Below, piece after piece: positions 1 to 64,000 of a DNA stretch of 64,000 nucleotides. Origin of the DNA: Methylotenera sp. (GTDB taxonomy: Bacteria; Pseudomonadota; Gammaproteobacteria; Burkholderiales; Methylophilaceae); assembly GCA_013141075.1 (NCBI GenBank), contig JABFRQ010000003.1, positions 62,001 through 126,000 of the forward strand. Direction: 5' to 3'. The number at the start of each line of letters is the position of its first letter. Position 1 is the first letter of the stretch. The position numbers and the translations under genes are program-made. The notes beneath the pieces were generated by a model. That model searched no databases. It saw only the letters and a program-made list of their open reading frames with translations, and was not told where the DNA came from.

Positions 1-210
1 TGCTACCGTCAATCTCAACAATCAGCGCACATTCATGACAATAAAAATCAACAATGTAATTGCCAATCACACGTTGCCTATCAAAATCCAATCCGTTAAG
101 TTGCTTGTTTTTAACTGCATTCCAAAACAGCACCTCACTTAAATTGCCTGCTTTACGAAGCTCACGCGCTCTTTCTTTTAGGGCGGGGTTATAGGGTAGG
201 TCGTTTAACT
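1..210 (-). CDS. DUF559 / Vsr-like endonuclease domain fused in frame downstream of the repeat (partial at the window edge)
   Basis: Manual translation: KLNDLPYNPALKERARELRKAGNLSEVLFWNAVKNKQLNGLDFDRQRVIGNYIVDFYCHECALIVEIDGS, characteristic of DUF559 (LPYNPxLKExARxLR...SEVLFW...VDFYC...EIDG). Confidence 0.8.
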
Positions 211-212
211 TC

Positions 213-260
213 GCAACTACCCCGTCACTTCGTGCCACCCCTTCATTTTGAAGGGGAATT
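213..260 (-). repeat. Second half-copy of the same repeat, directly preceding a DUF559-like coding segment
   Basis: 213-259 is identical to 1017-1063 (gcaactaccccgtcacttcgtgccaccccttcattttgaaggggaat); in frame it encodes IPLQNEGVARSDGVVA. Confidence 0.85.
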
Positions 261-1020
261 TTTTCAGGAGTAAAACTTAGCCCCAAGCCCTGTGCAATGG
301 CGCCCACAATTTGCATATTAAGGTTGGGCGTGCGGGTGGTTTCGGCGAGTAAGTCGGTGGAGTTAGGGTAAAGATAAAGTGGCGCAACATATGCCTTAGA
401 AAACATAGTTCCTAAAACGTGAGACTCTACCAAGTTACTGCTAATAAAAATATTTGTATAATCACCTAATGTAAAGCCACGCTCAAAAATTAGAGTTGAA
501 TTTTCATTGCTGAAAAAATGTTGCATGACTTCATTTCTAGGCCTACCCATAATGCCATTGCTTTTTCCAGTATAAATTGAATACTTAAAGTCAAATGGCC
601 TGTAGCTGATTTTTGCTATTATGGGCTTATTATTAGCGACATCTACAATAGCCTTTTGCAGCTTATCTTTTTTATCTATTTCTATTTTATGTTTAGATAA
701 AATATCGCTTAAAGGCATTGTTAATAAATCATTGAGCAAGTTACGCGCTTCATTTTCAGTTTGCTGAATCGCGCATTCGTCAAACTCAGTTGTTAATCCT
801 GCGTTGTACAAAGGAAATAGCTCGCTTAGCACAAACCCATTTTCATAAGTCTTTTCCAAATCAAAATCTTTGACCGTAAAGAAATAATCAGGCGCTTTCA
901 CTTCCAACCGTTGCCATGGCAAACTCGCAATCGCACCCGCATTTAAAGCCTCATATTTGGCTTCGCGCTTGCCATATAAGCTGTGGTGAAATACTTTGGC
1001 TAATTGTTTGCCACCTGCAA

Positions 1021-1116
1021 CTACCCCGTCACTTCGTGCCACCCCTTCATTTTGAAGGGGAATCACTGCTTTAAATTCCCCTTCTTTAGAAGGGGTGGCG
1101 CGTAGCGACGGGGTAG
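1021..1116 (-). repeat. 96-bp palindromic repeat element inserted in frame inside the methyltransferase gene
   Basis: Arms ctaccccgtcacttcgtgccaccccttcattttgaaggggaat and attccccttctttagaaggggtggcgcgtagcgacggggtag are imperfect inverted repeats. The length is 32 codons and it reads through as ATPSLRATPSKEGEFKAVIPLQNEGVARSDGVV. Confidence 0.85.
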
Positions 1117-3054
1117 CAGTTTTAACAAACAAGTTAATGCTCACGCCTTGCATAATATCAAACACGTTTTCATCTTTGCTGCCATCGGGCGCGGTTTCTT
1201 TCTTTTTAGCGTTGCCGTGCAGGTCTAAAATGTAAATTTCATCAAAACTTTCTAACAAGTTTTTACGCATTTGGCGGTGAATTAAGCCATCAATAAAGCT
1301 GTTGTTGCTAATGTAAGCCAGCACGCCTTCGCCATTTTTATCAATAAAGTGTTGCCCAAAGCGGATGAATTTTATGTAATCGTCTGAGAGCGGTTGTATG
1401 TTGCGCTCGTTCAAATCTTTTTTGTAATCCACCAGCAGATTTTGAATCCAATCACTTTTGTTGCTGCTGCTCACGCTATAAGGCGGGTTGCCCATCACCA
1501 CCATCACAGGCGCATCGCGCTTAATGCGGTTGGCTTCGTTGGCCTCTGCGCTTAAATAGTTAAACAGCGGCAAATCGGGCGCGTCGTCGTTTTCTAAACT
1601 ATTAGTGAGGTAAATGCGCAGGCGGTCTGCCGCGCTGTCGTTTACGTAGCCTGTTTCTGTTAGCAGCATATCCAGCTTTAAGTGTGCCATGGCGTAGCTA
1701 GTCATCAGCAGCTCAAAGCCGTTAAGCCGTGGAATCAAATGCTCTTTTACATATTGCGGCCACATGCCTTGCATATTGCTAAACTGTTTGCCGTAAATGT
1801 GGCGCACCACTTGCGCTAAAAATGTGCCTGTGCCCGTGGCTGGGTCTAGTATTTGTACTTTGTGAATCTCTTTAGCTAATGTTTCTGTTTTGCCTTTTTG
1901 CCTGCGCCTTGCACTTCTACTTTAACAGTAGTTTTGCTGGTGTCGCCCAAGCCTTGCGGTAAATTAAACTTGATTTTTAAAATGTCATCTACCGCGCGCA
2001 CTATAAAATTTACCACGGGTTCTGGCGTGTACCAAACGCCACGGGCTTTGCGTAGTTTTGGGTCGTATTCGGCTAAAAATGTTTCGTAAAAATGCACCAC
2101 TGGGTCTTGCTGGCGCGTGGCGCGGCCAAAGTTTTGCATAATGCTGGCAACATCGGTGGCCAAAAATATTTGCACTAGTTCTTCAACTATCCAAAGTAGG
2201 CGTTTGCCATCGGTATCGTCTAAGTTGTAGCCCGCCACGGTGCGAAATAGCTGCCGCAAAAATGGGTTGCTTTGCGGTATAAGCCTTGCCGCTTCTTCAC
2301 GGCTAAAATTTTGTAAAGTTGGGTCGTGGTAACGCGCGGCAAACATGCCGTAAGCAATGGTTTGTGCGTAAATGTCGGCAAATGCGGCATTGCTAATGTC
2401 GTGTATGAGCACGGTTTTAAAGGCTTCATACTGGTTTTTAAGTTCGCTTTGTGTGTTGTTTGCATCGTCTTCATCAAGCGCTTTGTGAATCACATCGGCC
2501 ATCAATTTAGCTTTGGCGGCCATCATTTGCGCGAGTTTTACGGGCGATTTTATGCTTTGCGTAATTTGAATGGCAAAATTTTGAATAAGGTTGGTAAATG
2601 CATCAAAATTTTGCGGATTGGCAAACACTTTGCCATTGCTTATTTCACCAATATTACAGCTAGCAACAAGCTGACCTTGCTTGTAAAAGTGAAACTGCAA
2701 ATAGTCGGTAATAATCAGGTTGCCCAAGGCGGCTTTGTAGCGATTAAACTGCGCTTGGTGGATTTTTGCGCCTAGCTCAACGCCTACGTCTTTGGCCTCA
2801 ATATAACCTACGGGAATCTCTTTACGGCTTAAAATATAATCTGGCGCGCCGCAATCAATGCGCTTGGGTTCGTTGGTTACATCAACATCAGGCAGCAAGG
2901 TTTGCAGTAGTTGCTGCAAATCACCACGGTAGCTGTGCTCGGTGGCATTGCCCGCTTGGTAACGTTGATTAACAATATTGATGTAGTCGTTGGGTGTCAT
3001 TTTAATAATTTATTGATTTTTTAGACCCTGAAATTACGCCTATAATATCACCTT

Positions 3055-4086
3055 ATGGATAAACGCATACCCGTCACACTTCTTACTGGCTTCTTAGGCA
3101 GTGGCAAAACCACGCTACTCAATCACTTGCTTAATCGCCCTGAGATGCGCGACACTGCCATTATCATTAACGAGCTTGGCGATGCGGGTTTAGACCAAAT
3201 TTTTGCCAATAGCAATTTAGCGCAAAATATTGAAAACGAGCACATTGCCGACAACACGGTGTTGCTTAGCTCGGGCTGTTTATGTTGCACGCTTAAAAAT
3301 GAGCTGGCAGACACTATGCGCGATTTGTTTTTTAAGCGCGCTTTGCAGGCGATTCCACAATTTAACCGTTTAATCATAGAAACCACAGGCATGGCTGACC
3401 CTGGGCCGATTTTGGCTAATTTGATGAATGAGCCTGTGATTGAATCAGTCTATAGGCTAGATGCGGTAGTGGTGACAATAGATAGCGTTTACGGCTTGCA
3501 GCAACTCGCAGAAAATGCTGAAGCGCTAAAACAAGCCGCCGTGGCTGATGTTTTGGTGCTGACCAAAACTGACTTAGCCAGCGCAGAGCAAATTGATGCG
3601 CTGAAAGAAAAACTGATTAGCATTAACGCTGGCGCTACCCAGCACAAAATCGCCCACGGTGAACTAGACCCTGCTTTTGTGATTGATGTTGGGCTATTTG
3701 ATGCCACTAGCAAACAGGCAGAACCACAACGCTGGCTACGTGCGCCATTAAAAGCGGCGCAACCAAAAGGCACGCTGCCCAGCAAAGCGCACGATGACGA
3801 CATTACAAGCTTTACTGTTGTGATGCCAAGCCCGCTTAACTGGGCGCAATTGAAACCGCACTTGCTTGGGTTTTGCCAAAAATATGGCAAAAATTTATTG
3901 CGACTAAAAGGCATTATTCATGCGGCTGACCAAAGCGCGCCCTTGGCTATTCACGCGGTGCATTTTACGCCCTACCCACCTACGCTGCTAGAAGGCTGGA
4001 CTGAAGAAAACCCAACCAACCGCATTGTGATTATTGGTAAAGGGTTAGATGAGCTGGAGATTAGAAAAGCGCTGATGCAGTTTTAA
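3055..4086 (+). CDS. CobW/YjiA-family (COG0523) GTP-binding metallochaperone
   Basis: N-terminal PVTLLTGFLGSGKTTLLNHLL P-loop and SSGCLCCTL metal-binding motif (CxCC). Confidence 0.92.
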   Translation: MDKRIPVTLLTGFLGSGKTTLLNHLLNRPEMRDTAIIINELGDAGLDQIFANSNLAQNIENEHIADNTVLLSSGCLCCTLKNELADTMRDLFFKRALQAIPQFNRLIIETTGMADPGPILANLMNEPVIESVYRLDAVVVTIDSVYGLQQLAENAEALKQAAVADVLVLTKTDLASAEQIDALKEKLISINAGATQHKIAHGELDPAFVIDVGLFDATSKQAEPQRWLRAPLKAAQPKGTLPSKAHDDDITSFTVVMPSPLNWAQLKPHLLGFCQKYGKNLLRLKGIIHAADQSAPLAIHAVHFTPYPPTLLEGWTEENPTNRIVIIGKGLDELEIRKALMQF

Positions 4087-4123
4087 TGCCACCACATTGA
4101 ATTCAGCGCCTTTACTTAAGCGG

Positions 4124-4525
4124 CTAAATCAACAATGGCGCAACAAAAGCAAAAAAGCCGCCTATGCTAAAAATTGCAACCGATAGCCAATAAACTAACA
4201 AAGCATTTTTGCGCGTTTTGCTGCACACCGCCGCTAGCTGGGCATCTGCGGGGCAAGGCGCATTACGCGCTTGCCACTGCAAATAGCCCGCGATTACTAG
4301 CATTGCGCCAGCCAAACCAAATACTAATGGCTTGTGTTCGCTAATCCATATCAATTGTGGAAAATTGCTCACCAAGCTAGTGAGTGTTGCGGCAGAGCCA
4401 ATTGCCACTAACGTGGCTGGCAAGGCGCAGCAAATAAGTGTTGAGCCGCTGGTAAATAGCGATAACACATTGGCGCGTTTAGCGGTTTTAATGGCTGAAA
4501 AATCAGCATCTACTTGAGTAGTCAT
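4124..4525 (-). CDS. Small membrane protein, mercuric-transport (MerT/MerC)-like
   Basis: Hydrophobic segments, CCALPATLVAIG motif, adjacent to an HMA-domain protein. Confidence 0.55.
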   Translation of the reverse strand: MTTQVDADFSAIKTAKRANVLSLFTSGSTLICCALPATLVAIGSAATLTSLVSNFPQLIWISEHKPLVFGLAGAMLVIAGYLQWQARNAPCPADAQLAAVCSKTRKNALLVYWLSVAIFSIGGFFAFVAPLLI

Positions 4526-4869
4526 TATTTAGCCTCTTGTTTTGTTTCAAACTGCGCTTTAATTTGTGCTACTGATAACTCGCTCATTTCGATAGAGGTC
4601 AGGTCATAGCCCGCATCTTTAATCAAACTTTTCACAGTTTCGTTCGGTAAACTTTGTCCTTCTTTAAGCTCCACTGCAACGATGCGCTGTTTTAAGTTGA
4701 CATACACGTCTTGCGTTTGTGGTTGCGCACGCATTTTTTTTGCAATACCTTGTGCACAAAAGGCACACACCATGCCGTTCACATTGGCTTTGATTGTTTG
4801 CGTGGCGGCAAGCGCCACATTGCTTAATAAAGTGAGTGAAACAAGAAGGGTTAATAGTAATTTATTCAT
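4525..4869 (-). CDS. Heavy-metal-associated (HMA) domain protein, MerP-like, with signal peptide
   Basis: Signal peptide followed by IKANVNGMVCAFCAQGIAKKM (HMA CxxC fold). Confidence 0.75.
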   Translation of the reverse strand: MNKLLLTLLVSLTLLSNVALAATQTIKANVNGMVCAFCAQGIAKKMRAQPQTQDVYVNLKQRIVAVELKEGQSLPNETVKSLIKDAGYDLTSIEMSELSVAQIKAQFETKQEAK

Positions 4870-4879
4870 GGTAATACTC

Positions 4880-5602
4880 CTAAAATATATACATAAAGTT
4901 AAAACGCGGTTGGCTAAAGTTATTCACGCCCGCTTCAACAAAAAAGTTTTTGTTAATTAAACGCAACATGGGCGTAATTTCAGTTTTGTCTGACAAGCCA
5001 TTCATATGGCGCGCTTCTACAATCAGCCAAGGCTGGGTTTGGTCGTAATCAGCTTCGTAAAAAGAAAACCCTGCACGCACACTGCTGTAATCATGGTTAA
5101 TATCTGAAGCTCGATAAAATCGATGCGTTGTGGCAAAGTAAATGCGTGTAGTTTCATAATCAAACTGCACACCAGGGGTGATCATTGTTTTATTAAAATC
5201 ACGGCTACTCCCAAGCTGTGTATCTTCAGCTTGCAATGCACCTATGCCGCCCATAAACCACAAATTTGCTTGCGAATTAGGCAGATTCCAGCGCTTTAAC
5301 AATCGTGTATAAGTGATTTCTTCTAAAGTGCGTGTTTTAGTTTTATCGTCAGAACGCATATAAGTCGCACTAACGCCTAAAGCATCACGCGGGGTAATGG
5401 CGTAGTTAATAAACAGCTCACGCCAGTTATTATTAAAATCACCCATCGCCATATAAGAGTCTTTGAAACCCATAGGGCCAGCGAGGGCGAATTGACTGCC
5501 AAGTAAACATGCCCAAAAAAATAGGAATGCTTTTAGTTGCTTGATAAACATAGAAAATCCCTTCATAAAAGTAGTGCCACACCCAAAATTTGGGCGTGAC
5601 AA
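4880..5602 (-). CDS. Putative outer-membrane/periplasmic protein of the metal locus
   Basis: Signal-like N-terminus, alternating aromatic beta-strand-like composition ending in F (FNFMYIF). Confidence 0.45.
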   Translation of the reverse strand: MSRPNFGCGTTFMKGFSMFIKQLKAFLFFWACLLGSQFALAGPMGFKDSYMAMGDFNNNWRELFINYAITPRDALGVSATYMRSDDKTKTRTLEEITYTRLLKRWNLPNSQANLWFMGGIGALQAEDTQLGSSRDFNKTMITPGVQFDYETTRIYFATTHRFYRASDINHDYSSVRAGFSFYEADYDQTQPWLIVEARHMNGLSDKTEITPMLRLINKNFFVEAGVNNFSQPRFNFMYIF

Positions 5603-5608
5603 GGCTGT

Positions 5609-5989
5609 TTAGGAAAGGTGTATGGGTGGGCGCTGAGAGTTTTCTAAGGTGATAGACGTGTAAGTTTGGTTCAACAAACTCGCCGTTTGAGCGCTTACTT
5701 GCAAACTTAAAGGCATAATATTGCTCGGTAGTGCCGTAATTGCACATAAGCTCGCACACAGGGCTGTACAACTAGTTTGGCAGCTACTCGGCTTATCAGG
5801 AATATTTTCCTTGGCATCTAACATGTTTTTAGTGTGCTGATGACACGGCATTATTTGAGTTTTTTCTTGCTGACTGACTTCCACTTGCATCATGCCGTTG
5901 CAAATACTCATATTTACCGCAGCAAAGCTTTGCAATGGCATTAACACCAAAAGCCAACAGGCACATAATCTTGAAAAACGTTTAAACAT
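5609..5989 (-). CDS. Small Cys/His-containing exported protein
   Basis: Hydrophobic signal, MPCHQH and CQTSCTALCASLC; same strand and contiguous with the HMA gene group. Confidence 0.5.
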   Translation of the reverse strand: MFKRFSRLCACWLLVLMPLQSFAAVNMSICNGMMQVEVSQQEKTQIMPCHQHTKNMLDAKENIPDKPSSCQTSCTALCASLCAITALPSNIMPLSLQVSAQTASLLNQTYTSITLENSQRPPIHLS

Positions 5990-6041
5990 GAGCGTTAAGA
6001 TATCTTAACAAGTACATAAGTTCAAGCATTTAACGACTAAT

Positions 6042-6986
6042 TTAGTATGCATTTTTATAATTCGCCCCAAAAAACTCCATCATCATAAAGTCTTCTAAAC
6101 CCGCGTTATCTTCAAGGCGTGCAGATTGAACAACGGTACGGCCTAGGCGTTGCGATTCCCAATTAAAATCACCTTGATAATGTTTGCGAATTAGCACGAT
6201 CATTTTTTTAATCATTACTAAACGCACATCTTGGCCAGTGGCGGCTTCTACTTCAAATGATTCGCGCCTTGCATTGCTGTAGTCATTGGTCCAACCTTTA
6301 AAAGAAAATGCTGCGTGCCTGCCACTTAAACTGGTAATTTCAAAAATACCGTTAGTGCCATTTTTAAAGTTATTTTTAATGCGCTCATCTCTAACTTGCT
6401 CTGCACTTGGGCCAATTTCTCGCGCCGCTGCTTCGGCATTTTGGCGGGCGGCATCAGCTTCAAACGCATTGCGCTTGGCTTGCTGTTGCTTAACGTATGA
6501 AGCCATATCAGTTGGCGCGCTTTCAGTGGTGGGCGTTTCTTTAGGCGGCTGAGGTGCTGGTTCAGGTTTGGGTATAGGCGCATCTGGCACAGAAAATACT
6601 GGTGGCTCAGCCTTTGGTTTTACGGCAATCACTTTAGGCGCTTTGGGCTGAGTCTTTAGTTTTGGCTCAGGCTTGGTTTGTGGCGGCTCATTGGGCATTG
6701 CTGCAGGTGGCGTAACAACTGGTTTAGGCGCTAAACTCACCTCTATTGTTTGTCGTGGCGCTGATGCATTGTCAAACAAAATAGGCGTTATGAATGCCAA
6801 AATAAGCGCATGCAGCAATATTGAAATAATAAATGCAATCAGCGTGTTGCGACTAATATTGATGCGAATTTGCTTGTCGGCACGTGGTGCTTTTAAAAGC
6901 ACTTCGGTTAGTTGCATAGGCACTTGTTCAAGCGGCTCTGTGTTAGGTGAAACAGTGGGTGGAAATTGGTCGGGATTATGCAGCAT
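6042..6986 (-). CDS. TonB-like/proline-rich single-pass membrane protein, unknown function
   Basis: One TM near residue 50, then a long Pro/Lys-rich linker (KPEPAPQPPKETP) and a C-terminal domain. Confidence 0.5.
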   Translation of the reverse strand: MLHNPDQFPPTVSPNTEPLEQVPMQLTEVLLKAPRADKQIRINISRNTLIAFIISILLHALILAFITPILFDNASAPRQTIEVSLAPKPVVTPPAAMPNEPPQTKPEPKLKTQPKAPKVIAVKPKAEPPVFSVPDAPIPKPEPAPQPPKETPTTESAPTDMASYVKQQQAKRNAFEADAARQNAEAAAREIGPSAEQVRDERIKNNFKNGTNGIFEITSLSGRHAAFSFKGWTNDYSNARRESFEVEAATGQDVRLVMIKKMIVLIRKHYQGDFNWESQRLGRTVVQSARLEDNAGLEDFMMMEFFGANYKNAY

Positions 6987-7099
6987 TGGTATAAAGAGTT
7001 TTATTGTTGGCCGAAGTTCAAGCGAGTAACTAGCTTAGTCAAAAGTTGTTCCTGCCTAATTAAGCATTTGCGCCCAATAATCATGCTTAACAAGTTTAC

Positions 7100-9037
7100 T
7101 TAACTATTTTTTGGCTGTGCGTTTTGAATGGCAAACTTTTCAAACGCTTCAACGGAAAGCGGCATGCTTAAAAAATAACCTTGCGCAGCCTCGCAACCAC
7201 GGGCTTTTAAGAACTCAAGTTGCGTTTCATTTTCCAAGCCTTCTGCACACACAGTTTTATTTAGATGATGTGCTAAATCGATAATAACAGAAACAATTTC
7301 ATTGTTTGCTGAAGGCTTATCAATTTCGGCTAAAAATGATCGGTCAATTTTTAGCACATCAAAAGGTAATTTTGCTAAATAACTCAAGCTGGAATAACCA
7401 GTACCAAAATCATCAATCGCAATGCGCATGCCTTGTTTACGTAAGTGTTGCAGCGAAGTATTCACATGGCCTGGCACATCTAGCAGCAAGCTTTCAGTAA
7501 TTTCAAGCACAATGTCCGAAGGATGTACTCCAGTTTCTTGCAGCAATGCTAAGAAATTTGCAGTAAAAGCTTGGCGCATAAGCTCTGCGCTAGAAACATT
7601 AAGCGCAATTCTGCTTGGCGCGATACCTTGTGCTTGCCAGGTTTTATATTGCATACACGCCATTTTTCTAACGTATTCACCTAATTGCTCAATTAAGTCG
7701 GATTCTTCCGCAATTGGAATAAATTCTATTGGCGGAATTACGCCTTTGCTAGGATGCTGCCACCGAACCAAAACTTCTGCGCCAATAATTTTGCCATTTC
7801 GCAAATTAATTTGTGGTTGATACACTAAAAATAATTCATTGCTGTTTAAGGCTTTGCGCAAGTCACGTTCTAGCGCTAAGCGAGAAATTGCCTGCGTGTT
7901 CATGTTCGCCTCATGGAACATAAACCTTTCAACCCCGCCCGCTTTAACGCGTGCCATTGCGGTATCTGCATTTTGAATCAATAAATCTACCGTGAGGCCA
8001 TCTTCAGGATAAACGCTAATGCCAATGTTGGAATTTAAAAAGTATTGGTGTTCATCATAGCTAAATTGATGTGATAGAAATTCAATCAACTTCTCCGCCA
8101 CCTTGCTAACACCCGACGTGCCCGTAACGTTTGGCAAAATAACCACAAATTCATCATTACCAAAACGAGAGACTAAATCTGGCTCGCGCAGGTTAATCTG
8201 CAGCCGTTGACCCACTTGTTTTAGAATAGCATCACCACCTGCGTAGCCTGTAGCGTCATTGACCTTTTTAAAACCATCTAAGCTAATATATAAAACTGCA
8301 ATTTTAAATTTGTAGCGTTGCGCGCGTGAAATTTCAAAAGATAAGCGCTCGCGGCAGGCACGGCGGTTAGGCAATAATGTAACTTCGTCAAAATTTTCTT
8401 GATAATAAAGGCTTTTTTCACGTAATACCAAAGTCAGCGCTACACTTAAGCGGTCTGCAATGTAACGGCTTATTCGGCGCGTATCACCTACTAACTGCAC
8501 ATTTTCTTCAAAGCCTAAATACAGCACCGCAGATAATTGCGCATCACGAAAAAGCGGCAACATCAATATGCGTTTAGCGCCCAAACCCAAAAGCGGCGCA
8601 ATAGAAGCATACGTTTCATTAGGCTCAACTAAGTATCCATTGGCATGCTCATTAAGAATTTTTTTAAGGGATTTGTCTAGCCCTGTAGCAAGGTGGTGGC
8701 GCTTACCGTCTTGCGTGGCAGCCAAGGTGCTTGAAGGGTCTGCTGGATCTTTATCTAGCTGCGCAACTGCAATGACATTACACGGAATAAAAGACGGCAC
8801 ATGTGAAAACAGCAAACCCACCACATGCTCAAAACTCGCGTTGGATAGTATTGCACAATCAATTTCGTCCATCACTGCTAGAATTTTTGCATAGTGTTCT
8901 AGCTCAAGCCTATTAGAATCTTGCAAATGGCTTGATAACTTAGAGTACGCGCCATCTTTAGATAACTTGGTTATATAAAAATATACCGCCGATACAGTCG
9001 CAAGAATAAGCAATAAAATGAGAATGAACACTGTCAT
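7100..9037 (-). CDS. GAF-like/GGDEF/EAL c-di-GMP signalling protein
   Basis: Degenerate GGDEF region (SRFGNDEFVVILPN) and an intact-looking EAL domain (GAEVLVRWQHP, ITESLLLD, IDDFGTGYSSLSYL). Confidence 0.9.
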   Translation of the reverse strand: MTVFILILLLILATVSAVYFYITKLSKDGAYSKLSSHLQDSNRLELEHYAKILAVMDEIDCAILSNASFEHVVGLLFSHVPSFIPCNVIAVAQLDKDPADPSSTLAATQDGKRHHLATGLDKSLKKILNEHANGYLVEPNETYASIAPLLGLGAKRILMLPLFRDAQLSAVLYLGFEENVQLVGDTRRISRYIADRLSVALTLVLREKSLYYQENFDEVTLLPNRRACRERLSFEISRAQRYKFKIAVLYISLDGFKKVNDATGYAGGDAILKQVGQRLQINLREPDLVSRFGNDEFVVILPNVTGTSGVSKVAEKLIEFLSHQFSYDEHQYFLNSNIGISVYPEDGLTVDLLIQNADTAMARVKAGGVERFMFHEANMNTQAISRLALERDLRKALNSNELFLVYQPQINLRNGKIIGAEVLVRWQHPSKGVIPPIEFIPIAEESDLIEQLGEYVRKMACMQYKTWQAQGIAPSRIALNVSSAELMRQAFTANFLALLQETGVHPSDIVLEITESLLLDVPGHVNTSLQHLRKQGMRIAIDDFGTGYSSLSYLAKLPFDVLKIDRSFLAEIDKPSANNEIVSVIIDLAHHLNKTVCAEGLENETQLEFLKARGCEAAQGYFLSMPLSVEAFEKFAIQNAQPKNS

Positions 9038-9137
9038 CTAGCAATAGTCTTAAATTTAAAATTATGGATATTATTCATTAGCATAAGAAAAAGGTCTATC
9101 TTTACTTTAGCTTTAAATTTTTAGCTTCAATTTTTAG

Positions 9138-10640
9138 TTGATTCCAAGGGCTTATCTATATACGATAAGAGTACAAAGCATTGCAAATGATAACAAACTA
9201 AAAATGTCCACCCATTTAGGCAACATTAACACAATGACAACAGCCGCTGTTGAAAACACCCAGTTAAATACCAAGATAAATGCAGAGTCTATACTCGAAT
9301 TTCAAGCCACTTTACTTTCACATGGCCATTTTGATGAAGCCACTACCGCACTAGCTACAGAACTAGCGCTAAAGCTGAACTTAGAACGCGTTTCTATTGG
9401 TATTAGCGAACATGGTCAAATGCAAGTAAAAGCGATTTCGCATAGTGCAGAAGTTGAATCTAAGCACGAGGTGAATCGCAGAATAGCGGCAGCGATGGAT
9501 GAAGCGGCTGAACAATCTGCTCTTATTGTTTATCCTGAAATGGCTGGCAGCCAACCGCGCCTCATGTTGGCACACGTAGCATTGGTGCGGGGCTCAGGCA
9601 ATCAGGTATCTACAATACCACTGGTGAATAATGGGGCAATTTTTGGCGCAATCACGCATGAGCGCAATGCCAGTAAGCTGTATCAGCCTGATGAAATTGA
9701 TGCTTTTAAACATATAGCCGCGCTGCTCGGGCCAGTTTTGTATCTAAAATGGAATGGTGAGCGGCCTTGGTATGCGCGTGTTAAGCAAGATTTTTCTGCA
9801 TGGTTCAACCGCCACTTTTCAATGACGGATGTTGGCTTCAAATTAGCCATGTACGCACTTACCGCGGGCTTGCTTGCTTTGCTGTTTATTCCTGTGCAAT
9901 ACAATATTAGCGCGCCTGCGCGGCTTGAAGGCTCAATTCAACGTGCGCTAGTAGCGCCCGAAAATGGCTATTTGCAGCATGCTTACGTACGTCCAGGTGA
10001 TAAAGTCAAAGCGCACCAAGTGTTAGCTGAGCTGGCAGATGAAGACTTGCTATTAGAAATTCGCCGCTGGCAAAGTGAGCTAGCGCAACATGAAAACACT
10101 TATAGCGCTGCATTGGCACAATCAGACCGCGTACAAATGGTGGTGAATGAATCAAAAGCTGAAGAAGCCAAAACGCAACTCGCGCTGGCAGAAGCTAAAC
10201 TTTCACGCGCACGTATTGTTGCGCCATTTGACGGTGTGATAATAAAAGGTGATTTAAAACAATTGCTTGGCGCGCCTGTGCAGCGCGGAGATACCCTACT
10301 CACCATTGCGCCTGCTGACTCTTTTCGGCTAATGATTGAAGTGGATGAGCGCGATATTTCTGAAGTTAAGCTTAATCAAGCAGGCAAACTTGCGCTGGTT
10401 TCATTGCCTGGCGAAACCTTAGCCTTTAAAGTGCTGCGCATTACACCCGCTGCGGTTAGCAAAGAGGAGCGTAACTTTTTTGAGGTTGAAGGTGCAATTA
10501 AGACTGCTGACCTTGCCACGCTACGCCCAGGTTTAGAAGGCATCGCAAAAATTAAAGCAGGGCAACATGCTTTAATTTGGTCGCTCACGCATCGTTTAAT
10601 TGATTGGGCAAGCATCACTTTTTGGAAATGGGGTCTGTAG
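9138..10640 (+). CDS. GAF-domain plus HlyD-type periplasmic adaptor (membrane fusion) protein; start probably at a downstream ATG
   Basis: N-terminal GAF-like region, one TM (LAMYALTAGLLALLFIP), then lipoyl/HlyD (RLEGSIQRALVAPENGYLQHAYVRPGDKVKAHQVLAEL). The listed start is TTG; ATGs at 9204 and 9234 are alternatives. Confidence 0.8.
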   Translation: MIPRAYLYTIRVQSIANDNKLKMSTHLGNINTMTTAAVENTQLNTKINAESILEFQATLLSHGHFDEATTALATELALKLNLERVSIGISEHGQMQVKAISHSAEVESKHEVNRRIAAAMDEAAEQSALIVYPEMAGSQPRLMLAHVALVRGSGNQVSTIPLVNNGAIFGAITHERNASKLYQPDEIDAFKHIAALLGPVLYLKWNGERPWYARVKQDFSAWFNRHFSMTDVGFKLAMYALTAGLLALLFIPVQYNISAPARLEGSIQRALVAPENGYLQHAYVRPGDKVKAHQVLAELADEDLLLEIRRWQSELAQHENTYSAALAQSDRVQMVVNESKAEEAKTQLALAEAKLSRARIVAPFDGVIIKGDLKQLLGAPVQRGDTLLTIAPADSFRLMIEVDERDISEVKLNQAGKLALVSLPGETLAFKVLRITPAAVSKEERNFFEVEGAIKTADLATLRPGLEGIAKIKAGQHALIWSLTHRLIDWASITFWKWGL

Positions 10641-12790
10641 TCGTGCGCGAATCGCTATTTAGCCCACTTTGGCACCGTTACTCTAAACAACGTCCACAAC
10701 TTAGAACGCACGTTACTGTGCAACCGCAGCGCTACCGTGACCAAACTTGGTATTTGCTCATTAACGATACTAACGGTAAGAATTTTAGAATCAACGAAGT
10801 TGCCTACCAATTTATTGGTCGTTGCGATGGGCATTTTTCAGTGCAAGAAGTGTGGAATAGCATGTTGGAATCGCTTGGTGACGACACGCCTACACAAGAT
10901 GAATTGATTCGTCTGCTTGGCGAGCTAGATCAGCGCGATTTGATTCGCTATGAAGTTATGCCAGATGTGCCAGGTATGTTTCGCCGCAAACAAGAAAAAA
11001 TTAAGCGCGAGCGCATGGCATTCATTAACCCGCTGGCTTTCAAGCTTTCGCTGTGGGATCCGAGCAAGTTTCTCGATAAAACCAAGTGGTTACAAAAACT
11101 CATTTTCAACCCGATTACATTCGCGCTGTGGCTGCTTATCGTGTTGAGTGCAATATTGGCCGCAGCCTCACATTGGGATGCACTGCGCCAGCATGCTAGC
11201 AATTATTTAACTACGCCGCTTTACTTATTTTTGGCATGGTTGAGCTTTCCGTTTATTAAAGCTTTGCATGAGCTTGGTCACGCACTAGCTGTGCGCCATT
11301 GGGATGGTCAAGTACGCGAAACTGGCGTTACTTTTTTTGTGTTTACCCCAGCGCCTTATGTGGATGCATCTGCATCCAGCGCATTCCGCAGCCAAACTCA
11401 GCGTATGACCGTAAGCGCCATGGGCATGATGGTGGAATTGCTGCTGGCCGCAATTGCACTTGTATTATGGCTAAGCACGCAATCTGGCGTGGTGCATGCG
11501 TTGGCGTTTGTCACCATGTTTATTTGTAGTGTGACCTCGCTATTATTCAACGGTAACCCGTTGTTGCGTTTTGACGCCTATTATATTCTGTGTGATGCCT
11601 TTGACCTGCCCAACTTAGCCATTCGTAGCCGCATGTATTGGGCCAACTTACTCAGGCGCTTAGTATTGGGTGCAAAAAACATTGTGCCAATGTCGTTTGC
11701 CATAGGCGAACGCAAATGGTTAATGGCCTACGCGCCTTTATCTATGGCGTATGGCTTGTTGATTATGGGGTATATTATATTTTGGGTAGGCTCAAAATCT
11801 TTCATTATCGGCTTACTCGTTGCGCTATTTGCACTGTTAACCATGCTGATTAAGCCATTACTCGGCACCATTAAAAACATCATTTCTACCACCGCTATCG
11901 GCACCTCAAGAAGCCGCGCAAAACTGGTGATTACTGCCATATTAGGCTTAGGCTTTGCCTTACTATTTTTGGTGCCAGTGCCGTTTAATACCATGGCGCA
12001 AGGTGTAGTTTGGCTGCCCGAGCAAGCCCGTATTAGGCCGATGACAGAGGGTTTTATCCAAGAATTTCGTGTGGCGCATGGCGCGCAAATTGAGCCGAAT
12101 CAAGTCATTTTACTGCTATCCGACCCTGATTTAATCGCCAGGCGCGACAACCTTAACAGTCAACTTGCTGGCATGCAGGTGGAGCAATATCATTTACTAT
12201 CGCAAGACATTGCCCGCGCAACTGGCATGGGTGAGAAAATTGAAAAAGTAAGCGCCGAATTAAAGCGGGTTAATGAGCAAATTGGTGAGCTTGAAGTGCG
12301 TAGCCAAGTGCAAGGTAAATTGGTGATGCCGCATCAAAATGACATGCTAGGCACTTTTGTAAAACAAGGCGCTGTGCTCGCTTATGTACTCAATAGCAAC
12401 ATTACAAAAGTGCGTGCTGCCATACCAGAGCCTGCTGCTGCGCTGGTGCACGAAAATTTAACAGGCGTGCAAGTCAGAACGGCCGACCACGCAAACCAAA
12501 TATTAACTGCCACATTATCAGCAGACACCCCCGCCGTAACCCGCACCCTGCCTAGCCCCGCGATGGGCGACCATGGTGGCGGCCGCTACGCCACCGACCC
12601 TAGTGATAAAAATGGTTTAACTACCACTGAACCCTTAGTACTCATTGACCTTAACTTGCCCACCACCACCTTAGAGCGCGTAGGTGCGCGCGTTAGCGTA
12701 CGTTTTGACCACGGTAACGCGCCTATTGCCACGCAAGTGTATCGCCATTTGCGGCAGCTTTTTCTGCGCTACTTTAACCCTTCAGATTAA
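10604..12790 (+). CDS. PqqD-like domain / M50 (site-2-type) metalloprotease / HlyD-like C-terminal region
   Basis: HELGH zinc motif in IKALHELGHALAVRHW, NPLLRFDAYYIL M50 motif, N-terminal PqqD-like region, C-terminal barrel-sandwich segment (LPEQARIRPMTEGFIQEFRVAHGAQIEPNQVILLL). The start overlaps the preceding gene. Confidence 0.85.
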   Translation: MGKHHFLEMGSVVVRESLFSPLWHRYSKQRPQLRTHVTVQPQRYRDQTWYLLINDTNGKNFRINEVAYQFIGRCDGHFSVQEVWNSMLESLGDDTPTQDELIRLLGELDQRDLIRYEVMPDVPGMFRRKQEKIKRERMAFINPLAFKLSLWDPSKFLDKTKWLQKLIFNPITFALWLLIVLSAILAAASHWDALRQHASNYLTTPLYLFLAWLSFPFIKALHELGHALAVRHWDGQVRETGVTFFVFTPAPYVDASASSAFRSQTQRMTVSAMGMMVELLLAAIALVLWLSTQSGVVHALAFVTMFICSVTSLLFNGNPLLRFDAYYILCDAFDLPNLAIRSRMYWANLLRRLVLGAKNIVPMSFAIGERKWLMAYAPLSMAYGLLIMGYIIFWVGSKSFIIGLLVALFALLTMLIKPLLGTIKNIISTTAIGTSRSRAKLVITAILGLGFALLFLVPVPFNTMAQGVVWLPEQARIRPMTEGFIQEFRVAHGAQIEPNQVILLLSDPDLIARRDNLNSQLAGMQVEQYHLLSQDIARATGMGEKIEKVSAELKRVNEQIGELEVRSQVQGKLVMPHQNDMLGTFVKQGAVLAYVLNSNITKVRAAIPEPAAALVHENLTGVQVRTADHANQILTATLSADTPAVTRTLPSPAMGDHGGGRYATDPSDKNGLTTTEPLVLIDLNLPTTTLERVGARVSVRFDHGNAPIATQVYRHLRQLFLRYFNPSD

Positions 12791-12814
12791 AAAATTCAGC
12801 TGGGAAAAACTCGC

Positions 12815-14782
12815 GTGAAAGGCTTAAACACTCCTTCCCCTGGCGTTTTACATGGTCATTACCCTGAAAAAAGTACTGTCCATGAAACCTTTTTTACCGC
12901 ACTTAAACGCAAGCTAATCACTCCTTTTGCCACGCTTGGCACAATGAGCGCTAAGCCATATCAGCGGTTTATTAAGCAAGTTAATGCCCACGAACCTGCA
13001 TTCAAAAACCTTTCTGAAGCCAGAATAAAAGCGCGTTTGCGCGAGTTACAGCCTTTACTTTCTATGCACGGCATGACAAATACACTGTTAGCCGAAGTAT
13101 TTGCAATTATTAAAAAAACCTGTGCGCGCAAACTAGGCCACACGCCTTATGACACGCAGCTTATCGCCGCGCGCATTATGCTCGATGGTAAATTGGCTGA
13201 AATGGCCACGGGTGAAGGTAAAACGCTAGCAGCAGGCATTTGCGTTGCCGCAGCTGCGCTAGCGGGCATTCCAGTGCATTTAATTACCTCAAATGATTAC
13301 TTGGTGATGCGCGATTCTGCCACCTTACGCCCGCTATTCAACGCGCTGGGGCTAACTGTAGGCGCGGTGGTGCAAGGCCAAGCAGTAGATGCACGCCAAC
13401 AAGCCTATGCTTGTGATATTACTTATGTGACCGCAAAAGAGTTGGTATTTGACTATTTACGTGATCGTACGCTTTACGGCAAAACAAAATCCGCCCTGCA
13501 TAATAGCGTGGCGCAACTGGCTGGCCATGTACCAAACTCCTTGCTACGCGGGCTTTGCATGGCCATCATTGATGAGGCCGACAGCATTTTGATTGATGAA
13601 GCGCGCGTGCCTCTGATACTCTCGCAAAGCATATTGCAAGAGGCGCAAGTGGATTACCACAGCAAAGTGATGGCACTCGCCACCTCACTTAATTTGCAAG
13701 AAGATTTTGTGCTGAACCAGCGTAATTTATCGGTCGATTTGACAGAACATGGTTGGCAAAAGCTGCAAACGCTCACAAAATCGCTAGGCCAACTTCAATA
13801 CAATAAAATGCATTTAGAAGAAACGATTTGCCAAGCCTTAGCAGCGCTACATCTCTATAAAAAAGACAAACATTATTTGGTACGCGATGACGCTGTGCAT
13901 ATTATTGACGAAATTACAGGCCGCATTGCGCCTGGCAGAATATGGTCGCGCGGCTTGCACCAACTCATTGAATTAAAAGAACATTGCAAGCCAAGTGGCG
14001 AAATGGTCACGGCCGCACAAATCACTTATCAGCGCTTTTTTCCACGCTATTTACGCCTTGGCGGCATGAGCGGTACACTAAGAGAGTCATGCGCTGAATT
14101 ATTTGGCGTATTTGGCTTAAAAATAGTGAAAGTGCCGCTCAGAAAACCCAGTCAACGTATCACGCTGCCCACGCGCATTTATCGTAATCGTCAAGATTTA
14201 TGGGCGGCCGTGACTAAGCGTGTATTAGAAATGGACAAAAATGGGCGCGCTGTTTTAATTGGCACCGATTCAGTAGCAGATTCTGAAGTGTTATCGCAAC
14301 ATCTACAAAATGCGGGCTTGGCGTACGAGGTGTTGAATGCTCGTCAAGATGCACGAGAAGCCAACATTATTGCGCACGCAGGCCAGCCAAACCACATTAC
14401 GGTTTCTACCAACATGGCTGGCAGGGGCACAGATATTAGCTTAGGCAAAGGCGTGGCTGCGCTAGGCGGCATACATTTAATAAGCTGCCAACATAACGTA
14501 TCGCGGCGCATTGATAGACAATTGCTAGGCCGCTGCGCAAGGCAGGGCAACCCTGGTAGCACAGAAACTTTAACTGCAATGGACAAGCCCTTGATTGCTC
14601 ATTTTTTTCCAAAATGGGTCGCAAAGTTGGCTGGCGAACAAGGATTATCAAGCCCGCAATGGTTGGTGATGCTCATTTTACGCTGGCCACAATGGCGAGA
14701 AGAAGCGCATCAACGTGCACAACGCCATGCCATGATGATGCATGACGCACGCATAGAGCGCGACGCTTTTTTACCAGAATAG
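12815..14782 (+). CDS. SecA-like ATPase (short SecA paralogue)
   Basis: MATGEGKTLAAGI Walker A, IDEADSILIDEARVPLILS Walker B, STNMAGRGTDISLG; 655 aa and without the usual SecA C-terminal zinc-binding tail. GTG start. Confidence 0.9.
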   Translation: MKGLNTPSPGVLHGHYPEKSTVHETFFTALKRKLITPFATLGTMSAKPYQRFIKQVNAHEPAFKNLSEARIKARLRELQPLLSMHGMTNTLLAEVFAIIKKTCARKLGHTPYDTQLIAARIMLDGKLAEMATGEGKTLAAGICVAAAALAGIPVHLITSNDYLVMRDSATLRPLFNALGLTVGAVVQGQAVDARQQAYACDITYVTAKELVFDYLRDRTLYGKTKSALHNSVAQLAGHVPNSLLRGLCMAIIDEADSILIDEARVPLILSQSILQEAQVDYHSKVMALATSLNLQEDFVLNQRNLSVDLTEHGWQKLQTLTKSLGQLQYNKMHLEETICQALAALHLYKKDKHYLVRDDAVHIIDEITGRIAPGRIWSRGLHQLIELKEHCKPSGEMVTAAQITYQRFFPRYLRLGGMSGTLRESCAELFGVFGLKIVKVPLRKPSQRITLPTRIYRNRQDLWAAVTKRVLEMDKNGRAVLIGTDSVADSEVLSQHLQNAGLAYEVLNARQDAREANIIAHAGQPNHITVSTNMAGRGTDISLGKGVAALGGIHLISCQHNVSRRIDRQLLGRCARQGNPGSTETLTAMDKPLIAHFFPKWVAKLAGEQGLSSPQWLVMLILRWPQWREEAHQRAQRHAMMMHDARIERDAFLPE

Positions 14783-14933
14783 CCATTAAATCAACGGTGA
14801 TTATTTTCAATAATTTACGTTTGGCATATAAATTGCTTATATTCAGTTAAAAATAACCCAATTTTTAACTGATTACTGACTAACCAAAATCATCGTTAGC
14901 GCCTTATATCTGCTTATTACACAGGCACTTAAG

Positions 14934-14952
14934 TTGTCTATATAATAGACAA
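14934..14952. promoter_or_regulatory. Perfect 8-3-8 palindrome overlapping a TATAAT hexamer upstream of the adaptor/giant-protein genes
   Basis: TTGTCTAT-ATA-ATAGACAA; tataat at 14941-14946. Confidence 0.5.
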
Positions 14953-15041
14953 AAATATGATTTTAAAAAAGTAGTCGCGAGGAGTTTAAAATAATTTACT
15001 TCAAGAACATTACCATTTTCTATCGCTTACGCGCTATAGAT

Positions 15042-15875
15042 TTGAGAGTCACCCATTTACAAGCAAAATGCCTAGTTGCATTGGCATTGTTATTACCCGC
15101 TACTTACAGCCTAGCGGCTCAACCTTTAGGTTGCTTAATTGAGCCTGAGCGTGTGGCTGAAGTGGGCAGCCAAGTGATTGGCGTGGTTGAATCAGTTAAA
15201 GTTGAGCGCGGCGATATTGTGCGTAAAGGGCAAATACTGGCTGTATTGCGCTCAGATGTTGAGCGTGCATCGGTAGAAGTTGCCAATACACGTAGCCAAA
15301 CTGAGGCTGAAATTCGCTCTGCCGAGGCAAATCTCAGGCTAGCACGCATTACGCAAAAACGCCAAGAAGACCTTGTAACTAAGCATTTTATTTCACAGCA
15401 AGCGCTAGATAAATCAAGCGCAGATACGGCAATTGCAGAGCAAAAACTAGCGCTTAGCAAAGAGCAATTACGCACGTCGGGCAGCGAATTAGCATTGGCG
15501 CGCGCCCAGCTTGGGCAACGTACGATTCGTTCGCCGATTGATGGCATTATTACCGACCGCTATGTGTGGCCAGGTGAGCGCGTTGAAGAAAAAGCACTAT
15601 TTCGCGTGGCAAAAATTAACCCTTTACGCGTTGAAATGCTGGTTTCGGCTTCATCTTACGGCACTATTAGCAAAGGCATGCAGCTTAGCGTTGTGCCGCA
15701 ACTACCTAATTTTCAGGCGCTTGATGCCACGGTGGTCTTAGTAGACAAACTGATTGACGGCGCGAGTAATACTTTTCGCGTGCGTGCTGAAATCAAAAAT
15801 CCTGACTCAGCGATTCCCTCTGGCCTGCGTTGCAAAGTTGAGCTGCCTGAGCCAGCCCTTGCATCTAATAAATAA
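15042..15875 (+). CDS. Periplasmic adaptor subunit (RND/HlyD family) with signal peptide
   Basis: Signal peptide LVALALLLPATYSLA, lipoyl halves (VGSQVIGVVESVKVERGDIVRKGQ; RTIRSPIDGIITDRYVWPGERV). TTG start. Confidence 0.85.
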   Translation: MRVTHLQAKCLVALALLLPATYSLAAQPLGCLIEPERVAEVGSQVIGVVESVKVERGDIVRKGQILAVLRSDVERASVEVANTRSQTEAEIRSAEANLRLARITQKRQEDLVTKHFISQQALDKSSADTAIAEQKLALSKEQLRTSGSELALARAQLGQRTIRSPIDGIITDRYVWPGERVEEKALFRVAKINPLRVEMLVSASSYGTISKGMQLSVVPQLPNFQALDATVVLVDKLIDGASNTFRVRAEIKNPDSAIPSGLRCKVELPEPALASNK

Positions 15876-15899
15876 CTTCATCATCACGTAAACCGCCCG

Positions 15900-18800
15900 A
15901 TGATGAAGTTAAGGCCAACATCCGCCAGACAACGCCCTGAGTTTGAAGAACTCGAAGCCAGAATTCTTTATTCTGCCGACGCTGGCGCCCTGCTTCACCC
16001 CGATGCGTTTAACCTAAGCGCTGAAGTGCGCGTGCTTGACCTAAGTAGCGTTAGCCCAGTCCAAACTAGCAGTGCCCAAATTACGACAGTCACATCAGAA
16101 ATCGTGTTTGTGGATACGCGCGTGAGTAATTATCAGCAATTGGTCGATGATATTACTGCGCAAAATAGCGCAAATCGCCATATTGAAGTAAATCTGCTTG
16201 ATAGTAACAAAGATGGTATTGCGCAAATTGCTGACGCGCTGGCAGGCCGCACCGACATTAGCGCGATGCACTTAATTGCTGAAGGCAATGTGGCCGAACT
16301 ATGGCTTGGCAATAGCTTTATCACGCAAGATTCAATGGCGAACACCTATGCCAAAGCTTTACAACAAATAGGCTTAAGCCTTACTGCAGATGCAGATATT
16401 TTGGTATATGGCTGTAATTTTGGGCAAGGCAGCGCGGGTGAAACCGCAGTTGCAACGCTGGCCAATTTAACTGGTGCCGATGTTGCCGCCAGTAATGACC
16501 GCACGAGCAACGCCGCCAACTTTGGCAACTGGTCGCTAGAAGTGAATTACGGAACCATTAGCACAGATGTAGTTGTTTCTGCTTACGGGCAACAAAATTG
16601 GTTTGGCGCGCTTTCTACTTTCACCGTCACCAACACCAACGATGCTGGGGCAGGCTCATTAAGACAAGCGATTATTGACGCCAACGGCAATGCAGGGGCA
16701 GATAACATCTACTTTGCGATTGCTGGTACGGGCATACATACCATCACGCTAGCTTCTAGCCTTGATAGCATTTTAGATACAGTCAACATTGACGCCACCA
16801 CTGACGATAGCTTTGCAGCAAATGGCAATAGGCCAGCAATTGTGTTAAATGGTGGTGGCACAATGTTAGATGGCTTTGAGCTTTATAGTGGTTCTGACGG
16901 CAGTACGATTCGAGGCTTTGTAATACAAAACTTCACTCAAGATGGCATTGATATTGCTGGAACATCAGGCATCACCATAGCTGGCAACTGGATAGGCTTA
17001 AATACGGCTGGCACTGGCGCTGCGGGTAGCGCAAATGGCGTTAATATTTGGGATGCTAACAACAATATTATTGGTGGCACGACAGCGGCTGACCGCAATG
17101 TTATTTCTGGTAACACCTTAGGCATTTACATTGGAAATAGTTTAAGTAACACGAGTGCTGGCAACCAAGTGCAGGGCAACTATATTGGCACCAACTCTGA
17201 TGGAACAGCATCAATATCCAACACTCATGGTGTTTATATACAATCTGCAAACAATACTGTTGGTGGGCTTTTATCAGGTGCTAGAAACATCATTTCAGGC
17301 AATACTGGTCACGGCATTGTAATGCAAGGTATTGATGCGCATAACAACTTAGTGCAAGGCAACTACATTGGTACAGATGTCACCGGCACGCTAGACATCA
17401 GCGGCACGACTGCAACATTGGGACAGTCTGGTGTTGATGTAATTGACGGCGCTTCATACAATTTAATTGGCGGCACCACTGTTGCAGCGCGCAATATTAT
17501 TTCTGGTAACAATTGGTTTGGCGTTGAGATGGTGCAGGTAGGCACTAACAACAACCTAGTGCAAGGCAACTATATTGGTACAGACGTCACAGGCACAGTA
17601 GCACTGGGCAACTCAGAAGGTGGTGCTTCTTTTTGGAATGGTGCAGCCAACAACACCATAGGCGGCAGCGTGGCTGGTGCGCGCAACATTATTTCAGGTA
17701 ACTTAAACAAAGGCGTACTGATTGGTGGCACCACAACGCCAACGGGCAATAATATTAAAGGCAACTATATTGGTACCGATGTAACAGGTACTGTAGCGCT
17801 AGCCAATGCAACTTATGGGGTTTATATTCAAAGTGGTAATGGCAATACCATTGGCGGCACCAACGCACTTGAAAGAAACATAATTTCTGGCAATGCAGAT
17901 AGCGGAGTTTACATCACGGGTTTTGACTCAATAAGCAATGTAGTTTTAGGTAATTATATTGGCACTGATGCTAGTGGAACAGTCGCCATAAGCAATGGCG
18001 GCTATGGCGTGCATATTGATAACGGCGCTAGCAACAACGTAATTGGTGATGGCGTAGCTGGTGCGCGTAGTATTGTATCGGGCAATGCTGATATTGGCAT
18101 TTATGTAGCTGATGCTAGCACTAACGGCAACAAGATTTTGGGCAATTATGTCGGGCTAAACGCAGCTGGCAATGCTGCGATATCGAATGGCTCGTTCGGT
18201 ATTGCCGTTGATTTCCAAGCTCAAAACACCCAAATAGGCGGCTCAGCAGCTGGCGAAGGTAATGTAATATCTGGCAATACAGGCACCAATGGCAGCCTTT
18301 CACGTGGCGGCATTTATTTGTATGCCGAATCTACTGTCGTACAAGGCAATATTATTGGCTTAAGCTCAGACAAATCAACCATTATCGCCAACGGTGGCGT
18401 ACCAGATATTGGTGGTTATAGTGCGGGTATTTTTATTTCTACCGCGCTTGGAAGTACACTCATTGGTGGAGATTCAGTTGGTCAGGGCAACACCATTGCA
18501 GGCAATATTGGTGACGGTATTGGCAATTTTGGCTCTGATGTAGCAATTTTAGGTAATAATATTTACAGCAACACAGCACTAGGAATTGATCTAAATGTTG
18601 ATGGCGTTTCGTTGAATGATCCATCAGCCGCCTTGGATGGAGACGCAGGGCCAAATAACCTGCAAAACTTCCCGCTACTCTATAATGCAATTGTTAATGG
18701 CGGCACACTGACTCTTACAGGTGAAATTCGCAGCGCGGCCAATACCACGTATCGACTAGAGTTTTTCCGCAGCCCATTAGGTACTGAAGACCCCACAGGC

Positions 18801-21800
18801 TATGGCGAAGGCAAAGATTATTTATCTTTTCTAGACGTCACCACAGACGCGACTGGCTTTGCCTCAATCAATACTTTCACCTCTAATATTTGGGGGGTCG
18901 TTGCAACTGATCGTATTAGCGCAACTGCTACTGAAATTGTAGCGGGCAATAATAGAAGTACATCAGAGTTCTCGCAAAATATAATCGTAGTCGAAAACTT
19001 TGCGCCAGGCATCACCGCTCAAAATGTAGTTGGGGTGAATGAAGATACGCTACTCGCATTTACTGGCATTAACACAATTAACGTTACAGATACTGACGGC
19101 AACCTTGCCAGCGCCAATTTCAACGTTAGCAGCGGCATATTAAATGTTAGCCTCACGGATGGTGCAGCTATCTCTATTGGTGCTAACAACAGTAGTAATT
19201 TAACGCTCACTGGCACGCAAATGCAAATTCAAGCCGCGGTGGCAACTCTGACTTATCAAGGCAATCTCAACTTCAATGGTAGCGATGTACTCTATATCAC
19301 TGCAACTGACAGTCTAGGCGCCAGTGCTACTGCAAACACGACAATCAATGTCGCGCCAATCAACGATGCGCCCATCTTAAGCAATCTACTTAACACCCCA
19401 ATTTTTATTGAAAACGGCGCACCTGTAGTATTAGATGCCAATATAACAATTAGCGATATTGAATTAGATGCGCTCAATGGCGGCTTGGGCAATTATGCTG
19501 GGGCACACGCATTCTTATTACGTAATGGTGGCCCAAATGCAGAAGATGTATTTTCTGCCACTGGCAACTTAAGCCCAATTACGCAAGGTGGCATTTTAAC
19601 TTTATCTGGTGTAGATATTGGCTTAATCACCCTGAACAGCAATGGTACTTTAACGTTAGTATTTAACAGCAATGCCACTACCGCAAGAGTGAATGAAACG
19701 CTACATTCATTAGCCTACGCTAATACCAGCGAGGCTCCGCCAGCCTCTGTGCAAATTGCCTGGGTTTTCTCAGATGACAACACAGGCAGTCAGGGTTTAG
19801 GTGGCTTACAGGCGACGTCAGCAATTACTAACGTCGCCATCACGCCTGTGAATGATGCGCCGACCACCACGCCTGTGACCTTGGCGCCGATTGCCGAAGA
19901 CAGCGGCGCGCGCCTCATTACCCAAGCCGAGTTGTTGGCCAATGCGGCGGATGTAGATACGCCGTTAGCCAGTTTGACGGCTTCAGGTCTCAGCATCAGT
20001 GCGGGGACTGGCTCACTGGTCGATAACGGCAATGGCACTTGGACGTATACGCCTGCCTTGAATGATGATACTGCGGTGAGCTTTACTTATACCGTGAGTG
20101 ATGGCAGCCTCACGGCAGCAGGCTCAGCGGCTTTAGACATCACGCCTGTGAATGATGCGCCGACCACCACGCCTGTGACCTTGGCGCCGATTGCCGAAGA
20201 CAGCGGCGCGCGCCTCATTACCCAAGCCGAGTTGTTGGCCAATGCGGCGGATGTAGATACGCCGTTGGCCAGTTTGACGGCTTCAGGTCTCAGCATCAGT
20301 GCGGGGACTGGCTCACTGGTCGATAACGGCAATGGCACTTGGACGTATACGCCTGCCTTGAATGATGATACTGCGGTGAGCTTTACTTATACCGTGAGTG
20401 ATGGCAGCCTCACGGCAGCAGGCTCAGCGGCTTTAGACATCACGCCTGTGAATGATGCGCCGACCACCACGCCTGTGACCTTGGCGCCGATTGCCGAAGA
20501 CAGCGGCGCGCGCCTCATTACCCAAGCCGAGTTGTTGGCCAATGCGGCGGATATTGATTCACCATTAGCAAGCTTAACGGCCACAGGCTTGAGTATTAGT
20601 GCAGGTGCTGGCTCACTCGTAGATAACTTAAACGGCACTTGGACTTATACGCCTGCCTTGAATGATGATACTGCGGTGAGCTTTACTTATACCGTGAGTG
20701 ATGGCAGCCTCACGGCAGCAGGCTCAGCGGCTTTAGACATCACGCCTGTGAATGATGCGCCGACCACCACGCCTGTGACCTTGGCGCCGATTGCCGAAGA
20801 CAGCGGCGCGCGCCTCATTACCCAAGCCGAGTTGTTGGCCAATGCGGCGGATATTGATTCACCATTAGCAAGCTTAACGGCCACAGGCTTGAGTATTAGT
20901 GCAGGTGCTGGCTCACTCGTAGATAACTTAAACGGCACTTGGACTTATACGCCAGCTTTGAATGATGATACCGCGGTAAGTTTTAGTTATATTATTTCAG
21001 ACGCAACAACAGCAATAAGTGGGGCAGCCAATTTAAACATTACTGCGGTCAATGATGCACCGACCACAACACCTGTGACTTTAGCGGCCATTATTGAAAA
21101 TAGTGGGCCACGCCTCATTACGCAGGCACAATTGCTGGCTAATACTGCTGATGTAGATAGCCCCAACCTAACTGCTACAGGCTTGAGCATTAGCAATGGC
21201 GCAGGCAGCTTAGCCAATAATGGTGATGGCACTTGGACATACACGCCCACCACTGATGACAACGCCGCGGTGTCATTTATTTACTTTGTTACCGATGGTA
21301 ATTTAACGGCGGCCACTTCTGCCAATATGGATATTACTCCTTTAGATTTGCCAGTAACGCCTACGCCACCAGCGCCAGTTCCTACACCTACGCCACCAGC
21401 GCCAGTTCCTACACCTACCCCACCAGCGCCAGTTCCGACACCTACACCACCAGCGGTAGTTCCTACACCACCAGCTGTGGTAACACCTGTAACTCCAGCC
21501 GACCCCTTGGTGAATGGCAACAACGATGCGGTTTTTACAAGCACTAGAGAAACCATCAATAATAACGTGCAACGCACCAATGTGTTTAGCTCAGCAAACT
21601 TAGATAGCTCTTTAATCAGATTTACCAACCAATTGATAACACCATTTGGCAATATTTCTACTGCATTGCAAGTGTTAGAAACCATTGATTTGCCAGCTTT
21701 TACCAACACTAACTTAACTGGCAATTTAAGCGCTTTGGTCAATAGCATCACGCAAAATACCAATATTCAAGTTGAAACCATTAAGTTTTTTGAACCCAAT

Positions 21801-22106
21801 CTGCCGCAGAATCAAAAAATTGCCCAACTCATTATTGAGCATAAAACTGCGCTCTCTAGCGTGGCGGTTACAGTTGGCTTGGTCACTTGGGCGGTTCAAC
21901 TGGGCGCTTTATTCACCTCGGTTCTAGCCACAGTACCAGCTTGGAAAAACTTAGACCCAATTGCTATTTTAGGCAAAGACGATGAAGATGACGCCCAGTG
22001 GGATGTATCTGACGATGAAGACGAAGAAATTGAAGAGAACGCTGAAGAATCTGCTGCAGATATGTGGTCAGGCAAAAATAGGGCAAACTTAAACCGTAAT
22101 ATTTAA
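15900..22106 (+). CDS. Giant surface protein: LEPR-like N-terminus, DUF4347, right-handed beta-helix repeats, VCBS/cadherin-like repeats, Pro-rich linker, C-terminal TM plus acidic tail
   Basis: FEELEARILYSADAGALL N-terminal motif; DUF4347-type VVFVDTRVSNYQQLVDDI... region; repeated NYIGTDVTGT..IGGT..ARNIISGN; repeated PVNDAPTTTPVTLAPIAEDSGARLITQAELLANAADVDTP; C-terminal VAVTVGLVTWAVQLGALFTSVLATVPAWKNLDPIAILG plus DDEDDAQWDVSDDEDEEIEENAEE. Confidence 0.9.
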   Translation: MMKLRPTSARQRPEFEELEARILYSADAGALLHPDAFNLSAEVRVLDLSSVSPVQTSSAQITTVTSEIVFVDTRVSNYQQLVDDITAQNSANRHIEVNLLDSNKDGIAQIADALAGRTDISAMHLIAEGNVAELWLGNSFITQDSMANTYAKALQQIGLSLTADADILVYGCNFGQGSAGETAVATLANLTGADVAASNDRTSNAANFGNWSLEVNYGTISTDVVVSAYGQQNWFGALSTFTVTNTNDAGAGSLRQAIIDANGNAGADNIYFAIAGTGIHTITLASSLDSILDTVNIDATTDDSFAANGNRPAIVLNGGGTMLDGFELYSGSDGSTIRGFVIQNFTQDGIDIAGTSGITIAGNWIGLNTAGTGAAGSANGVNIWDANNNIIGGTTAADRNVISGNTLGIYIGNSLSNTSAGNQVQGNYIGTNSDGTASISNTHGVYIQSANNTVGGLLSGARNIISGNTGHGIVMQGIDAHNNLVQGNYIGTDVTGTLDISGTTATLGQSGVDVIDGASYNLIGGTTVAARNIISGNNWFGVEMVQVGTNNNLVQGNYIGTDVTGTVALGNSEGGASFWNGAANNTIGGSVAGARNIISGNLNKGVLIGGTTTPTGNNIKGNYIGTDVTGTVALANATYGVYIQSGNGNTIGGTNALERNIISGNADSGVYITGFDSISNVVLGNYIGTDASGTVAISNGGYGVHIDNGASNNVIGDGVAGARSIVSGNADIGIYVADASTNGNKILGNYVGLNAAGNAAISNGSFGIAVDFQAQNTQIGGSAAGEGNVISGNTGTNGSLSRGGIYLYAESTVVQGNIIGLSSDKSTIIANGGVPDIGGYSAGIFISTALGSTLIGGDSVGQGNTIAGNIGDGIGNFGSDVAILGNNIYSNTALGIDLNVDGVSLNDPSAALDGDAGPNNLQNFPLLYNAIVNGGTLTLTGEIRSAANTTYRLEFFRSPLGTEDPTGYGEGKDYLSFLDVTTDATGFASINTFTSNIWGVVATDRISATATEIVAGNNRSTSEFSQNIIVVENFAPGITAQNVVGVNEDTLLAFTGINTINVTDTDGNLASANFNVSSGILNVSLTDGAAISIGANNSSNLTLTGTQMQIQAAVATLTYQGNLNFNGSDVLYITATDSLGASATANTTINVAPINDAPILSNLLNTPIFIENGAPVVLDANITISDIELDALNGGLGNYAGAHAFLLRNGGPNAEDVFSATGNLSPITQGGILTLSGVDIGLITLNSNGTLTLVFNSNATTARVNETLHSLAYANTSEAPPASVQIAWVFSDDNTGSQGLGGLQATSAITNVAITPVNDAPTTTPVTLAPIAEDSGARLITQAELLANAADVDTPLASLTASGLSISAGTGSLVDNGNGTWTYTPALNDDTAVSFTYTVSDGSLTAAGSAALDITPVNDAPTTTPVTLAPIAEDSGARLITQAELLANAADVDTPLASLTASGLSISAGTGSLVDNGNGTWTYTPALNDDTAVSFTYTVSDGSLTAAGSAALDITPVNDAPTTTPVTLAPIAEDSGARLITQAELLANAADIDSPLASLTATGLSISAGAGSLVDNLNGTWTYTPALNDDTAVSFTYTVSDGSLTAAGSAALDITPVNDAPTTTPVTLAPIAEDSGARLITQAELLANAADIDSPLASLTATGLSISAGAGSLVDNLNGTWTYTPALNDDTAVSFSYIISDATTAISGAANLNITAVNDAPTTTPVTLAAIIENSGPRLITQAQLLANTADVDSPNLTATGLSISNGAGSLANNGDGTWTYTPTTDDNAAVSFIYFVTDGNLTAATSANMDITPLDLPVTPTPPAPVPTPTPPAPVPTPTPPAPVPTPTPPAVVPTPPAVVTPVTPADPLVNGNNDAVFTSTRETINNNVQRTNVFSSANLDSSLIRFTNQLITPFGNISTALQVLETIDLPAFTNTNLTGNLSALVNSITQNTNIQVETIKFFEPNLPQNQKIAQLIIEHKTALSSVAVTVGLVTWAVQLGALFTSVLATVPAWKNLDPIAILGKDDEDDAQWDVSDDEDEEIEENAEESAADMWSGKNRANLNRNI
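19851..21050 (+). repeat. Four tandem exact-length 300-bp coding repeats (100 aa each)
   Basis: aatgatgcgccgaccaccacgcctgtgacc begins at 19851, 20151, 20451 and 20751; a diverged fifth unit begins at 21051. Confidence 0.95.
21361..21480 (+). repeat. Short tandem repeat encoding a proline-rich linker (PTPTPPAPV)n
   Basis: cctacgccaccagcgccagttcctacacctacgcc... repeated with a period of about 27 bp. Confidence 0.85.
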
Positions 22107-22133
22107 CGCAACATTAACACCATGTGATGCAAT

Positions 22134-23660
22134 ATGACCTTGCCAAAAATAAATCTTAGCCCAGCCCTACGCACCAGCATTGGCCTTATCGCGCTTATTA
22201 TTGGCTGGCTAATGCTCATGGATTTATTGCTAGGCCTTTGGCCAAATGAAAAAGCTATGCTCAAAGAGCTGCGCCAACGCACTAGCGAAAATTTGACCAT
22301 TCAATCTGCCGTGCTTTTACAATCTGGCGACACAATCGCGCTTAAAAAAACGCTTGAAGAAGCTGTGCGCCGTGACCCGCAAATTTATTCAATCGCCATA
22401 CGCAAAAATCAAGATAAAATTTTGATGCAAGCGGGCAACCACAACCTTTATTGGAAACCAACCTCCGCCACGCAATCAACTTTAGACTACGTGCGCGTTG
22501 AGCTAAAAGCCAACCAGCAACACTGGGGCGATCTTGAAATCGCGTTTCATTCATCGTCTCCACAAACAATTTTAGATTGGTTTAAACAGCCAATTGTCAT
22601 GGGTTTCTTGCTTCTTTTATTTGGCGGCACTGCGTTATATACCTTATATTTACGCCGAATATTCATTTATCTAGACCCATCATCCGTCATTCCAGACCGT
22701 GTATCAGCCGCATTTGATAACTTTAGTGAAGGCGTAATGATGGTCGATAGAAGCGGCCGCGTTATTTTAGCAAACAAGACTTTACGCAATTGGGTAGAAG
22801 AAAAAAATAATCAACTATTCGGAAAATCCAGCAAAGATTTACCTTGGCTAAAAGCAGCGTTGCGTGAAGACCCAAAAAACTACCCGTGGATTAAAGCCAT
22901 GGACTCGCAATTAGCCATCAATGGCTGGCAGCTTGAGTTTCACAAATCCAATGGCGAAACCATTAAAGCCGTGCTTAACTGCTCGCCAATTCAAGATGCC
23001 GCAAAAAACGTGCGCGGCTGTTTAGTGACTTTTGACAACGTCACTGAAATGGACCGCATGAATAAAGAGCTCACGCTCACTATGGAGAAACTCAGTAAAT
23101 CGCAAGAAGAAATCGAAATTCAAAATACCGAGCTACGCAATTTAGCCTCGCGCGACCCGCTCACCAGCTGCTTAAACAGAAGAGCTTTCTTTGAAGATGC
23201 AGAAAGCATTTTTGCCAGCTACGTGCTTGAAAAACGACCACTGGCCTGCATCATGACCGATATTGACCATTTCAAATCATTCAATGATTTATACGGACAT
23301 GCAGTGGGCGATAAAGTGCTAGTCGCTTTCTCAAGAACTTTGCTTTTTGTGCTGCGTAATGAAGATTTACTATGTCGCTACGGTGGTGAAGAGTTTTGCA
23401 TTTTACTACCCGATGCCACGCCAGAAGTTGCACTAAGTATTGCAGAGCGCTTACGCAGCGAGGTTGAAACGCGCGCAGGCTCATCGGTAAGGAACACGCA
23501 AGACTTAAAAATCACCTCTAGCTTTGGCGTTGCATCACTCACTGCTGGCGCTAATAATCTAGCGGAAATGATAGACCAAGCAGATAAAGCACTATATGCC
23601 GCCAAAAAAGCTGGGCGTAACTGTGTAAAAGTGTGGGGTGAGTTTGCGGCTGAAAACTAG
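22134..23660 (+). CDS. PAS-GGDEF diguanylate cyclase with TM sensor region
   Basis: Two TM segments, PAS region (EGVMMVDRSGRVILANK), CRYGGEEFCILLPDA (GGEEF). Confidence 0.92.
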   Translation: MTLPKINLSPALRTSIGLIALIIGWLMLMDLLLGLWPNEKAMLKELRQRTSENLTIQSAVLLQSGDTIALKKTLEEAVRRDPQIYSIAIRKNQDKILMQAGNHNLYWKPTSATQSTLDYVRVELKANQQHWGDLEIAFHSSSPQTILDWFKQPIVMGFLLLLFGGTALYTLYLRRIFIYLDPSSVIPDRVSAAFDNFSEGVMMVDRSGRVILANKTLRNWVEEKNNQLFGKSSKDLPWLKAALREDPKNYPWIKAMDSQLAINGWQLEFHKSNGETIKAVLNCSPIQDAAKNVRGCLVTFDNVTEMDRMNKELTLTMEKLSKSQEEIEIQNTELRNLASRDPLTSCLNRRAFFEDAESIFASYVLEKRPLACIMTDIDHFKSFNDLYGHAVGDKVLVAFSRTLLFVLRNEDLLCRYGGEEFCILLPDATPEVALSIAERLRSEVETRAGSSVRNTQDLKITSSFGVASLTAGANNLAEMIDQADKALYAAKKAGRNCVKVWGEFAAEN

Positions 23661-23694
23661 CCAGATTAGCTAAGTAGGCTAATTTGAGGATTAC

Positions 23695-26600
23695 TCACAA
23701 ATCAGCCCAAACTTTTTCAAGCCGCTTTATCGAGACAGGGAACGGCGTTTTAAGTTCTTGTGCAAATAGCGACACACGCAACTCTTCAATCAACCAGCGA
23801 TAATCAAGCAGGTCTTGCGGAATATCCAAATGCGCAAGCCTTAGCGCGCTAATTTTAGCTTGCCATTTATCCCACAACACGCCCACGCTGGCGGCATTTT
23901 TACCATCTCTATCTGGGTTGGCGGGCTGCTTTTCTATGCGTAGCCTTAACGCTTTTAAGTAGCGTGGAATATTTTGCAAGTATTCCCACGGCGTTTGGCT
24001 GAAGCAGTTTTTATAGACTAACTGACCGATTTGTTGTTCGCAATCGCGCTTTAAGCGATTCACCGTTGCGGGCATTTTGCTTTGTTGCGCTACTAGCAAA
24101 CTGTATTCAGTTGCAATTGCTTGTGCTTGCCGCGCGATGGCTTGGCTCACCGCTGGTAGCCGCGTTCTAGCGCGCGCTTTGAGCTTCATAAAGTCTGCAT
24201 TGGTACGCGGCAAATCATCGTCACCAATAAATGCACGGTCGGCGATGGCTAGCAATAAATCCTCACGCAAATCTTCGGGCGACATCACGCCTCGCAAAGC
24301 TAGCGCGTATTGATTAAAATTTGGCAAGCTTTTTTCAAGCTGCTTCATTTGCTCTTTCAACTCAAAGCGCATTAAACGACACACGCCTTTGCGGTGGCTT
24401 TGCTCTGCTTCACGCTCAGTATCAAATAATTTAACTGAAATACTATCTTCATCGTCTTCCAGCGCGGGGTAACCTGTTACTTTCAAACCGTCACGCTCAA
24501 AGCTTAAAGTTTGTGGTAAATCGCCAAAATCCCACTGTTTTAGACCCGTTTTTTCGATGTCTGGAGAAGTGTTTCTAAAGGTAAGTTGTGCTGCTGAGCC
24601 TAATTGTTTTTTGAGCGCCTGCCAATCGCGCCCCATTGCTAGCTCTCGGCCAGCATCATCTACCACACTAAAGTTCATCAGCAGGTGCGCGGGGGTTGGT
24701 TCTGTCCAATCTTCTACTGATATTTTCAGCGTAGTCACACGCTGTATGTGCGCAGCCAACACCTGTTTAATCGCGCCCTCACCAATTTTTGTTTGCTCTA
24801 AAAAGTGAGTTACGAACTCAGGTACTGGTACACACACACGCCTAAAAGTCTTAGGCAACGCCTTAATTAAGTAGGTTAATTTTTCGCGCAACATGCCTGG
24901 CACCAGCCATTCTGTTGGTGCGGGGTCAAGTTGATTTAACAAAGCCAGAGGAATAGTCGCCGTTACGCCATCTAACACATGGTTAGGTTCAAAGCGATAT
25001 TTCAGCGTAATCTCCACCCCACCCAACACCATTTTTTCAGGAAACTGCACCGCAGTAATCGCATCCGCCCCATGGCGCATTAAGTCGTCACGCGTTAAAT
25101 ATAACAATGTATGATTCAGCTTTTCTGCACCTTCGCGCCATTTTTCAAATGTTGCTGCTTGATAAATATCGGCAGGAATTTTGCTATCATAAAACGCAAA
25201 TAATTGATGCTCGTCTATTAACACATCTTGCCGACGCGCTTTATGTTCCAACTCCTCAATTTCGGCGATTAAGCGTTCATTTGCGGTGAAAAATGCTGCT
25301 TTGGTATCGAACTCCCCATTAGCAAGCGCCTCACGAATAAATATTTCACGCGATTCTTGCGCGTTAATTGGCCCGTAATGTACACGGCGCTTGGGGATAA
25401 TGGTTAGACCATAAAGTGAAACGCGCTCCCAAGCGTTGACCATGCCCATTTTTCTATCCCAGCGCGGGTCTGTGTATTGGCTTTCGGTTAAACCGCGAGC
25501 GAGCGGCTCAATCCAATCAGGTTCAATTTTCGCCACACAACGAGCATATAACTTACTGGTATCCACCAACTCTGCTGCAATCACCCATTTCGGGCGAGTC
25601 TTTTTAAGCGTTGAGCCAGGTGCCACGAAAAATCGAATACCGCGCGCACCTGCATAACTATCGTTATCGCCATCTTTAAAGCCGATATTACCTAGCAGGC
25701 CCGCTAATAATGCTTTATGAATTTGCTCAAAGTTCGCATCTTTTTCGTTAAGCTTAAATTCCATTTCATCGGTAATTTGCTTAATCTGCCCATGCAGTTC
25801 ACGCCATTCTTTTAAACGCAAAAAAGATAGAAAATTGCTATGGCATTGATTCAGCAAGTCTTTATTGGTTTTTTTAGTTTTAAGCGCATTATCAAAAAAA
25901 TCCCAAAGCTTGAGATAACTCATAAAGTCTGAACCTTCGCCTGCAAACTTCGCATGCGCATTATCCGCCGCTTCGCGCTTATCCATTGGGCGCTCGCGCG
26001 GGTCTTGTATGCTAAGCACGCTGGCGATAATCAAAATTTCTTTTAGGCAGCCCTCACGTTTTGCAGCCAAAATCATGCGACCTACTCGCGGATCTAGCGG
26101 CAATTTGGCAAGTTGTAAGCCAGTTTCGGTAATTTGGCGCTTCACGTCTACCGCGCCCAGCTCTTGCAGTAGCTGGTAACCATCAGTAATTAAGCGCGAT
26201 GAAGGCGCTTCAATAAATGGAAAATCCGCAATATCGCCAAGCCGCAAAGCTGCCATGCGCAAAATAACGCTGGCAAGTGAGCTGCGTAAAATTTCAGGCT
26301 CGGTAAATTCTGGGCGACCGTCAAAATCTTGTTCTGAATATAATCGCACGCAAATACCGTTAGATACACGCCCACAACGCCCCGCTCGCTGCTTGGCGGC
26401 GGCTTGCGAAATCTTTTCAATCTGCAATTGCTCAACTTTGGCACGTGTGCTGTAGCGGTTCATGCGCGCCAAGCCTGCATCTATCACATATTTAATGCCA
26501 GGCACGGTGAGCGAGGTTTCTGCCACATTGGTCGCCAAAACGATGCGTCGTGAGCTGTGTGGCTTGAATATTTTTTGCTGATCTTCAATTGAAAGCCGCG

Positions 26601-27819
26601 CAAATAATGGCAATACTTCAATATGTTTTAACTTCGCCGAACGCCCTTGATATTTACGCAAATGGTCAGCAACATCGCGAATTTCGCGCTCACCTGGCAA
26701 AAACACCAAAATGTCGCCATCGCCTTGTCGCAGCAAATCATCTGCCGCGTCCATAATTGCTTCTTCTATCGCCTCTTCTTCATCATCTTCTTCTAGCCAA
26801 CGGGCTTCGGTCTTGGCTTTGCGTGCTATTCCAAAGATGGTTTCATCTTCTAAATCAAACTGTGTATTTTCAGCCTCAGCACTTTCTTTGGCACGAAAAC
26901 CTGCTTTACCAAGCGGACGATAACGAATTTCAACAGGGTAAGTACGGCCTGAAACCTCAATCACTGGCGCAGCTTTAATAACCCCAACACTAGTTTGCGA
27001 TGAAAAATGGCTGGAGAAGCGCTCTGCATCAATAGTAGCAGAAGTCACAATCACTTTTAAATCTGGCCGCTTGGGCAATAATTGCTTTAAATAGCCTAGC
27101 AGAAAATCAATATTCAAGCTGCGCTCGTGCGCTTCGTCAATAATAATGGTGTCGTATGCATTAAGGAATTTATCGCCTTGCGTTTCAGCCAACAAAATAC
27201 CATCTGTCATTAGCTTAACGTAGCTGCCATCGGTAATTTTGTCGTTAAAACGCACCTTGTAACCGACCACTTCACCCAGCGGCGAATTAAGCTCTTGCGC
27301 AATACGACTTGCCACAGAACGCGCAGCAATGCGGCGCGGCTGGGTATGGCCGATTAAACCTGAAACGCCACGACCAAGCTCTAAACAAATTTTCGGCAAT
27401 TGCGTGGTTTTGCCAGAACCTGTTTCACCACACACAATAACAACCTGATTTTTTTGAATGGCCAACGAAATTTCATCGCGGCGGCTAGAGACAGGCAGCT
27501 CAAGCGGATATTCTGGTTTAGGTAAGTTGGCTAATCTAGCTGCAAACTTTTGCTGTGAAGCGCGTACTTTTTGCGCAATTTCAGCCAGCAAGCGCTGCGC
27601 CTTTAATTCAGACTTCTCGTCTTTGAGCTTTTGACAATCAGCTACATCGCGCAACTTACGGCGCAATGCAAAACGATCCGCCAACATGCAGCTTTGCATT
27701 GCCAGCTCTAAATTAACATGATTTTGGCTAGCAGGCTTATTGCTTGCGCTATGGCTCTGGGGTTGCTTGGTATTCATAAGGTGCGATTTTATCACGCTAG
27801 CTGCATACGCCTTACGCAA
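23695..27819 (-). CDS. hrpA: ATP-dependent RNA helicase HrpA
   Basis: VIVCGETGSGKTTQLPKICLELG, DEAH motif (IIIDEAHERSLNIDFLLGYL), DUF3418-type C-terminus, full length. Confidence 0.93.
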   Translation of the reverse strand: MRKAYAASVIKSHLMNTKQPQSHSASNKPASQNHVNLELAMQSCMLADRFALRRKLRDVADCQKLKDEKSELKAQRLLAEIAQKVRASQQKFAARLANLPKPEYPLELPVSSRRDEISLAIQKNQVVIVCGETGSGKTTQLPKICLELGRGVSGLIGHTQPRRIAARSVASRIAQELNSPLGEVVGYKVRFNDKITDGSYVKLMTDGILLAETQGDKFLNAYDTIIIDEAHERSLNIDFLLGYLKQLLPKRPDLKVIVTSATIDAERFSSHFSSQTSVGVIKAAPVIEVSGRTYPVEIRYRPLGKAGFRAKESAEAENTQFDLEDETIFGIARKAKTEARWLEEDDEEEAIEEAIMDAADDLLRQGDGDILVFLPGEREIRDVADHLRKYQGRSAKLKHIEVLPLFARLSIEDQQKIFKPHSSRRIVLATNVAETSLTVPGIKYVIDAGLARMNRYSTRAKVEQLQIEKISQAAAKQRAGRCGRVSNGICVRLYSEQDFDGRPEFTEPEILRSSLASVILRMAALRLGDIADFPFIEAPSSRLITDGYQLLQELGAVDVKRQITETGLQLAKLPLDPRVGRMILAAKREGCLKEILIIASVLSIQDPRERPMDKREAADNAHAKFAGEGSDFMSYLKLWDFFDNALKTKKTNKDLLNQCHSNFLSFLRLKEWRELHGQIKQITDEMEFKLNEKDANFEQIHKALLAGLLGNIGFKDGDNDSYAGARGIRFFVAPGSTLKKTRPKWVIAAELVDTSKLYARCVAKIEPDWIEPLARGLTESQYTDPRWDRKMGMVNAWERVSLYGLTIIPKRRVHYGPINAQESREIFIREALANGEFDTKAAFFTANERLIAEIEELEHKARRQDVLIDEHQLFAFYDSKIPADIYQAATFEKWREGAEKLNHTLLYLTRDDLMRHGADAITAVQFPEKMVLGGVEITLKYRFEPNHVLDGVTATIPLALLNQLDPAPTEWLVPGMLREKLTYLIKALPKTFRRVCVPVPEFVTHFLEQTKIGEGAIKQVLAAHIQRVTTLKISVEDWTEPTPAHLLMNFSVVDDAGRELAMGRDWQALKKQLGSAAQLTFRNTSPDIEKTGLKQWDFGDLPQTLSFERDGLKVTGYPALEDDEDSISVKLFDTEREAEQSHRKGVCRLMRFELKEQMKQLEKSLPNFNQYALALRGVMSPEDLREDLLLAIADRAFIGDDDLPRTNADFMKLKARARTRLPAVSQAIARQAQAIATEYSLLVAQQSKMPATVNRLKRDCEQQIGQLVYKNCFSQTPWEYLQNIPRYLKALRLRIEKQPANPDRDGKNAASVGVLWDKWQAKISALRLAHLDIPQDLLDYRWLIEELRVSLFAQELKTPFPVSIKRLEKVWADL

Positions 27820-27910
27820 CCGTCAAATATTCATTTTAATATTGTTTTGTCATTAAAAATTCAAACTATAATGACAAATAAACAGTATTATTGTTTTAAT
27901 CAATTGCAAA

Positions 27911-29446
27911 ATGCGTACTGAACTTATGGAAAACAACACAAATAACATGCCTGTAGACAAATCACTGCTCGCTGCAATTGACTTAGGCTCTAATAGCTTT
28001 AGGTTAGAAATTGGCCGCTTAGATAGCGGCCATATTGAGCGTGTAGAATACCTAAAAGAAGCGGTGCGTCAAGGTGGTGATTTGGATGAAGACCACAATT
28101 TAAGTGGCGATGCCATTGAGCGCGGCTTGCGCTGCTTAGCAAGATTTGGCGAGCGCCTGCAAGGTTTTGATGTCTCGCACGTGCGCGCTGTGGCTACTCA
28201 AACACTGCGTGAAGCCAACAACCGTGATGTATTTATTAAGTTAGCTAAAAAAACATTAGGCTTTGATGTAGAAGTTATTTCAGGCGCTGAAGAAGCGCGC
28301 CTAATTTACCAAGGTGTGAGCCGCTTTTTACCGCAGTCTAACGAAAAACGTTTGGTCATTGATATTGGCGGCCGCTCTACCGAATTTATTTTAGGTCAAG
28401 GCTTTACCTCGCACCACACCGCCTCATTACATGTGGGCTCGGTAGCATGGTCGCAAAAGCATTTTGGTACGGGTGAGCTCACTGAAAAAGCATTTACACG
28501 CGCTGAAATTGCCGCTGAATCTATTTTTGATACACTAGGCCATCAATATAGCAATAAGTATTGGGATATCGCCTATGGTGCATCTGGCACGGTAGGCGCC
28601 ATTGCCGATGTATTAGTGCAATATGGCAGACCCGTAAACACCATCACAAAAGAAGGCTTATTGTGGCTACGCGAGGAATTGTTACGTGCAAAACATACCG
28701 ATAAATTACGGTTATTGGGCTTAAAAGAAGACCGAAAACCAGTGATTGCAGGCGGCTTAGCCATTATGATGGGGGTATTTGATGCGCTAAATATTGAAAC
28801 CTTACATGTTGCCAGCGGCGCCCCTCAGGCATGGCTTGTTATATGACATGCTGGCAAAAGAAAATGACATGGTAGATTTACGCAACGCCTCAGTGCAGCG
28901 GCTAGCGCGTAAGTTTGATGTTGACGAAACACACGCAAAAACAGTGGCTGAAGTTGCAGAAAAGCTCTTTGAAAAAGTTAGCGTTGATATTCAATTTGCC
29001 GATGGCGAGCAACAAGCGCATACGCGTAAATTACGTTGGGCAGGCATACTACATGAAATTGGCTGTATGGTTTCGCCAATTGATGCGCATATTCATGGTG
29101 CGTATATATTAGAACACACTGAGCCAGCAGGTTTTTCGCAAAGTGAACTGCACTGTTTGAGTTTGCTTATTTTGGGTCATAGAGCAAAATTAAAGCGCTT
29201 GAGGCAGATTTTTCTGACCGTGTTTTTGTGATGCAATTACTCTGTTTACGTTTAGCAGTTATTTTCTGCCATGCTCGCCAAATGCCCAACCTACGCGGGT
29301 TTCAGCTACATTATATTAACAATGCCATTAAGCTTACGTTACCCAAATATTGGCCTGAAAAATATCCCCAATCGTATTATTTACTTGAAGAAGAAACGCT
29401 GGCTTGGCAAAAAATAAACTGGCTGTTTAAAGTAGAAGTTTTGTAG
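27911..29446 (+). pseudogene. ppx: Exopolyphosphatase (Ppx/GppA), split by two apparent frameshifts
   Basis: ORFs 27911..28846, 28794..29231 and 29228..29446 together give one Ppx. Junction 1 is a C4 run at 28821-28824 (SGALRHGLLYDM restored with C3). Junction 2 is an AAA run at 29192-29194 (KLKALEADFSDRVFVMQLL restored with A4). Confidence 0.85.
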
Positions 29447-29533
29447 CGTTGTAACAAATTTGTCACAAAAAGTTCATTTGCAATGTCAATTAAACGGTAT
29501 AAACTATTTACACTGTTTATTTAGGATTTAATT

Positions 29534-30004
29534 ATGTCAAAAATCAATCAATTACAAGCTGCAGCGCTCAATGCGCCAGTAGTAAAATCTGAACCTGTAA
29601 GCAAAGCCCCTGCAACTGCCAAACCAGCAACCACCAAGTCTGTGGCCACAAAGACTGTAGCCACAAAAGTAGTAATTGCCAAAGCGACTACAATAAAACC
29701 AACTGCAGCTAAGCCTGTTGCTGCGAAGCCTACAACTTCTGCAAGCAAAACAAAAGCAGTTAAAGTAGTGAAAGAAAAAGCGCCAAAACTGAAAATGGAA
29801 CGTGATAGCTTTACCATGCCTAAAGCTGAATATGCGCAATTTTATGTGTTAAAAGATCGCTTGGCTAAATTAGGTCAGCCTGCGAAAAAAAGTGAATTGT
29901 TACGCGCTGGTATTATGCAGCTCACAGCTATGACTGACACGGCTTTGAAAGCCGCCATGAGCAAAGTGCCGACCATTAAAACTGGTAGACCAAAAAAGAA
30001 ATAG
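29534..30004 (+). CDS. Lys/Ala/Thr-rich (histone-H1/AlgP-like) protein
   Basis: AKPATTKSVATKTVATKVV... low-complexity N-terminal region and a conserved-looking C-terminal region (MERDSFTMPKAEYAQFYVLKDRL...GRPKKK). Confidence 0.65.
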   Translation: MSKINQLQAAALNAPVVKSEPVSKAPATAKPATTKSVATKTVATKVVIAKATTIKPTAAKPVAAKPTTSASKTKAVKVVKEKAPKLKMERDSFTMPKAEYAQFYVLKDRLAKLGQPAKKSELLRAGIMQLTAMTDTALKAAMSKVPTIKTGRPKKK

Positions 30005-30012
30005 TACAGATT

Positions 30013-30519
30013 TTAGTTTGGTAAATAGTCTGGGTGTTGCACCGCAAATAAATAAGTTTGCGCTGCAACGGCAGATACTCCAGCAACATTTCTTTGGCGC
30101 AACCACCAAACTGCGCCTTTTTTCACCACGCAAGCACTCTCTTGCATGCCTAGTATTTTCGCGATTAACAACCCTAAATTTGGCTGATGGCCAATAATCA
30201 AAAAGGTTTTGCTATTGTCAGTATCGGTCAGTTTTTTGACCATCGCTTCTACAGTACTATCAACACTTAAAAACTCAACCACTTTTATTTCATGCTGAAT
30301 TTTATCGGCATTTAGCTTTTGCAACGCTACCGCGGTTTGTAAACATCGTCGGGCGGGGCTACAATAAATCACTGTATTTTTAGGCAAATACTGATGAAGC
30401 CATCGAGCCATTTTAGCGGCATCTTTTCGCCCACGTTTGGTTAATGCGCGGTCAATATCGTTACCATTTACACTTAGAATTTCCGCATCGGCATGTCGCC
30501 AAAGAATTAAATTTGCCAT
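30013..30519 (-). CDS. sixA: Phosphohistidine phosphatase SixA
   Basis: LILWRHADAE RHG motif, CSPARRCLQTA, IIGHQPNLGLL. Confidence 0.9.
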   Translation of the reverse strand: MANLILWRHADAEILSVNGNDIDRALTKRGRKDAAKMARWLHQYLPKNTVIYCSPARRCLQTAVALQKLNADKIQHEIKVVEFLSVDSTVEAMVKKLTDTDNSKTFLIIGHQPNLGLLIAKILGMQESACVVKKGAVWWLRQRNVAGVSAVAAQTYLFAVQHPDYLPN

Positions 30520-30582
30520 GATGATATAAAATTTTCCTATGTCATTTACGGCTGATTTAACATAGCTAAACGCACAAAAATT

Positions 30583-30650
30583 CTCTCGAGAGAAAAATGC
30601 TGCCCTGCAAGCCTTTATTTACAAGGCTCACTGAGCATCACTAAAGAGTG
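30583..30650 (-). repeat. Dispersed terminator-like repeat, copy C (3' of ppk)
   Basis: Reverse complement cactctttagtgatgctcagtgagccttgtaaataaaggcttgcagggcagcatttttctctcgag; matches copies at 43623 and 50587. Confidence 0.85.
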
Positions 30651-30675
30651 TAGGTGTAATTCAACAAAAATAGCA

Positions 30676-32799
30676 TCAAGAATCATACTTTTCCATCAAC
30701 AAAAGTTGTGCGCTCATCGGCTGATTTTTCTCAGCTGTTTTCGATTTCAAGTTTGGCAATGACTGTGCAATTGGGCTGTAAGTACCATCCGCATTTAGCA
30801 ACCAAGCATCTTTATTGTCATCCAAATACATTTGGCAGCATTCATGCAAAATACGCGCGCGGTTATCCGCATCCACAATCGGCCAAGCGATTTCTACGCG
30901 GCGCATCATGTTGCGGTTCATCCAATCTGCGCTTGAAAGCCACATATTTTCTACATTTGCAATTTTAAAATAGAAAATGCGTGAATGTTCTAATAAGCGC
31001 CCGATGATTGACCTTACGCGAATGCGCCCTTCCAAGCCTGGCGCATCAATTGGCAATATGCATGCACCTCGTAAAATTAAATCTACTTCAACGCCTGCAC
31101 GCCCTGCTTTTACTAAGGCAACCGTTAAGGCTTCGTCAGTCAGTGCATTCATTTTTAAAATAATTTTGGCTGGCTGGCCTGCCTTAGCGGCTAGCTCTGC
31201 GCTTTTAATTTTGGCGAGCATTTGCCTGTGTAAATTGAATGGCGCTACTAATAACTTTTGCATGCGCGGCAATTTCACTTGGCTGGCAATGTGCCTAAAT
31301 AAGTGTTCCATGTCGCGCGTAATTTGAACATCTGCCGTGAGCATGCTCACATCGGTATAAAGCCGCGCGGTTCTTGGGTTGTAGTTGCCTGTAGAAACAT
31401 GGCCGTAATACTTCAAACCTGCGCTTCCATTGACACCAGCTTTTTCGCGACGCATCACCAACAGCATTTTTGCGTGCGTTTTTAAGCCAACAATACCATA
31501 CACCACTTGCGCGCCTACAGACTCCAAATCTTCCGCCCAGTTGATATTGGCTTCTTCATCAAACCGCGCTTTTAGCTCAACCACCGCCATCACTTCTTTG
31601 CCGCGCCGCACCGCTTCTTGCAGTAATTTCAGCATGCGCGGGTCTGAGCCTGTACGATAAATCGTCTGCTGAATAGACAATACATCAGGGTCGTTCACAG
31701 CTTCACGTAAAAAGTCGATAACAGATTCAAAGCTTTCATACGGCTGGTGAATTAAAATATCACGTTGTTTTAATTGCGTAAAAAATGATTGATTTGGCAC
31801 TAACTGCGCACTAATTTTTGGCTCATAAGGTTTAAATTTTAAATGGCTGCCTTCGGCTAAATCTGCCAATTGCATCAGCCGCGCTAAATTCACCAAACCA
31901 TTTACGCGATACAAAGATTGTTTAGGTAAATCAAACTGTTGCAATAAAAATTGGGCGAGCTTTTCGTCACACCCGTGCGACACTTCTAATCGAACAGCAT
32001 CACCAAAATTGCGCTGCACTAGCCCTTTACGCAAGGCTGTTCGTAAGTTTTTTACATCCTCTTCATCCACAGCTAAGTCTGAATGACGTGTAACTCTGAA
32101 TTGCGAAAAGTTAAGCACTTCACGCCCAGTAAACAAGCTGGCCAAATGTGCGCGAATCACGCTAGAGAGTGAAACGAATTTTTGCTTTTTATCGCTCAAA
32201 CTCTTAGGCAGTTTAATTAAACGCGGCAGCGCTCTTGGCACACGGACAATGGCAATATTATTGCTGCGGCCAAATGCGTCATTACCACTAAGTGAAACAA
32301 TAAAATTGAGCGATTTATTAGCCACTTGTGGAAAAGGATGTGAAGGATCAAGCGCTACAGGCACTAATAATGGGCGTACGTCTGATTCAAAATACCGCGC
32401 CACCCAGCGCCGCTGCTCAGGCGTGCGGTCGCCATGAGAAACTAAATGTACGCCTTGCTTGGCTAGCGCTGGCATGAGTTCATCATTAAATATTTGGTAT
32501 TGCTTATCAACTAAAATATGTGCGACTTCTGCAATAAGTTGATAACTTTGTACGCTTGCGTCGCCTTGGCTGTCATCGTCACGCATGGCGTCTACATGCG
32601 GCGCGGCGCGGACTTCAAAAAACTCATCTAAGTTTGAAGAAACAATACAAAGAAAGCGCAAGCGCTCTAGCAATGGATAATCAGGATTTTGTGCAAGACT
32701 AAGCACGCGCTCGTTAAACGCTAAAATGCTGGTGTCACGATTAAGCAACTTTAAAGGCGGGTAATGTAAACGCATAGAATCTTCTAGTTTTTTATGCAT
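30676..32799 (-). CDS. ppk1: Polyphosphate kinase 1
   Basis: Full-length PPK1: LLNRDTSILAFNERVL, SSNLDEFFEVR, GLKTHAKMLLVMRRE. Confidence 0.95.
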   Translation of the reverse strand: MHKKLEDSMRLHYPPLKLLNRDTSILAFNERVLSLAQNPDYPLLERLRFLCIVSSNLDEFFEVRAAPHVDAMRDDDSQGDASVQSYQLIAEVAHILVDKQYQIFNDELMPALAKQGVHLVSHGDRTPEQRRWVARYFESDVRPLLVPVALDPSHPFPQVANKSLNFIVSLSGNDAFGRSNNIAIVRVPRALPRLIKLPKSLSDKKQKFVSLSSVIRAHLASLFTGREVLNFSQFRVTRHSDLAVDEEDVKNLRTALRKGLVQRNFGDAVRLEVSHGCDEKLAQFLLQQFDLPKQSLYRVNGLVNLARLMQLADLAEGSHLKFKPYEPKISAQLVPNQSFFTQLKQRDILIHQPYESFESVIDFLREAVNDPDVLSIQQTIYRTGSDPRMLKLLQEAVRRGKEVMAVVELKARFDEEANINWAEDLESVGAQVVYGIVGLKTHAKMLLVMRREKAGVNGSAGLKYYGHVSTGNYNPRTARLYTDVSMLTADVQITRDMEHLFRHIASQVKLPRMQKLLVAPFNLHRQMLAKIKSAELAAKAGQPAKIILKMNALTDEALTVALVKAGRAGVEVDLILRGACILPIDAPGLEGRIRVRSIIGRLLEHSRIFYFKIANVENMWLSSADWMNRNMMRRVEIAWPIVDADNRARILHECCQMYLDDNKDAWLLNADGTYSPIAQSLPNLKSKTAEKNQPMSAQLLLMEKYDS

Positions 32800-32948
32800 T
32801 GAATATAGACGCCAATTGTGACAAATTGATGATGTTATGATGAAAAATATTTAAACGCTTGCAAATTTAGCTTAAGTTTTTGAATCAAACTTGATAATAG
32901 CACCTTTCATATTAGTGACATATTACTGAAATTTCAATGTCACAACCT

Positions 32949-33014
32949 CAGCTTACATTTTAGAGAGCGGCAAGTATGAAAAGCGCAGCTTACATTTTAG
33001 AGAGCGGCAAGTAT
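32949..33014 (+). repeat. Local 37-bp-period direct duplication (29-bp identical copies) at the 5' end of ORF 33014
   Basis: cagcttacattttagagagcggcaagtat at 32949-32977 and 32986-33014. Confidence 0.9.
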
Positions 33015-33457
33015 TGTTGCTGGTAAATGGTATTAGAAATATAGATGAATTAGAAAAATTTTTCAAAAAAGAACTGTTGGCAGAAACCATTCAAAAACTT
33101 GAATTGGGCGGTTATATTCAACAGCCGCGAGGCGTTCGTACCGAAAAGGTAGCTTCAGCCACCGCTTTATCATTCTTTAATGCAGACAATGCGTTACCAA
33201 TTAACCCTGCAAAAATGGCCGCAGTTAAAGCTATTTTAGTTGAAGCAACCGATGATTACCTTGGCATAATGGGGCGTAGTTTGAAAGATCGCATTGCCGC
33301 TTGTGCGAATGAAGGTGATTTAAGAAATTGCATCTCAAGCTGGCACATGGCCATGCGAGAATCTAAGTTAGGCCGTGAATCTGCCAGCTTTTTAATGGAA
33401 CAAATTCACCAAACGCTAGAAAACAAAATATTAGACGCCGATACGCATACCCATTAA
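33014..33457 (+). CDS. Conserved hypothetical protein, N-terminus likely disrupted
   Basis: ORF beginning LLLVNGIRNIDELEKFF; upstream ATG at 32937 (MSQPQLTF*) appears to be the broken original start. Confidence 0.55.
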   Translation: MLLVNGIRNIDELEKFFKKELLAETIQKLELGGYIQQPRGVRTEKVASATALSFFNADNALPINPAKMAAVKAILVEATDDYLGIMGRSLKDRIAACANEGDLRNCISSWHMAMRESKLGRESASFLMEQIHQTLENKILDADTHTH

Positions 33458-33480
33458 ATGTTGGCTACTTAAGGTTTAGG

Positions 33481-34257
33481 CTAAGGCTTAATGATTTGCT
33501 GCAATAGCAAGCCTGCCGCAGCAAAGCCAAATGACGCGGTTACGCACACGCTAGAGCCGTAACCTGCGCAGTTTAGGCCAGTTACTGCAGCATTATCAGC
33601 CTCGCAAGCGGCTTCAGGCATAATCACCTCTTCATCTGAATACACACAAGTCACGCCTAATTTGGCTGGCTTTGCTGTGCTAGCTTTCGCAAATCCGTAG
33701 TCCCGACGCAATAAATTGCGCACTTTTGCCAACAATTTATCATGGCTCACCAAGCTTAAATCTGCCTGCTTAATGCGCGTTGCGTCTAAGCGCCCACCCG
33801 CCGCACCAGTCATCACTAAAGGAATATTTTTTAACTTGCAAAATGCCGCAATCGCGGCTTTAGCTTTGGTGTCATCTACACAATCAATCACGCCATCAAA
33901 CGGCTGATTGAGCATCTCGCTCACGTTTTCAACCGTCACAAAATCTTCAATTTCAATGAGTTTTGCGAATGGGTTAATCAATTTGATGCGCTCAGCCATA
34001 GCCGCTACTTTAGCCTTACCAAATGCACCATCCACCGCGTGCAATTGCCGATTCACGTTTGATTCCGCAATATTATCTAAATCTATTAAAGTAATTGTAC
34101 CCACCGCATTGCGCGCCACCGCCTCAGCCGCCCAAGAACCCACACCACCAATGCCGATTACGCAAATATGCGCGGCTTGTAATTTGACTAAACCGTCAAC
34201 GCCATAAAGCCGTGAAACGCCGCCAAAACGGCGCGAAAAATCTAATTCATCACTCAT
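33481..34257 (-). CDS. tcdA: tRNA threonylcarbamoyladenosine dehydratase (ThiF/E1-like)
   Basis: FSRRFGGVSRLYG, VIGIGGVGSWAAEAVARNAVG, DCVDDTKAKAAI. Confidence 0.92.
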   Translation of the reverse strand: MSDELDFSRRFGGVSRLYGVDGLVKLQAAHICVIGIGGVGSWAAEAVARNAVGTITLIDLDNIAESNVNRQLHAVDGAFGKAKVAAMAERIKLINPFAKLIEIEDFVTVENVSEMLNQPFDGVIDCVDDTKAKAAIAAFCKLKNIPLVMTGAAGGRLDATRIKQADLSLVSHDKLLAKVRNLLRRDYGFAKASTAKPAKLGVTCVYSDEEVIMPEAACEADNAAVTGLNCAGYGSSVCVTASFGFAAAGLLLQQIIKP

Positions 34258-34631
34258 ATTTCTAATACTACAAAGGCCGCTGCTAAATTTTTCTCATCGC
34301 TAATGCTGATATGCGTTTGCGTAATGTTTTTGCTTTGCATAAAAGCTAGCAACTCAGGTGCTAACACCAATATTGGCTTACCTAAATCATCGTGCGAAAC
34401 TGCAATGTTTTCTAGCAACACGGGGGCGCGTAGGCCTGTGCCCATGGCTTTAGAAAATGCTTCTTTTGCGGCAAAACGTTTAGCTAAAAAACGTGCTTTA
34501 ATTTTTGATTGTGCATAGCTGGCCAATTCGCTTTCAGCCAAAATGCGCTTGGCGAAATCATCACCAAATTTTGCGATAGAGGCCTCAATGCGTGTGACTT
34601 CTACGATATCTGTGCCAATGCCGTAAATCAT
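34254..34631 (-). CDS. acpS: Holo-[acyl-carrier-protein] synthase
   Basis: MIYGIGTDIVEVTRIE, RFAAKEAFSKAMGTG. Confidence 0.95.
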   Translation of the reverse strand: MIYGIGTDIVEVTRIEASIAKFGDDFAKRILAESELASYAQSKIKARFLAKRFAAKEAFSKAMGTGLRAPVLLENIAVSHDDLGKPILVLAPELLAFMQSKNITQTHISISDEKNLAAAFVVLEI

Positions 34632-34638
34632 TTTTAGC

Positions 34639-34707
34639 TGTCATGCCGAACTTGTTTCGGCATCTTATTAAAGTGAATGAGAGATTCCGTCCTACGACGG
34701 AATGACA
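34639..34707. repeat. Palindromic intergenic repeat with two hairpins and paired ends
   Basis: tgtcat-gccgaacttgtttcggc-...-attccgtcctacgacggaat-gaca between acpS and pdxJ. Confidence 0.8.
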
Positions 34708-34731
34708 GTGTGATAGTTGGCAAAAGTCTAA

Positions 34732-35460
34732 TTAACTGCATGCAGCTTCTTTTACTAGCGCTTTCATCTCGCGCACGGCATTATCCCAGCCCACAAATAA
34801 TGCATGCGCAACAATGGCATGACCGATGTTAAGTTCATCAACACCTTCAATTGAGGCGATTTCATGCACGTTATGGTAATGCAGGCCGTGGCCAGCATTC
34901 ACGACCAAGCCTAGCTTTAAGCCGTGTGCAACAGCATCTTTAATGCGCTGCAATTCACGTGCCCTATCTGCTGGGTTTTCGGCATCGGCAAACGTGCCTG
35001 TGTGTAGCTCTATGACTGGTGCGCCTGTTTTTTTTGCGGCATCAATTTGCGCCACATCTGGGCCTATAAAAAGCGATACGCGTATGCCTGCATCACTTAA
35101 CTTTTGTACGGCTTTTTGCACGTTGGCAAAGTTACCCACAACATCTAGACCACCTTCAGTGGTGCGCTCTTCGCGCCGCTCTGGCACTAGGCAAACGTCT
35201 TGTGGCGCGACTTCTAAGGCAATGGCGACCATTTCATCGGTTACCGCGCATTCAAGGTTCATGCGGGTTTGTAGTAGTCCACGCAGGGCGAACACATCGG
35301 CATCTTGCATGTGACGGCGGTCTTCACGTAGGTGCAGCGTAATGCTGTCTGCGCCAGATTGCTCAGCCCGTAAAGCCGCTTGCACTACGCTTGGGTATTT
35401 TGTGCCACGTGCTTGACGGATGGTTGCGACGTGGTCGATATTGACACCTAATTTAATCAT
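34732..35460 (-). CDS. pdxJ: Pyridoxine 5'-phosphate synthase
   Basis: [39 protein letters not shown]. Confidence 0.96.
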
Positions 35461-35469
35461 TTTTATTGC

Positions 35470-36210
35470 CTATAAGCCTTGTAAATCTATTAAAAGTTGC
35501 CGCGTGTGCAACGGTTTATCACCCAAATAGTGCGCCAATAAATAGCGCATTAACTGTTTACTTTGTTGCTGCGTTTGTGGGTTACTGTAGTCGTCATTCA
35601 CCATATCAAGCATGGTTTTACCGAGCAATTGTACGCCATGTTTGGTACGATTTGGGGCGTTACCTAGCATGGTAGCGCCGTGTTCAGCCTCGTAACGATA
35701 GGTTTGAGCTTCTATAATAGGTGTTTCAACAACATCTTTATGTAGCGGAATTGCATAGCCTAACTCTTGCAATAATTTGAGCTCAAAGCGGCGCAAGGTG
35801 GTGGCTAAATCTTGGTCACTAGCCAATACTTTTAAAGTGGCGCTATAGTATTCAAATAAGGCTTCATGCGGGTCTTCACGTGGTAATAGGCGTAGCAATA
35901 ACTCGTTTAGGTAAAAGCCACACATCAGAGCTTCACCCTTTAACAATAACAAACCACCGCCCCAATCTAAACTGTGTAAGGTTTTGAGTTCTAGCTTGCC
36001 AGACCAAGTAGCAATTAAAGGCTGAAATGACTGCAGCATGCCACGCATAGCTGACCTTGGTCGCCTAGCGCCCTTTGCGGTAGTAGCTACTCGGCCAAAA
36101 CCATGCGCAAATAATTCAACCACCAAGCTTGTTTCTTTAAATGGGTAGGTATGCAACACATACACGGCTTGATTATCTTGCCGATGCGAATTTACTCCTG
36201 CTACAGCCAT
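35470..36210 (-). CDS. recO: DNA repair protein RecO
   Basis: QAVYVLHTYPFKETSLVVELFAHGFGRVATTAKGARRP. Confidence 0.93.
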   Translation of the reverse strand: MAVAGVNSHRQDNQAVYVLHTYPFKETSLVVELFAHGFGRVATTAKGARRPRSAMRGMLQSFQPLIATWSGKLELKTLHSLDWGGGLLLLKGEALMCGFYLNELLLRLLPREDPHEALFEYYSATLKVLASDQDLATTLRRFELKLLQELGYAIPLHKDVVETPIIEAQTYRYEAEHGATMLGNAPNRTKHGVQLLGKTMLDMVNDDYSNPQTQQQSKQLMRYLLAHYLGDKPLHTRQLLIDLQGL

Positions 36211-36689
36211 TACTGAATTGGCTCGGCTAAACTTTTTAAGCTCTCGTCATCGGCTTTTATAATCAAGAGTGGCACTAGCATTTCAGTGCCAGAAAATAAA
36301 ATCATTGCGTACTTAACTTCGTCTTCTGTATGTATAGGTGTAAATTTGCCAAAACCGTAACGTGAATTACGCATAAGCTGCCAGGCGCCTTTAGGTTCTG
36401 CAAATTCTGGTTTATCAAAATGGCGTTTAATTTCTTCTGTAGGCAAGCTTTTGAGCGGGTAGTCGCCATTGTCAGCCAGTATCACCCAGCCCATTTCACC
36501 ATTTTTACCAGTGTTTTTTAGCTGGTAAAAATACCAATTCTGGTCTTCTTTTGAGTCGCCTTCATAAAGCAGCTGAAATACATTGTTAATTTCGCCTGTT
36601 TTACGATTGATGGCGCAATAAATGCCTTGGTCGTCCAGCGTAATTGGCTTGCCATAAACTGGAATATTGTAAACATTATTTGGCATCAC
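36210..36689 (-). CDS. Hypothetical protein between era and recO
   Basis: Intact ORF in an otherwise conserved gene block; no family recognised. Confidence 0.7.
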   Translation of the reverse strand: MMPNNVYNIPVYGKPITLDDQGIYCAINRKTGEINNVFQLLYEGDSKEDQNWYFYQLKNTGKNGEMGWVILADNGDYPLKSLPTEEIKRHFDKPEFAEPKGAWQLMRNSRYGFGKFTPIHTEDEVKYAMILFSGTEMLVPLLIIKADDESLKSLAEPIQ

Positions 36690-36721
36690 AATTTACTCCA
36701 AAGTTAGTTTTATAGTCCTAT

Positions 36722-37633
36722 TTAGTATCCAAGACTTTTGAGCGCCCTTTCGTCATCTGCCCAGCCGCCTTTAACTTTTACCCAAGTTTCTAGGTACACT
36801 TTGCTGCCAAACAGTTTTTCCATATCTTGGCGCGCTTCGGTGGATATTTGTTTCATTTTATCGCCATTTTTACCAATGAGCATTGGTTTTTGGCTATCTT
36901 TATCCACAATAATGGCCACAAAAATGCGGCGTAAATTGCCAACCACTTCAAATCTCTCTACTTCTACCGTCACCGCATAAGGCAACTCATCGCCAACCAA
37001 TCTAAAAATCTTTTCGCGCACTAGTTCGGCGGCTAAAAAGCGTTCGTTTTTATCGGTGAGTTCATCTTCAGAATATATCGCAGCTTGCTCGGGCAAGTAT
37101 TTACGTATGGTTTGTAAAAGCTCGTCTAAATTGAGGCTTTTTTTCGCGCTTACAGGCACGATTTCTGCAAAGGGAAATTCCAAGTCAAAATCTTGAATCA
37201 ATGGCAAAATATTGCCTTTATCTCCCATTAAATCTAGTTTATTCACCACTAAAAAAGTTGGCGTTTTTTCTGAAAGTAAGGCCAATACTTTTCGGTCTGC
37301 ATCGCCGAGTTTCATAGGCTCAATCACAAATAATACGACATCAACTTCTGTGAGTACTTGTGTAACGGTTTTGTTCAAACCTTTATTGAGCGCATTCAAA
37401 TGTTTTTGCTGAAAACCTGGGGTGTCGACAAACAAAAATTGCGTATCTTCTGTAGTGTGAATGCCAAGCAAGCGATGCCGTGTAGTTTGCGCTTTACGCG
37501 AAGTAATCGCTAACTTCATGCCTAAAATATGGTTGAGTAGCGTAGATTTTCCTACGTTTGGGCGGCCAACAATAGCGACTGTGCCGCATTTAAATGCAGA
37601 TGGCGCTACTGATTCTGTGTCTTTATCTGTCAT
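36722..37633 (-). CDS. era: GTPase Era
   Basis: GRPNVGKSTLLNHILGMKLAITSRKAQTTRHRLLGI, C-terminal KH region. Confidence 0.96.
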   Translation of the reverse strand: MTDKDTESVAPSAFKCGTVAIVGRPNVGKSTLLNHILGMKLAITSRKAQTTRHRLLGIHTTEDTQFLFVDTPGFQQKHLNALNKGLNKTVTQVLTEVDVVLFVIEPMKLGDADRKVLALLSEKTPTFLVVNKLDLMGDKGNILPLIQDFDLEFPFAEIVPVSAKKSLNLDELLQTIRKYLPEQAAIYSEDELTDKNERFLAAELVREKIFRLVGDELPYAVTVEVERFEVVGNLRRIFVAIIVDKDSQKPMLIGKNGDKMKQISTEARQDMEKLFGSKVYLETWVKVKGGWADDERALKSLGY

Positions 37634-38322
37634 TTTCTAGTTTTTCCAATATTGATGCTTTCTAAGGCAAGTAAGGCGAGTTGCGCCGCTTGCTGTTCTG
37701 CAATGCGGCGGCTAGAGCCTTCGCCAACAGTGCGTATATCTAATTTTTGTATGAAACATTCCACAATAAATACTTGGGCATGGGCTTCACCGCCAGTGTG
37801 CACTACGGCATATTCTGGTACTGCGATTTTTTTGCCTTGCAGCAACTCTTGCAATAAGGATTTTGGGTCTTTATCGATAATTTTGGGGTCAATGGTGTCC
37901 AGCTTTTTACTGTACAAATTAAGCACAAGCGCTTCAGCAGCGGAAAAACCACCATCTAAATAAGTGGCGCCGATGATGGCTTCTAGTGCATCGGCCAATA
38001 TTGAAGGCCTACGCCAGCCTGCACTTTTAAGTTCACCTTCGCCTAACTTTAGCGCATCACCAATCTCTAGTGAAAAAGCAATTTCGCTAATCGTTGCTTC
38101 TTTCACCAGCTGCGCTCGCAGGCGGCTTAAATCGCCTTCATCTAAGTTAGAAAAACGTTGGTATAACTGATTAGCAATAATAAAATTGAGCGCACCGTCG
38201 CCTAAATACTCTAAACGCTCATTGTTTTGCGCGCTATAGCTACGGTGCGTGAGTGCTTGTGTGAGCAGATTACTATCTACAAACTTGTAAGTCAGGCGTT
38301 TTGCTAAAAGCTGTTGCGTCAT
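37630..38322 (-). CDS. rnc: Ribonuclease III
   Basis: NERLEYLGDGALNFIIA signature and dsRBD. Confidence 0.96.
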   Translation of the reverse strand: MTQQLLAKRLTYKFVDSNLLTQALTHRSYSAQNNERLEYLGDGALNFIIANQLYQRFSNLDEGDLSRLRAQLVKEATISEIAFSLEIGDALKLGEGELKSAGWRRPSILADALEAIIGATYLDGGFSAAEALVLNLYSKKLDTIDPKIIDKDPKSLLQELLQGKKIAVPEYAVVHTGGEAHAQVFIVECFIQKLDIRTVGEGSSRRIAEQQAAQLALLALESINIGKTRK

Positions 38323-38348
38323 TGGGTTATGCGTGAATACGGCCTGAT

Positions 38349-38735
38349 TTATTTACCGTTGGTCTCAAAATCAATCTGTGCGCTGATGTTGCCAAATAGC
38401 GGTGTAACCACTTGATATTTAGCAGTAACTTCAGTTTCACCCGCGCTATTTTTATCAATTGAGAGATCAGAGCCTTTGATAACTGTGACATAGTCAGCTT
38501 CTACACGCTTGTTAAATGAAGCGATAATTTCGCCTTTACTCATCGCGCTTAATGAATCTTTATTCATGTTACGCACGATTTTTTTAACTGAAAAAAACTC
38601 TTGATAAGCAGGAAATATTTTCATTGCAAGCAATGCAACAAACACTAGCAAGCCGCCAATAAACAACATGCCAAGCATAGTTGCGCCCACTTGTTTTTTA
38701 GAATTGTAGTGCTGATTTGTTAAAGTATTACGCAT
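38349..38735 (-). CDS. DUF4845 family membrane protein
   Basis: Position between lepB and rnc; single TM, GATMLGMLFIGGLLVFVALLAMKIFPAY. Confidence 0.8.
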   Translation of the reverse strand: MRNTLTNQHYNSKKQVGATMLGMLFIGGLLVFVALLAMKIFPAYQEFFSVKKIVRNMNKDSLSAMSKGEIIASFNKRVEADYVTVIKGSDLSIDKNSAGETEVTAKYQVVTPLFGNISAQIDFETNGK

Positions 38736-38760
38736 TATTTTCTCCTATTTTCATAAACAG

Positions 38761-39609
38761 TTAATGTATTGAATTGCCGATTCTAGAAGGTTGATCAAAA
38801 TTCATCCAGATAAAAAACGCTTTACCAACTAAGTTTCTCTCAGGCACAAAACCCCACATGCGACTATCTGAACTGTTATCGCGATTATCACCCATCGCTA
38901 AATAATGTCCAGCGGGAACAACAATCTCGTTGTTGATAGCAAAAGTTTCGCAAATTTCGGCTGTTATTGGCTGTACATCAATTGCAGCCTCAGCGATTTC
39001 GTCAATCAATGATTTGGGGGGCATATCTGGCGGGTTGCAATAAGTTGGCTTATCATCATTTAAAATTTCATGCTGTACATCGCCCAATTTTTCACTTAGC
39101 TGTTTGGTTGATTTAATGTTAAGCTCAGGCTCCACATACTCATAACTGCCTGACTCTTGCACATTTATTTGTTTGCCATTGATAGCGAGTTGCTTATCTT
39201 GATAGCTAATTTTATCGCCTGGCAAGCCAACCACGCGCTTAATATAATCTACAGATGGCGCCGACGGATAATGAAACACAAACACATCGCCACGTTCTGG
39301 GTGATTAGTTTTAAATATAGTATTGTTGAAAATTGGCATCCGAATACCATAAGTAAATTTATTCACCAAAATATAATCTCCAGACAATAACGTAGGCATC
39401 ATAGAGCCTGATGGAATTTTGAAAGGCTCAACAATAAAAGAGCGTACAAAAAATACTACCAAAATCACGGGGAAAAAGCTTTTAGCGTACTCTACCCATA
39501 TTGGCTCTGCTGCACCTACCGCGCGCTTTTTACGCAAAACTAAGCTATCTAACAGCCAAATAATGCCTGTGACTACCAATATTACAATCATGAATAATGC
39601 AAAAATCAT
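38761..39609 (-). CDS. lepB: Signal peptidase I
   Basis: PSGSMMPTLLSGDYILVNKF, GDNRDNSSDSRMWGFVP. Confidence 0.95.
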   Translation of the reverse strand: MIFALFMIVILVVTGIIWLLDSLVLRKKRAVGAAEPIWVEYAKSFFPVILVVFFVRSFIVEPFKIPSGSMMPTLLSGDYILVNKFTYGIRMPIFNNTIFKTNHPERGDVFVFHYPSAPSVDYIKRVVGLPGDKISYQDKQLAINGKQINVQESGSYEYVEPELNIKSTKQLSEKLGDVQHEILNDDKPTYCNPPDMPPKSLIDEIAEAAIDVQPITAEICETFAINNEIVVPAGHYLAMGDNRDNSSDSRMWGFVPERNLVGKAFFIWMNFDQPSRIGNSIH

Positions 39610-39628
39610 TGCTTGTTTTTCCTAAGGT

Positions 39629-41422
39629 CTATTTATCTTCTACACGTAAAATCGCTAAAAACGCTTCTTGTGGAATCTCTACATTACCTACTTGCTTCAT
39701 GCGCTTTTTACCTTCTTTTTGCTTATCTAGCAATTTACGTTTACGTGAAACATCGCCGCCATAACATTTAGCAATTACGTTTTTACGCATCGCTTTTACG
39801 GTTTCACGCGCAATAATAGTGGCGCCAATGCTGGCTTGAATCGCAACATCAAACATTTGACGCGGAATCAGCTCGCGCATTTTTTCTGCAACTTGCCCAC
39901 CACGGTAACGGCTATTGGCGCGGTGCACAATTAAACTCAACGCATCTACGCGCTCACCATTGACCATAATATCAAGCTTTACTAAATCTGCCGCACGAAA
40001 CTCTAAAAACTCGTAATCCATTGATGCATAACCGCGCGACACTGATTTTAATTTATCAAAAAAATCCAGCACCACTTCATTGAGTGGCATTTCATAGCTC
40101 AACATCACTTGTCGACCCAAATACTGCATATTTTTCTGTATACCACGCTTACCGTTACATAAAGTCATCACAGGGCCTACATAGTCTTGCGGCATAAGTA
40201 AGTTAACATTGATAACGGGCTCACGAATTTCTTCGATACGTGACATATCAGGCAGACGTGACGGGTTTTCGATTTGTTGCACTGTGCCGTCTTTTAATAA
40301 AAGCTCGTAGACCACAGTTGGCGCAGTGGTAATTAAATCCATGTCATATTCGCGCTCTAAGCGCTCTTGCACAATTTCCATATGCAGCAAGCCTAGAAAG
40401 CCGCATCTAAAACCAAAGCCTAATGCGGTTGAGTTTTCTGGCTCAAATAGCAAGCTCGCATCATTCAAACTAAGCTTTTCAAGCGCAGTACGCAAGGATT
40501 CAAATTGGTTTGATTCTACAGGATAAAGCCCTGCAAACACTTGCGGCTTTACCTCTTTAAAGCCAGCTAGCGCCTCAGCAGCAGGCTTATTCACCAACGT
40601 TACGGTATCGCCCACTTTCGCGCTGGCAAGCTCTTTAATACCCGCAATAATAAAACCTACCTCGCCTGCTGAAAGCGAAGTTTTTTGCAAGGATTTTGGC
40701 GTAAATACGCCGACTTGTTCACATAAAAATTCAGCGCGCGTTGCCATTAAACGGATTTTATCTTTTGGTTTTAACACACCATCTATCACGCGTACTAACA
40801 TCACCACGCCGACATAATTATCAAACCAGGCGTCAATCACCAATGCCTTGAGAGGGCCGTCGATATTGCCTTGTGGCGGTGGTACTTTTTTTATCACCGC
40901 TTCTAACACATCGCGTACGCCTAAGCCCGTTTTGGCTGAGCATAGCACCGCATCGCTTGCATCTACGCCGATGACATCTTCTATTTCTTGCTTTACACGC
41001 TCTGGGTCAGCCGATGGCAGATCAATTTTATTGAGCACCGCTGTGACTTCTACGCCTAAATCTAAGGCGGTATAACAGTTTGCAACGCTTTGCGCCTCAA
41101 CGCCTTGCGAGGCATCTACCACCAATAGCGCGCCTTCACACGCTGACAGCGAACGCGAAACTTCGTAGCTAAAATCCACATGACCTGGTGTGTCAATCAA
41201 ATTTAAATGGTAAATTTGACCATCATCGGCTTTGTAGTCTAACGCTGCGGTTTGCGCCTTAATAGTAATGCCACGTTCACGCTCAATATCCATTGAATCA
41301 AGAACTTGCGCTTCCATCTCGCGGTCTTCCAGTCCACCACAGAGGTGAATAATGCGGTCGGCCAAGGTGGATTTTCCGTGGTCAATATGAGCAATAATAG
41401 AGAAATTACGAATGTTTTTCAT
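39629..41422 (-). CDS. lepA: Elongation factor 4 (LepA)
   Basis: [21 protein letters not shown], full-length LepA. Confidence 0.97.
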
Positions 41423-41630
41423 TGTTAAATTTTAGGCTTTAAAAACAGATAAGGCGCCACATCGCGCCTTTTTTCAGTAGGCGTGATTTTACTACAAAGG
41501 CTTGATTAGTTTGTAATTATTTGTATTAAGCTAACAATAGCAGATTGCATATTGGCATTACATAACTCTAGAATTTCTGTACGATTGTTGTATCATCAAA
41601 CCATACATCCATTTCGGCGAAAAAACTATT

Positions 41631-42398
41631 TTGCATAACACCTTACGCATTGCTACATTCAATATCCATAAGGGGTTTACGCATTTTAATGCCCGATTTT
41701 CTTTGCATCATCAACGCGAGTTACTGCGAAAACTACATGCGGATATTATTTTTTTACAAGAAGTACAAGATGCGCATACCAAACATAGTAAACAATTTGT
41801 GAGTGGCGCTCACTTTGGTAAATTTAACGCTGGCCAAATGGAGTTTTTGGCAGATGAAGTTTGGCAAGATTATGCTTATGGCAAAAATGCGGTGTATCCC
41901 GCTGGGCATCATGGTAATGCTTTGCTTTCAAAATTCCCCATTATTAGCACGCATAATGAAAATATTTCTGCCCATGCAACGGAAGAGCGCGGCATGTTGC
42001 ACAGCGAAATTACCGTCCCTGGCTGGGATGCGCCATTACACGCCTTTTGCGTGCATCTTGGCTTATTTGCACATTGGCGTCGTCAGCAATTAGCCAGCGT
42101 GGCAGATTATATTGAGCAACACGTGCCGCCCAATGCGCCTTTGATTATTGCCGGTGATTTTAATGACTGGAGTGCACGTTCTGGCCAAGTTTTTGCCGCA
42201 CGATTGCACATGCGCGAGGTATTTGAGCATCATGCAGGCAAGCATGCACGGAGTTTTCCGTCGTGGCTGCCGATATTGCGGCTAGACCGTATTTACGTGC
42301 GTGGCTTTGATGTAAAACACGTGGAAGTGCATTCAGGTGCGCATTTTATTAAGGTTTCTGACCACGCTATTTTAACGGCAACACTGACTAAGCTCTAA
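41631..42398 (+). CDS. Endonuclease/exonuclease/phosphatase family protein
   Basis: TFNIHKGF, FLQEVQDA, IIAGDFNDW, SDHAILTATL. Confidence 0.9.
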   Translation: MHNTLRIATFNIHKGFTHFNARFSLHHQRELLRKLHADIIFLQEVQDAHTKHSKQFVSGAHFGKFNAGQMEFLADEVWQDYAYGKNAVYPAGHHGNALLSKFPIISTHNENISAHATEERGMLHSEITVPGWDAPLHAFCVHLGLFAHWRRQQLASVADYIEQHVPPNAPLIIAGDFNDWSARSGQVFAARLHMREVFEHHAGKHARSFPSWLPILRLDRIYVRGFDVKHVEVHSGAHFIKVSDHAILTATLTKL

Positions 42399-42438
42399 AT
42401 TATCCCAGCTTTAATTAAAAGGCGTAACAAACCAGCTT

Positions 42439-43599
42439 ATGACTCACTTCATTGCAGGCAATCAAATTCAGCTATTACGCAATGGCACTGAGTATTTTCC
42501 TGCGCTAGAGGCTGCTATTCATGGCGCCCTACACAGTATTTATCTGCAAAGTTACATTTACCGCGCCGATACAATTGGAATACGCATTGGCGCTGCGCTC
42601 ATGCAGGCTGCGCAGCGTGGCGTGGCCGTACACGTGCTGCTGGATGGTTTTGGTTGCAAAGACTTACCAAAATCTTATGTAAAAACACTAGAACTTACAG
42701 GCGTGCAAGTGATGTTTTATCGACCCAAAATATCACCATGGTCATTCGAAAAAAGTCGATTACGCCGATTGCATCAAAAAATTGTAGTGATTGACGAAAA
42801 AATAGGCTTTGTTGGCGGCATTAACATTATGGATGATTTTGAGGTGCCTAATGCTGCGCCCAATAATGTGCCGCCGCGCATTGATTATGCGGTAAAAATT
42901 GAAGGTAAATTATTGCCCATTATTGCTGGTCACGTTCAAAAAATTTGGCGCCGTATGGCAATAACGCACTTGCTACCGCCCCCAGCATTAACACATGAAA
43001 AGCCTAGCGTCATTGATTCGCCCAGTATTAAAGCTGCCTTTATTTTGCGCGATAACGTGCTACATAGGCGCGATATTGAAGATGCATATTTAGAAGCCAT
43101 TCATCATGCAAAGGCCGAAATTATTATTGCCAATGCTTACTTCGTACCTGGCAGAAAGTTTCGTAAAGCCTTACTAGATGCGGCTAACAGAGGCGTTACC
43201 GTCAAACTACTATTACAAGGCCGCATGGAATATTTTTTAATGTTCGCCACGCATGCGTTTTATAGCGAGTTTTTAGAAAGCGGCATAGAAATCTACGAAT
43301 ATCGTAAAAGTTACATGCATTGCAAAGTTGCAGTTATTGACCAATATTGGGCAACGGTTGGCTCCTCTAACATTGACCCATTTAGCTTGTTATTGGCGCG
43401 CGAGGCAAATGTGCTGGTAAAAAACACAGCCTTTGCTATTGAACTACGCACCGACTTACTCACCGTTATTCAAGCGGGCGCTATTCAAATATCACCACAA
43501 GCATGGGCGCGCGGCAATATTATTAAGCGCTTTGCCTCGTGGATTACATTTGGATTAGTACGGTGGTTTTTGGGCTTGATTGGGCACTCAAATCAATAG
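42439..43599 (+). CDS. clsB: Cardiolipin synthase (ClsB-type, two PLD motifs)
   Basis: RLHQKIVVIDEKIGFVGGINI and MHCKVAVIDQYWATVGSSNIDP. Confidence 0.9.
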   Translation: MTHFIAGNQIQLLRNGTEYFPALEAAIHGALHSIYLQSYIYRADTIGIRIGAALMQAAQRGVAVHVLLDGFGCKDLPKSYVKTLELTGVQVMFYRPKISPWSFEKSRLRRLHQKIVVIDEKIGFVGGINIMDDFEVPNAAPNNVPPRIDYAVKIEGKLLPIIAGHVQKIWRRMAITHLLPPPALTHEKPSVIDSPSIKAAFILRDNVLHRRDIEDAYLEAIHHAKAEIIIANAYFVPGRKFRKALLDAANRGVTVKLLLQGRMEYFLMFATHAFYSEFLESGIEIYEYRKSYMHCKVAVIDQYWATVGSSNIDPFSLLLAREANVLVKNTAFAIELRTDLLTVIQAGAIQISPQAWARGNIIKRFASWITFGLVRWFLGLIGHSNQ

Positions 43600-43622
43600 C
43601 AATTCTAGCCCACATTACGTGA

Positions 43623-43688
43623 CACTCCCAAGCACTGCCCTGTGAGCCTTTATCAGAGCGGCTTGCAGGGCAGCGTTTTTCTCTCGAG
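43623..43688 (+). repeat. Dispersed terminator-like repeat, copy A (3' of clsB)
   Basis: cactcccaagcactgccctgtgagcctttatcagagcggcttgcagggcagcgtttttctctcgag; TGCCCTG/CAGGGCA stem followed by a T tract. Confidence 0.85.
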
Positions 43689-43736
43689 GGTTTATATGTA
43701 ACTTTTTACATGTAGTTTTAAGTGAAAATTTTAGCC

Positions 43737-43767
43737 AAAAAAAACCCGCATTTCTGCGGGATTTTTA
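43737..43767 (-). terminator. Intrinsic terminator downstream of mucD/degP
   Basis: aaaaacccgcatttctgcgggattttt hairpin with flanking A/T tracts. Confidence 0.8.
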
Positions 43768-43793
43768 AACATAAAACACCAACTATGCGTGCA

Positions 43794-45221
43794 CTATTTA
43801 GCTATTTTAATTGGTACATACAAAGTGCTTTCACCACGCAACACTAGCACAGCCACCGTTTTACCCGCCGCCACACCGTTAATTTGCTTGTTAAACAGCT
43901 CTACACTTTGCGTTTCAGAGTTATTTAAACCAAGGATTACATCGCCACGGCGAATGCCTGCTTGGGCGGCCGCGCCTATGCTATCTACCACCAATAAACC
44001 ATTTTTGCCATTGAGCTTTTTCTTTTGCGCTGGCGTGAGCTCTTTGAGCGTTAAGCCAATTTTATTCACCTCAGCTTTTGGCACAGGTTTATTGGGTTGT
44101 GCCACATCTACTGGGTCAGCTGGCATTTCGCCTATGCCCATATTGAGTGTTTTTAGGCTGCCTTTGCGCAAAATTTCTACCGCAACAATTTTGCCAGGTT
44201 TGGTTGCACCTACAGCACGTGGTAAATCGGCTGAGGTTGCAATTTGCTTGCCATCAAACTTCAAGATAACATCGCCAGCTACTAAGCCGCCTTTATCCGC
44301 TGGGCCGTTTTTTTCTACCCCTGCAACTAATGCGCCGTTGGTATTTTTCATGCCGAAAGATTCAGCCAATTCTTTGGTGATTTCTTGAATCGCAATGCCC
44401 AGCCAGCCGCGCGTAATCTTGCCTGTGGCTTTAAGTTGATTAGAAACATCAATCGCCACATCAATCGGAATCGCGAACGACAAGCCCATAGAACCACCAC
44501 TGCGGCTATAAATTTGCGAGTTAATGCCGACAACTTCACCATTTAAGTTATACAAAGGACCGCCCGAGTTGCCTGGGTTGATGGCGACATCGGTTTGAAT
44601 AAATGGCACAAAATTTTCTTGCGGCAACGCACGGCCTTTAGCGCTCACAATACCTGCGGTCATGGTGTTTTCTAGCCCAAATGGCGAGCCGATTGCCGCC
44701 ACCCATTCGCCTACTTTAAGTTTGCTAGGATCGCCTACATTGGCTTTGGGTAAGCCTGTGGCCTCAATTTTAACTAGCGCCACATCGGTACGTTTATCAG
44801 CACCAATGACTTTGGCTTTAAACTCGCGCTTGTCTGCCAGCTTAACAATAACTTCGTCAGCATCGCTAATCACGTGCGCGTTAGTTAAAATGTAGCCATC
44901 GCTACTGATAATAAAGCCTGAACCTAGTGATTGCGATTTGTAATCTGGCTGAGGCGAGCCATTTTGACCTGGTGCGCCTGGCATACCAGGCATATTAGGA
45001 ATGCCAAAACGTTTAAAGAATTCTTGTAACTGCTCATCGCCTTCTAAGCCTGGGAACGGCGACAGGCCTGTATCTGCACGCATAGTTTGCGTTACACTGA
45101 TATTCACTACCTCAGCGCCGTGATTTTCGGCCAGTGTAGTAAAGTCTGGCAGGTCTTTTGCATAAACATTGGTGTTTACCGAAGCCATTAACCCAAAAAC
45201 AGCAATCCAATTTCTTAACAT
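43794..45221 (-). CDS. mucD: Do/MucD-family periplasmic serine endoprotease
   Basis: GSGFIISSDGYILTNAHVI, DVAINPGNSGGPLYNLNGEVVGIN, PDZ domains. Confidence 0.93.
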   Translation of the reverse strand: MLRNWIAVFGLMASVNTNVYAKDLPDFTTLAENHGAEVVNISVTQTMRADTGLSPFPGLEGDEQLQEFFKRFGIPNMPGMPGAPGQNGSPQPDYKSQSLGSGFIISSDGYILTNAHVISDADEVIVKLADKREFKAKVIGADKRTDVALVKIEATGLPKANVGDPSKLKVGEWVAAIGSPFGLENTMTAGIVSAKGRALPQENFVPFIQTDVAINPGNSGGPLYNLNGEVVGINSQIYSRSGGSMGLSFAIPIDVAIDVSNQLKATGKITRGWLGIAIQEITKELAESFGMKNTNGALVAGVEKNGPADKGGLVAGDVILKFDGKQIATSADLPRAVGATKPGKIVAVEILRKGSLKTLNMGIGEMPADPVDVAQPNKPVPKAEVNKIGLTLKELTPAQKKKLNGKNGLLVVDSIGAAAQAGIRRGDVILGLNNSETQSVELFNKQINGVAAGKTVAVLVLRGESTLYVPIKIAK

Positions 45222-45282
45222 CTATTCACCTCGTATAACGTCAAATAACATCACTTTTAATCACTAAAATTAAGCTTCATCT

Positions 45283-45726
45283 TCATGCGCGCCGCAAAAT
45301 CACTGCTTGATATTTTCCGCTATAAGCAGCGCCTGATTTATTTCGACCAATTAAATGGCCTTTTACCCACATAAAACCTAGCACCAAGCCTAAAACTGCG
45401 CCCACAATCACATAAAACTGATTGCTGAAAAAATAATCTGCCAGCACCGTGCCAACCAACAAGCCAATTAAAGGCACACCATACATATAAAACGCAGAGT
45501 TCAATACCGCGTGTTCATCTATGCCCACTACAACGCTATCACCCACTTTGGCGTTGACGGCATTTTCAGCAGTAAATGCGTGGCTATTATGCCCCAGCAA
45601 TTTACCCCAAGTGGCATTGCCACATCCGCGTTTTTGCCCGCATAGGCCACAGGCGGTGCGGCGCTCTATTTCAAGCGTGGCTTGTGTGCCAGAGCAGTTT
45701 GTAACGATGGCGTATTCTTCAATCAT
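45283..45726 (-). CDS. rseC: SoxR-reducing/RseC family protein
   Basis: ACGLCGQKRGCGNATWGK Cys motif, two TM segments. Confidence 0.88.
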   Translation of the reverse strand: MIEEYAIVTNCSGTQATLEIERRTACGLCGQKRGCGNATWGKLLGHNSHAFTAENAVNAKVGDSVVVGIDEHAVLNSAFYMYGVPLIGLLVGTVLADYFFSNQFYVIVGAVLGLVLGFMWVKGHLIGRNKSGAAYSGKYQAVILRRA

Positions 45727-45791
45727 AGCTTTGAAATTATGGTGTTGGTTTGTTACTTTTAAAGAGGAATAATAATATGTAATTATGAATT

Positions 45792-46760
45792 TTATTTGAC
45801 GAACACTACAGCATTAGCAATTTGTGCCACGGTAGCTTCTGGCACTTCACCCAATACAGTAATTTGCAAAAAGCCTGTAACGTTAGAATAAAAGCTCGTA
45901 TTGCCCACTACGCTGCGGCCAACTCTTGGTTTTGCGCCGTTTGCAAGCGGCTCAATGAACAATGAAACCGAAGCTAAGCCATCAGAAAATATCACGTGCG
46001 TCACTGGCAATGCCTTGCCGCGCACAGTGCGCATCATTTGATCTACCTTGCGATATCCTGCTGGCAGCTCTTTTAATACCCAATGTGGGCTTGGGTTATT
46101 GTCTGCCTGCGCGGCAATTTCATCTTCCATCACGTAATTTTTATTGGCATCAATTTTTGGCTTAAACCAATCTAAATCTACCGTGTTGAAAAGATTGACC
46201 TGACTAAAAGCAATGCTATCCATCGTTTCATTGCGATTATTAAACATTACAGATTTCAACACCAAACCATATTCTGTATCTACCCAAAACCTGTAACCGT
46301 AACGTAAATTATCTTTGGGTTCTAACAATAACACTTGTGCTTGACGGTCAGCCACGCGCTCAGTTTCACCTGTACGGACAGAATAACTTGCCTTCACTGC
46401 CACTAAATTGGTGGGTAAAATTGCAGGAAACATATTTTGCCCACGGCGTTTTTCAATGATGATTTTTTCGTTTTTTGGATTGTAAATAGTTAAATTACCA
46501 CCTTGGCTAAACACTTCACGCGGCGCGCCATCTAACACCACATTGCGAGAATATTCTTGCTGGCCGTTAAACATATGTTTGATTTCAACAGATTTAGTAT
46601 GCTGGCCAGACTGGCAAACAAATATGCCTTGGTAGCTCAACACGTGCGCGGCATCCGCCGCCTTTTGCAGCGCCTGCCACGCATCTTCATCAGATGCGGC
46701 CTGCACATTTAAACTCGCACTGGCAAATAAGCAGACTAAAACGAAATACTTAAACATCAT
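45792..46760 (-). CDS. rseB: MucB/RseB sigma-E regulator
   Basis: ALQKAADAAHVLSYQGIFVCQSG; operon context. Confidence 0.9.
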   Translation of the reverse strand: MMFKYFVLVCLFASASLNVQAASDEDAWQALQKAADAAHVLSYQGIFVCQSGQHTKSVEIKHMFNGQQEYSRNVVLDGAPREVFSQGGNLTIYNPKNEKIIIEKRRGQNMFPAILPTNLVAVKASYSVRTGETERVADRQAQVLLLEPKDNLRYGYRFWVDTEYGLVLKSVMFNNRNETMDSIAFSQVNLFNTVDLDWFKPKIDANKNYVMEDEIAAQADNNPSPHWVLKELPAGYRKVDQMMRTVRGKALPVTHVIFSDGLASVSLFIEPLANGAKPRVGRSVVGNTSFYSNVTGFLQITVLGEVPEATVAQIANAVVFVK

Positions 46761-46771
46761 TTAGCAGCCCA

Positions 46772-47353
46772 TTATTTTGAATAACTCGCGGTTTGAATAT
46801 AGTACGAGCTAGCAGTAGGCGCAGATGCTTGATGCGCCATGAGATACTCTTCAGGTATCGCTTGTTCATTAGCCGTTACTAGCATTGGCACGTCTTGAGG
46901 CGCTAATGCTAGTTGAATCGTGTCCGCGACTTGTAAAGTCGGCGCTTGCGCCACTTGCGTTAATGCGCCATTGTTGCTGAACTGCGTTTGCAACACCATA
47001 TAACTCACCACCATCACCGCCGCAAATGACGCTGCAATTGACCAAGCGGCTGGTAACTTATGTTTAGCACTTGCAATGTGTATTGCAGTCTGTTTATCGC
47101 TTTTTTCAACATCATTTTGATTAAACTGCGCTGCATTAGGCGATAACACCGTTGGCTCAAGCTCAATTTTCTGCATTAAGTTGTGTTTGAAATTTGGGCT
47201 CAAAGCCTCGGTGCCGCGCATGGCATCGCCAATTAAATGATAATGGCTCCATGCTTGTGCCGCACCGCTATTGGCTTGTAGAGCAGCCATTAAATGCGCG
47301 GCGTCTTCTAGCGCAATTTCATCATCAATCAATGCAGATATTTGTTCGTTCAT
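46772..47353 (-). CDS. rseA: Anti-sigma-E factor RseA/MucA
   Basis: MNEQISALIDDEIALEDAAHL...W..YHLIGDAMRG, single TM. Confidence 0.9.
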   Translation of the reverse strand: MNEQISALIDDEIALEDAAHLMAALQANSGAAQAWSHYHLIGDAMRGTEALSPNFKHNLMQKIELEPTVLSPNAAQFNQNDVEKSDKQTAIHIASAKHKLPAAWSIAASFAAVMVVSYMVLQTQFSNNGALTQVAQAPTLQVADTIQLALAPQDVPMLVTANEQAIPEEYLMAHQASAPTASSYYIQTASYSK

Positions 47354-47392
47354 TTTTGACCCCTAAAACTTCAATTGCAAATTATTATTTTC

Positions 47393-48226
47393 TTACCATC
47401 TTTTATTATCTGGCGTATCTAACAACGGTTTTAATTTGAGCGAAATCGTATCGCGCGCTCTAAAAATACGCGACCTCACTGTGCCAATTGGGCAATTCAT
47501 AATGGTCGCGATTTCTTCGTAACTTAAACCTTCAATTTCACGCAAAGTAATGGCAGTGCGTAACTCTTCAGGTAAGTTGGCTACGGTGTCATTCACCGTT
47601 TGTGCAATTTGCTTGGTCATCATGGCGGATTCTGGCGTGTCGGTGGTACGCAATTCGTTGCCATCTTCAAAGTTTTCAGCATCTTCAATTTCAACATTGG
47701 TGCTGACGCTTGGCCTGCGCCCCATTGAAACCAAGTAATTTTTTGCAGTGTTAATACCTATGCGGTAAAGCCAAGTGTAAAACGCGCTATCGCCCCTAAA
47801 ATTAGGTAATGCACGATAAGCCTTAATAAAGGTTTCTTGCACAATATCTTCAATTTCAGTTTGGTCGCGCACCATGCGTGAGAGTAAGCGCCCTAATTTA
47901 CGCTGATACTTATCAACCAGCATGCCAAATGCCCGCTTGTCGCCGCGCTGTGCGCGCAAAACAAGCTCATGGTCAATCTCGCGATTTCCAGATGAAGGAT
48001 TGTCGGCCACTACGCTTAGGTTTCCTGTAGGTTTGGTTTGGTGGTTAGTGGAGTCATTATTTTTAATTTCGCTTATATCTAATTCACTGGTACTTTTCTG
48101 ACTATTAGAAGTATAACCTTGCCTAGCGACTTGTACTAAGTCTACCTGTAATAAACCTGGTTGTAATAAGCCTGGTTGCAATAAGCTAGGCTGCGTAAGC
48201 GATACTATTTTACCAAAATTTAACAT
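47393..48226 (-). CDS. rpoE: RNA polymerase sigma factor RpoE; annotated start probably too far upstream (GTG at 48010 preferred)
   Basis: REIDHELVLRAQRGDKRAFGMLVDKYQRKLGRLLSRMVRDQTEIEDIVQETFIKAYRALPNFRG; the preceding roughly 72 residues are not typical of RpoE. Confidence 0.92.
   Translation of the reverse strand: MLNFGKIVSLTQPSLLQPGLLQPGLLQVDLVQVARQGYTSNSQKSTSELDISEIKNNDSTNHQTKPTGNLSVVADNPSSGNREIDHELVLRAQRGDKRAFGMLVDKYQRKLGRLLSRMVRDQTEIEDIVQETFIKAYRALPNFRGDSAFYTWLYRIGINTAKNYLVSMGRRPSVSTNVEIEDAENFEDGNELRTTDTPESAMMTKQIAQTVNDTVANLPEELRTAITLREIEGLSYEEIATIMNCPIGTVRSRIFRARDTISLKLKPLLDTPDNKRW
48147..48191 (-). repeat. 15-bp tandem repeat (three units plus a degenerate fourth) in the region upstream of the rpoE core
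   Basis: ctgtaataaacctgg/ttgtaataagcctgg/ttgcaataagctagg; minus-strand reading QPSLL QPGLL QPGLL QVDLV. Confidence 0.85.
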
Positions 48227-48408
48227 TATACTTTCCTCTAAACTTAATATAAAAAACTATATAAAATCATTATTTACTTCAGTTTATATGTGTCATCTAT
48301 TGCCTTTTATAAAGACAGCGCTACACTGGCATTAGTTCCTAGCGTTAGTTCCTAAAAGTTAGCGCCATCAAACATAACGCATAAGTACACTTTAAGAAAA
48401 CAATCACC

Positions 48409-50034
48409 ATGCATCAATTTGACGTCCTCATTATCGGCAGCGGCTTAGCAGGCTTAACCGTTGCGCTACGCACAGCCGAGCACAAAAAAGTGTGTGTCGT
48501 CAGCAAACGTAGCATTAACGATACCGCCAGCGATTGGGCGCAGGGCGGTATTTCAGCGGTACTAAGCGATGATGATTCAATTGAAAACCACGTGCGAGAC
48601 ACCTTAATTGCTGGCGCTGGATTATGCGACGAAGCCGTCACCAAAATGGTGGCAACGCACGCAAAAGAATCTGTTGAATGGCTGATTGCACAAGGCGTAG
48701 GATTCACCCGTGAGCATGACAACACTGGCTACCATTTAACGCGCGAAGGCGGCCACAGCCACCGCCGCATTATTCACGCGGCCGATGCCACAGGGCACGC
48801 GGTACAAATAACGCTATCAGAAAAAGTAAAGCAGCACCCAAACATTACCGTAATGGAAAATCACATTGCAGTGGATTTAATCACCAGTAACAAATTAGCT
48901 AATTATGTCGATGAGCCGACACAGCAAAACACTTGCCTAGGCGCGTATGTGTTGGATAACCACACAGGCAAAGTAATGACTATCGCCGCACAAAACACTA
49001 TTTTAGCCACAGGCGGCGCAGGCAAAGTGTACCTTTACACCACCAACCCTGATGTCAGCACGGGTGATGGTATGGCGATGGCTTGGCGCGCAGGTTGCCG
49101 CATGGCGAATATGGAGTTTGTGCAGTTTCACCCCACTTGTTTATACCACCCACACGCAAAATCATTTTTAATTAGCGAGGCAGTTCGTGGCGAAGGCGGC
49201 TTATTAAAACTGCCAGACGGCACGCGCTTTATGCCAGAACACGACGCGCGCGAAGAACTCGCACCGCGCGATGTAGTCGCCCGCGCAATTGACTTTGAAA
49301 TGAAAAAGCGCGGGCTTGATTGCGTATATTTAGATATTTCAGACAAACCGCTGGCATTCATTAAAGAACATTTCCCCAATATTTACAAACGCTGCTTAGA
49401 GCTAGGCATTGACATCAGCAAACAAGCCATTCCCGTTGTGCCAGCCGCGCACTATGCTTGCGGCGGCGTGATGACAGACGCGCAAGCACGCACCGACATC
49501 GCTAACCTATACGCCGTTGGCGAAACCGCCTGTACAGGCTTGCACGGCGCAAACCGCTTAGCCAGCAACTCATTATTAGAATGTTTAGTATTTGGCCAAG
49601 CCGCAGCAGATGACATCTTAAAACAGCCAATAAAAGCTTCACCGCAACTACCCTATTGGGATGAAAGCCGCGTCACCGATGCCGATGAAGAAGTGCTCAT
49701 CACCCACACGTGGGACGAACTGCGCCGCTTTATGTGGAACTACGTAGGCATTGTGCGCACCGATAAACGCCTAAGCCGCGCCTTGCACCGCATAGAAATG
49801 TTGCGTGATGAAGTTAACGAGTTTTACAGCAACTTTAGAATCAGTAACGATTTAATCGAGCTACGTAATTTGCTACAAGTAGCTGAATTGATTGTAGAAA
49901 GCGCTATTTCACGCAAAGAAAGCCGCGGCTTGCATTACAGCAAAGACCACACAAACTTAGACGCAGAGCCGATTCCTACCGTATTGACGCCGTCTAATTA
50001 TTACAGCTTGCTAGATAAGGGGCATCATCATTAA
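48409..50034 (+). CDS. nadB: L-aspartate oxidase
   Basis: DVLIIGSGLAGLTVALRTAEH, SDWAQGGISAVL, AHYACGGVMTDAQART. Confidence 0.95.
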   Translation: MHQFDVLIIGSGLAGLTVALRTAEHKKVCVVSKRSINDTASDWAQGGISAVLSDDDSIENHVRDTLIAGAGLCDEAVTKMVATHAKESVEWLIAQGVGFTREHDNTGYHLTREGGHSHRRIIHAADATGHAVQITLSEKVKQHPNITVMENHIAVDLITSNKLANYVDEPTQQNTCLGAYVLDNHTGKVMTIAAQNTILATGGAGKVYLYTTNPDVSTGDGMAMAWRAGCRMANMEFVQFHPTCLYHPHAKSFLISEAVRGEGGLLKLPDGTRFMPEHDAREELAPRDVVARAIDFEMKKRGLDCVYLDISDKPLAFIKEHFPNIYKRCLELGIDISKQAIPVVPAAHYACGGVMTDAQARTDIANLYAVGETACTGLHGANRLASNSLLECLVFGQAAADDILKQPIKASPQLPYWDESRVTDADEEVLITHTWDELRRFMWNYVGIVRTDKRLSRALHRIEMLRDEVNEFYSNFRISNDLIELRNLLQVAELIVESAISRKESRGLHYSKDHTNLDAEPIPTVLTPSNYYSLLDKGHHH

Positions 50035-50050
50035 GCAAACAACTGTTTCA

Positions 50051-50545
50051 ATGCCATTAACGCCAATTATTATTTTCGCATTCTTTTTATTTTTCACCAC
50101 ATTAAGCCACGCCGAAGAACGCCTTTATAAAGTTACCTACGTGTACGATGGCGACACTGTAAAGCTACGCCCGCTAGGCTCAAACAACGCAAAAGATGAT
50201 TTCAAACTCCGCCTTACAGAGATTGACGCGCCTGAACGCAACCAAGATTACGGCTTAAAATCGCGCCGTGCGCTGATTAAACTTTGCCAAGGTAAAAACA
50301 TCATCGCCAGCACAGAAATTATCGCCAAAGACAAATACCAGCGCTCATTAGGCAAGCTACTATGCAACCAAGTAGATGCTAGCTTATATTTAACCGAGCG
50401 CGGCTTAGCTTGGAATAACGCAAGGTATTCTAATGATGTGGATATTTACAACGCTGAAATTCATGCCCGCGTGAAAAAAATTGGGCTTTGGGCCGACAAT
50501 TACCCGATTCCACCATGGAATTGGCGAAAAATGCATCAACCTTAA
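50051..50545 (+). CDS. Thermonuclease (SNase-fold) family protein
   Basis: VTYVYDGDTVKL, LRLTEIDAPERNQDYG, KDKYQRSLGKLL. Confidence 0.92.
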   Translation: MPLTPIIIFAFFLFFTTLSHAEERLYKVTYVYDGDTVKLRPLGSNNAKDDFKLRLTEIDAPERNQDYGLKSRRALIKLCQGKNIIASTEIIAKDKYQRSLGKLLCNQVDASLYLTERGLAWNNARYSNDVDIYNAEIHARVKKIGLWADNYPIPPWNWRKMHQP

Positions 50546-50586
50546 AGCATCCTAAATTAACACTAAAATACCGCTCATTTCCACCA

Positions 50587-50650
50587 CACTCCCAACTGAT
50601 GCTCTACGAGCCTTGCTGATACTGCCTCGCAGGGCATTAAATTTCTCTCG
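50587..50650 (+). repeat. Dispersed terminator-like repeat, copy B (3' of the SNase gene)
   Basis: cactcccaactgatgctctacgagccttgctgatactgcctcgcagggcattaaatttctctcg. Confidence 0.8.
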
Positions 50651-50994
50651 TAGCTTAAAAGTGTAATTTTTAGGGGTATCCGTATTCCGTGATTGATTTG
50701 GTCGTAAATAACAGGATTGAAAATTTCCAATTTTATGTTGATTTGCAACTCTTAATTTAGTGAGCGTCAGCTTTGGAGTAACCTGATTTTAAAGTCATGG
50801 GGCAAAAATGGGCCCAAAGCCGCCTGTCACCAATTAAGATACTCGTCAGCAACGTGGGACAAACCAGACGTACAGCTTTGCAACGTCAATGAGGACTTTC
50901 AGCACTTAAGAGTCATTCGAGAATCAGGGCTGGTCGGCTGCAACATCCCCTTAGCATGCGTTAAACGGCGAAAACAGTTGTTATAGAAGTTAGC

Positions 50995-52656
50995 TTACAT
51001 TCCAAATATCTTCAAGACGGCATCAGTCAACCCCTGAAGTCCTCGCCCAGTAACTCCTGCAGCACCACCAAAGTTTGGCATTTCTTCATATATATAAAAT
51101 CCTGACTCACCAGAGAAGCCATCATTTAACAATTCTTGCTTGGCTGTGAAATAAGGAAAGAACGTTTCACACCGCGTAGTGGAATATTGAAGGTTAGCAC
51201 TAAAACCGATAGTTGCAGCTTGGCTAATTCGTCTTCCGGTGCCTGCTTTCTCTACGCGAACCCCACGGCAGCCCTTAATAATTATTTTAGCTGGCCCATG
51301 AAAGACTAGATAGCGAAGTTGGAGAGTCAACCAAGCGTGAAGGCTGAAAATCCGCCAGTGCCTAGTAATGTGTATCGGTCTGTTCTTACTATACAAAACA
51401 CCAACGAGACTGCGTGGTTGTAAGACGACAGCTGATCCCTCAGGTAGTGAAAGAATGCCGACTTCGCTCAGAGGATCTTTAGTTCCAGAAATCACAACTG
51501 AGTCATTATTATCAGTACGAATACGAGTTAACGCCACCATTCCCGACACCAAGCTAGTCATGGGGAAAACGTTACTAAGCAGCAATTTGGTATCCATCTT
51601 CCCGCCAATGGTCGAACTCTGAAGATATTCAGAATGAATCAATAGCTCTTGATCGGCGTTGATGTTTAACTCTTTTGAAACCTCTGATATTTTTGTCTGG
51701 GTTAACCCGCCTTCAGCATTTTCAGCAACTTCGTCGATAGCGCCCGATGTTTCTGGCAATAGGCAAATCGGCGGTCTACGCGAAGCAAGTGGTGCAAGAA
51801 TAAAGTAGAAAATAAATTTGATGGCTATTAAGGAAAAAATTAGACCTAGTACCCATTTGACAGCGAACATGAAAGACTTATTCAAATCATCGAGAAATTT
51901 ACGCCAAGGCTCATCTTGTTTTTTAAGCCTATTAATTTCATCATGTATAGGTTTGATAAAACTATCAATCTTAGACTTGGATATCTGAAATGAATGTTTT
52001 GCTGTTTTTTTTGCATTTACGTATTTAGTTTGCTGATTAAGCTCATCAAGTGCAACTTGTCTAGCTGTAAGAAGTATATTGTATTTTTCTATTAAGTTTT
52101 TTAAATCATAGTGTGCTGGCATCGGCCAGACAATAGGTATTGTTGACGCCTCTACAAGCTGAACCTGTTTGGAATGGTTTTGTTTGGCCTTTGCATCCGC
52201 CTCAACATAATTATTTCGAAGCTCTTCACGTTTCTTTGAACCAATAATCAAATCTAATAGTTCTTGAAGATAACTTTTTTCTTGTATCAGAAGTTGCTTT
52301 TCTATCTCTAGTTTCTTCTGCTCCAATAGTCCGCTTCCAACTGGGAACTTGGCAAGCACTTCTATCCCAGACCCTAATTCTTCTAGCTTCTTTTCTATCT
52401 TGCCAATTTCTTGGTCAATGCTATCAATTCTTGACGTGAGTTCATTCTGAGATGCCTTCTTAATCTTTTCAACTCGAGTTGAAGTTTTCTGTTCATTATT
52501 GCTGCGGTATGTATCAAGTTCTTGAATTGCCTGTTCCAATGGCATCCATTTGTTTTTTGGTAAGGCATTTAGAAATCCGTTTGCAAGATAAACTGCCATA
52601 AACATAACAATAGTTACAGCTATCCAACGGACATTTGAATTAATGAATTTGAACAT
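50995..52656 (-). CDS. Membrane-anchored coiled-coil protein with C-terminal beta-rich (possibly AIM24-like) domain; island cargo
   Basis: N-terminal TM (IAVTIVMFMAVYLANGFL), Lys/Glu coiled coil, second TM (WVLGLIFSLIAIKFIFYFILAPL), Gly-rich beta region (STIGGKMDTKLLLSNVFPMTSLVSGMVALTRI). Confidence 0.6.
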   Translation of the reverse strand: MFKFINSNVRWIAVTIVMFMAVYLANGFLNALPKNKWMPLEQAIQELDTYRSNNEQKTSTRVEKIKKASQNELTSRIDSIDQEIGKIEKKLEELGSGIEVLAKFPVGSGLLEQKKLEIEKQLLIQEKSYLQELLDLIIGSKKREELRNNYVEADAKAKQNHSKQVQLVEASTIPIVWPMPAHYDLKNLIEKYNILLTARQVALDELNQQTKYVNAKKTAKHSFQISKSKIDSFIKPIHDEINRLKKQDEPWRKFLDDLNKSFMFAVKWVLGLIFSLIAIKFIFYFILAPLASRRPPICLLPETSGAIDEVAENAEGGLTQTKISEVSKELNINADQELLIHSEYLQSSTIGGKMDTKLLLSNVFPMTSLVSGMVALTRIRTDNNDSVVISGTKDPLSEVGILSLPEGSAVVLQPRSLVGVLYSKNRPIHITRHWRIFSLHAWLTLQLRYLVFHGPAKIIIKGCRGVRVEKAGTGRRISQAATIGFSANLQYSTTRCETFFPYFTAKQELLNDGFSGESGFYIYEEMPNFGGAAGVTGRGLQGLTDAVLKIFGM

Positions 52657-52698
52657 GACGACTAAAATCCTTTTTGTACATTAAGCCGTATTATCAGT

Positions 52699-53133
52699 CT
52701 ATTTTTTCTGCACAATAACTGCCTGTGTTCCATCGAACGGCAAAATGCACCCGCCAGCAATTTTCATCAGGAATTTAACTGTTATTACTTCATCCTGCAT
52801 AAGATCATATCCCCCTTTGGGATCAGCAAAGGTTATATGCAAATCTTGGATGCCTTTATCATCAAGATTCAATGCAGCATCTTCCGCGCTGGCAGAAAGT
52901 ACCTGACCCTTCCAAGTCATCCAGTGATTGATGTAGTTGGCGTTAAAAATGTCAGACTTCTTTTGTTCCACATATTTACTATCACAGCCCACTTCGGCAT
53001 TGATTTCAGCATATGTGGTCAAGCTTTCTGGATATGTTTCGGGGGATTTTTCTGATGAGCAAGCAACTACAAAAACAAAAAGTAGAAACGTCGTTCTCTT
53101 GATCATGCATTTTCCTAGATTATTGTTTGCCAT
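52699..53133 (-). CDS. Putative lipoprotein; island cargo
   Basis: Lipobox-like LFVFVVACSSEKSPE near the N-terminus. Confidence 0.65.
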   Translation of the reverse strand: MANNNLGKCMIKRTTFLLFVFVVACSSEKSPETYPESLTTYAEINAEVGCDSKYVEQKKSDIFNANYINHWMTWKGQVLSASAEDAALNLDDKGIQDLHITFADPKGGYDLMQDEVITVKFLMKIAGGCILPFDGTQAVIVQKK

Positions 53134-53447
53134 TAGTGTGCATCATTATTCGTTTACGGTTTCGATTTGATCACAAATTGAGGCTTACTGTACTGAATGT
53201 TACCAAGTAAATCCGTTTGGTATATTTTTTCCATCTTTCATTTGATATCGCTGCTTATTGTAACGCTTATTGCTTATGGTATCGGTCTCAATGATATGGC
53301 CTGTCAAACAGCGTATGACTTCAGAGGGTCGACTGCTGTCTTTGACAGGGAAAGGTTGACCGTCTGCTTTGTGGATAGTCGCCAAACGTCATTAATTGGC
53401 AAATGATTAAGCCAGTCAACTTCAGCTTTGAGACCTATAACTTATAG

Positions 53448-54800
53448 TTATTTCGTCTCACGCTTATTAGGTTGGATTCTTCTAATGAATTCTTCTAAAT
53501 CGCTTATTTCTTTTTGCAATTGGCTTTTACTATGTCCTTCTTTTTTGAGCTCATACATATGAGTTCGATCAGATTTTACATTATTTAACTTATTAAAAAT
53601 CTCTTCAACAGCATTTTTTAACTCACCGACTCGTTCTGCTAATTGTTGCTTCTTCGCTATTAAGCACTCAATTTCATTCCTACAACTCTGAACATCGCTG
53701 TAAGCACAATCGCGATCGTACTTGTATGATTCAAGATCGCCTATGCTCTGCCCAAAGAACGAGTGATTAGGCAATTTCTTTCCGCCATTACCAAAGATAC
53801 CAAACCAGTTACTGTCTGATTTAGCATACCAAGAATCAATGCAACTTTTATAATGGTTCAAAGAGGCATACGCTAAATCTTTTCTATTGCTTGCATCTAA
53901 AATCTCAATTTCCAAAGCATTTTTGCTAATGAAAATATCTTTCTTTTGACTTAAAAGAGCATCTTTCTGGTCATGTAGTTCTTGTAACTCCTGACTGTAA
54001 TTTCGCGTAAATACTTTGAGTATCTTGTTTTTCTCGGAAACAACTATTGTTAAATGCTCAATTTCATCATTGGATTTAGATTTTAGACGTTCATTTTTAT
54101 TATTGGAGTTGGAAAATTCAGCTTTAAATAAATGTTGAGCAAGCCCACTTATTTGAGCTACCTTCGCCCGCGATTCAATCTCTAATTGACTCATCGAATG
54201 AGTTGCTTCAGCATTAGGTATAACTTTAGAATTGGATGGCGCAAACCGCTTTGCCTTTTCTAAGGCCACAACTGCGTCCTGATGTCCTTGCTGCGCTGCG
54301 GAATTCAAGAAGAGAATTGCGGTAGCAATGTCGCGCTGAACACCAGATCCATAAAGATACATTTTTCCTAGCCGATACATTGCATATGCATCTCCTTGTT
54401 TGGATGCTTTCGTGTACCAGTGAACTGCAGCCGCTTCATCTTTAGATATTCCTCGGCCATTTCGAAATGCATCAGCAAGTGCACATTGGCAATGAATATC
54501 ACCGAGCTCAGCACCCGACTGGAAATATTCAACGCTGGTTGATGAACCTTGTTGCAATGAGGTGTCTCGCTGAAATATGAGACCTAAATGGTATAGAGCC
54601 CCAGGGTGCCAATTTGTAGCCGCAGCCTTGAACCATCTAACCGACTCTGGGACATTTACGGCAACGCCAATGCCGCTTTCGTAGACTAGGCCCAACTCAA
54701 ACTGAGCTGATGCAATACCAGACTCAGCGTCGGCAAGTTGTAGTTCAATAGGAGACCTTTCTGGTTGATTTTGCATTTTTTCGTCTCTTGAATCCATCAA
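53448..54800 (-). CDS. Sel1-like repeat protein with long coiled coil; island cargo
   Basis: Sel1 motifs (AQFELGLVYESGIGVAVNVPESVRWFKAAA; AYAMYRLGKMYLYGSGVQRDIATAILFLNSAAQQG) followed by an extended coiled coil. Confidence 0.85.
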   Translation of the reverse strand: MMDSRDEKMQNQPERSPIELQLADAESGIASAQFELGLVYESGIGVAVNVPESVRWFKAAATNWHPGALYHLGLIFQRDTSLQQGSSTSVEYFQSGAELGDIHCQCALADAFRNGRGISKDEAAAVHWYTKASKQGDAYAMYRLGKMYLYGSGVQRDIATAILFLNSAAQQGHQDAVVALEKAKRFAPSNSKVIPNAEATHSMSQLEIESRAKVAQISGLAQHLFKAEFSNSNNKNERLKSKSNDEIEHLTIVVSEKNKILKVFTRNYSQELQELHDQKDALLSQKKDIFISKNALEIEILDASNRKDLAYASLNHYKSCIDSWYAKSDSNWFGIFGNGGKKLPNHSFFGQSIGDLESYKYDRDCAYSDVQSCRNEIECLIAKKQQLAERVGELKNAVEEIFNKLNNVKSDRTHMYELKKEGHSKSQLQKEISDLEEFIRRIQPNKRETK

Positions 54801-54899
54801 GCTTGTATTATATTGAAACGCGAAAGAATGTATGAGGCGCCATTAGTCTCACAACTTAATTGTTGAGCTGAGTATGAACATTGTGGACTGAAACAGAGT

Positions 54900-55370
54900 T
54901 TAAAGAGATTTGTTGACTAAGGAACGGGGAACATATCTTCTAATCCAAGCTCTCATGCCAGTGTCAATTTGTTGCATTTCAGCTTCAGCTTCAATCAATG
55001 TAGTTTCCCATACTAGTGCAAAGCCAGGTGCTCTAGCATTCATTAATCGAATGGCTTTGTCATAGATGTCTAATGTTCGAAGCTCAGATTTCCCTGTTTT
55101 AGTTTTTAGTGTGGCAACTGTGAATCGTAGGTTCTCATTCTGCAGCTTCAATTTTTCTAGTTCAGAGATCAATGTCTTGTGACCCGTATCGTGCATTAAT
55201 ATATGACCACGTAGTAGCGATGCGTTCTCCATTTTAAGAGATTTGCTACCAAACATGGACTTAATCATCACAAAAAGAGTAAAAATAAGTCCAATGCTTA
55301 AGCCTGCTATGAGCGCAATTAAGGGATTTTCTAATAATAATTGTGCAAATGCTTCCATTCTCGTCTCCAA
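54900..55370 (-). CDS. Single-pass membrane protein with cytoplasmic coil; island cargo
   Basis: TM LIALIAGLSIGLIFTLFVMIKSMF then a helical region. Confidence 0.55.
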   Translation of the reverse strand: METRMEAFAQLLLENPLIALIAGLSIGLIFTLFVMIKSMFGSKSLKMENASLLRGHILMHDTGHKTLISELEKLKLQNENLRFTVATLKTKTGKSELRTLDIYDKAIRLMNARAPGFALVWETTLIEAEAEMQQIDTGMRAWIRRYVPRSLVNKSL

Positions 55371-55900
55371 TATTTGAGCTAGGTAGTTTGAACTGTTGTG
55401 AAGCCTAACAGTATTATAGATATGTAGTGTAAGTCGGATAATTGTAATTGAATTTAATAACTATTAAAAATTATTGAATAAATTTATGGGCTTTTTTGAG
55501 TCGACTTCTGCCTAAGCACTTTCTAGTTTGATGAACTTCCGCTTTGGGTCGAAAGTGTCGAACATGAACGCCTGCAATCTGGAAGTCTAATTACTGAGTT
55601 AATTTGCTAAATCAATCATACGATAGGTTTTCGCTTGGCAATTACAAAATCAAAATCAATCACAAAATACGGATACCCATTTTTAGTAGCTTAATTTCTC
55701 AATTTATTCCTAAAAACACCTTTCAATTCCATCTTTACAAAAACCCTATATTTTCTAACTAAAAATACAAAGCTCGCTTTAATTTCATTCTGCCGTATAA
55801 TGCCAAACACTAATATCTTGCCCCTATGCCAACCAATCTGCATAGCGGTCTATTTACCTTAATCTTCTTGATTCTCAAATCACCTGAATGATTATTACAT

Positions 55901-57595
55901 TTGCCTTCCTCGATTGGTGTTGCTTCAAAAGTAATAGGTAGGCTTACACCCAAGCTGGAGCTTTATACTTTGACCACTGAATCAATCCTTAACTTTAACG
56001 AGTTAGGCTTAGCCGAACCGATTTTACGCGCCATTAACGACGCAGGTTATACCACCCCAACCCCTATTCAAGCTAAAGCAATACCGCAAGTATTAAGCGG
56101 TGGCGATTTACTCGCTGGCGCACAAACAGGCACGGGTAAAACTGCTGGTTTTACGCTGCCGATTTTGCATATTCTTAGCCAAAAACCTTTAAGTGAAGTC
56201 GCAAAAGGCCGCCCACGCTGCTTAATGCTGACGCCAACGCGTGAACTTGCAGCGCAAATTGAAGAATCTGTTAAAACTTATGGCAAATATTTACCATTAA
56301 CTAGCACCGTAATTTTTGGTGGCGTAAACGCTAACCCACAAATTGCACGCTTGAAAAAACCGCTAGATATTCTAGTCGCCACCCCAGGCCGCCTACTTGA
56401 CCATGCGAATCAAAAAAATGTGGATTTATCTGGCGTTGAGATTTTAGTATTAGATGAAGCTGACAGAATGCTAGACATGGGCTTTATACGCGATATTAAA
56501 AAAATATTAGCCATGCTGCCTAAGCAACGCCAAAACTTATTATTTTCAGCTACATTTTCTGACGAAATTAAAACGCTTGCTGATGGCCTATTGCATAACC
56601 CAGGCTTTGTTGAAGTCGCGCGCCGCAATACCGCCAGCGAGCTCGTTGAGCAAACCGTGCACATGGTCGCGGCAACGCATAAACGTGAGCTAATGAGCTT
56701 CTTAATTAAGCAAAATGATTGGCAACAAGTGCTAATTTTCACCCGCACCAAGCATGGCGCAAACCGTTTGGCTGAAAAGTTAGTGAAAGATGGCATTCAA
56801 GCCGCCGCGATTCATGGCAACAAAAGCCAAGGTGCGCGTACTAAAGCGCTGGCACAATTTAAAGATGGCAGTATGCGCGTGCTAGTAGCCACCGACATTG
56901 CAGCACGTGGTTTAGATATTGACCAACTGCCGCAAGTTGTGAACTTTGAATTGCCAAACGTGCCAGAAGATTATGTACATCGTATTGGTCGTACTGGCCG
57001 CGCAGGCAGTAGCGGTGCGGCGGTTTCATTAGTAGACCGCGAAGAATTGAAGTTTCTGAAAGACATTGAAAAACTCATTAAAAAAGAAATTCCAAAAGTA
57101 CAAGTTGAAGGTTTTACCCCTAACGCAAACCCTGAGCCTGAAGCGCCGCGCGCACCGCGTTCAACTCAGCCACACGGCAGACCACCGCGCGGGCATGGCC
57201 AAGGCCAGCAGCAACGTAAACCGAGAGATGCCAGCGCGGCAGGCGCAAACCCAAATGCTGGCAGAAATACAAGCTCAGATGGACAACGTCAAGGCAGAAG
57301 TCAAGCTGCGCCAAATGCAGAAGGCCGACCTTCACAAAACCGCCAACCTAGACCTGACAATGGTCAACAACCTAGAAATCAACAAAGTCGCCCGCAAGGC
57401 AATCACCGCGCGGATGCACAAGGTGAATCCAGCAAAAATATGTCAGAAGCTGCACGTCACCAAGCCATGCCACAACCCGCTTTATTTGCGCCTAAAAGCA
57501 CATATAACGGCAATCGCGGCAATAGTGGCGGCGGCAGTGCTGGCCGTAGCAATAACCCAAACAGCCCGCACCGTAGCGGCGGTAGAGGCAAATAA
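55901..57595 (+). CDS. rhlE: DEAD-box RNA helicase (RhlE-type); start probably internal, near [14 protein letters not shown]
   Basis: [39 protein letters not shown]; Arg/Gln/Pro-rich tail. Confidence 0.92.
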
Positions 57596-57690
57596 AAAGA
57601 TTAAATTCATTTTTGTGTTTTAGCAAATGATAAAAATAGATTAAAATTCTAACCATAAAATTTTCAATTAATTAGATTTAGGACATCCCC

Positions 57691-58170
57691 ATGCAAATTG
57701 CAATGAATACTGTAGTAACAATGACTTACGACCTTAAAAACACCAATGGCGAAGTGCTAGAATCTAGCGCAGAACCAGTTGCTTATTTGCACGGCGGTTA
57801 CGATAATATTTTTCCAAAAGTAGAAGAAGCCATGCACGGCAAAAACGTGGGTGATGTGGTCGTGGTAGATTTACAACCTGCTGATGCGTTTGGCGAATAC
57901 GATGAAGAGCTAGTACAAATTGAGCCTGCAAGCGCTTTTCCTGCCAATGAGCTAAAAGTGGGTATGCAATTTGAAGGCGAAGACGAAACGGGCGAAGTAA
58001 TTTTATACTCAGTTACAGAAATCGCCGATGGCAAAGTAGTGGTAGATGGCAACCACCCTTGGGCTGGCGAGCGCGTAATATTTAGCGCAACTGTTACTGC
58101 AGTACGTGCCGCAATACCAGAAGAAATTTCACATCAACACGTACACGGCGCGGGTGGTCATCACCACTAA
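57691..58170 (+). CDS. slyD: FKBP-type peptidyl-prolyl isomerase SlyD
   Basis: YLHGGYDNIFPKVEEAMHGKNVGD; His-rich end HQHVHGAGGHHH. Confidence 0.93.
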   Translation: MQIAMNTVVTMTYDLKNTNGEVLESSAEPVAYLHGGYDNIFPKVEEAMHGKNVGDVVVVDLQPADAFGEYDEELVQIEPASAFPANELKVGMQFEGEDETGEVILYSVTEIADGKVVVDGNHPWAGERVIFSATVTAVRAAIPEEISHQHVHGAGGHHH

Positions 58171-58191
58171 TTAAAGCTTGGGGGTGTTTCA

Positions 58192-59073
58192 ATGAAGTTA
58201 TTGGCGAAAGCCTTAGTGTTTAAAACCTACGTGTTAAAAACATTAGCCTGCGCACTGTTGACATGCTCCCAAATTGCACTTGCCGATGAACTATACAATT
58301 GCGGCAAAAATTATCAAGAGTCACCCTGCAACAATTCAACTGTCACCAAACCTATAGGCAGAAAAACTGCGCCAGCTGTTCTAAAACCTGCAATCTCAAA
58401 CAATGCCGCAAAGCCCGTAATTGTAAAGCCTGCAAATATAAAATTCCGCACGCTAGCCGCAAATGCTAGCTGCAAACAACGTGCTGGAGTCGCCAAAGAA
58501 ATCGCCGCATTGCGTGACGCAGGCAAATCTGAAGTGCAGCAATTAAAGACTTCAGACAGCTCTACTCACGCGTTAATTAAAGATGTTTACGGTCGTCGCG
58601 GCTCATCACTACAAGTGCAGTACAACGTTGAACGTGAGTGCATGCAACTTAAAGAAAGAGACAGACTCACCCAAAAACAAATGGGGGAATCTGCAAGGTT
58701 GCGTAATGGCGGCGTGGTTACCCCAATCAATAGACCCACCAACGAAATACCACTTCAAACTGAAGCTGTCGAACTGCCTGAAAAGCCAGAATTAGCTAAA
58801 AAGTCAGCACACATTGAGCCTGTTGAAGCACAGCAACCTACAACAATAGCGCCAGCCGTAACGCTAGAACCTGTCATACCAGTCACAAAAAAAACAAACC
58901 TTGAAGAAAAACAGCTTGAGCAAGGTGACGAACTTGGTATTTGCCGCTCATTTAAAGCCGGGCTAGAAAATTTAGCGAGCCAAAAACGCAACAGTGGTGA
59001 TGCGTCCCAAATGAAAGACCTAGGTCAGCAACAAGAGCAGCTCACACGTGAAATGCAATTAGCTGGCTGTTAA
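58192..59073 (+). CDS. DUF4124-like exported protein
   Basis: Signal peptide then LYNCGKNYQESPCNN. Confidence 0.65.
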   Translation: MKLLAKALVFKTYVLKTLACALLTCSQIALADELYNCGKNYQESPCNNSTVTKPIGRKTAPAVLKPAISNNAAKPVIVKPANIKFRTLAANASCKQRAGVAKEIAALRDAGKSEVQQLKTSDSSTHALIKDVYGRRGSSLQVQYNVERECMQLKERDRLTQKQMGESARLRNGGVVTPINRPTNEIPLQTEAVELPEKPELAKKSAHIEPVEAQQPTTIAPAVTLEPVIPVTKKTNLEEKQLEQGDELGICRSFKAGLENLASQKRNSGDASQMKDLGQQQEQLTREMQLAGC

Positions 59074-59099
59074 TCTACGGCGACTAGCCTACAAAATCA

Positions 59100-61688
59100 T
59101 TACCCATTGGCCATATTTTTTAACTTATAAATCCATTCTAAAGCTTGTTTTGGCGTTAAGTCATCTGGCTGAAGTAGCTCTAATGAAGCCAGCACTGGGT
59201 GCTCAGCAGGTGATTCCGCCTCAATGCTTTCAGAAAACATATCTGGCTGACTAGTATTTTGTGCAACTTGGTTATTTTCTAATTGCAGTAATTTTCGCTT
59301 AGCAGTTGCGACTACAGACTTCGGAATGCCTGCCAATTGCGCCACTTGCAGACCATAACTTTGATTCGCCGCGCCCTCTTCCACTTTATGCATAAATACA
59401 ATGCTGTTACCGTGCTCTACCGCATCTAAATGCACGTTCGCGGCCTGTTTAAAGTCATCCACAATGCGTGTGAGCTCAAAATAATGCGTGGCGAATAGTG
59501 TATAAGCTCTATTTTTCTCAAGTAACTGCTTTGCCACCGCCCAAGCCAAGCTCAAGCCATCAAAAGTGCTGGTGCCACGGCCGATTTCATCTAACAGCAC
59601 CAAGCTTTTTTCAGTGGCATTATGCAAAATATTGGCGGTTTCGGTCATTTCTACCATAAAGGTAGATCTACCACCCGCCAAGTCATCAGATGCGCCAATA
59701 CGTGTCATAATACGGTCAATTTCGCCGATTTTAGCAGACGTTGCTGGAATATAGCACCCACAATGCGCAAGTAAAACAATGAGTGCGGTTTGTCGCATAA
59801 AGGTAGATTTACCGCCCATATTGGGGCCAGTAATCAGTAATAACTGGCGATACGGGTTTAGCACAACATCATTCGCCACAAATGGCTGCGTAATATTTTC
59901 CACTACTGGGTGACGACCATTCACAATTTGCAAACCTGCTTCTGTTGTAAATTGTGGTGAAACATAATTTAAAGCCTGCGCACGCTCGGCAAAACAACAT
60001 AAAACATCTAGGCTAGCAACCGCGCCGCTATTGGTCTGCAGGGCAGATATAAATGGTAGTAATTGCTCCAAAACATCCGCATATAGCATTTTTTCACGTG
60101 CCAATGCACGGTCATTCGCGCTTAGCACTTTGTCTTCAAACGCTTTCAATTCTGGCGTAATAAAACGCTCTACATTTTTAAGCGTTTGGCGACGCCTATA
60201 CTCCGCAGGCGCACTTTCAGCCTGCGTGCGACTCATCTCAATGTAAAAACCGTGCACACTATTGTATTCAACTTTTAAGTTGGTAATACCCGTGCGCGCC
60301 TTTTCAGCGGCTTCATATTGCAGTAAAAATTCACCATGGTTATTTTGCAGCGCACGCAATTCGTCTAGCTCGGCATCATAGCCATCGGCAATCACGCCGC
60401 CATCGCGCAATACGGTGCTTGGTTCTGGTTTGATTGCGCTAGCGAGTAAACCAACCACGGCGCTGGGTGCGGTTAAACTTGAGCCCAAAGTTTGCAGCAA
60501 GCTAGTTTGCGTGTTTTGTAATTGTATTTGCAATGCTGGCAATTGCTGCAAACTCAGATTCAAGCCAGACAAATCACGTGGGCGTGCAGTTTTAAGCGCA
60601 ATGCGTGCTGTGATGCGCTCAATATCACCAATAGATTTGAGTGATTGATTTAAATTAGAAACAATATCTTTTTGAATCAATTCAGCCACCGCTTCATGGC
60701 GCCTTATCACTAAGTTACGGTCTTGCAGCGGATGGTGCAACCAATGCCGCAAAAGCCGTGCGCCCATGGCGGTTTGCGTGGTATTAAGCATTGAGTAGAG
60801 CGTGGGTGAAGCCTCACCGCGCAGCGTGATGTCAATTTCTAAATTGCGGCGAGTAGCGCCATCTAGCTGAATATATGCGCTAGTGGCTTCAACGCTCAGC
60901 GCGTTAATGTGCGGCAATGCAGTGCGCTGCGTATGTTTTACGTAATCTAGCAACGCGCCAGCTGCGCAAATGGCGGGCTGCAGGCCTGCACAACCAAAAC
61001 CATTTAAGTCGTAAGTATTAAGCTGCTTTGTTAGCGTGTTAAACGCGCTGTCAAAATCAAACTGCCATGAGCTCAAACGCTTTTTGGCGACTTTACTTAA
61101 ACTTAGTGCTGCATGTTGAAAGTCATCCGCCAGCAAAATTTCACTGGGTGCAATGCGCTCAATTTCTTGGTTCAATAGCCCAACGGCAATCTCGCTCAAA
61201 ACAAACGCGCCAGAAGCTAAATTTAGGCGAGCTAAACCAACAATTCCATCTGATTGAAAAATGCTTAATAATTGGTTATCACGTGATTCATCTAACAGCG
61301 CTGTGTCGGTTAACGTTCCAGGCGTAAGAATACGTGTAACAGCACGCTCAACGGGGCCTTTGCTGGCCGCGGGGTCGCCAATTTGCTCACAAATCGCTAC
61401 AGCTTCACCTAGCTTTGCCAGCTTAGCTAAATAACCTTCCGCAGCGTGATACGGTACACCCGCCATTTTAATTGGTGTACCATTACTCACGCCACGATGC
61501 GTGAGCGTGATGCCAAGCAAGCGAGAAGCTTTTTCTGCATCCTCAAAAAATAACTCATAAAAATCGCCCATGCGATAAAACAGCAACATGTCAGGATGCT
61601 GCGCTTTTAAAGCATGGTACTGGCGCATCATCGGCGTATAGCTGGTAGAGCTCGTTGTATTGATTGTTATATCGCTATCTATTTTCAT
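59100..61688 (-). CDS. mutS: DNA mismatch repair protein MutS
   Basis: [56 protein letters not shown]. Confidence 0.97.
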
Positions 61689-61979
61689 GTTTTATCGACC
61701 TGTCTATTCATCACATTCTGAATCAGAACAGATGTAAACTTAGCTAAATCATTTGTTATAGCATAAGTCTATTGAAGTTTTTTATTGAAAACTTCACACA
61801 TTTTAACCTTGAAAATTGATATTCTCTAAAAACATTGTATCTAAACTACTTTAGACACAACATTACAATAGTAACAATTTCTGCTTAGCTTAACGTAAAA
61901 TTATTTCTTCAACATTTTGATTTATTGCAGCAATAATAGTTTACAAAGTATTTACTCGCTAAAGATTTTCGTACAAAAG

Positions 61980-62012
61980 CAAAAACCCCCACTATTTTCA
62001 TAGAGGGGGTTT
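61980..62012 (-). terminator. rRNA operon terminator
   Basis: aaaaacccccactattttcatagagggggttt hairpin just 3' of the 5S gene. Confidence 0.8.
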
Positions 62013-62044
62013 GCTGACCACCTTTCGGTGATACGAATAAATAG

Positions 62045-62159
62045 CTTGGCAGTGACCTACTTTCGCATGCAAAAAGCATACTATCATTGGCGCTGGTTCG
62101 TTTCACGGCCCTGTTCGAGATGGGAAGGGGTGGGTCCAAACCGCTATGGCCGCCAAGCA
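62045..62159 (-). rRNA. rrf: 5S ribosomal RNA
   Basis: Reverse complement tgcttggcggccatagcggtttggacccaccccttcccatctcgaacagggccgtgaaacg.... Confidence 0.93.
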
Positions 62160-62474
62160 TAACTGGTAACTCTTGCGCGCTGTTGAGCTTTCACCCAATT
62201 GCCTATCACAAGCAGAAATGCTGTGCGCTCACTCCTATTTTCATAGAAGTAGCGTCTTAAACTTACATTTTTGCACTTATTGCTAAGTACTTTAATGCAG
62301 TTTTTAACAAACAGAAGAAGTAAAGTGTCACGCATTTTCATGCGCAAAGTAAATGGTTTTCATTGATTACATTGTCTATAAACCATACCGTATTTAAACG
62401 ATATCAGTGCTTTAAAACAAACCATTTCTCTTGTCTTTTTCGTTAACTTAATAACAATCAAGCTCAAGTTTTAA

Positions 62475-64000
<1,526 letters not shown>

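Follow-up and report, generated by a model that had tools for sequence, protein, structure and literature searches.

The window analysed here, a stretch of 64,000 nucleotides from a Methylotenera genome, contains a run of genes for HlyD-type adaptors, an M50 metalloprotease, a shortened SecA-like ATPase and a protein of 2068 residues. The first-pass annotation had proposed that the SecA paralogue and the M50/HlyD proteins move and process the giant protein by a route distinct from type I and two-partner secretion. The question is whether these genes form a dedicated system for exporting their giant neighbour and, if so, what marks the substrate and what drives it across the envelope.

The gene cluster and its products

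All five consecutive plus-strand genes were confirmed in place (table 1) and were compared with Pfam and NCBIfam. P0002 matched HlyD_3 and HlyD_D23, along with a weak GAF hit (20.0 bits against a cut-off of 22.4); P0003 matched M50 above the cut-off (28.8), with HlyD_D23 and PqqD slightly under theirs; P0005 is an HlyD protein; and P0006 combines DUF4347 (155 bits) with cadherin repeats. The HlyD matches in P0002, P0003 and P0005 thus give three HlyD modules, where ‘two or three’ had been suggested. The HELGH motif of the M50 protein, the ATPase motifs of the SecA-like protein of about 655 residues (SecA_DEAD, P-loop_SecA and SecA_PP_bind all scored well above cut-off) and an N-terminal LEPR-type motif in the giant protein, in a divergent version, were present as first described. 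The description of the genes as partly overlapping held for P0002 and P0003 but for no other pair, and even this overlap may be an effect of the ORF caller: P0003 homologues begin MRESLFSPLW, compatible with a GTG start at 10643, past the P0002 stop codon. The host genome (2.48 Mb) encodes one canonical SecA (a 930-residue frame) in addition to the 655-residue P0004.

GGDEF/EAL genes flank several loci as they do in the window (L and G numbers denote loci and genomes, respectively). Divergent GGDEF-EAL genes lie upstream of the module in L045, L046 and L059, and a GGDEF gene lies 3′ of the giant gene in L068 and L073. A gene for an HrpA-type helicase is found near the module at 23695–27819 of the window and in two other loci, both betaproteobacterial (L079:1721–5698 and L094:2314–6267), perhaps reflecting a shared insertion spot.

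Table 1. Genes, domains and motifs of the candidate export locus, in window coordinates.
Feature	Position	Strand	Comment
GGDEF-EAL c-di-GMP protein P0001	7100..9037	-	Divergent from operon; likely regulator
GAF-HlyD inner-membrane adaptor P0002	9138..10640	+	Pfam/NCBIfam
PqqD-like/M50 protease/HlyD fusion P0003	10604..12790	+	True start perhaps GTG 10643
PqqD-like (RRE-type) N-terminal domain of P0003, residues 31-116	10694..10951	+	PF05402 in homologues; AF2 secondary structure
HELGH motif of P0003, residues 222-226	11267..11281	+	D324 at 11573-11575
HlyD/MFP domain fused to M50, P0003 residues 457-728	11972..12787	+	Model; PDB fold matches MexA/AcrA
Accessory SecA ATPase P0004, 655 aa	12815..14782	+	NBD1, PPXD, NBD2, first scaffold helix only
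Walker A GEGKT of P0004, residues 133-137	13211..13225	+	G133, G135, K136 invariant in 60 homologues
Third HlyD P0005, RND-type periplasmic adaptor	15042..15875	+	Pfam/NCBIfam
Giant LEPR/DUF4347/cadherin protein P0006, 2068 aa	15900..22106	+	Proposed substrate
LEPR-type N-terminal tag FEELEARILYSADA, P0006 residues 15-28	15942..15983	+	Proposed export signal
DUF4347 domain, P0006 residues 68-237	16101..16610	+	Pfam
C-terminal hydrophobic segment and PAWxxxDPxxIL block, P0006 residues 1977-2026	21828..21977	+	Followed by acidic tail
PAS-GGDEF P0007	22134..23660	+	Closes gene run

Conservation of the module

A scan taking one genome per species found no fewer than 548 relatives. Its 80 best loci (L045–L124) are distributed over Beta-, Gamma- and Alphaproteobacteria, Desulfobacterota, Nitrospirota, Rokubacteria and Omnitrophota. 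The operon order GAF-HlyD, M50, SecA, HlyD recurs among these best 80: the GAF-HlyD gene lies directly 5′ of M50 in 65 of 69 testable loci, SecA lies 3′ of M50 in 66 of 74, and an open reading frame of at least 1200 residues was found in 30 of the 35 loci with 9 kb on either side. P0003 had a match in 14 of 101 relatives, and the best matches show the order GAF-HlyD, M50, SecA, HlyD. None of the other genus members searched showed a close, full-length P0003 match, which makes the module sporadic. In the nearest relative (G058; locus L046), no giant gene stands beside the module; this locus has a Band_7/SPFH gene after SecA (L046:12340–13245) and no third HlyD next door. Small genes for SapC (PF07277) and DUF3467 proteins recur beside the module (neighbours in L045–L124; L197:12735–13052) and possibly encode chaperones or accessory factors. 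The neighbouring protein L065:15172 had no Pfam match.

Co-occurrence of tag, protease and SecA

Co-occurrence was quantified over 370 genomes of the class, taken as one fixed sample; these genomes are related, so that p-values are indicative. With the M50 model (A5), 30 genomes scored strongly (>460 bits) and 22 more fell in a weaker range (215–440 bits). The accessory SecA model (A4, at 1e-205) found 22 genomes, all of them within the strong-M50 set (Fisher p about 4e-29, indicative for 370 related genomes). The LEPR tag model (A6, E up to 1e-3) found 29, with 27 inside the same set (Fisher p about 1e-35 to 2e-35, likewise indicative); the two tagged genomes outside it, G352 and G359, both belong to the intermediate M50 group. 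The tag was also present in all 20 genomes chosen by M50, about half of which had not been used to build the tag model. The reverse test, starting from the tag alone on the Desulfobacterota side, covered six tag genomes. The module was found in all three that combined a strong tag with sufficient assembled sequence (G475, G589 and G753), two were on short contigs (G709 and G583), and G704, a weak tag match, had no module on its 10-kb contig. One of 14 Omnitrophota genomes was positive, which is too few for a phylum-wide statistic.

The first-pass annotation had named a lack of co-occurrence elsewhere as grounds for refuting its proposal, and the outcome does not refute it: M50/HlyD/SecA and LEPR giants co-occur nearly one-to-one, across the 370 genomes and across 80 loci from several phyla. 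Chance neighbourhood was considered and is ruled out by the 370-genome analysis, where the pattern is far beyond chance. This near one-to-one association makes a dedicated LEPR export module very likely on sequence grounds, within which we infer recognition, transport, cleavage and regulation.

SecA is a less constant member. A relaxed search detected it in two further strong-M50 genomes, G149 and G417 (contig edge), leaving six of the 30 without an accessory SecA (G284, G403, G265, G270, G148 and G181, the last cut by contig ends), and none was seen at the type-2 loci read. A universal SecA core is ruled out by these six genomes, which have M50 and the tag; SecA is therefore usual, not essential, and may have an auxiliary role or be replaceable. 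It is M50 and HlyD, rather than SecA, that constantly accompany the tag.

The LEPR leader and its subtypes

The tag of P0006, FEELEARILYSADA, is a divergent LEPR sequence, scoring 15.1 bits against NF012209 with the whole protein and 21.2 bits with the N-terminus alone (cut-off 17). The leader consensus is E-x-L-E-P-R-x-L-[YL]-S-A-D, and module-adjacent giants with the N-terminus in view open with [LFMIV]E-x-R-x-[LM]-x-[SA]-A. A Sec-type hydrophobic core is missing from the LEPR tag. LEPR-tagged frames of about 14,000 residues were found in G312, G149 and G483 (14112, 13848 and 13956 residues, respectively), and G312 has five tagged frames.

Giants adjoining a distant M50 subtype start with LEPRxMFDGAA. 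The MFDGAA tag model (A8) matched 12 of the 22 genomes with only the distant M50, compared with 0 of 28 with only the strong M50, and two genomes with both M50 types hold both tags. G206 and G316, which have type-2 tags, had no M50 at the limit used.

Ten giants, P0006 included, share a C-terminus in which a hydrophobic stretch is followed by a W-x(3-4)-DP block and then by a short, often acidic tail. On sequence evidence, this segment would fit a membrane-held substrate released by M50. It is frequent with LYSAD/LFSAD tags, rare with other tags and absent from the other giant subtype, where M50 must therefore use another or an additional substrate site. The aromatic residue of the tag does not predict the C-terminal anchor perfectly: the anchor accompanies 8 of 8 LYSAD/LFSAD tags and 1 of 6 others (the exception being L176), a tendency only.

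The earlier use of DUF4347 as a marker of the system did not survive, as the domain is also found on proteins of genomes without M50. Among these DUF4347 proteins, those in L165 and L171 have a Sec-type signal peptide and those in L156, L159 and L168 have no visible N-terminal signal; the exceptions are L161, with a related LEKRIVFDAAA start, and L170. Since most DUF4347 proteins from M50-less genomes are untagged, it is the N-terminal tag, not the domain, that tracks the machinery and is the right marker.

A SecA without its C-terminal domains

Homologues of P0004 are mostly 646–740 residues long, with few longer frames. The SecA_DEAD, PPXD and P-loop domains were found in all 60, with intact Walker motifs, while the wing/scaffold domain (PF07516) was matched in one of the 60, marginally (E 0.0068), against 242 bits for the housekeeping copy. 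The AF2 model of P0004 (pLDDT 89.8) terminates in a single long helix (615–650), and neither the model nor comparison with the housekeeping copy revealed an equivalent of the last 240 residues of housekeeping SecA, where the wing domain and two-helix finger lie. P0004 is thus without the wing domain, the two-helix finger and the C-terminal domain. The finger is thought to be central to SecA pushing chains through SecY. P0004 scored below every SecA2 equivalog cut-off (TIGR04397, 466 of 1085 bits; TIGR03714, 446 of 930; TIGR04221, 402 of 725; NF012136, 339 of 1100), and in an unrooted tree a 100/100 branch divides the accessory copies from housekeeping SecA. In L045, a Burkholderiales MAG, the SecA gene is broken into three frames, reflecting decay or sequencing errors.

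These features bear on an accessory Sec reading, in which the small SecA, alone or together with housekeeping SecA, drives the giant through SecYEG and HlyD and M50 act only later, at the outer-membrane step or in quality control. Gram-positive accessory SecA2 systems export giant adhesins. In its favour, all 60 homologues retain NBD1, PPXD and NBD2, and the P0004 model superposes best on SecA from SecA–SecY complexes (5eul; TM 0.79, rmsd 3.7). However, the loss of the wing, finger and C-terminal domains, the lack of a Sec-type hydrophobic core in the tag and the constancy of M50 and HlyD, not SecA, as its partners all argue against it, and we consider this reading possible but unlikely.

Adaptors and the envelope conduit

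No ABC exporter is present among the cluster genes, the 25 families most common in 91 neighbours include no ABC family, and the cluster genes of the window include no TolC. Several TolC-family genes are found elsewhere in the host genome, and others lie near about 8 of the 80 loci and in the type-2 loci L155 and L167, type-2 clusters combining HlyD, HlyD-M50 and TolC. On a Methylosinus plasmid, genes for a giant, DUF3467, HlyD, M50, SecA (annotated as a prepilin peptidase), HlyD and TolC stand in one row. The statement that the cluster has no ABC transporter or TolC holds for these cluster genes, but TolC lies within the operon of some relatives and elsewhere in the host genome. Similarly, the claim of a route distinct from type I stands for the inner-membrane energiser, there being no recurring ABC family among the neighbour families shown, but was overstated for the envelope conduit, because HlyD plus, at some loci, TolC resembles type I. 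Neither the TpsB/FhaC barrel nor the TPS domain of two-partner secretion was found among the cluster genes in Pfam or NCBIfam.

The alternative of an ordinary type I system, with its ABC transporter encoded elsewhere and M50 and SecA as accessory factors, would suit the three HlyD modules, the TolC genes within some operons and the joining of HlyD, HlyD-M50 and TolC in type-2 clusters. Against it, the neighbour families shown include no recurring ABC transporter family, and P0006 has no RTX repeat family detectable by Pfam and ends in a hydrophobic segment and acidic tail; we regard this alternative as quite improbable.

The PqqD/M50/HlyD protein

H222, E223, H226 and D324 are invariant across 63 P0003 homologues, and the HExxH motif and distal Asp, placed in membrane helices as is diagnostic for M50, identify P0003 as a predicted protease. 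The PqqD family (PF05402) was matched in 41 of the 63 homologues, although it fell below the Pfam cut-off in P0003 itself. The AF2 model of P0003 (pLDDT 90.9) has an N-terminal PqqD-like domain of three strands and three helices, then a membrane-helix bundle and a C-terminal MFP domain, which matches MexA and AcrA in the PDB. PqqD-type domains bind the leaders of RiPP precursors, and by analogy we infer that the PqqD-like domain of P0003 binds the LEPR leader. That PqqD, M50 and HlyD form a RiPP/bacteriocin-type maturation and export set merely adjoining the giant gene is highly improbable: the top NCBIfam match of P0003 is a daptide intramembrane metalloprotease and NHLM HlyD families are also matched, but the score (146 bits) is well below the equivalog cut-off of 300, neither a precursor peptide nor a modification enzyme nor an ABC exporter was recognised, and the tagged giant is the constant neighbour, with genome-wide co-occurrence.

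A model for export

We think it probable that the cluster is a dedicated exporter of giant surface or biofilm proteins, with an N-terminal LEPR leader replacing the Sec signal peptide. Recognition of the leader would take place in the cytosol, with the PqqD-like domain of P0003 as the most likely reader, and the cut-down SecA-like ATPase would hold the long chain unfolded and feed it to the membrane. There, the chain would pass through an inner-membrane complex of M50-HlyD and GAF-HlyD, or through SecYEG handing over to that complex, and exit via the three HlyD-type adaptors and a TolC-type channel, the gene for which may lie inside or outside the operon. In the subtype found in the window, the C-terminal hydrophobic PAWxxxDPLPIL segment could tether the protein within the envelope, to be freed by the M50 intramembrane protease, and the flanking GGDEF/EAL proteins may link export to c-di-GMP.

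There is perhaps an even chance that this represents an undescribed, widespread Gram-negative secretion system in which a finger-less SecA-derived ATPase and M50-HlyD replace the ABC transporter of an HlyD/TolC conduit, the N-terminal LEPR leader serves as the signal and is of one kind with the planctomycete export motif proposed in 2004, and leader and M50 subtypes co-evolve. If so, this would explain how many environmental bacteria release proteins ranging from 2,000 to about 14,000 residues, and a SecA motor would operate without an element thought central to driving chains through SecY.

Comparison with known systems

The LEPR-XLL family (NF012209) matched 21 of 21 tags, and Planc_extracel (PF07595) matched 9 of the 21 weakly; both describe tags only, and no export machinery named for either was found. 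The planctomycete motif RRLxxExLExRxLLA is reported as a proposed export signal in PMC8567305 (citing Studholme 2004). The planctomycete extracellular motif PF07595 resembles the LEPR tag, and that paper names no machinery for it. For LEPR and planctomycete-type tags, the module provides concrete candidate machinery, namely a defined operon with a genome-scale association. The freely available literature searched contained no published description of an LEPR export system.

In its fusion of a PqqD-like domain to an M50-type protease, the module recalls daptide/YydH-type HExxH membrane proteases and PqqD-type leader-binding domains, but differs in the HlyD fusion, the SecA partner, the giant neighbour and a score below the equivalog cut-off. 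Like the accessory Sec (SecA2/SecY2) systems of Gram-positive bacteria, it has an extra SecA that seems reserved for giant adhesin-like proteins, but no SecY2 or Asp partner was seen and its SecA lacks the wing and two-helix finger. Judged by the NCBIfam SecA2 cut-offs, which P0004 does not reach, the module is not accessory Sec. With type I secretion (HlyB–HlyD–TolC) and LapA-type giant adhesins, the module has in common HlyD adaptors, TolC in some operons, a giant repeat adhesin-like substrate, nearby c-di-GMP proteins and a protease. It differs in having an N-terminal tag in place of a C-terminal signal, a SecA-like ATPase, and M50 in place of LapG, and is not type I by definition because it has no ABC exporter. 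The module may work like both type I and accessory Sec. What appears new is the combination of signal and machinery; taken singly, all the component families are known, and in its conduit the module resembles tripartite HlyD/TolC exporters.
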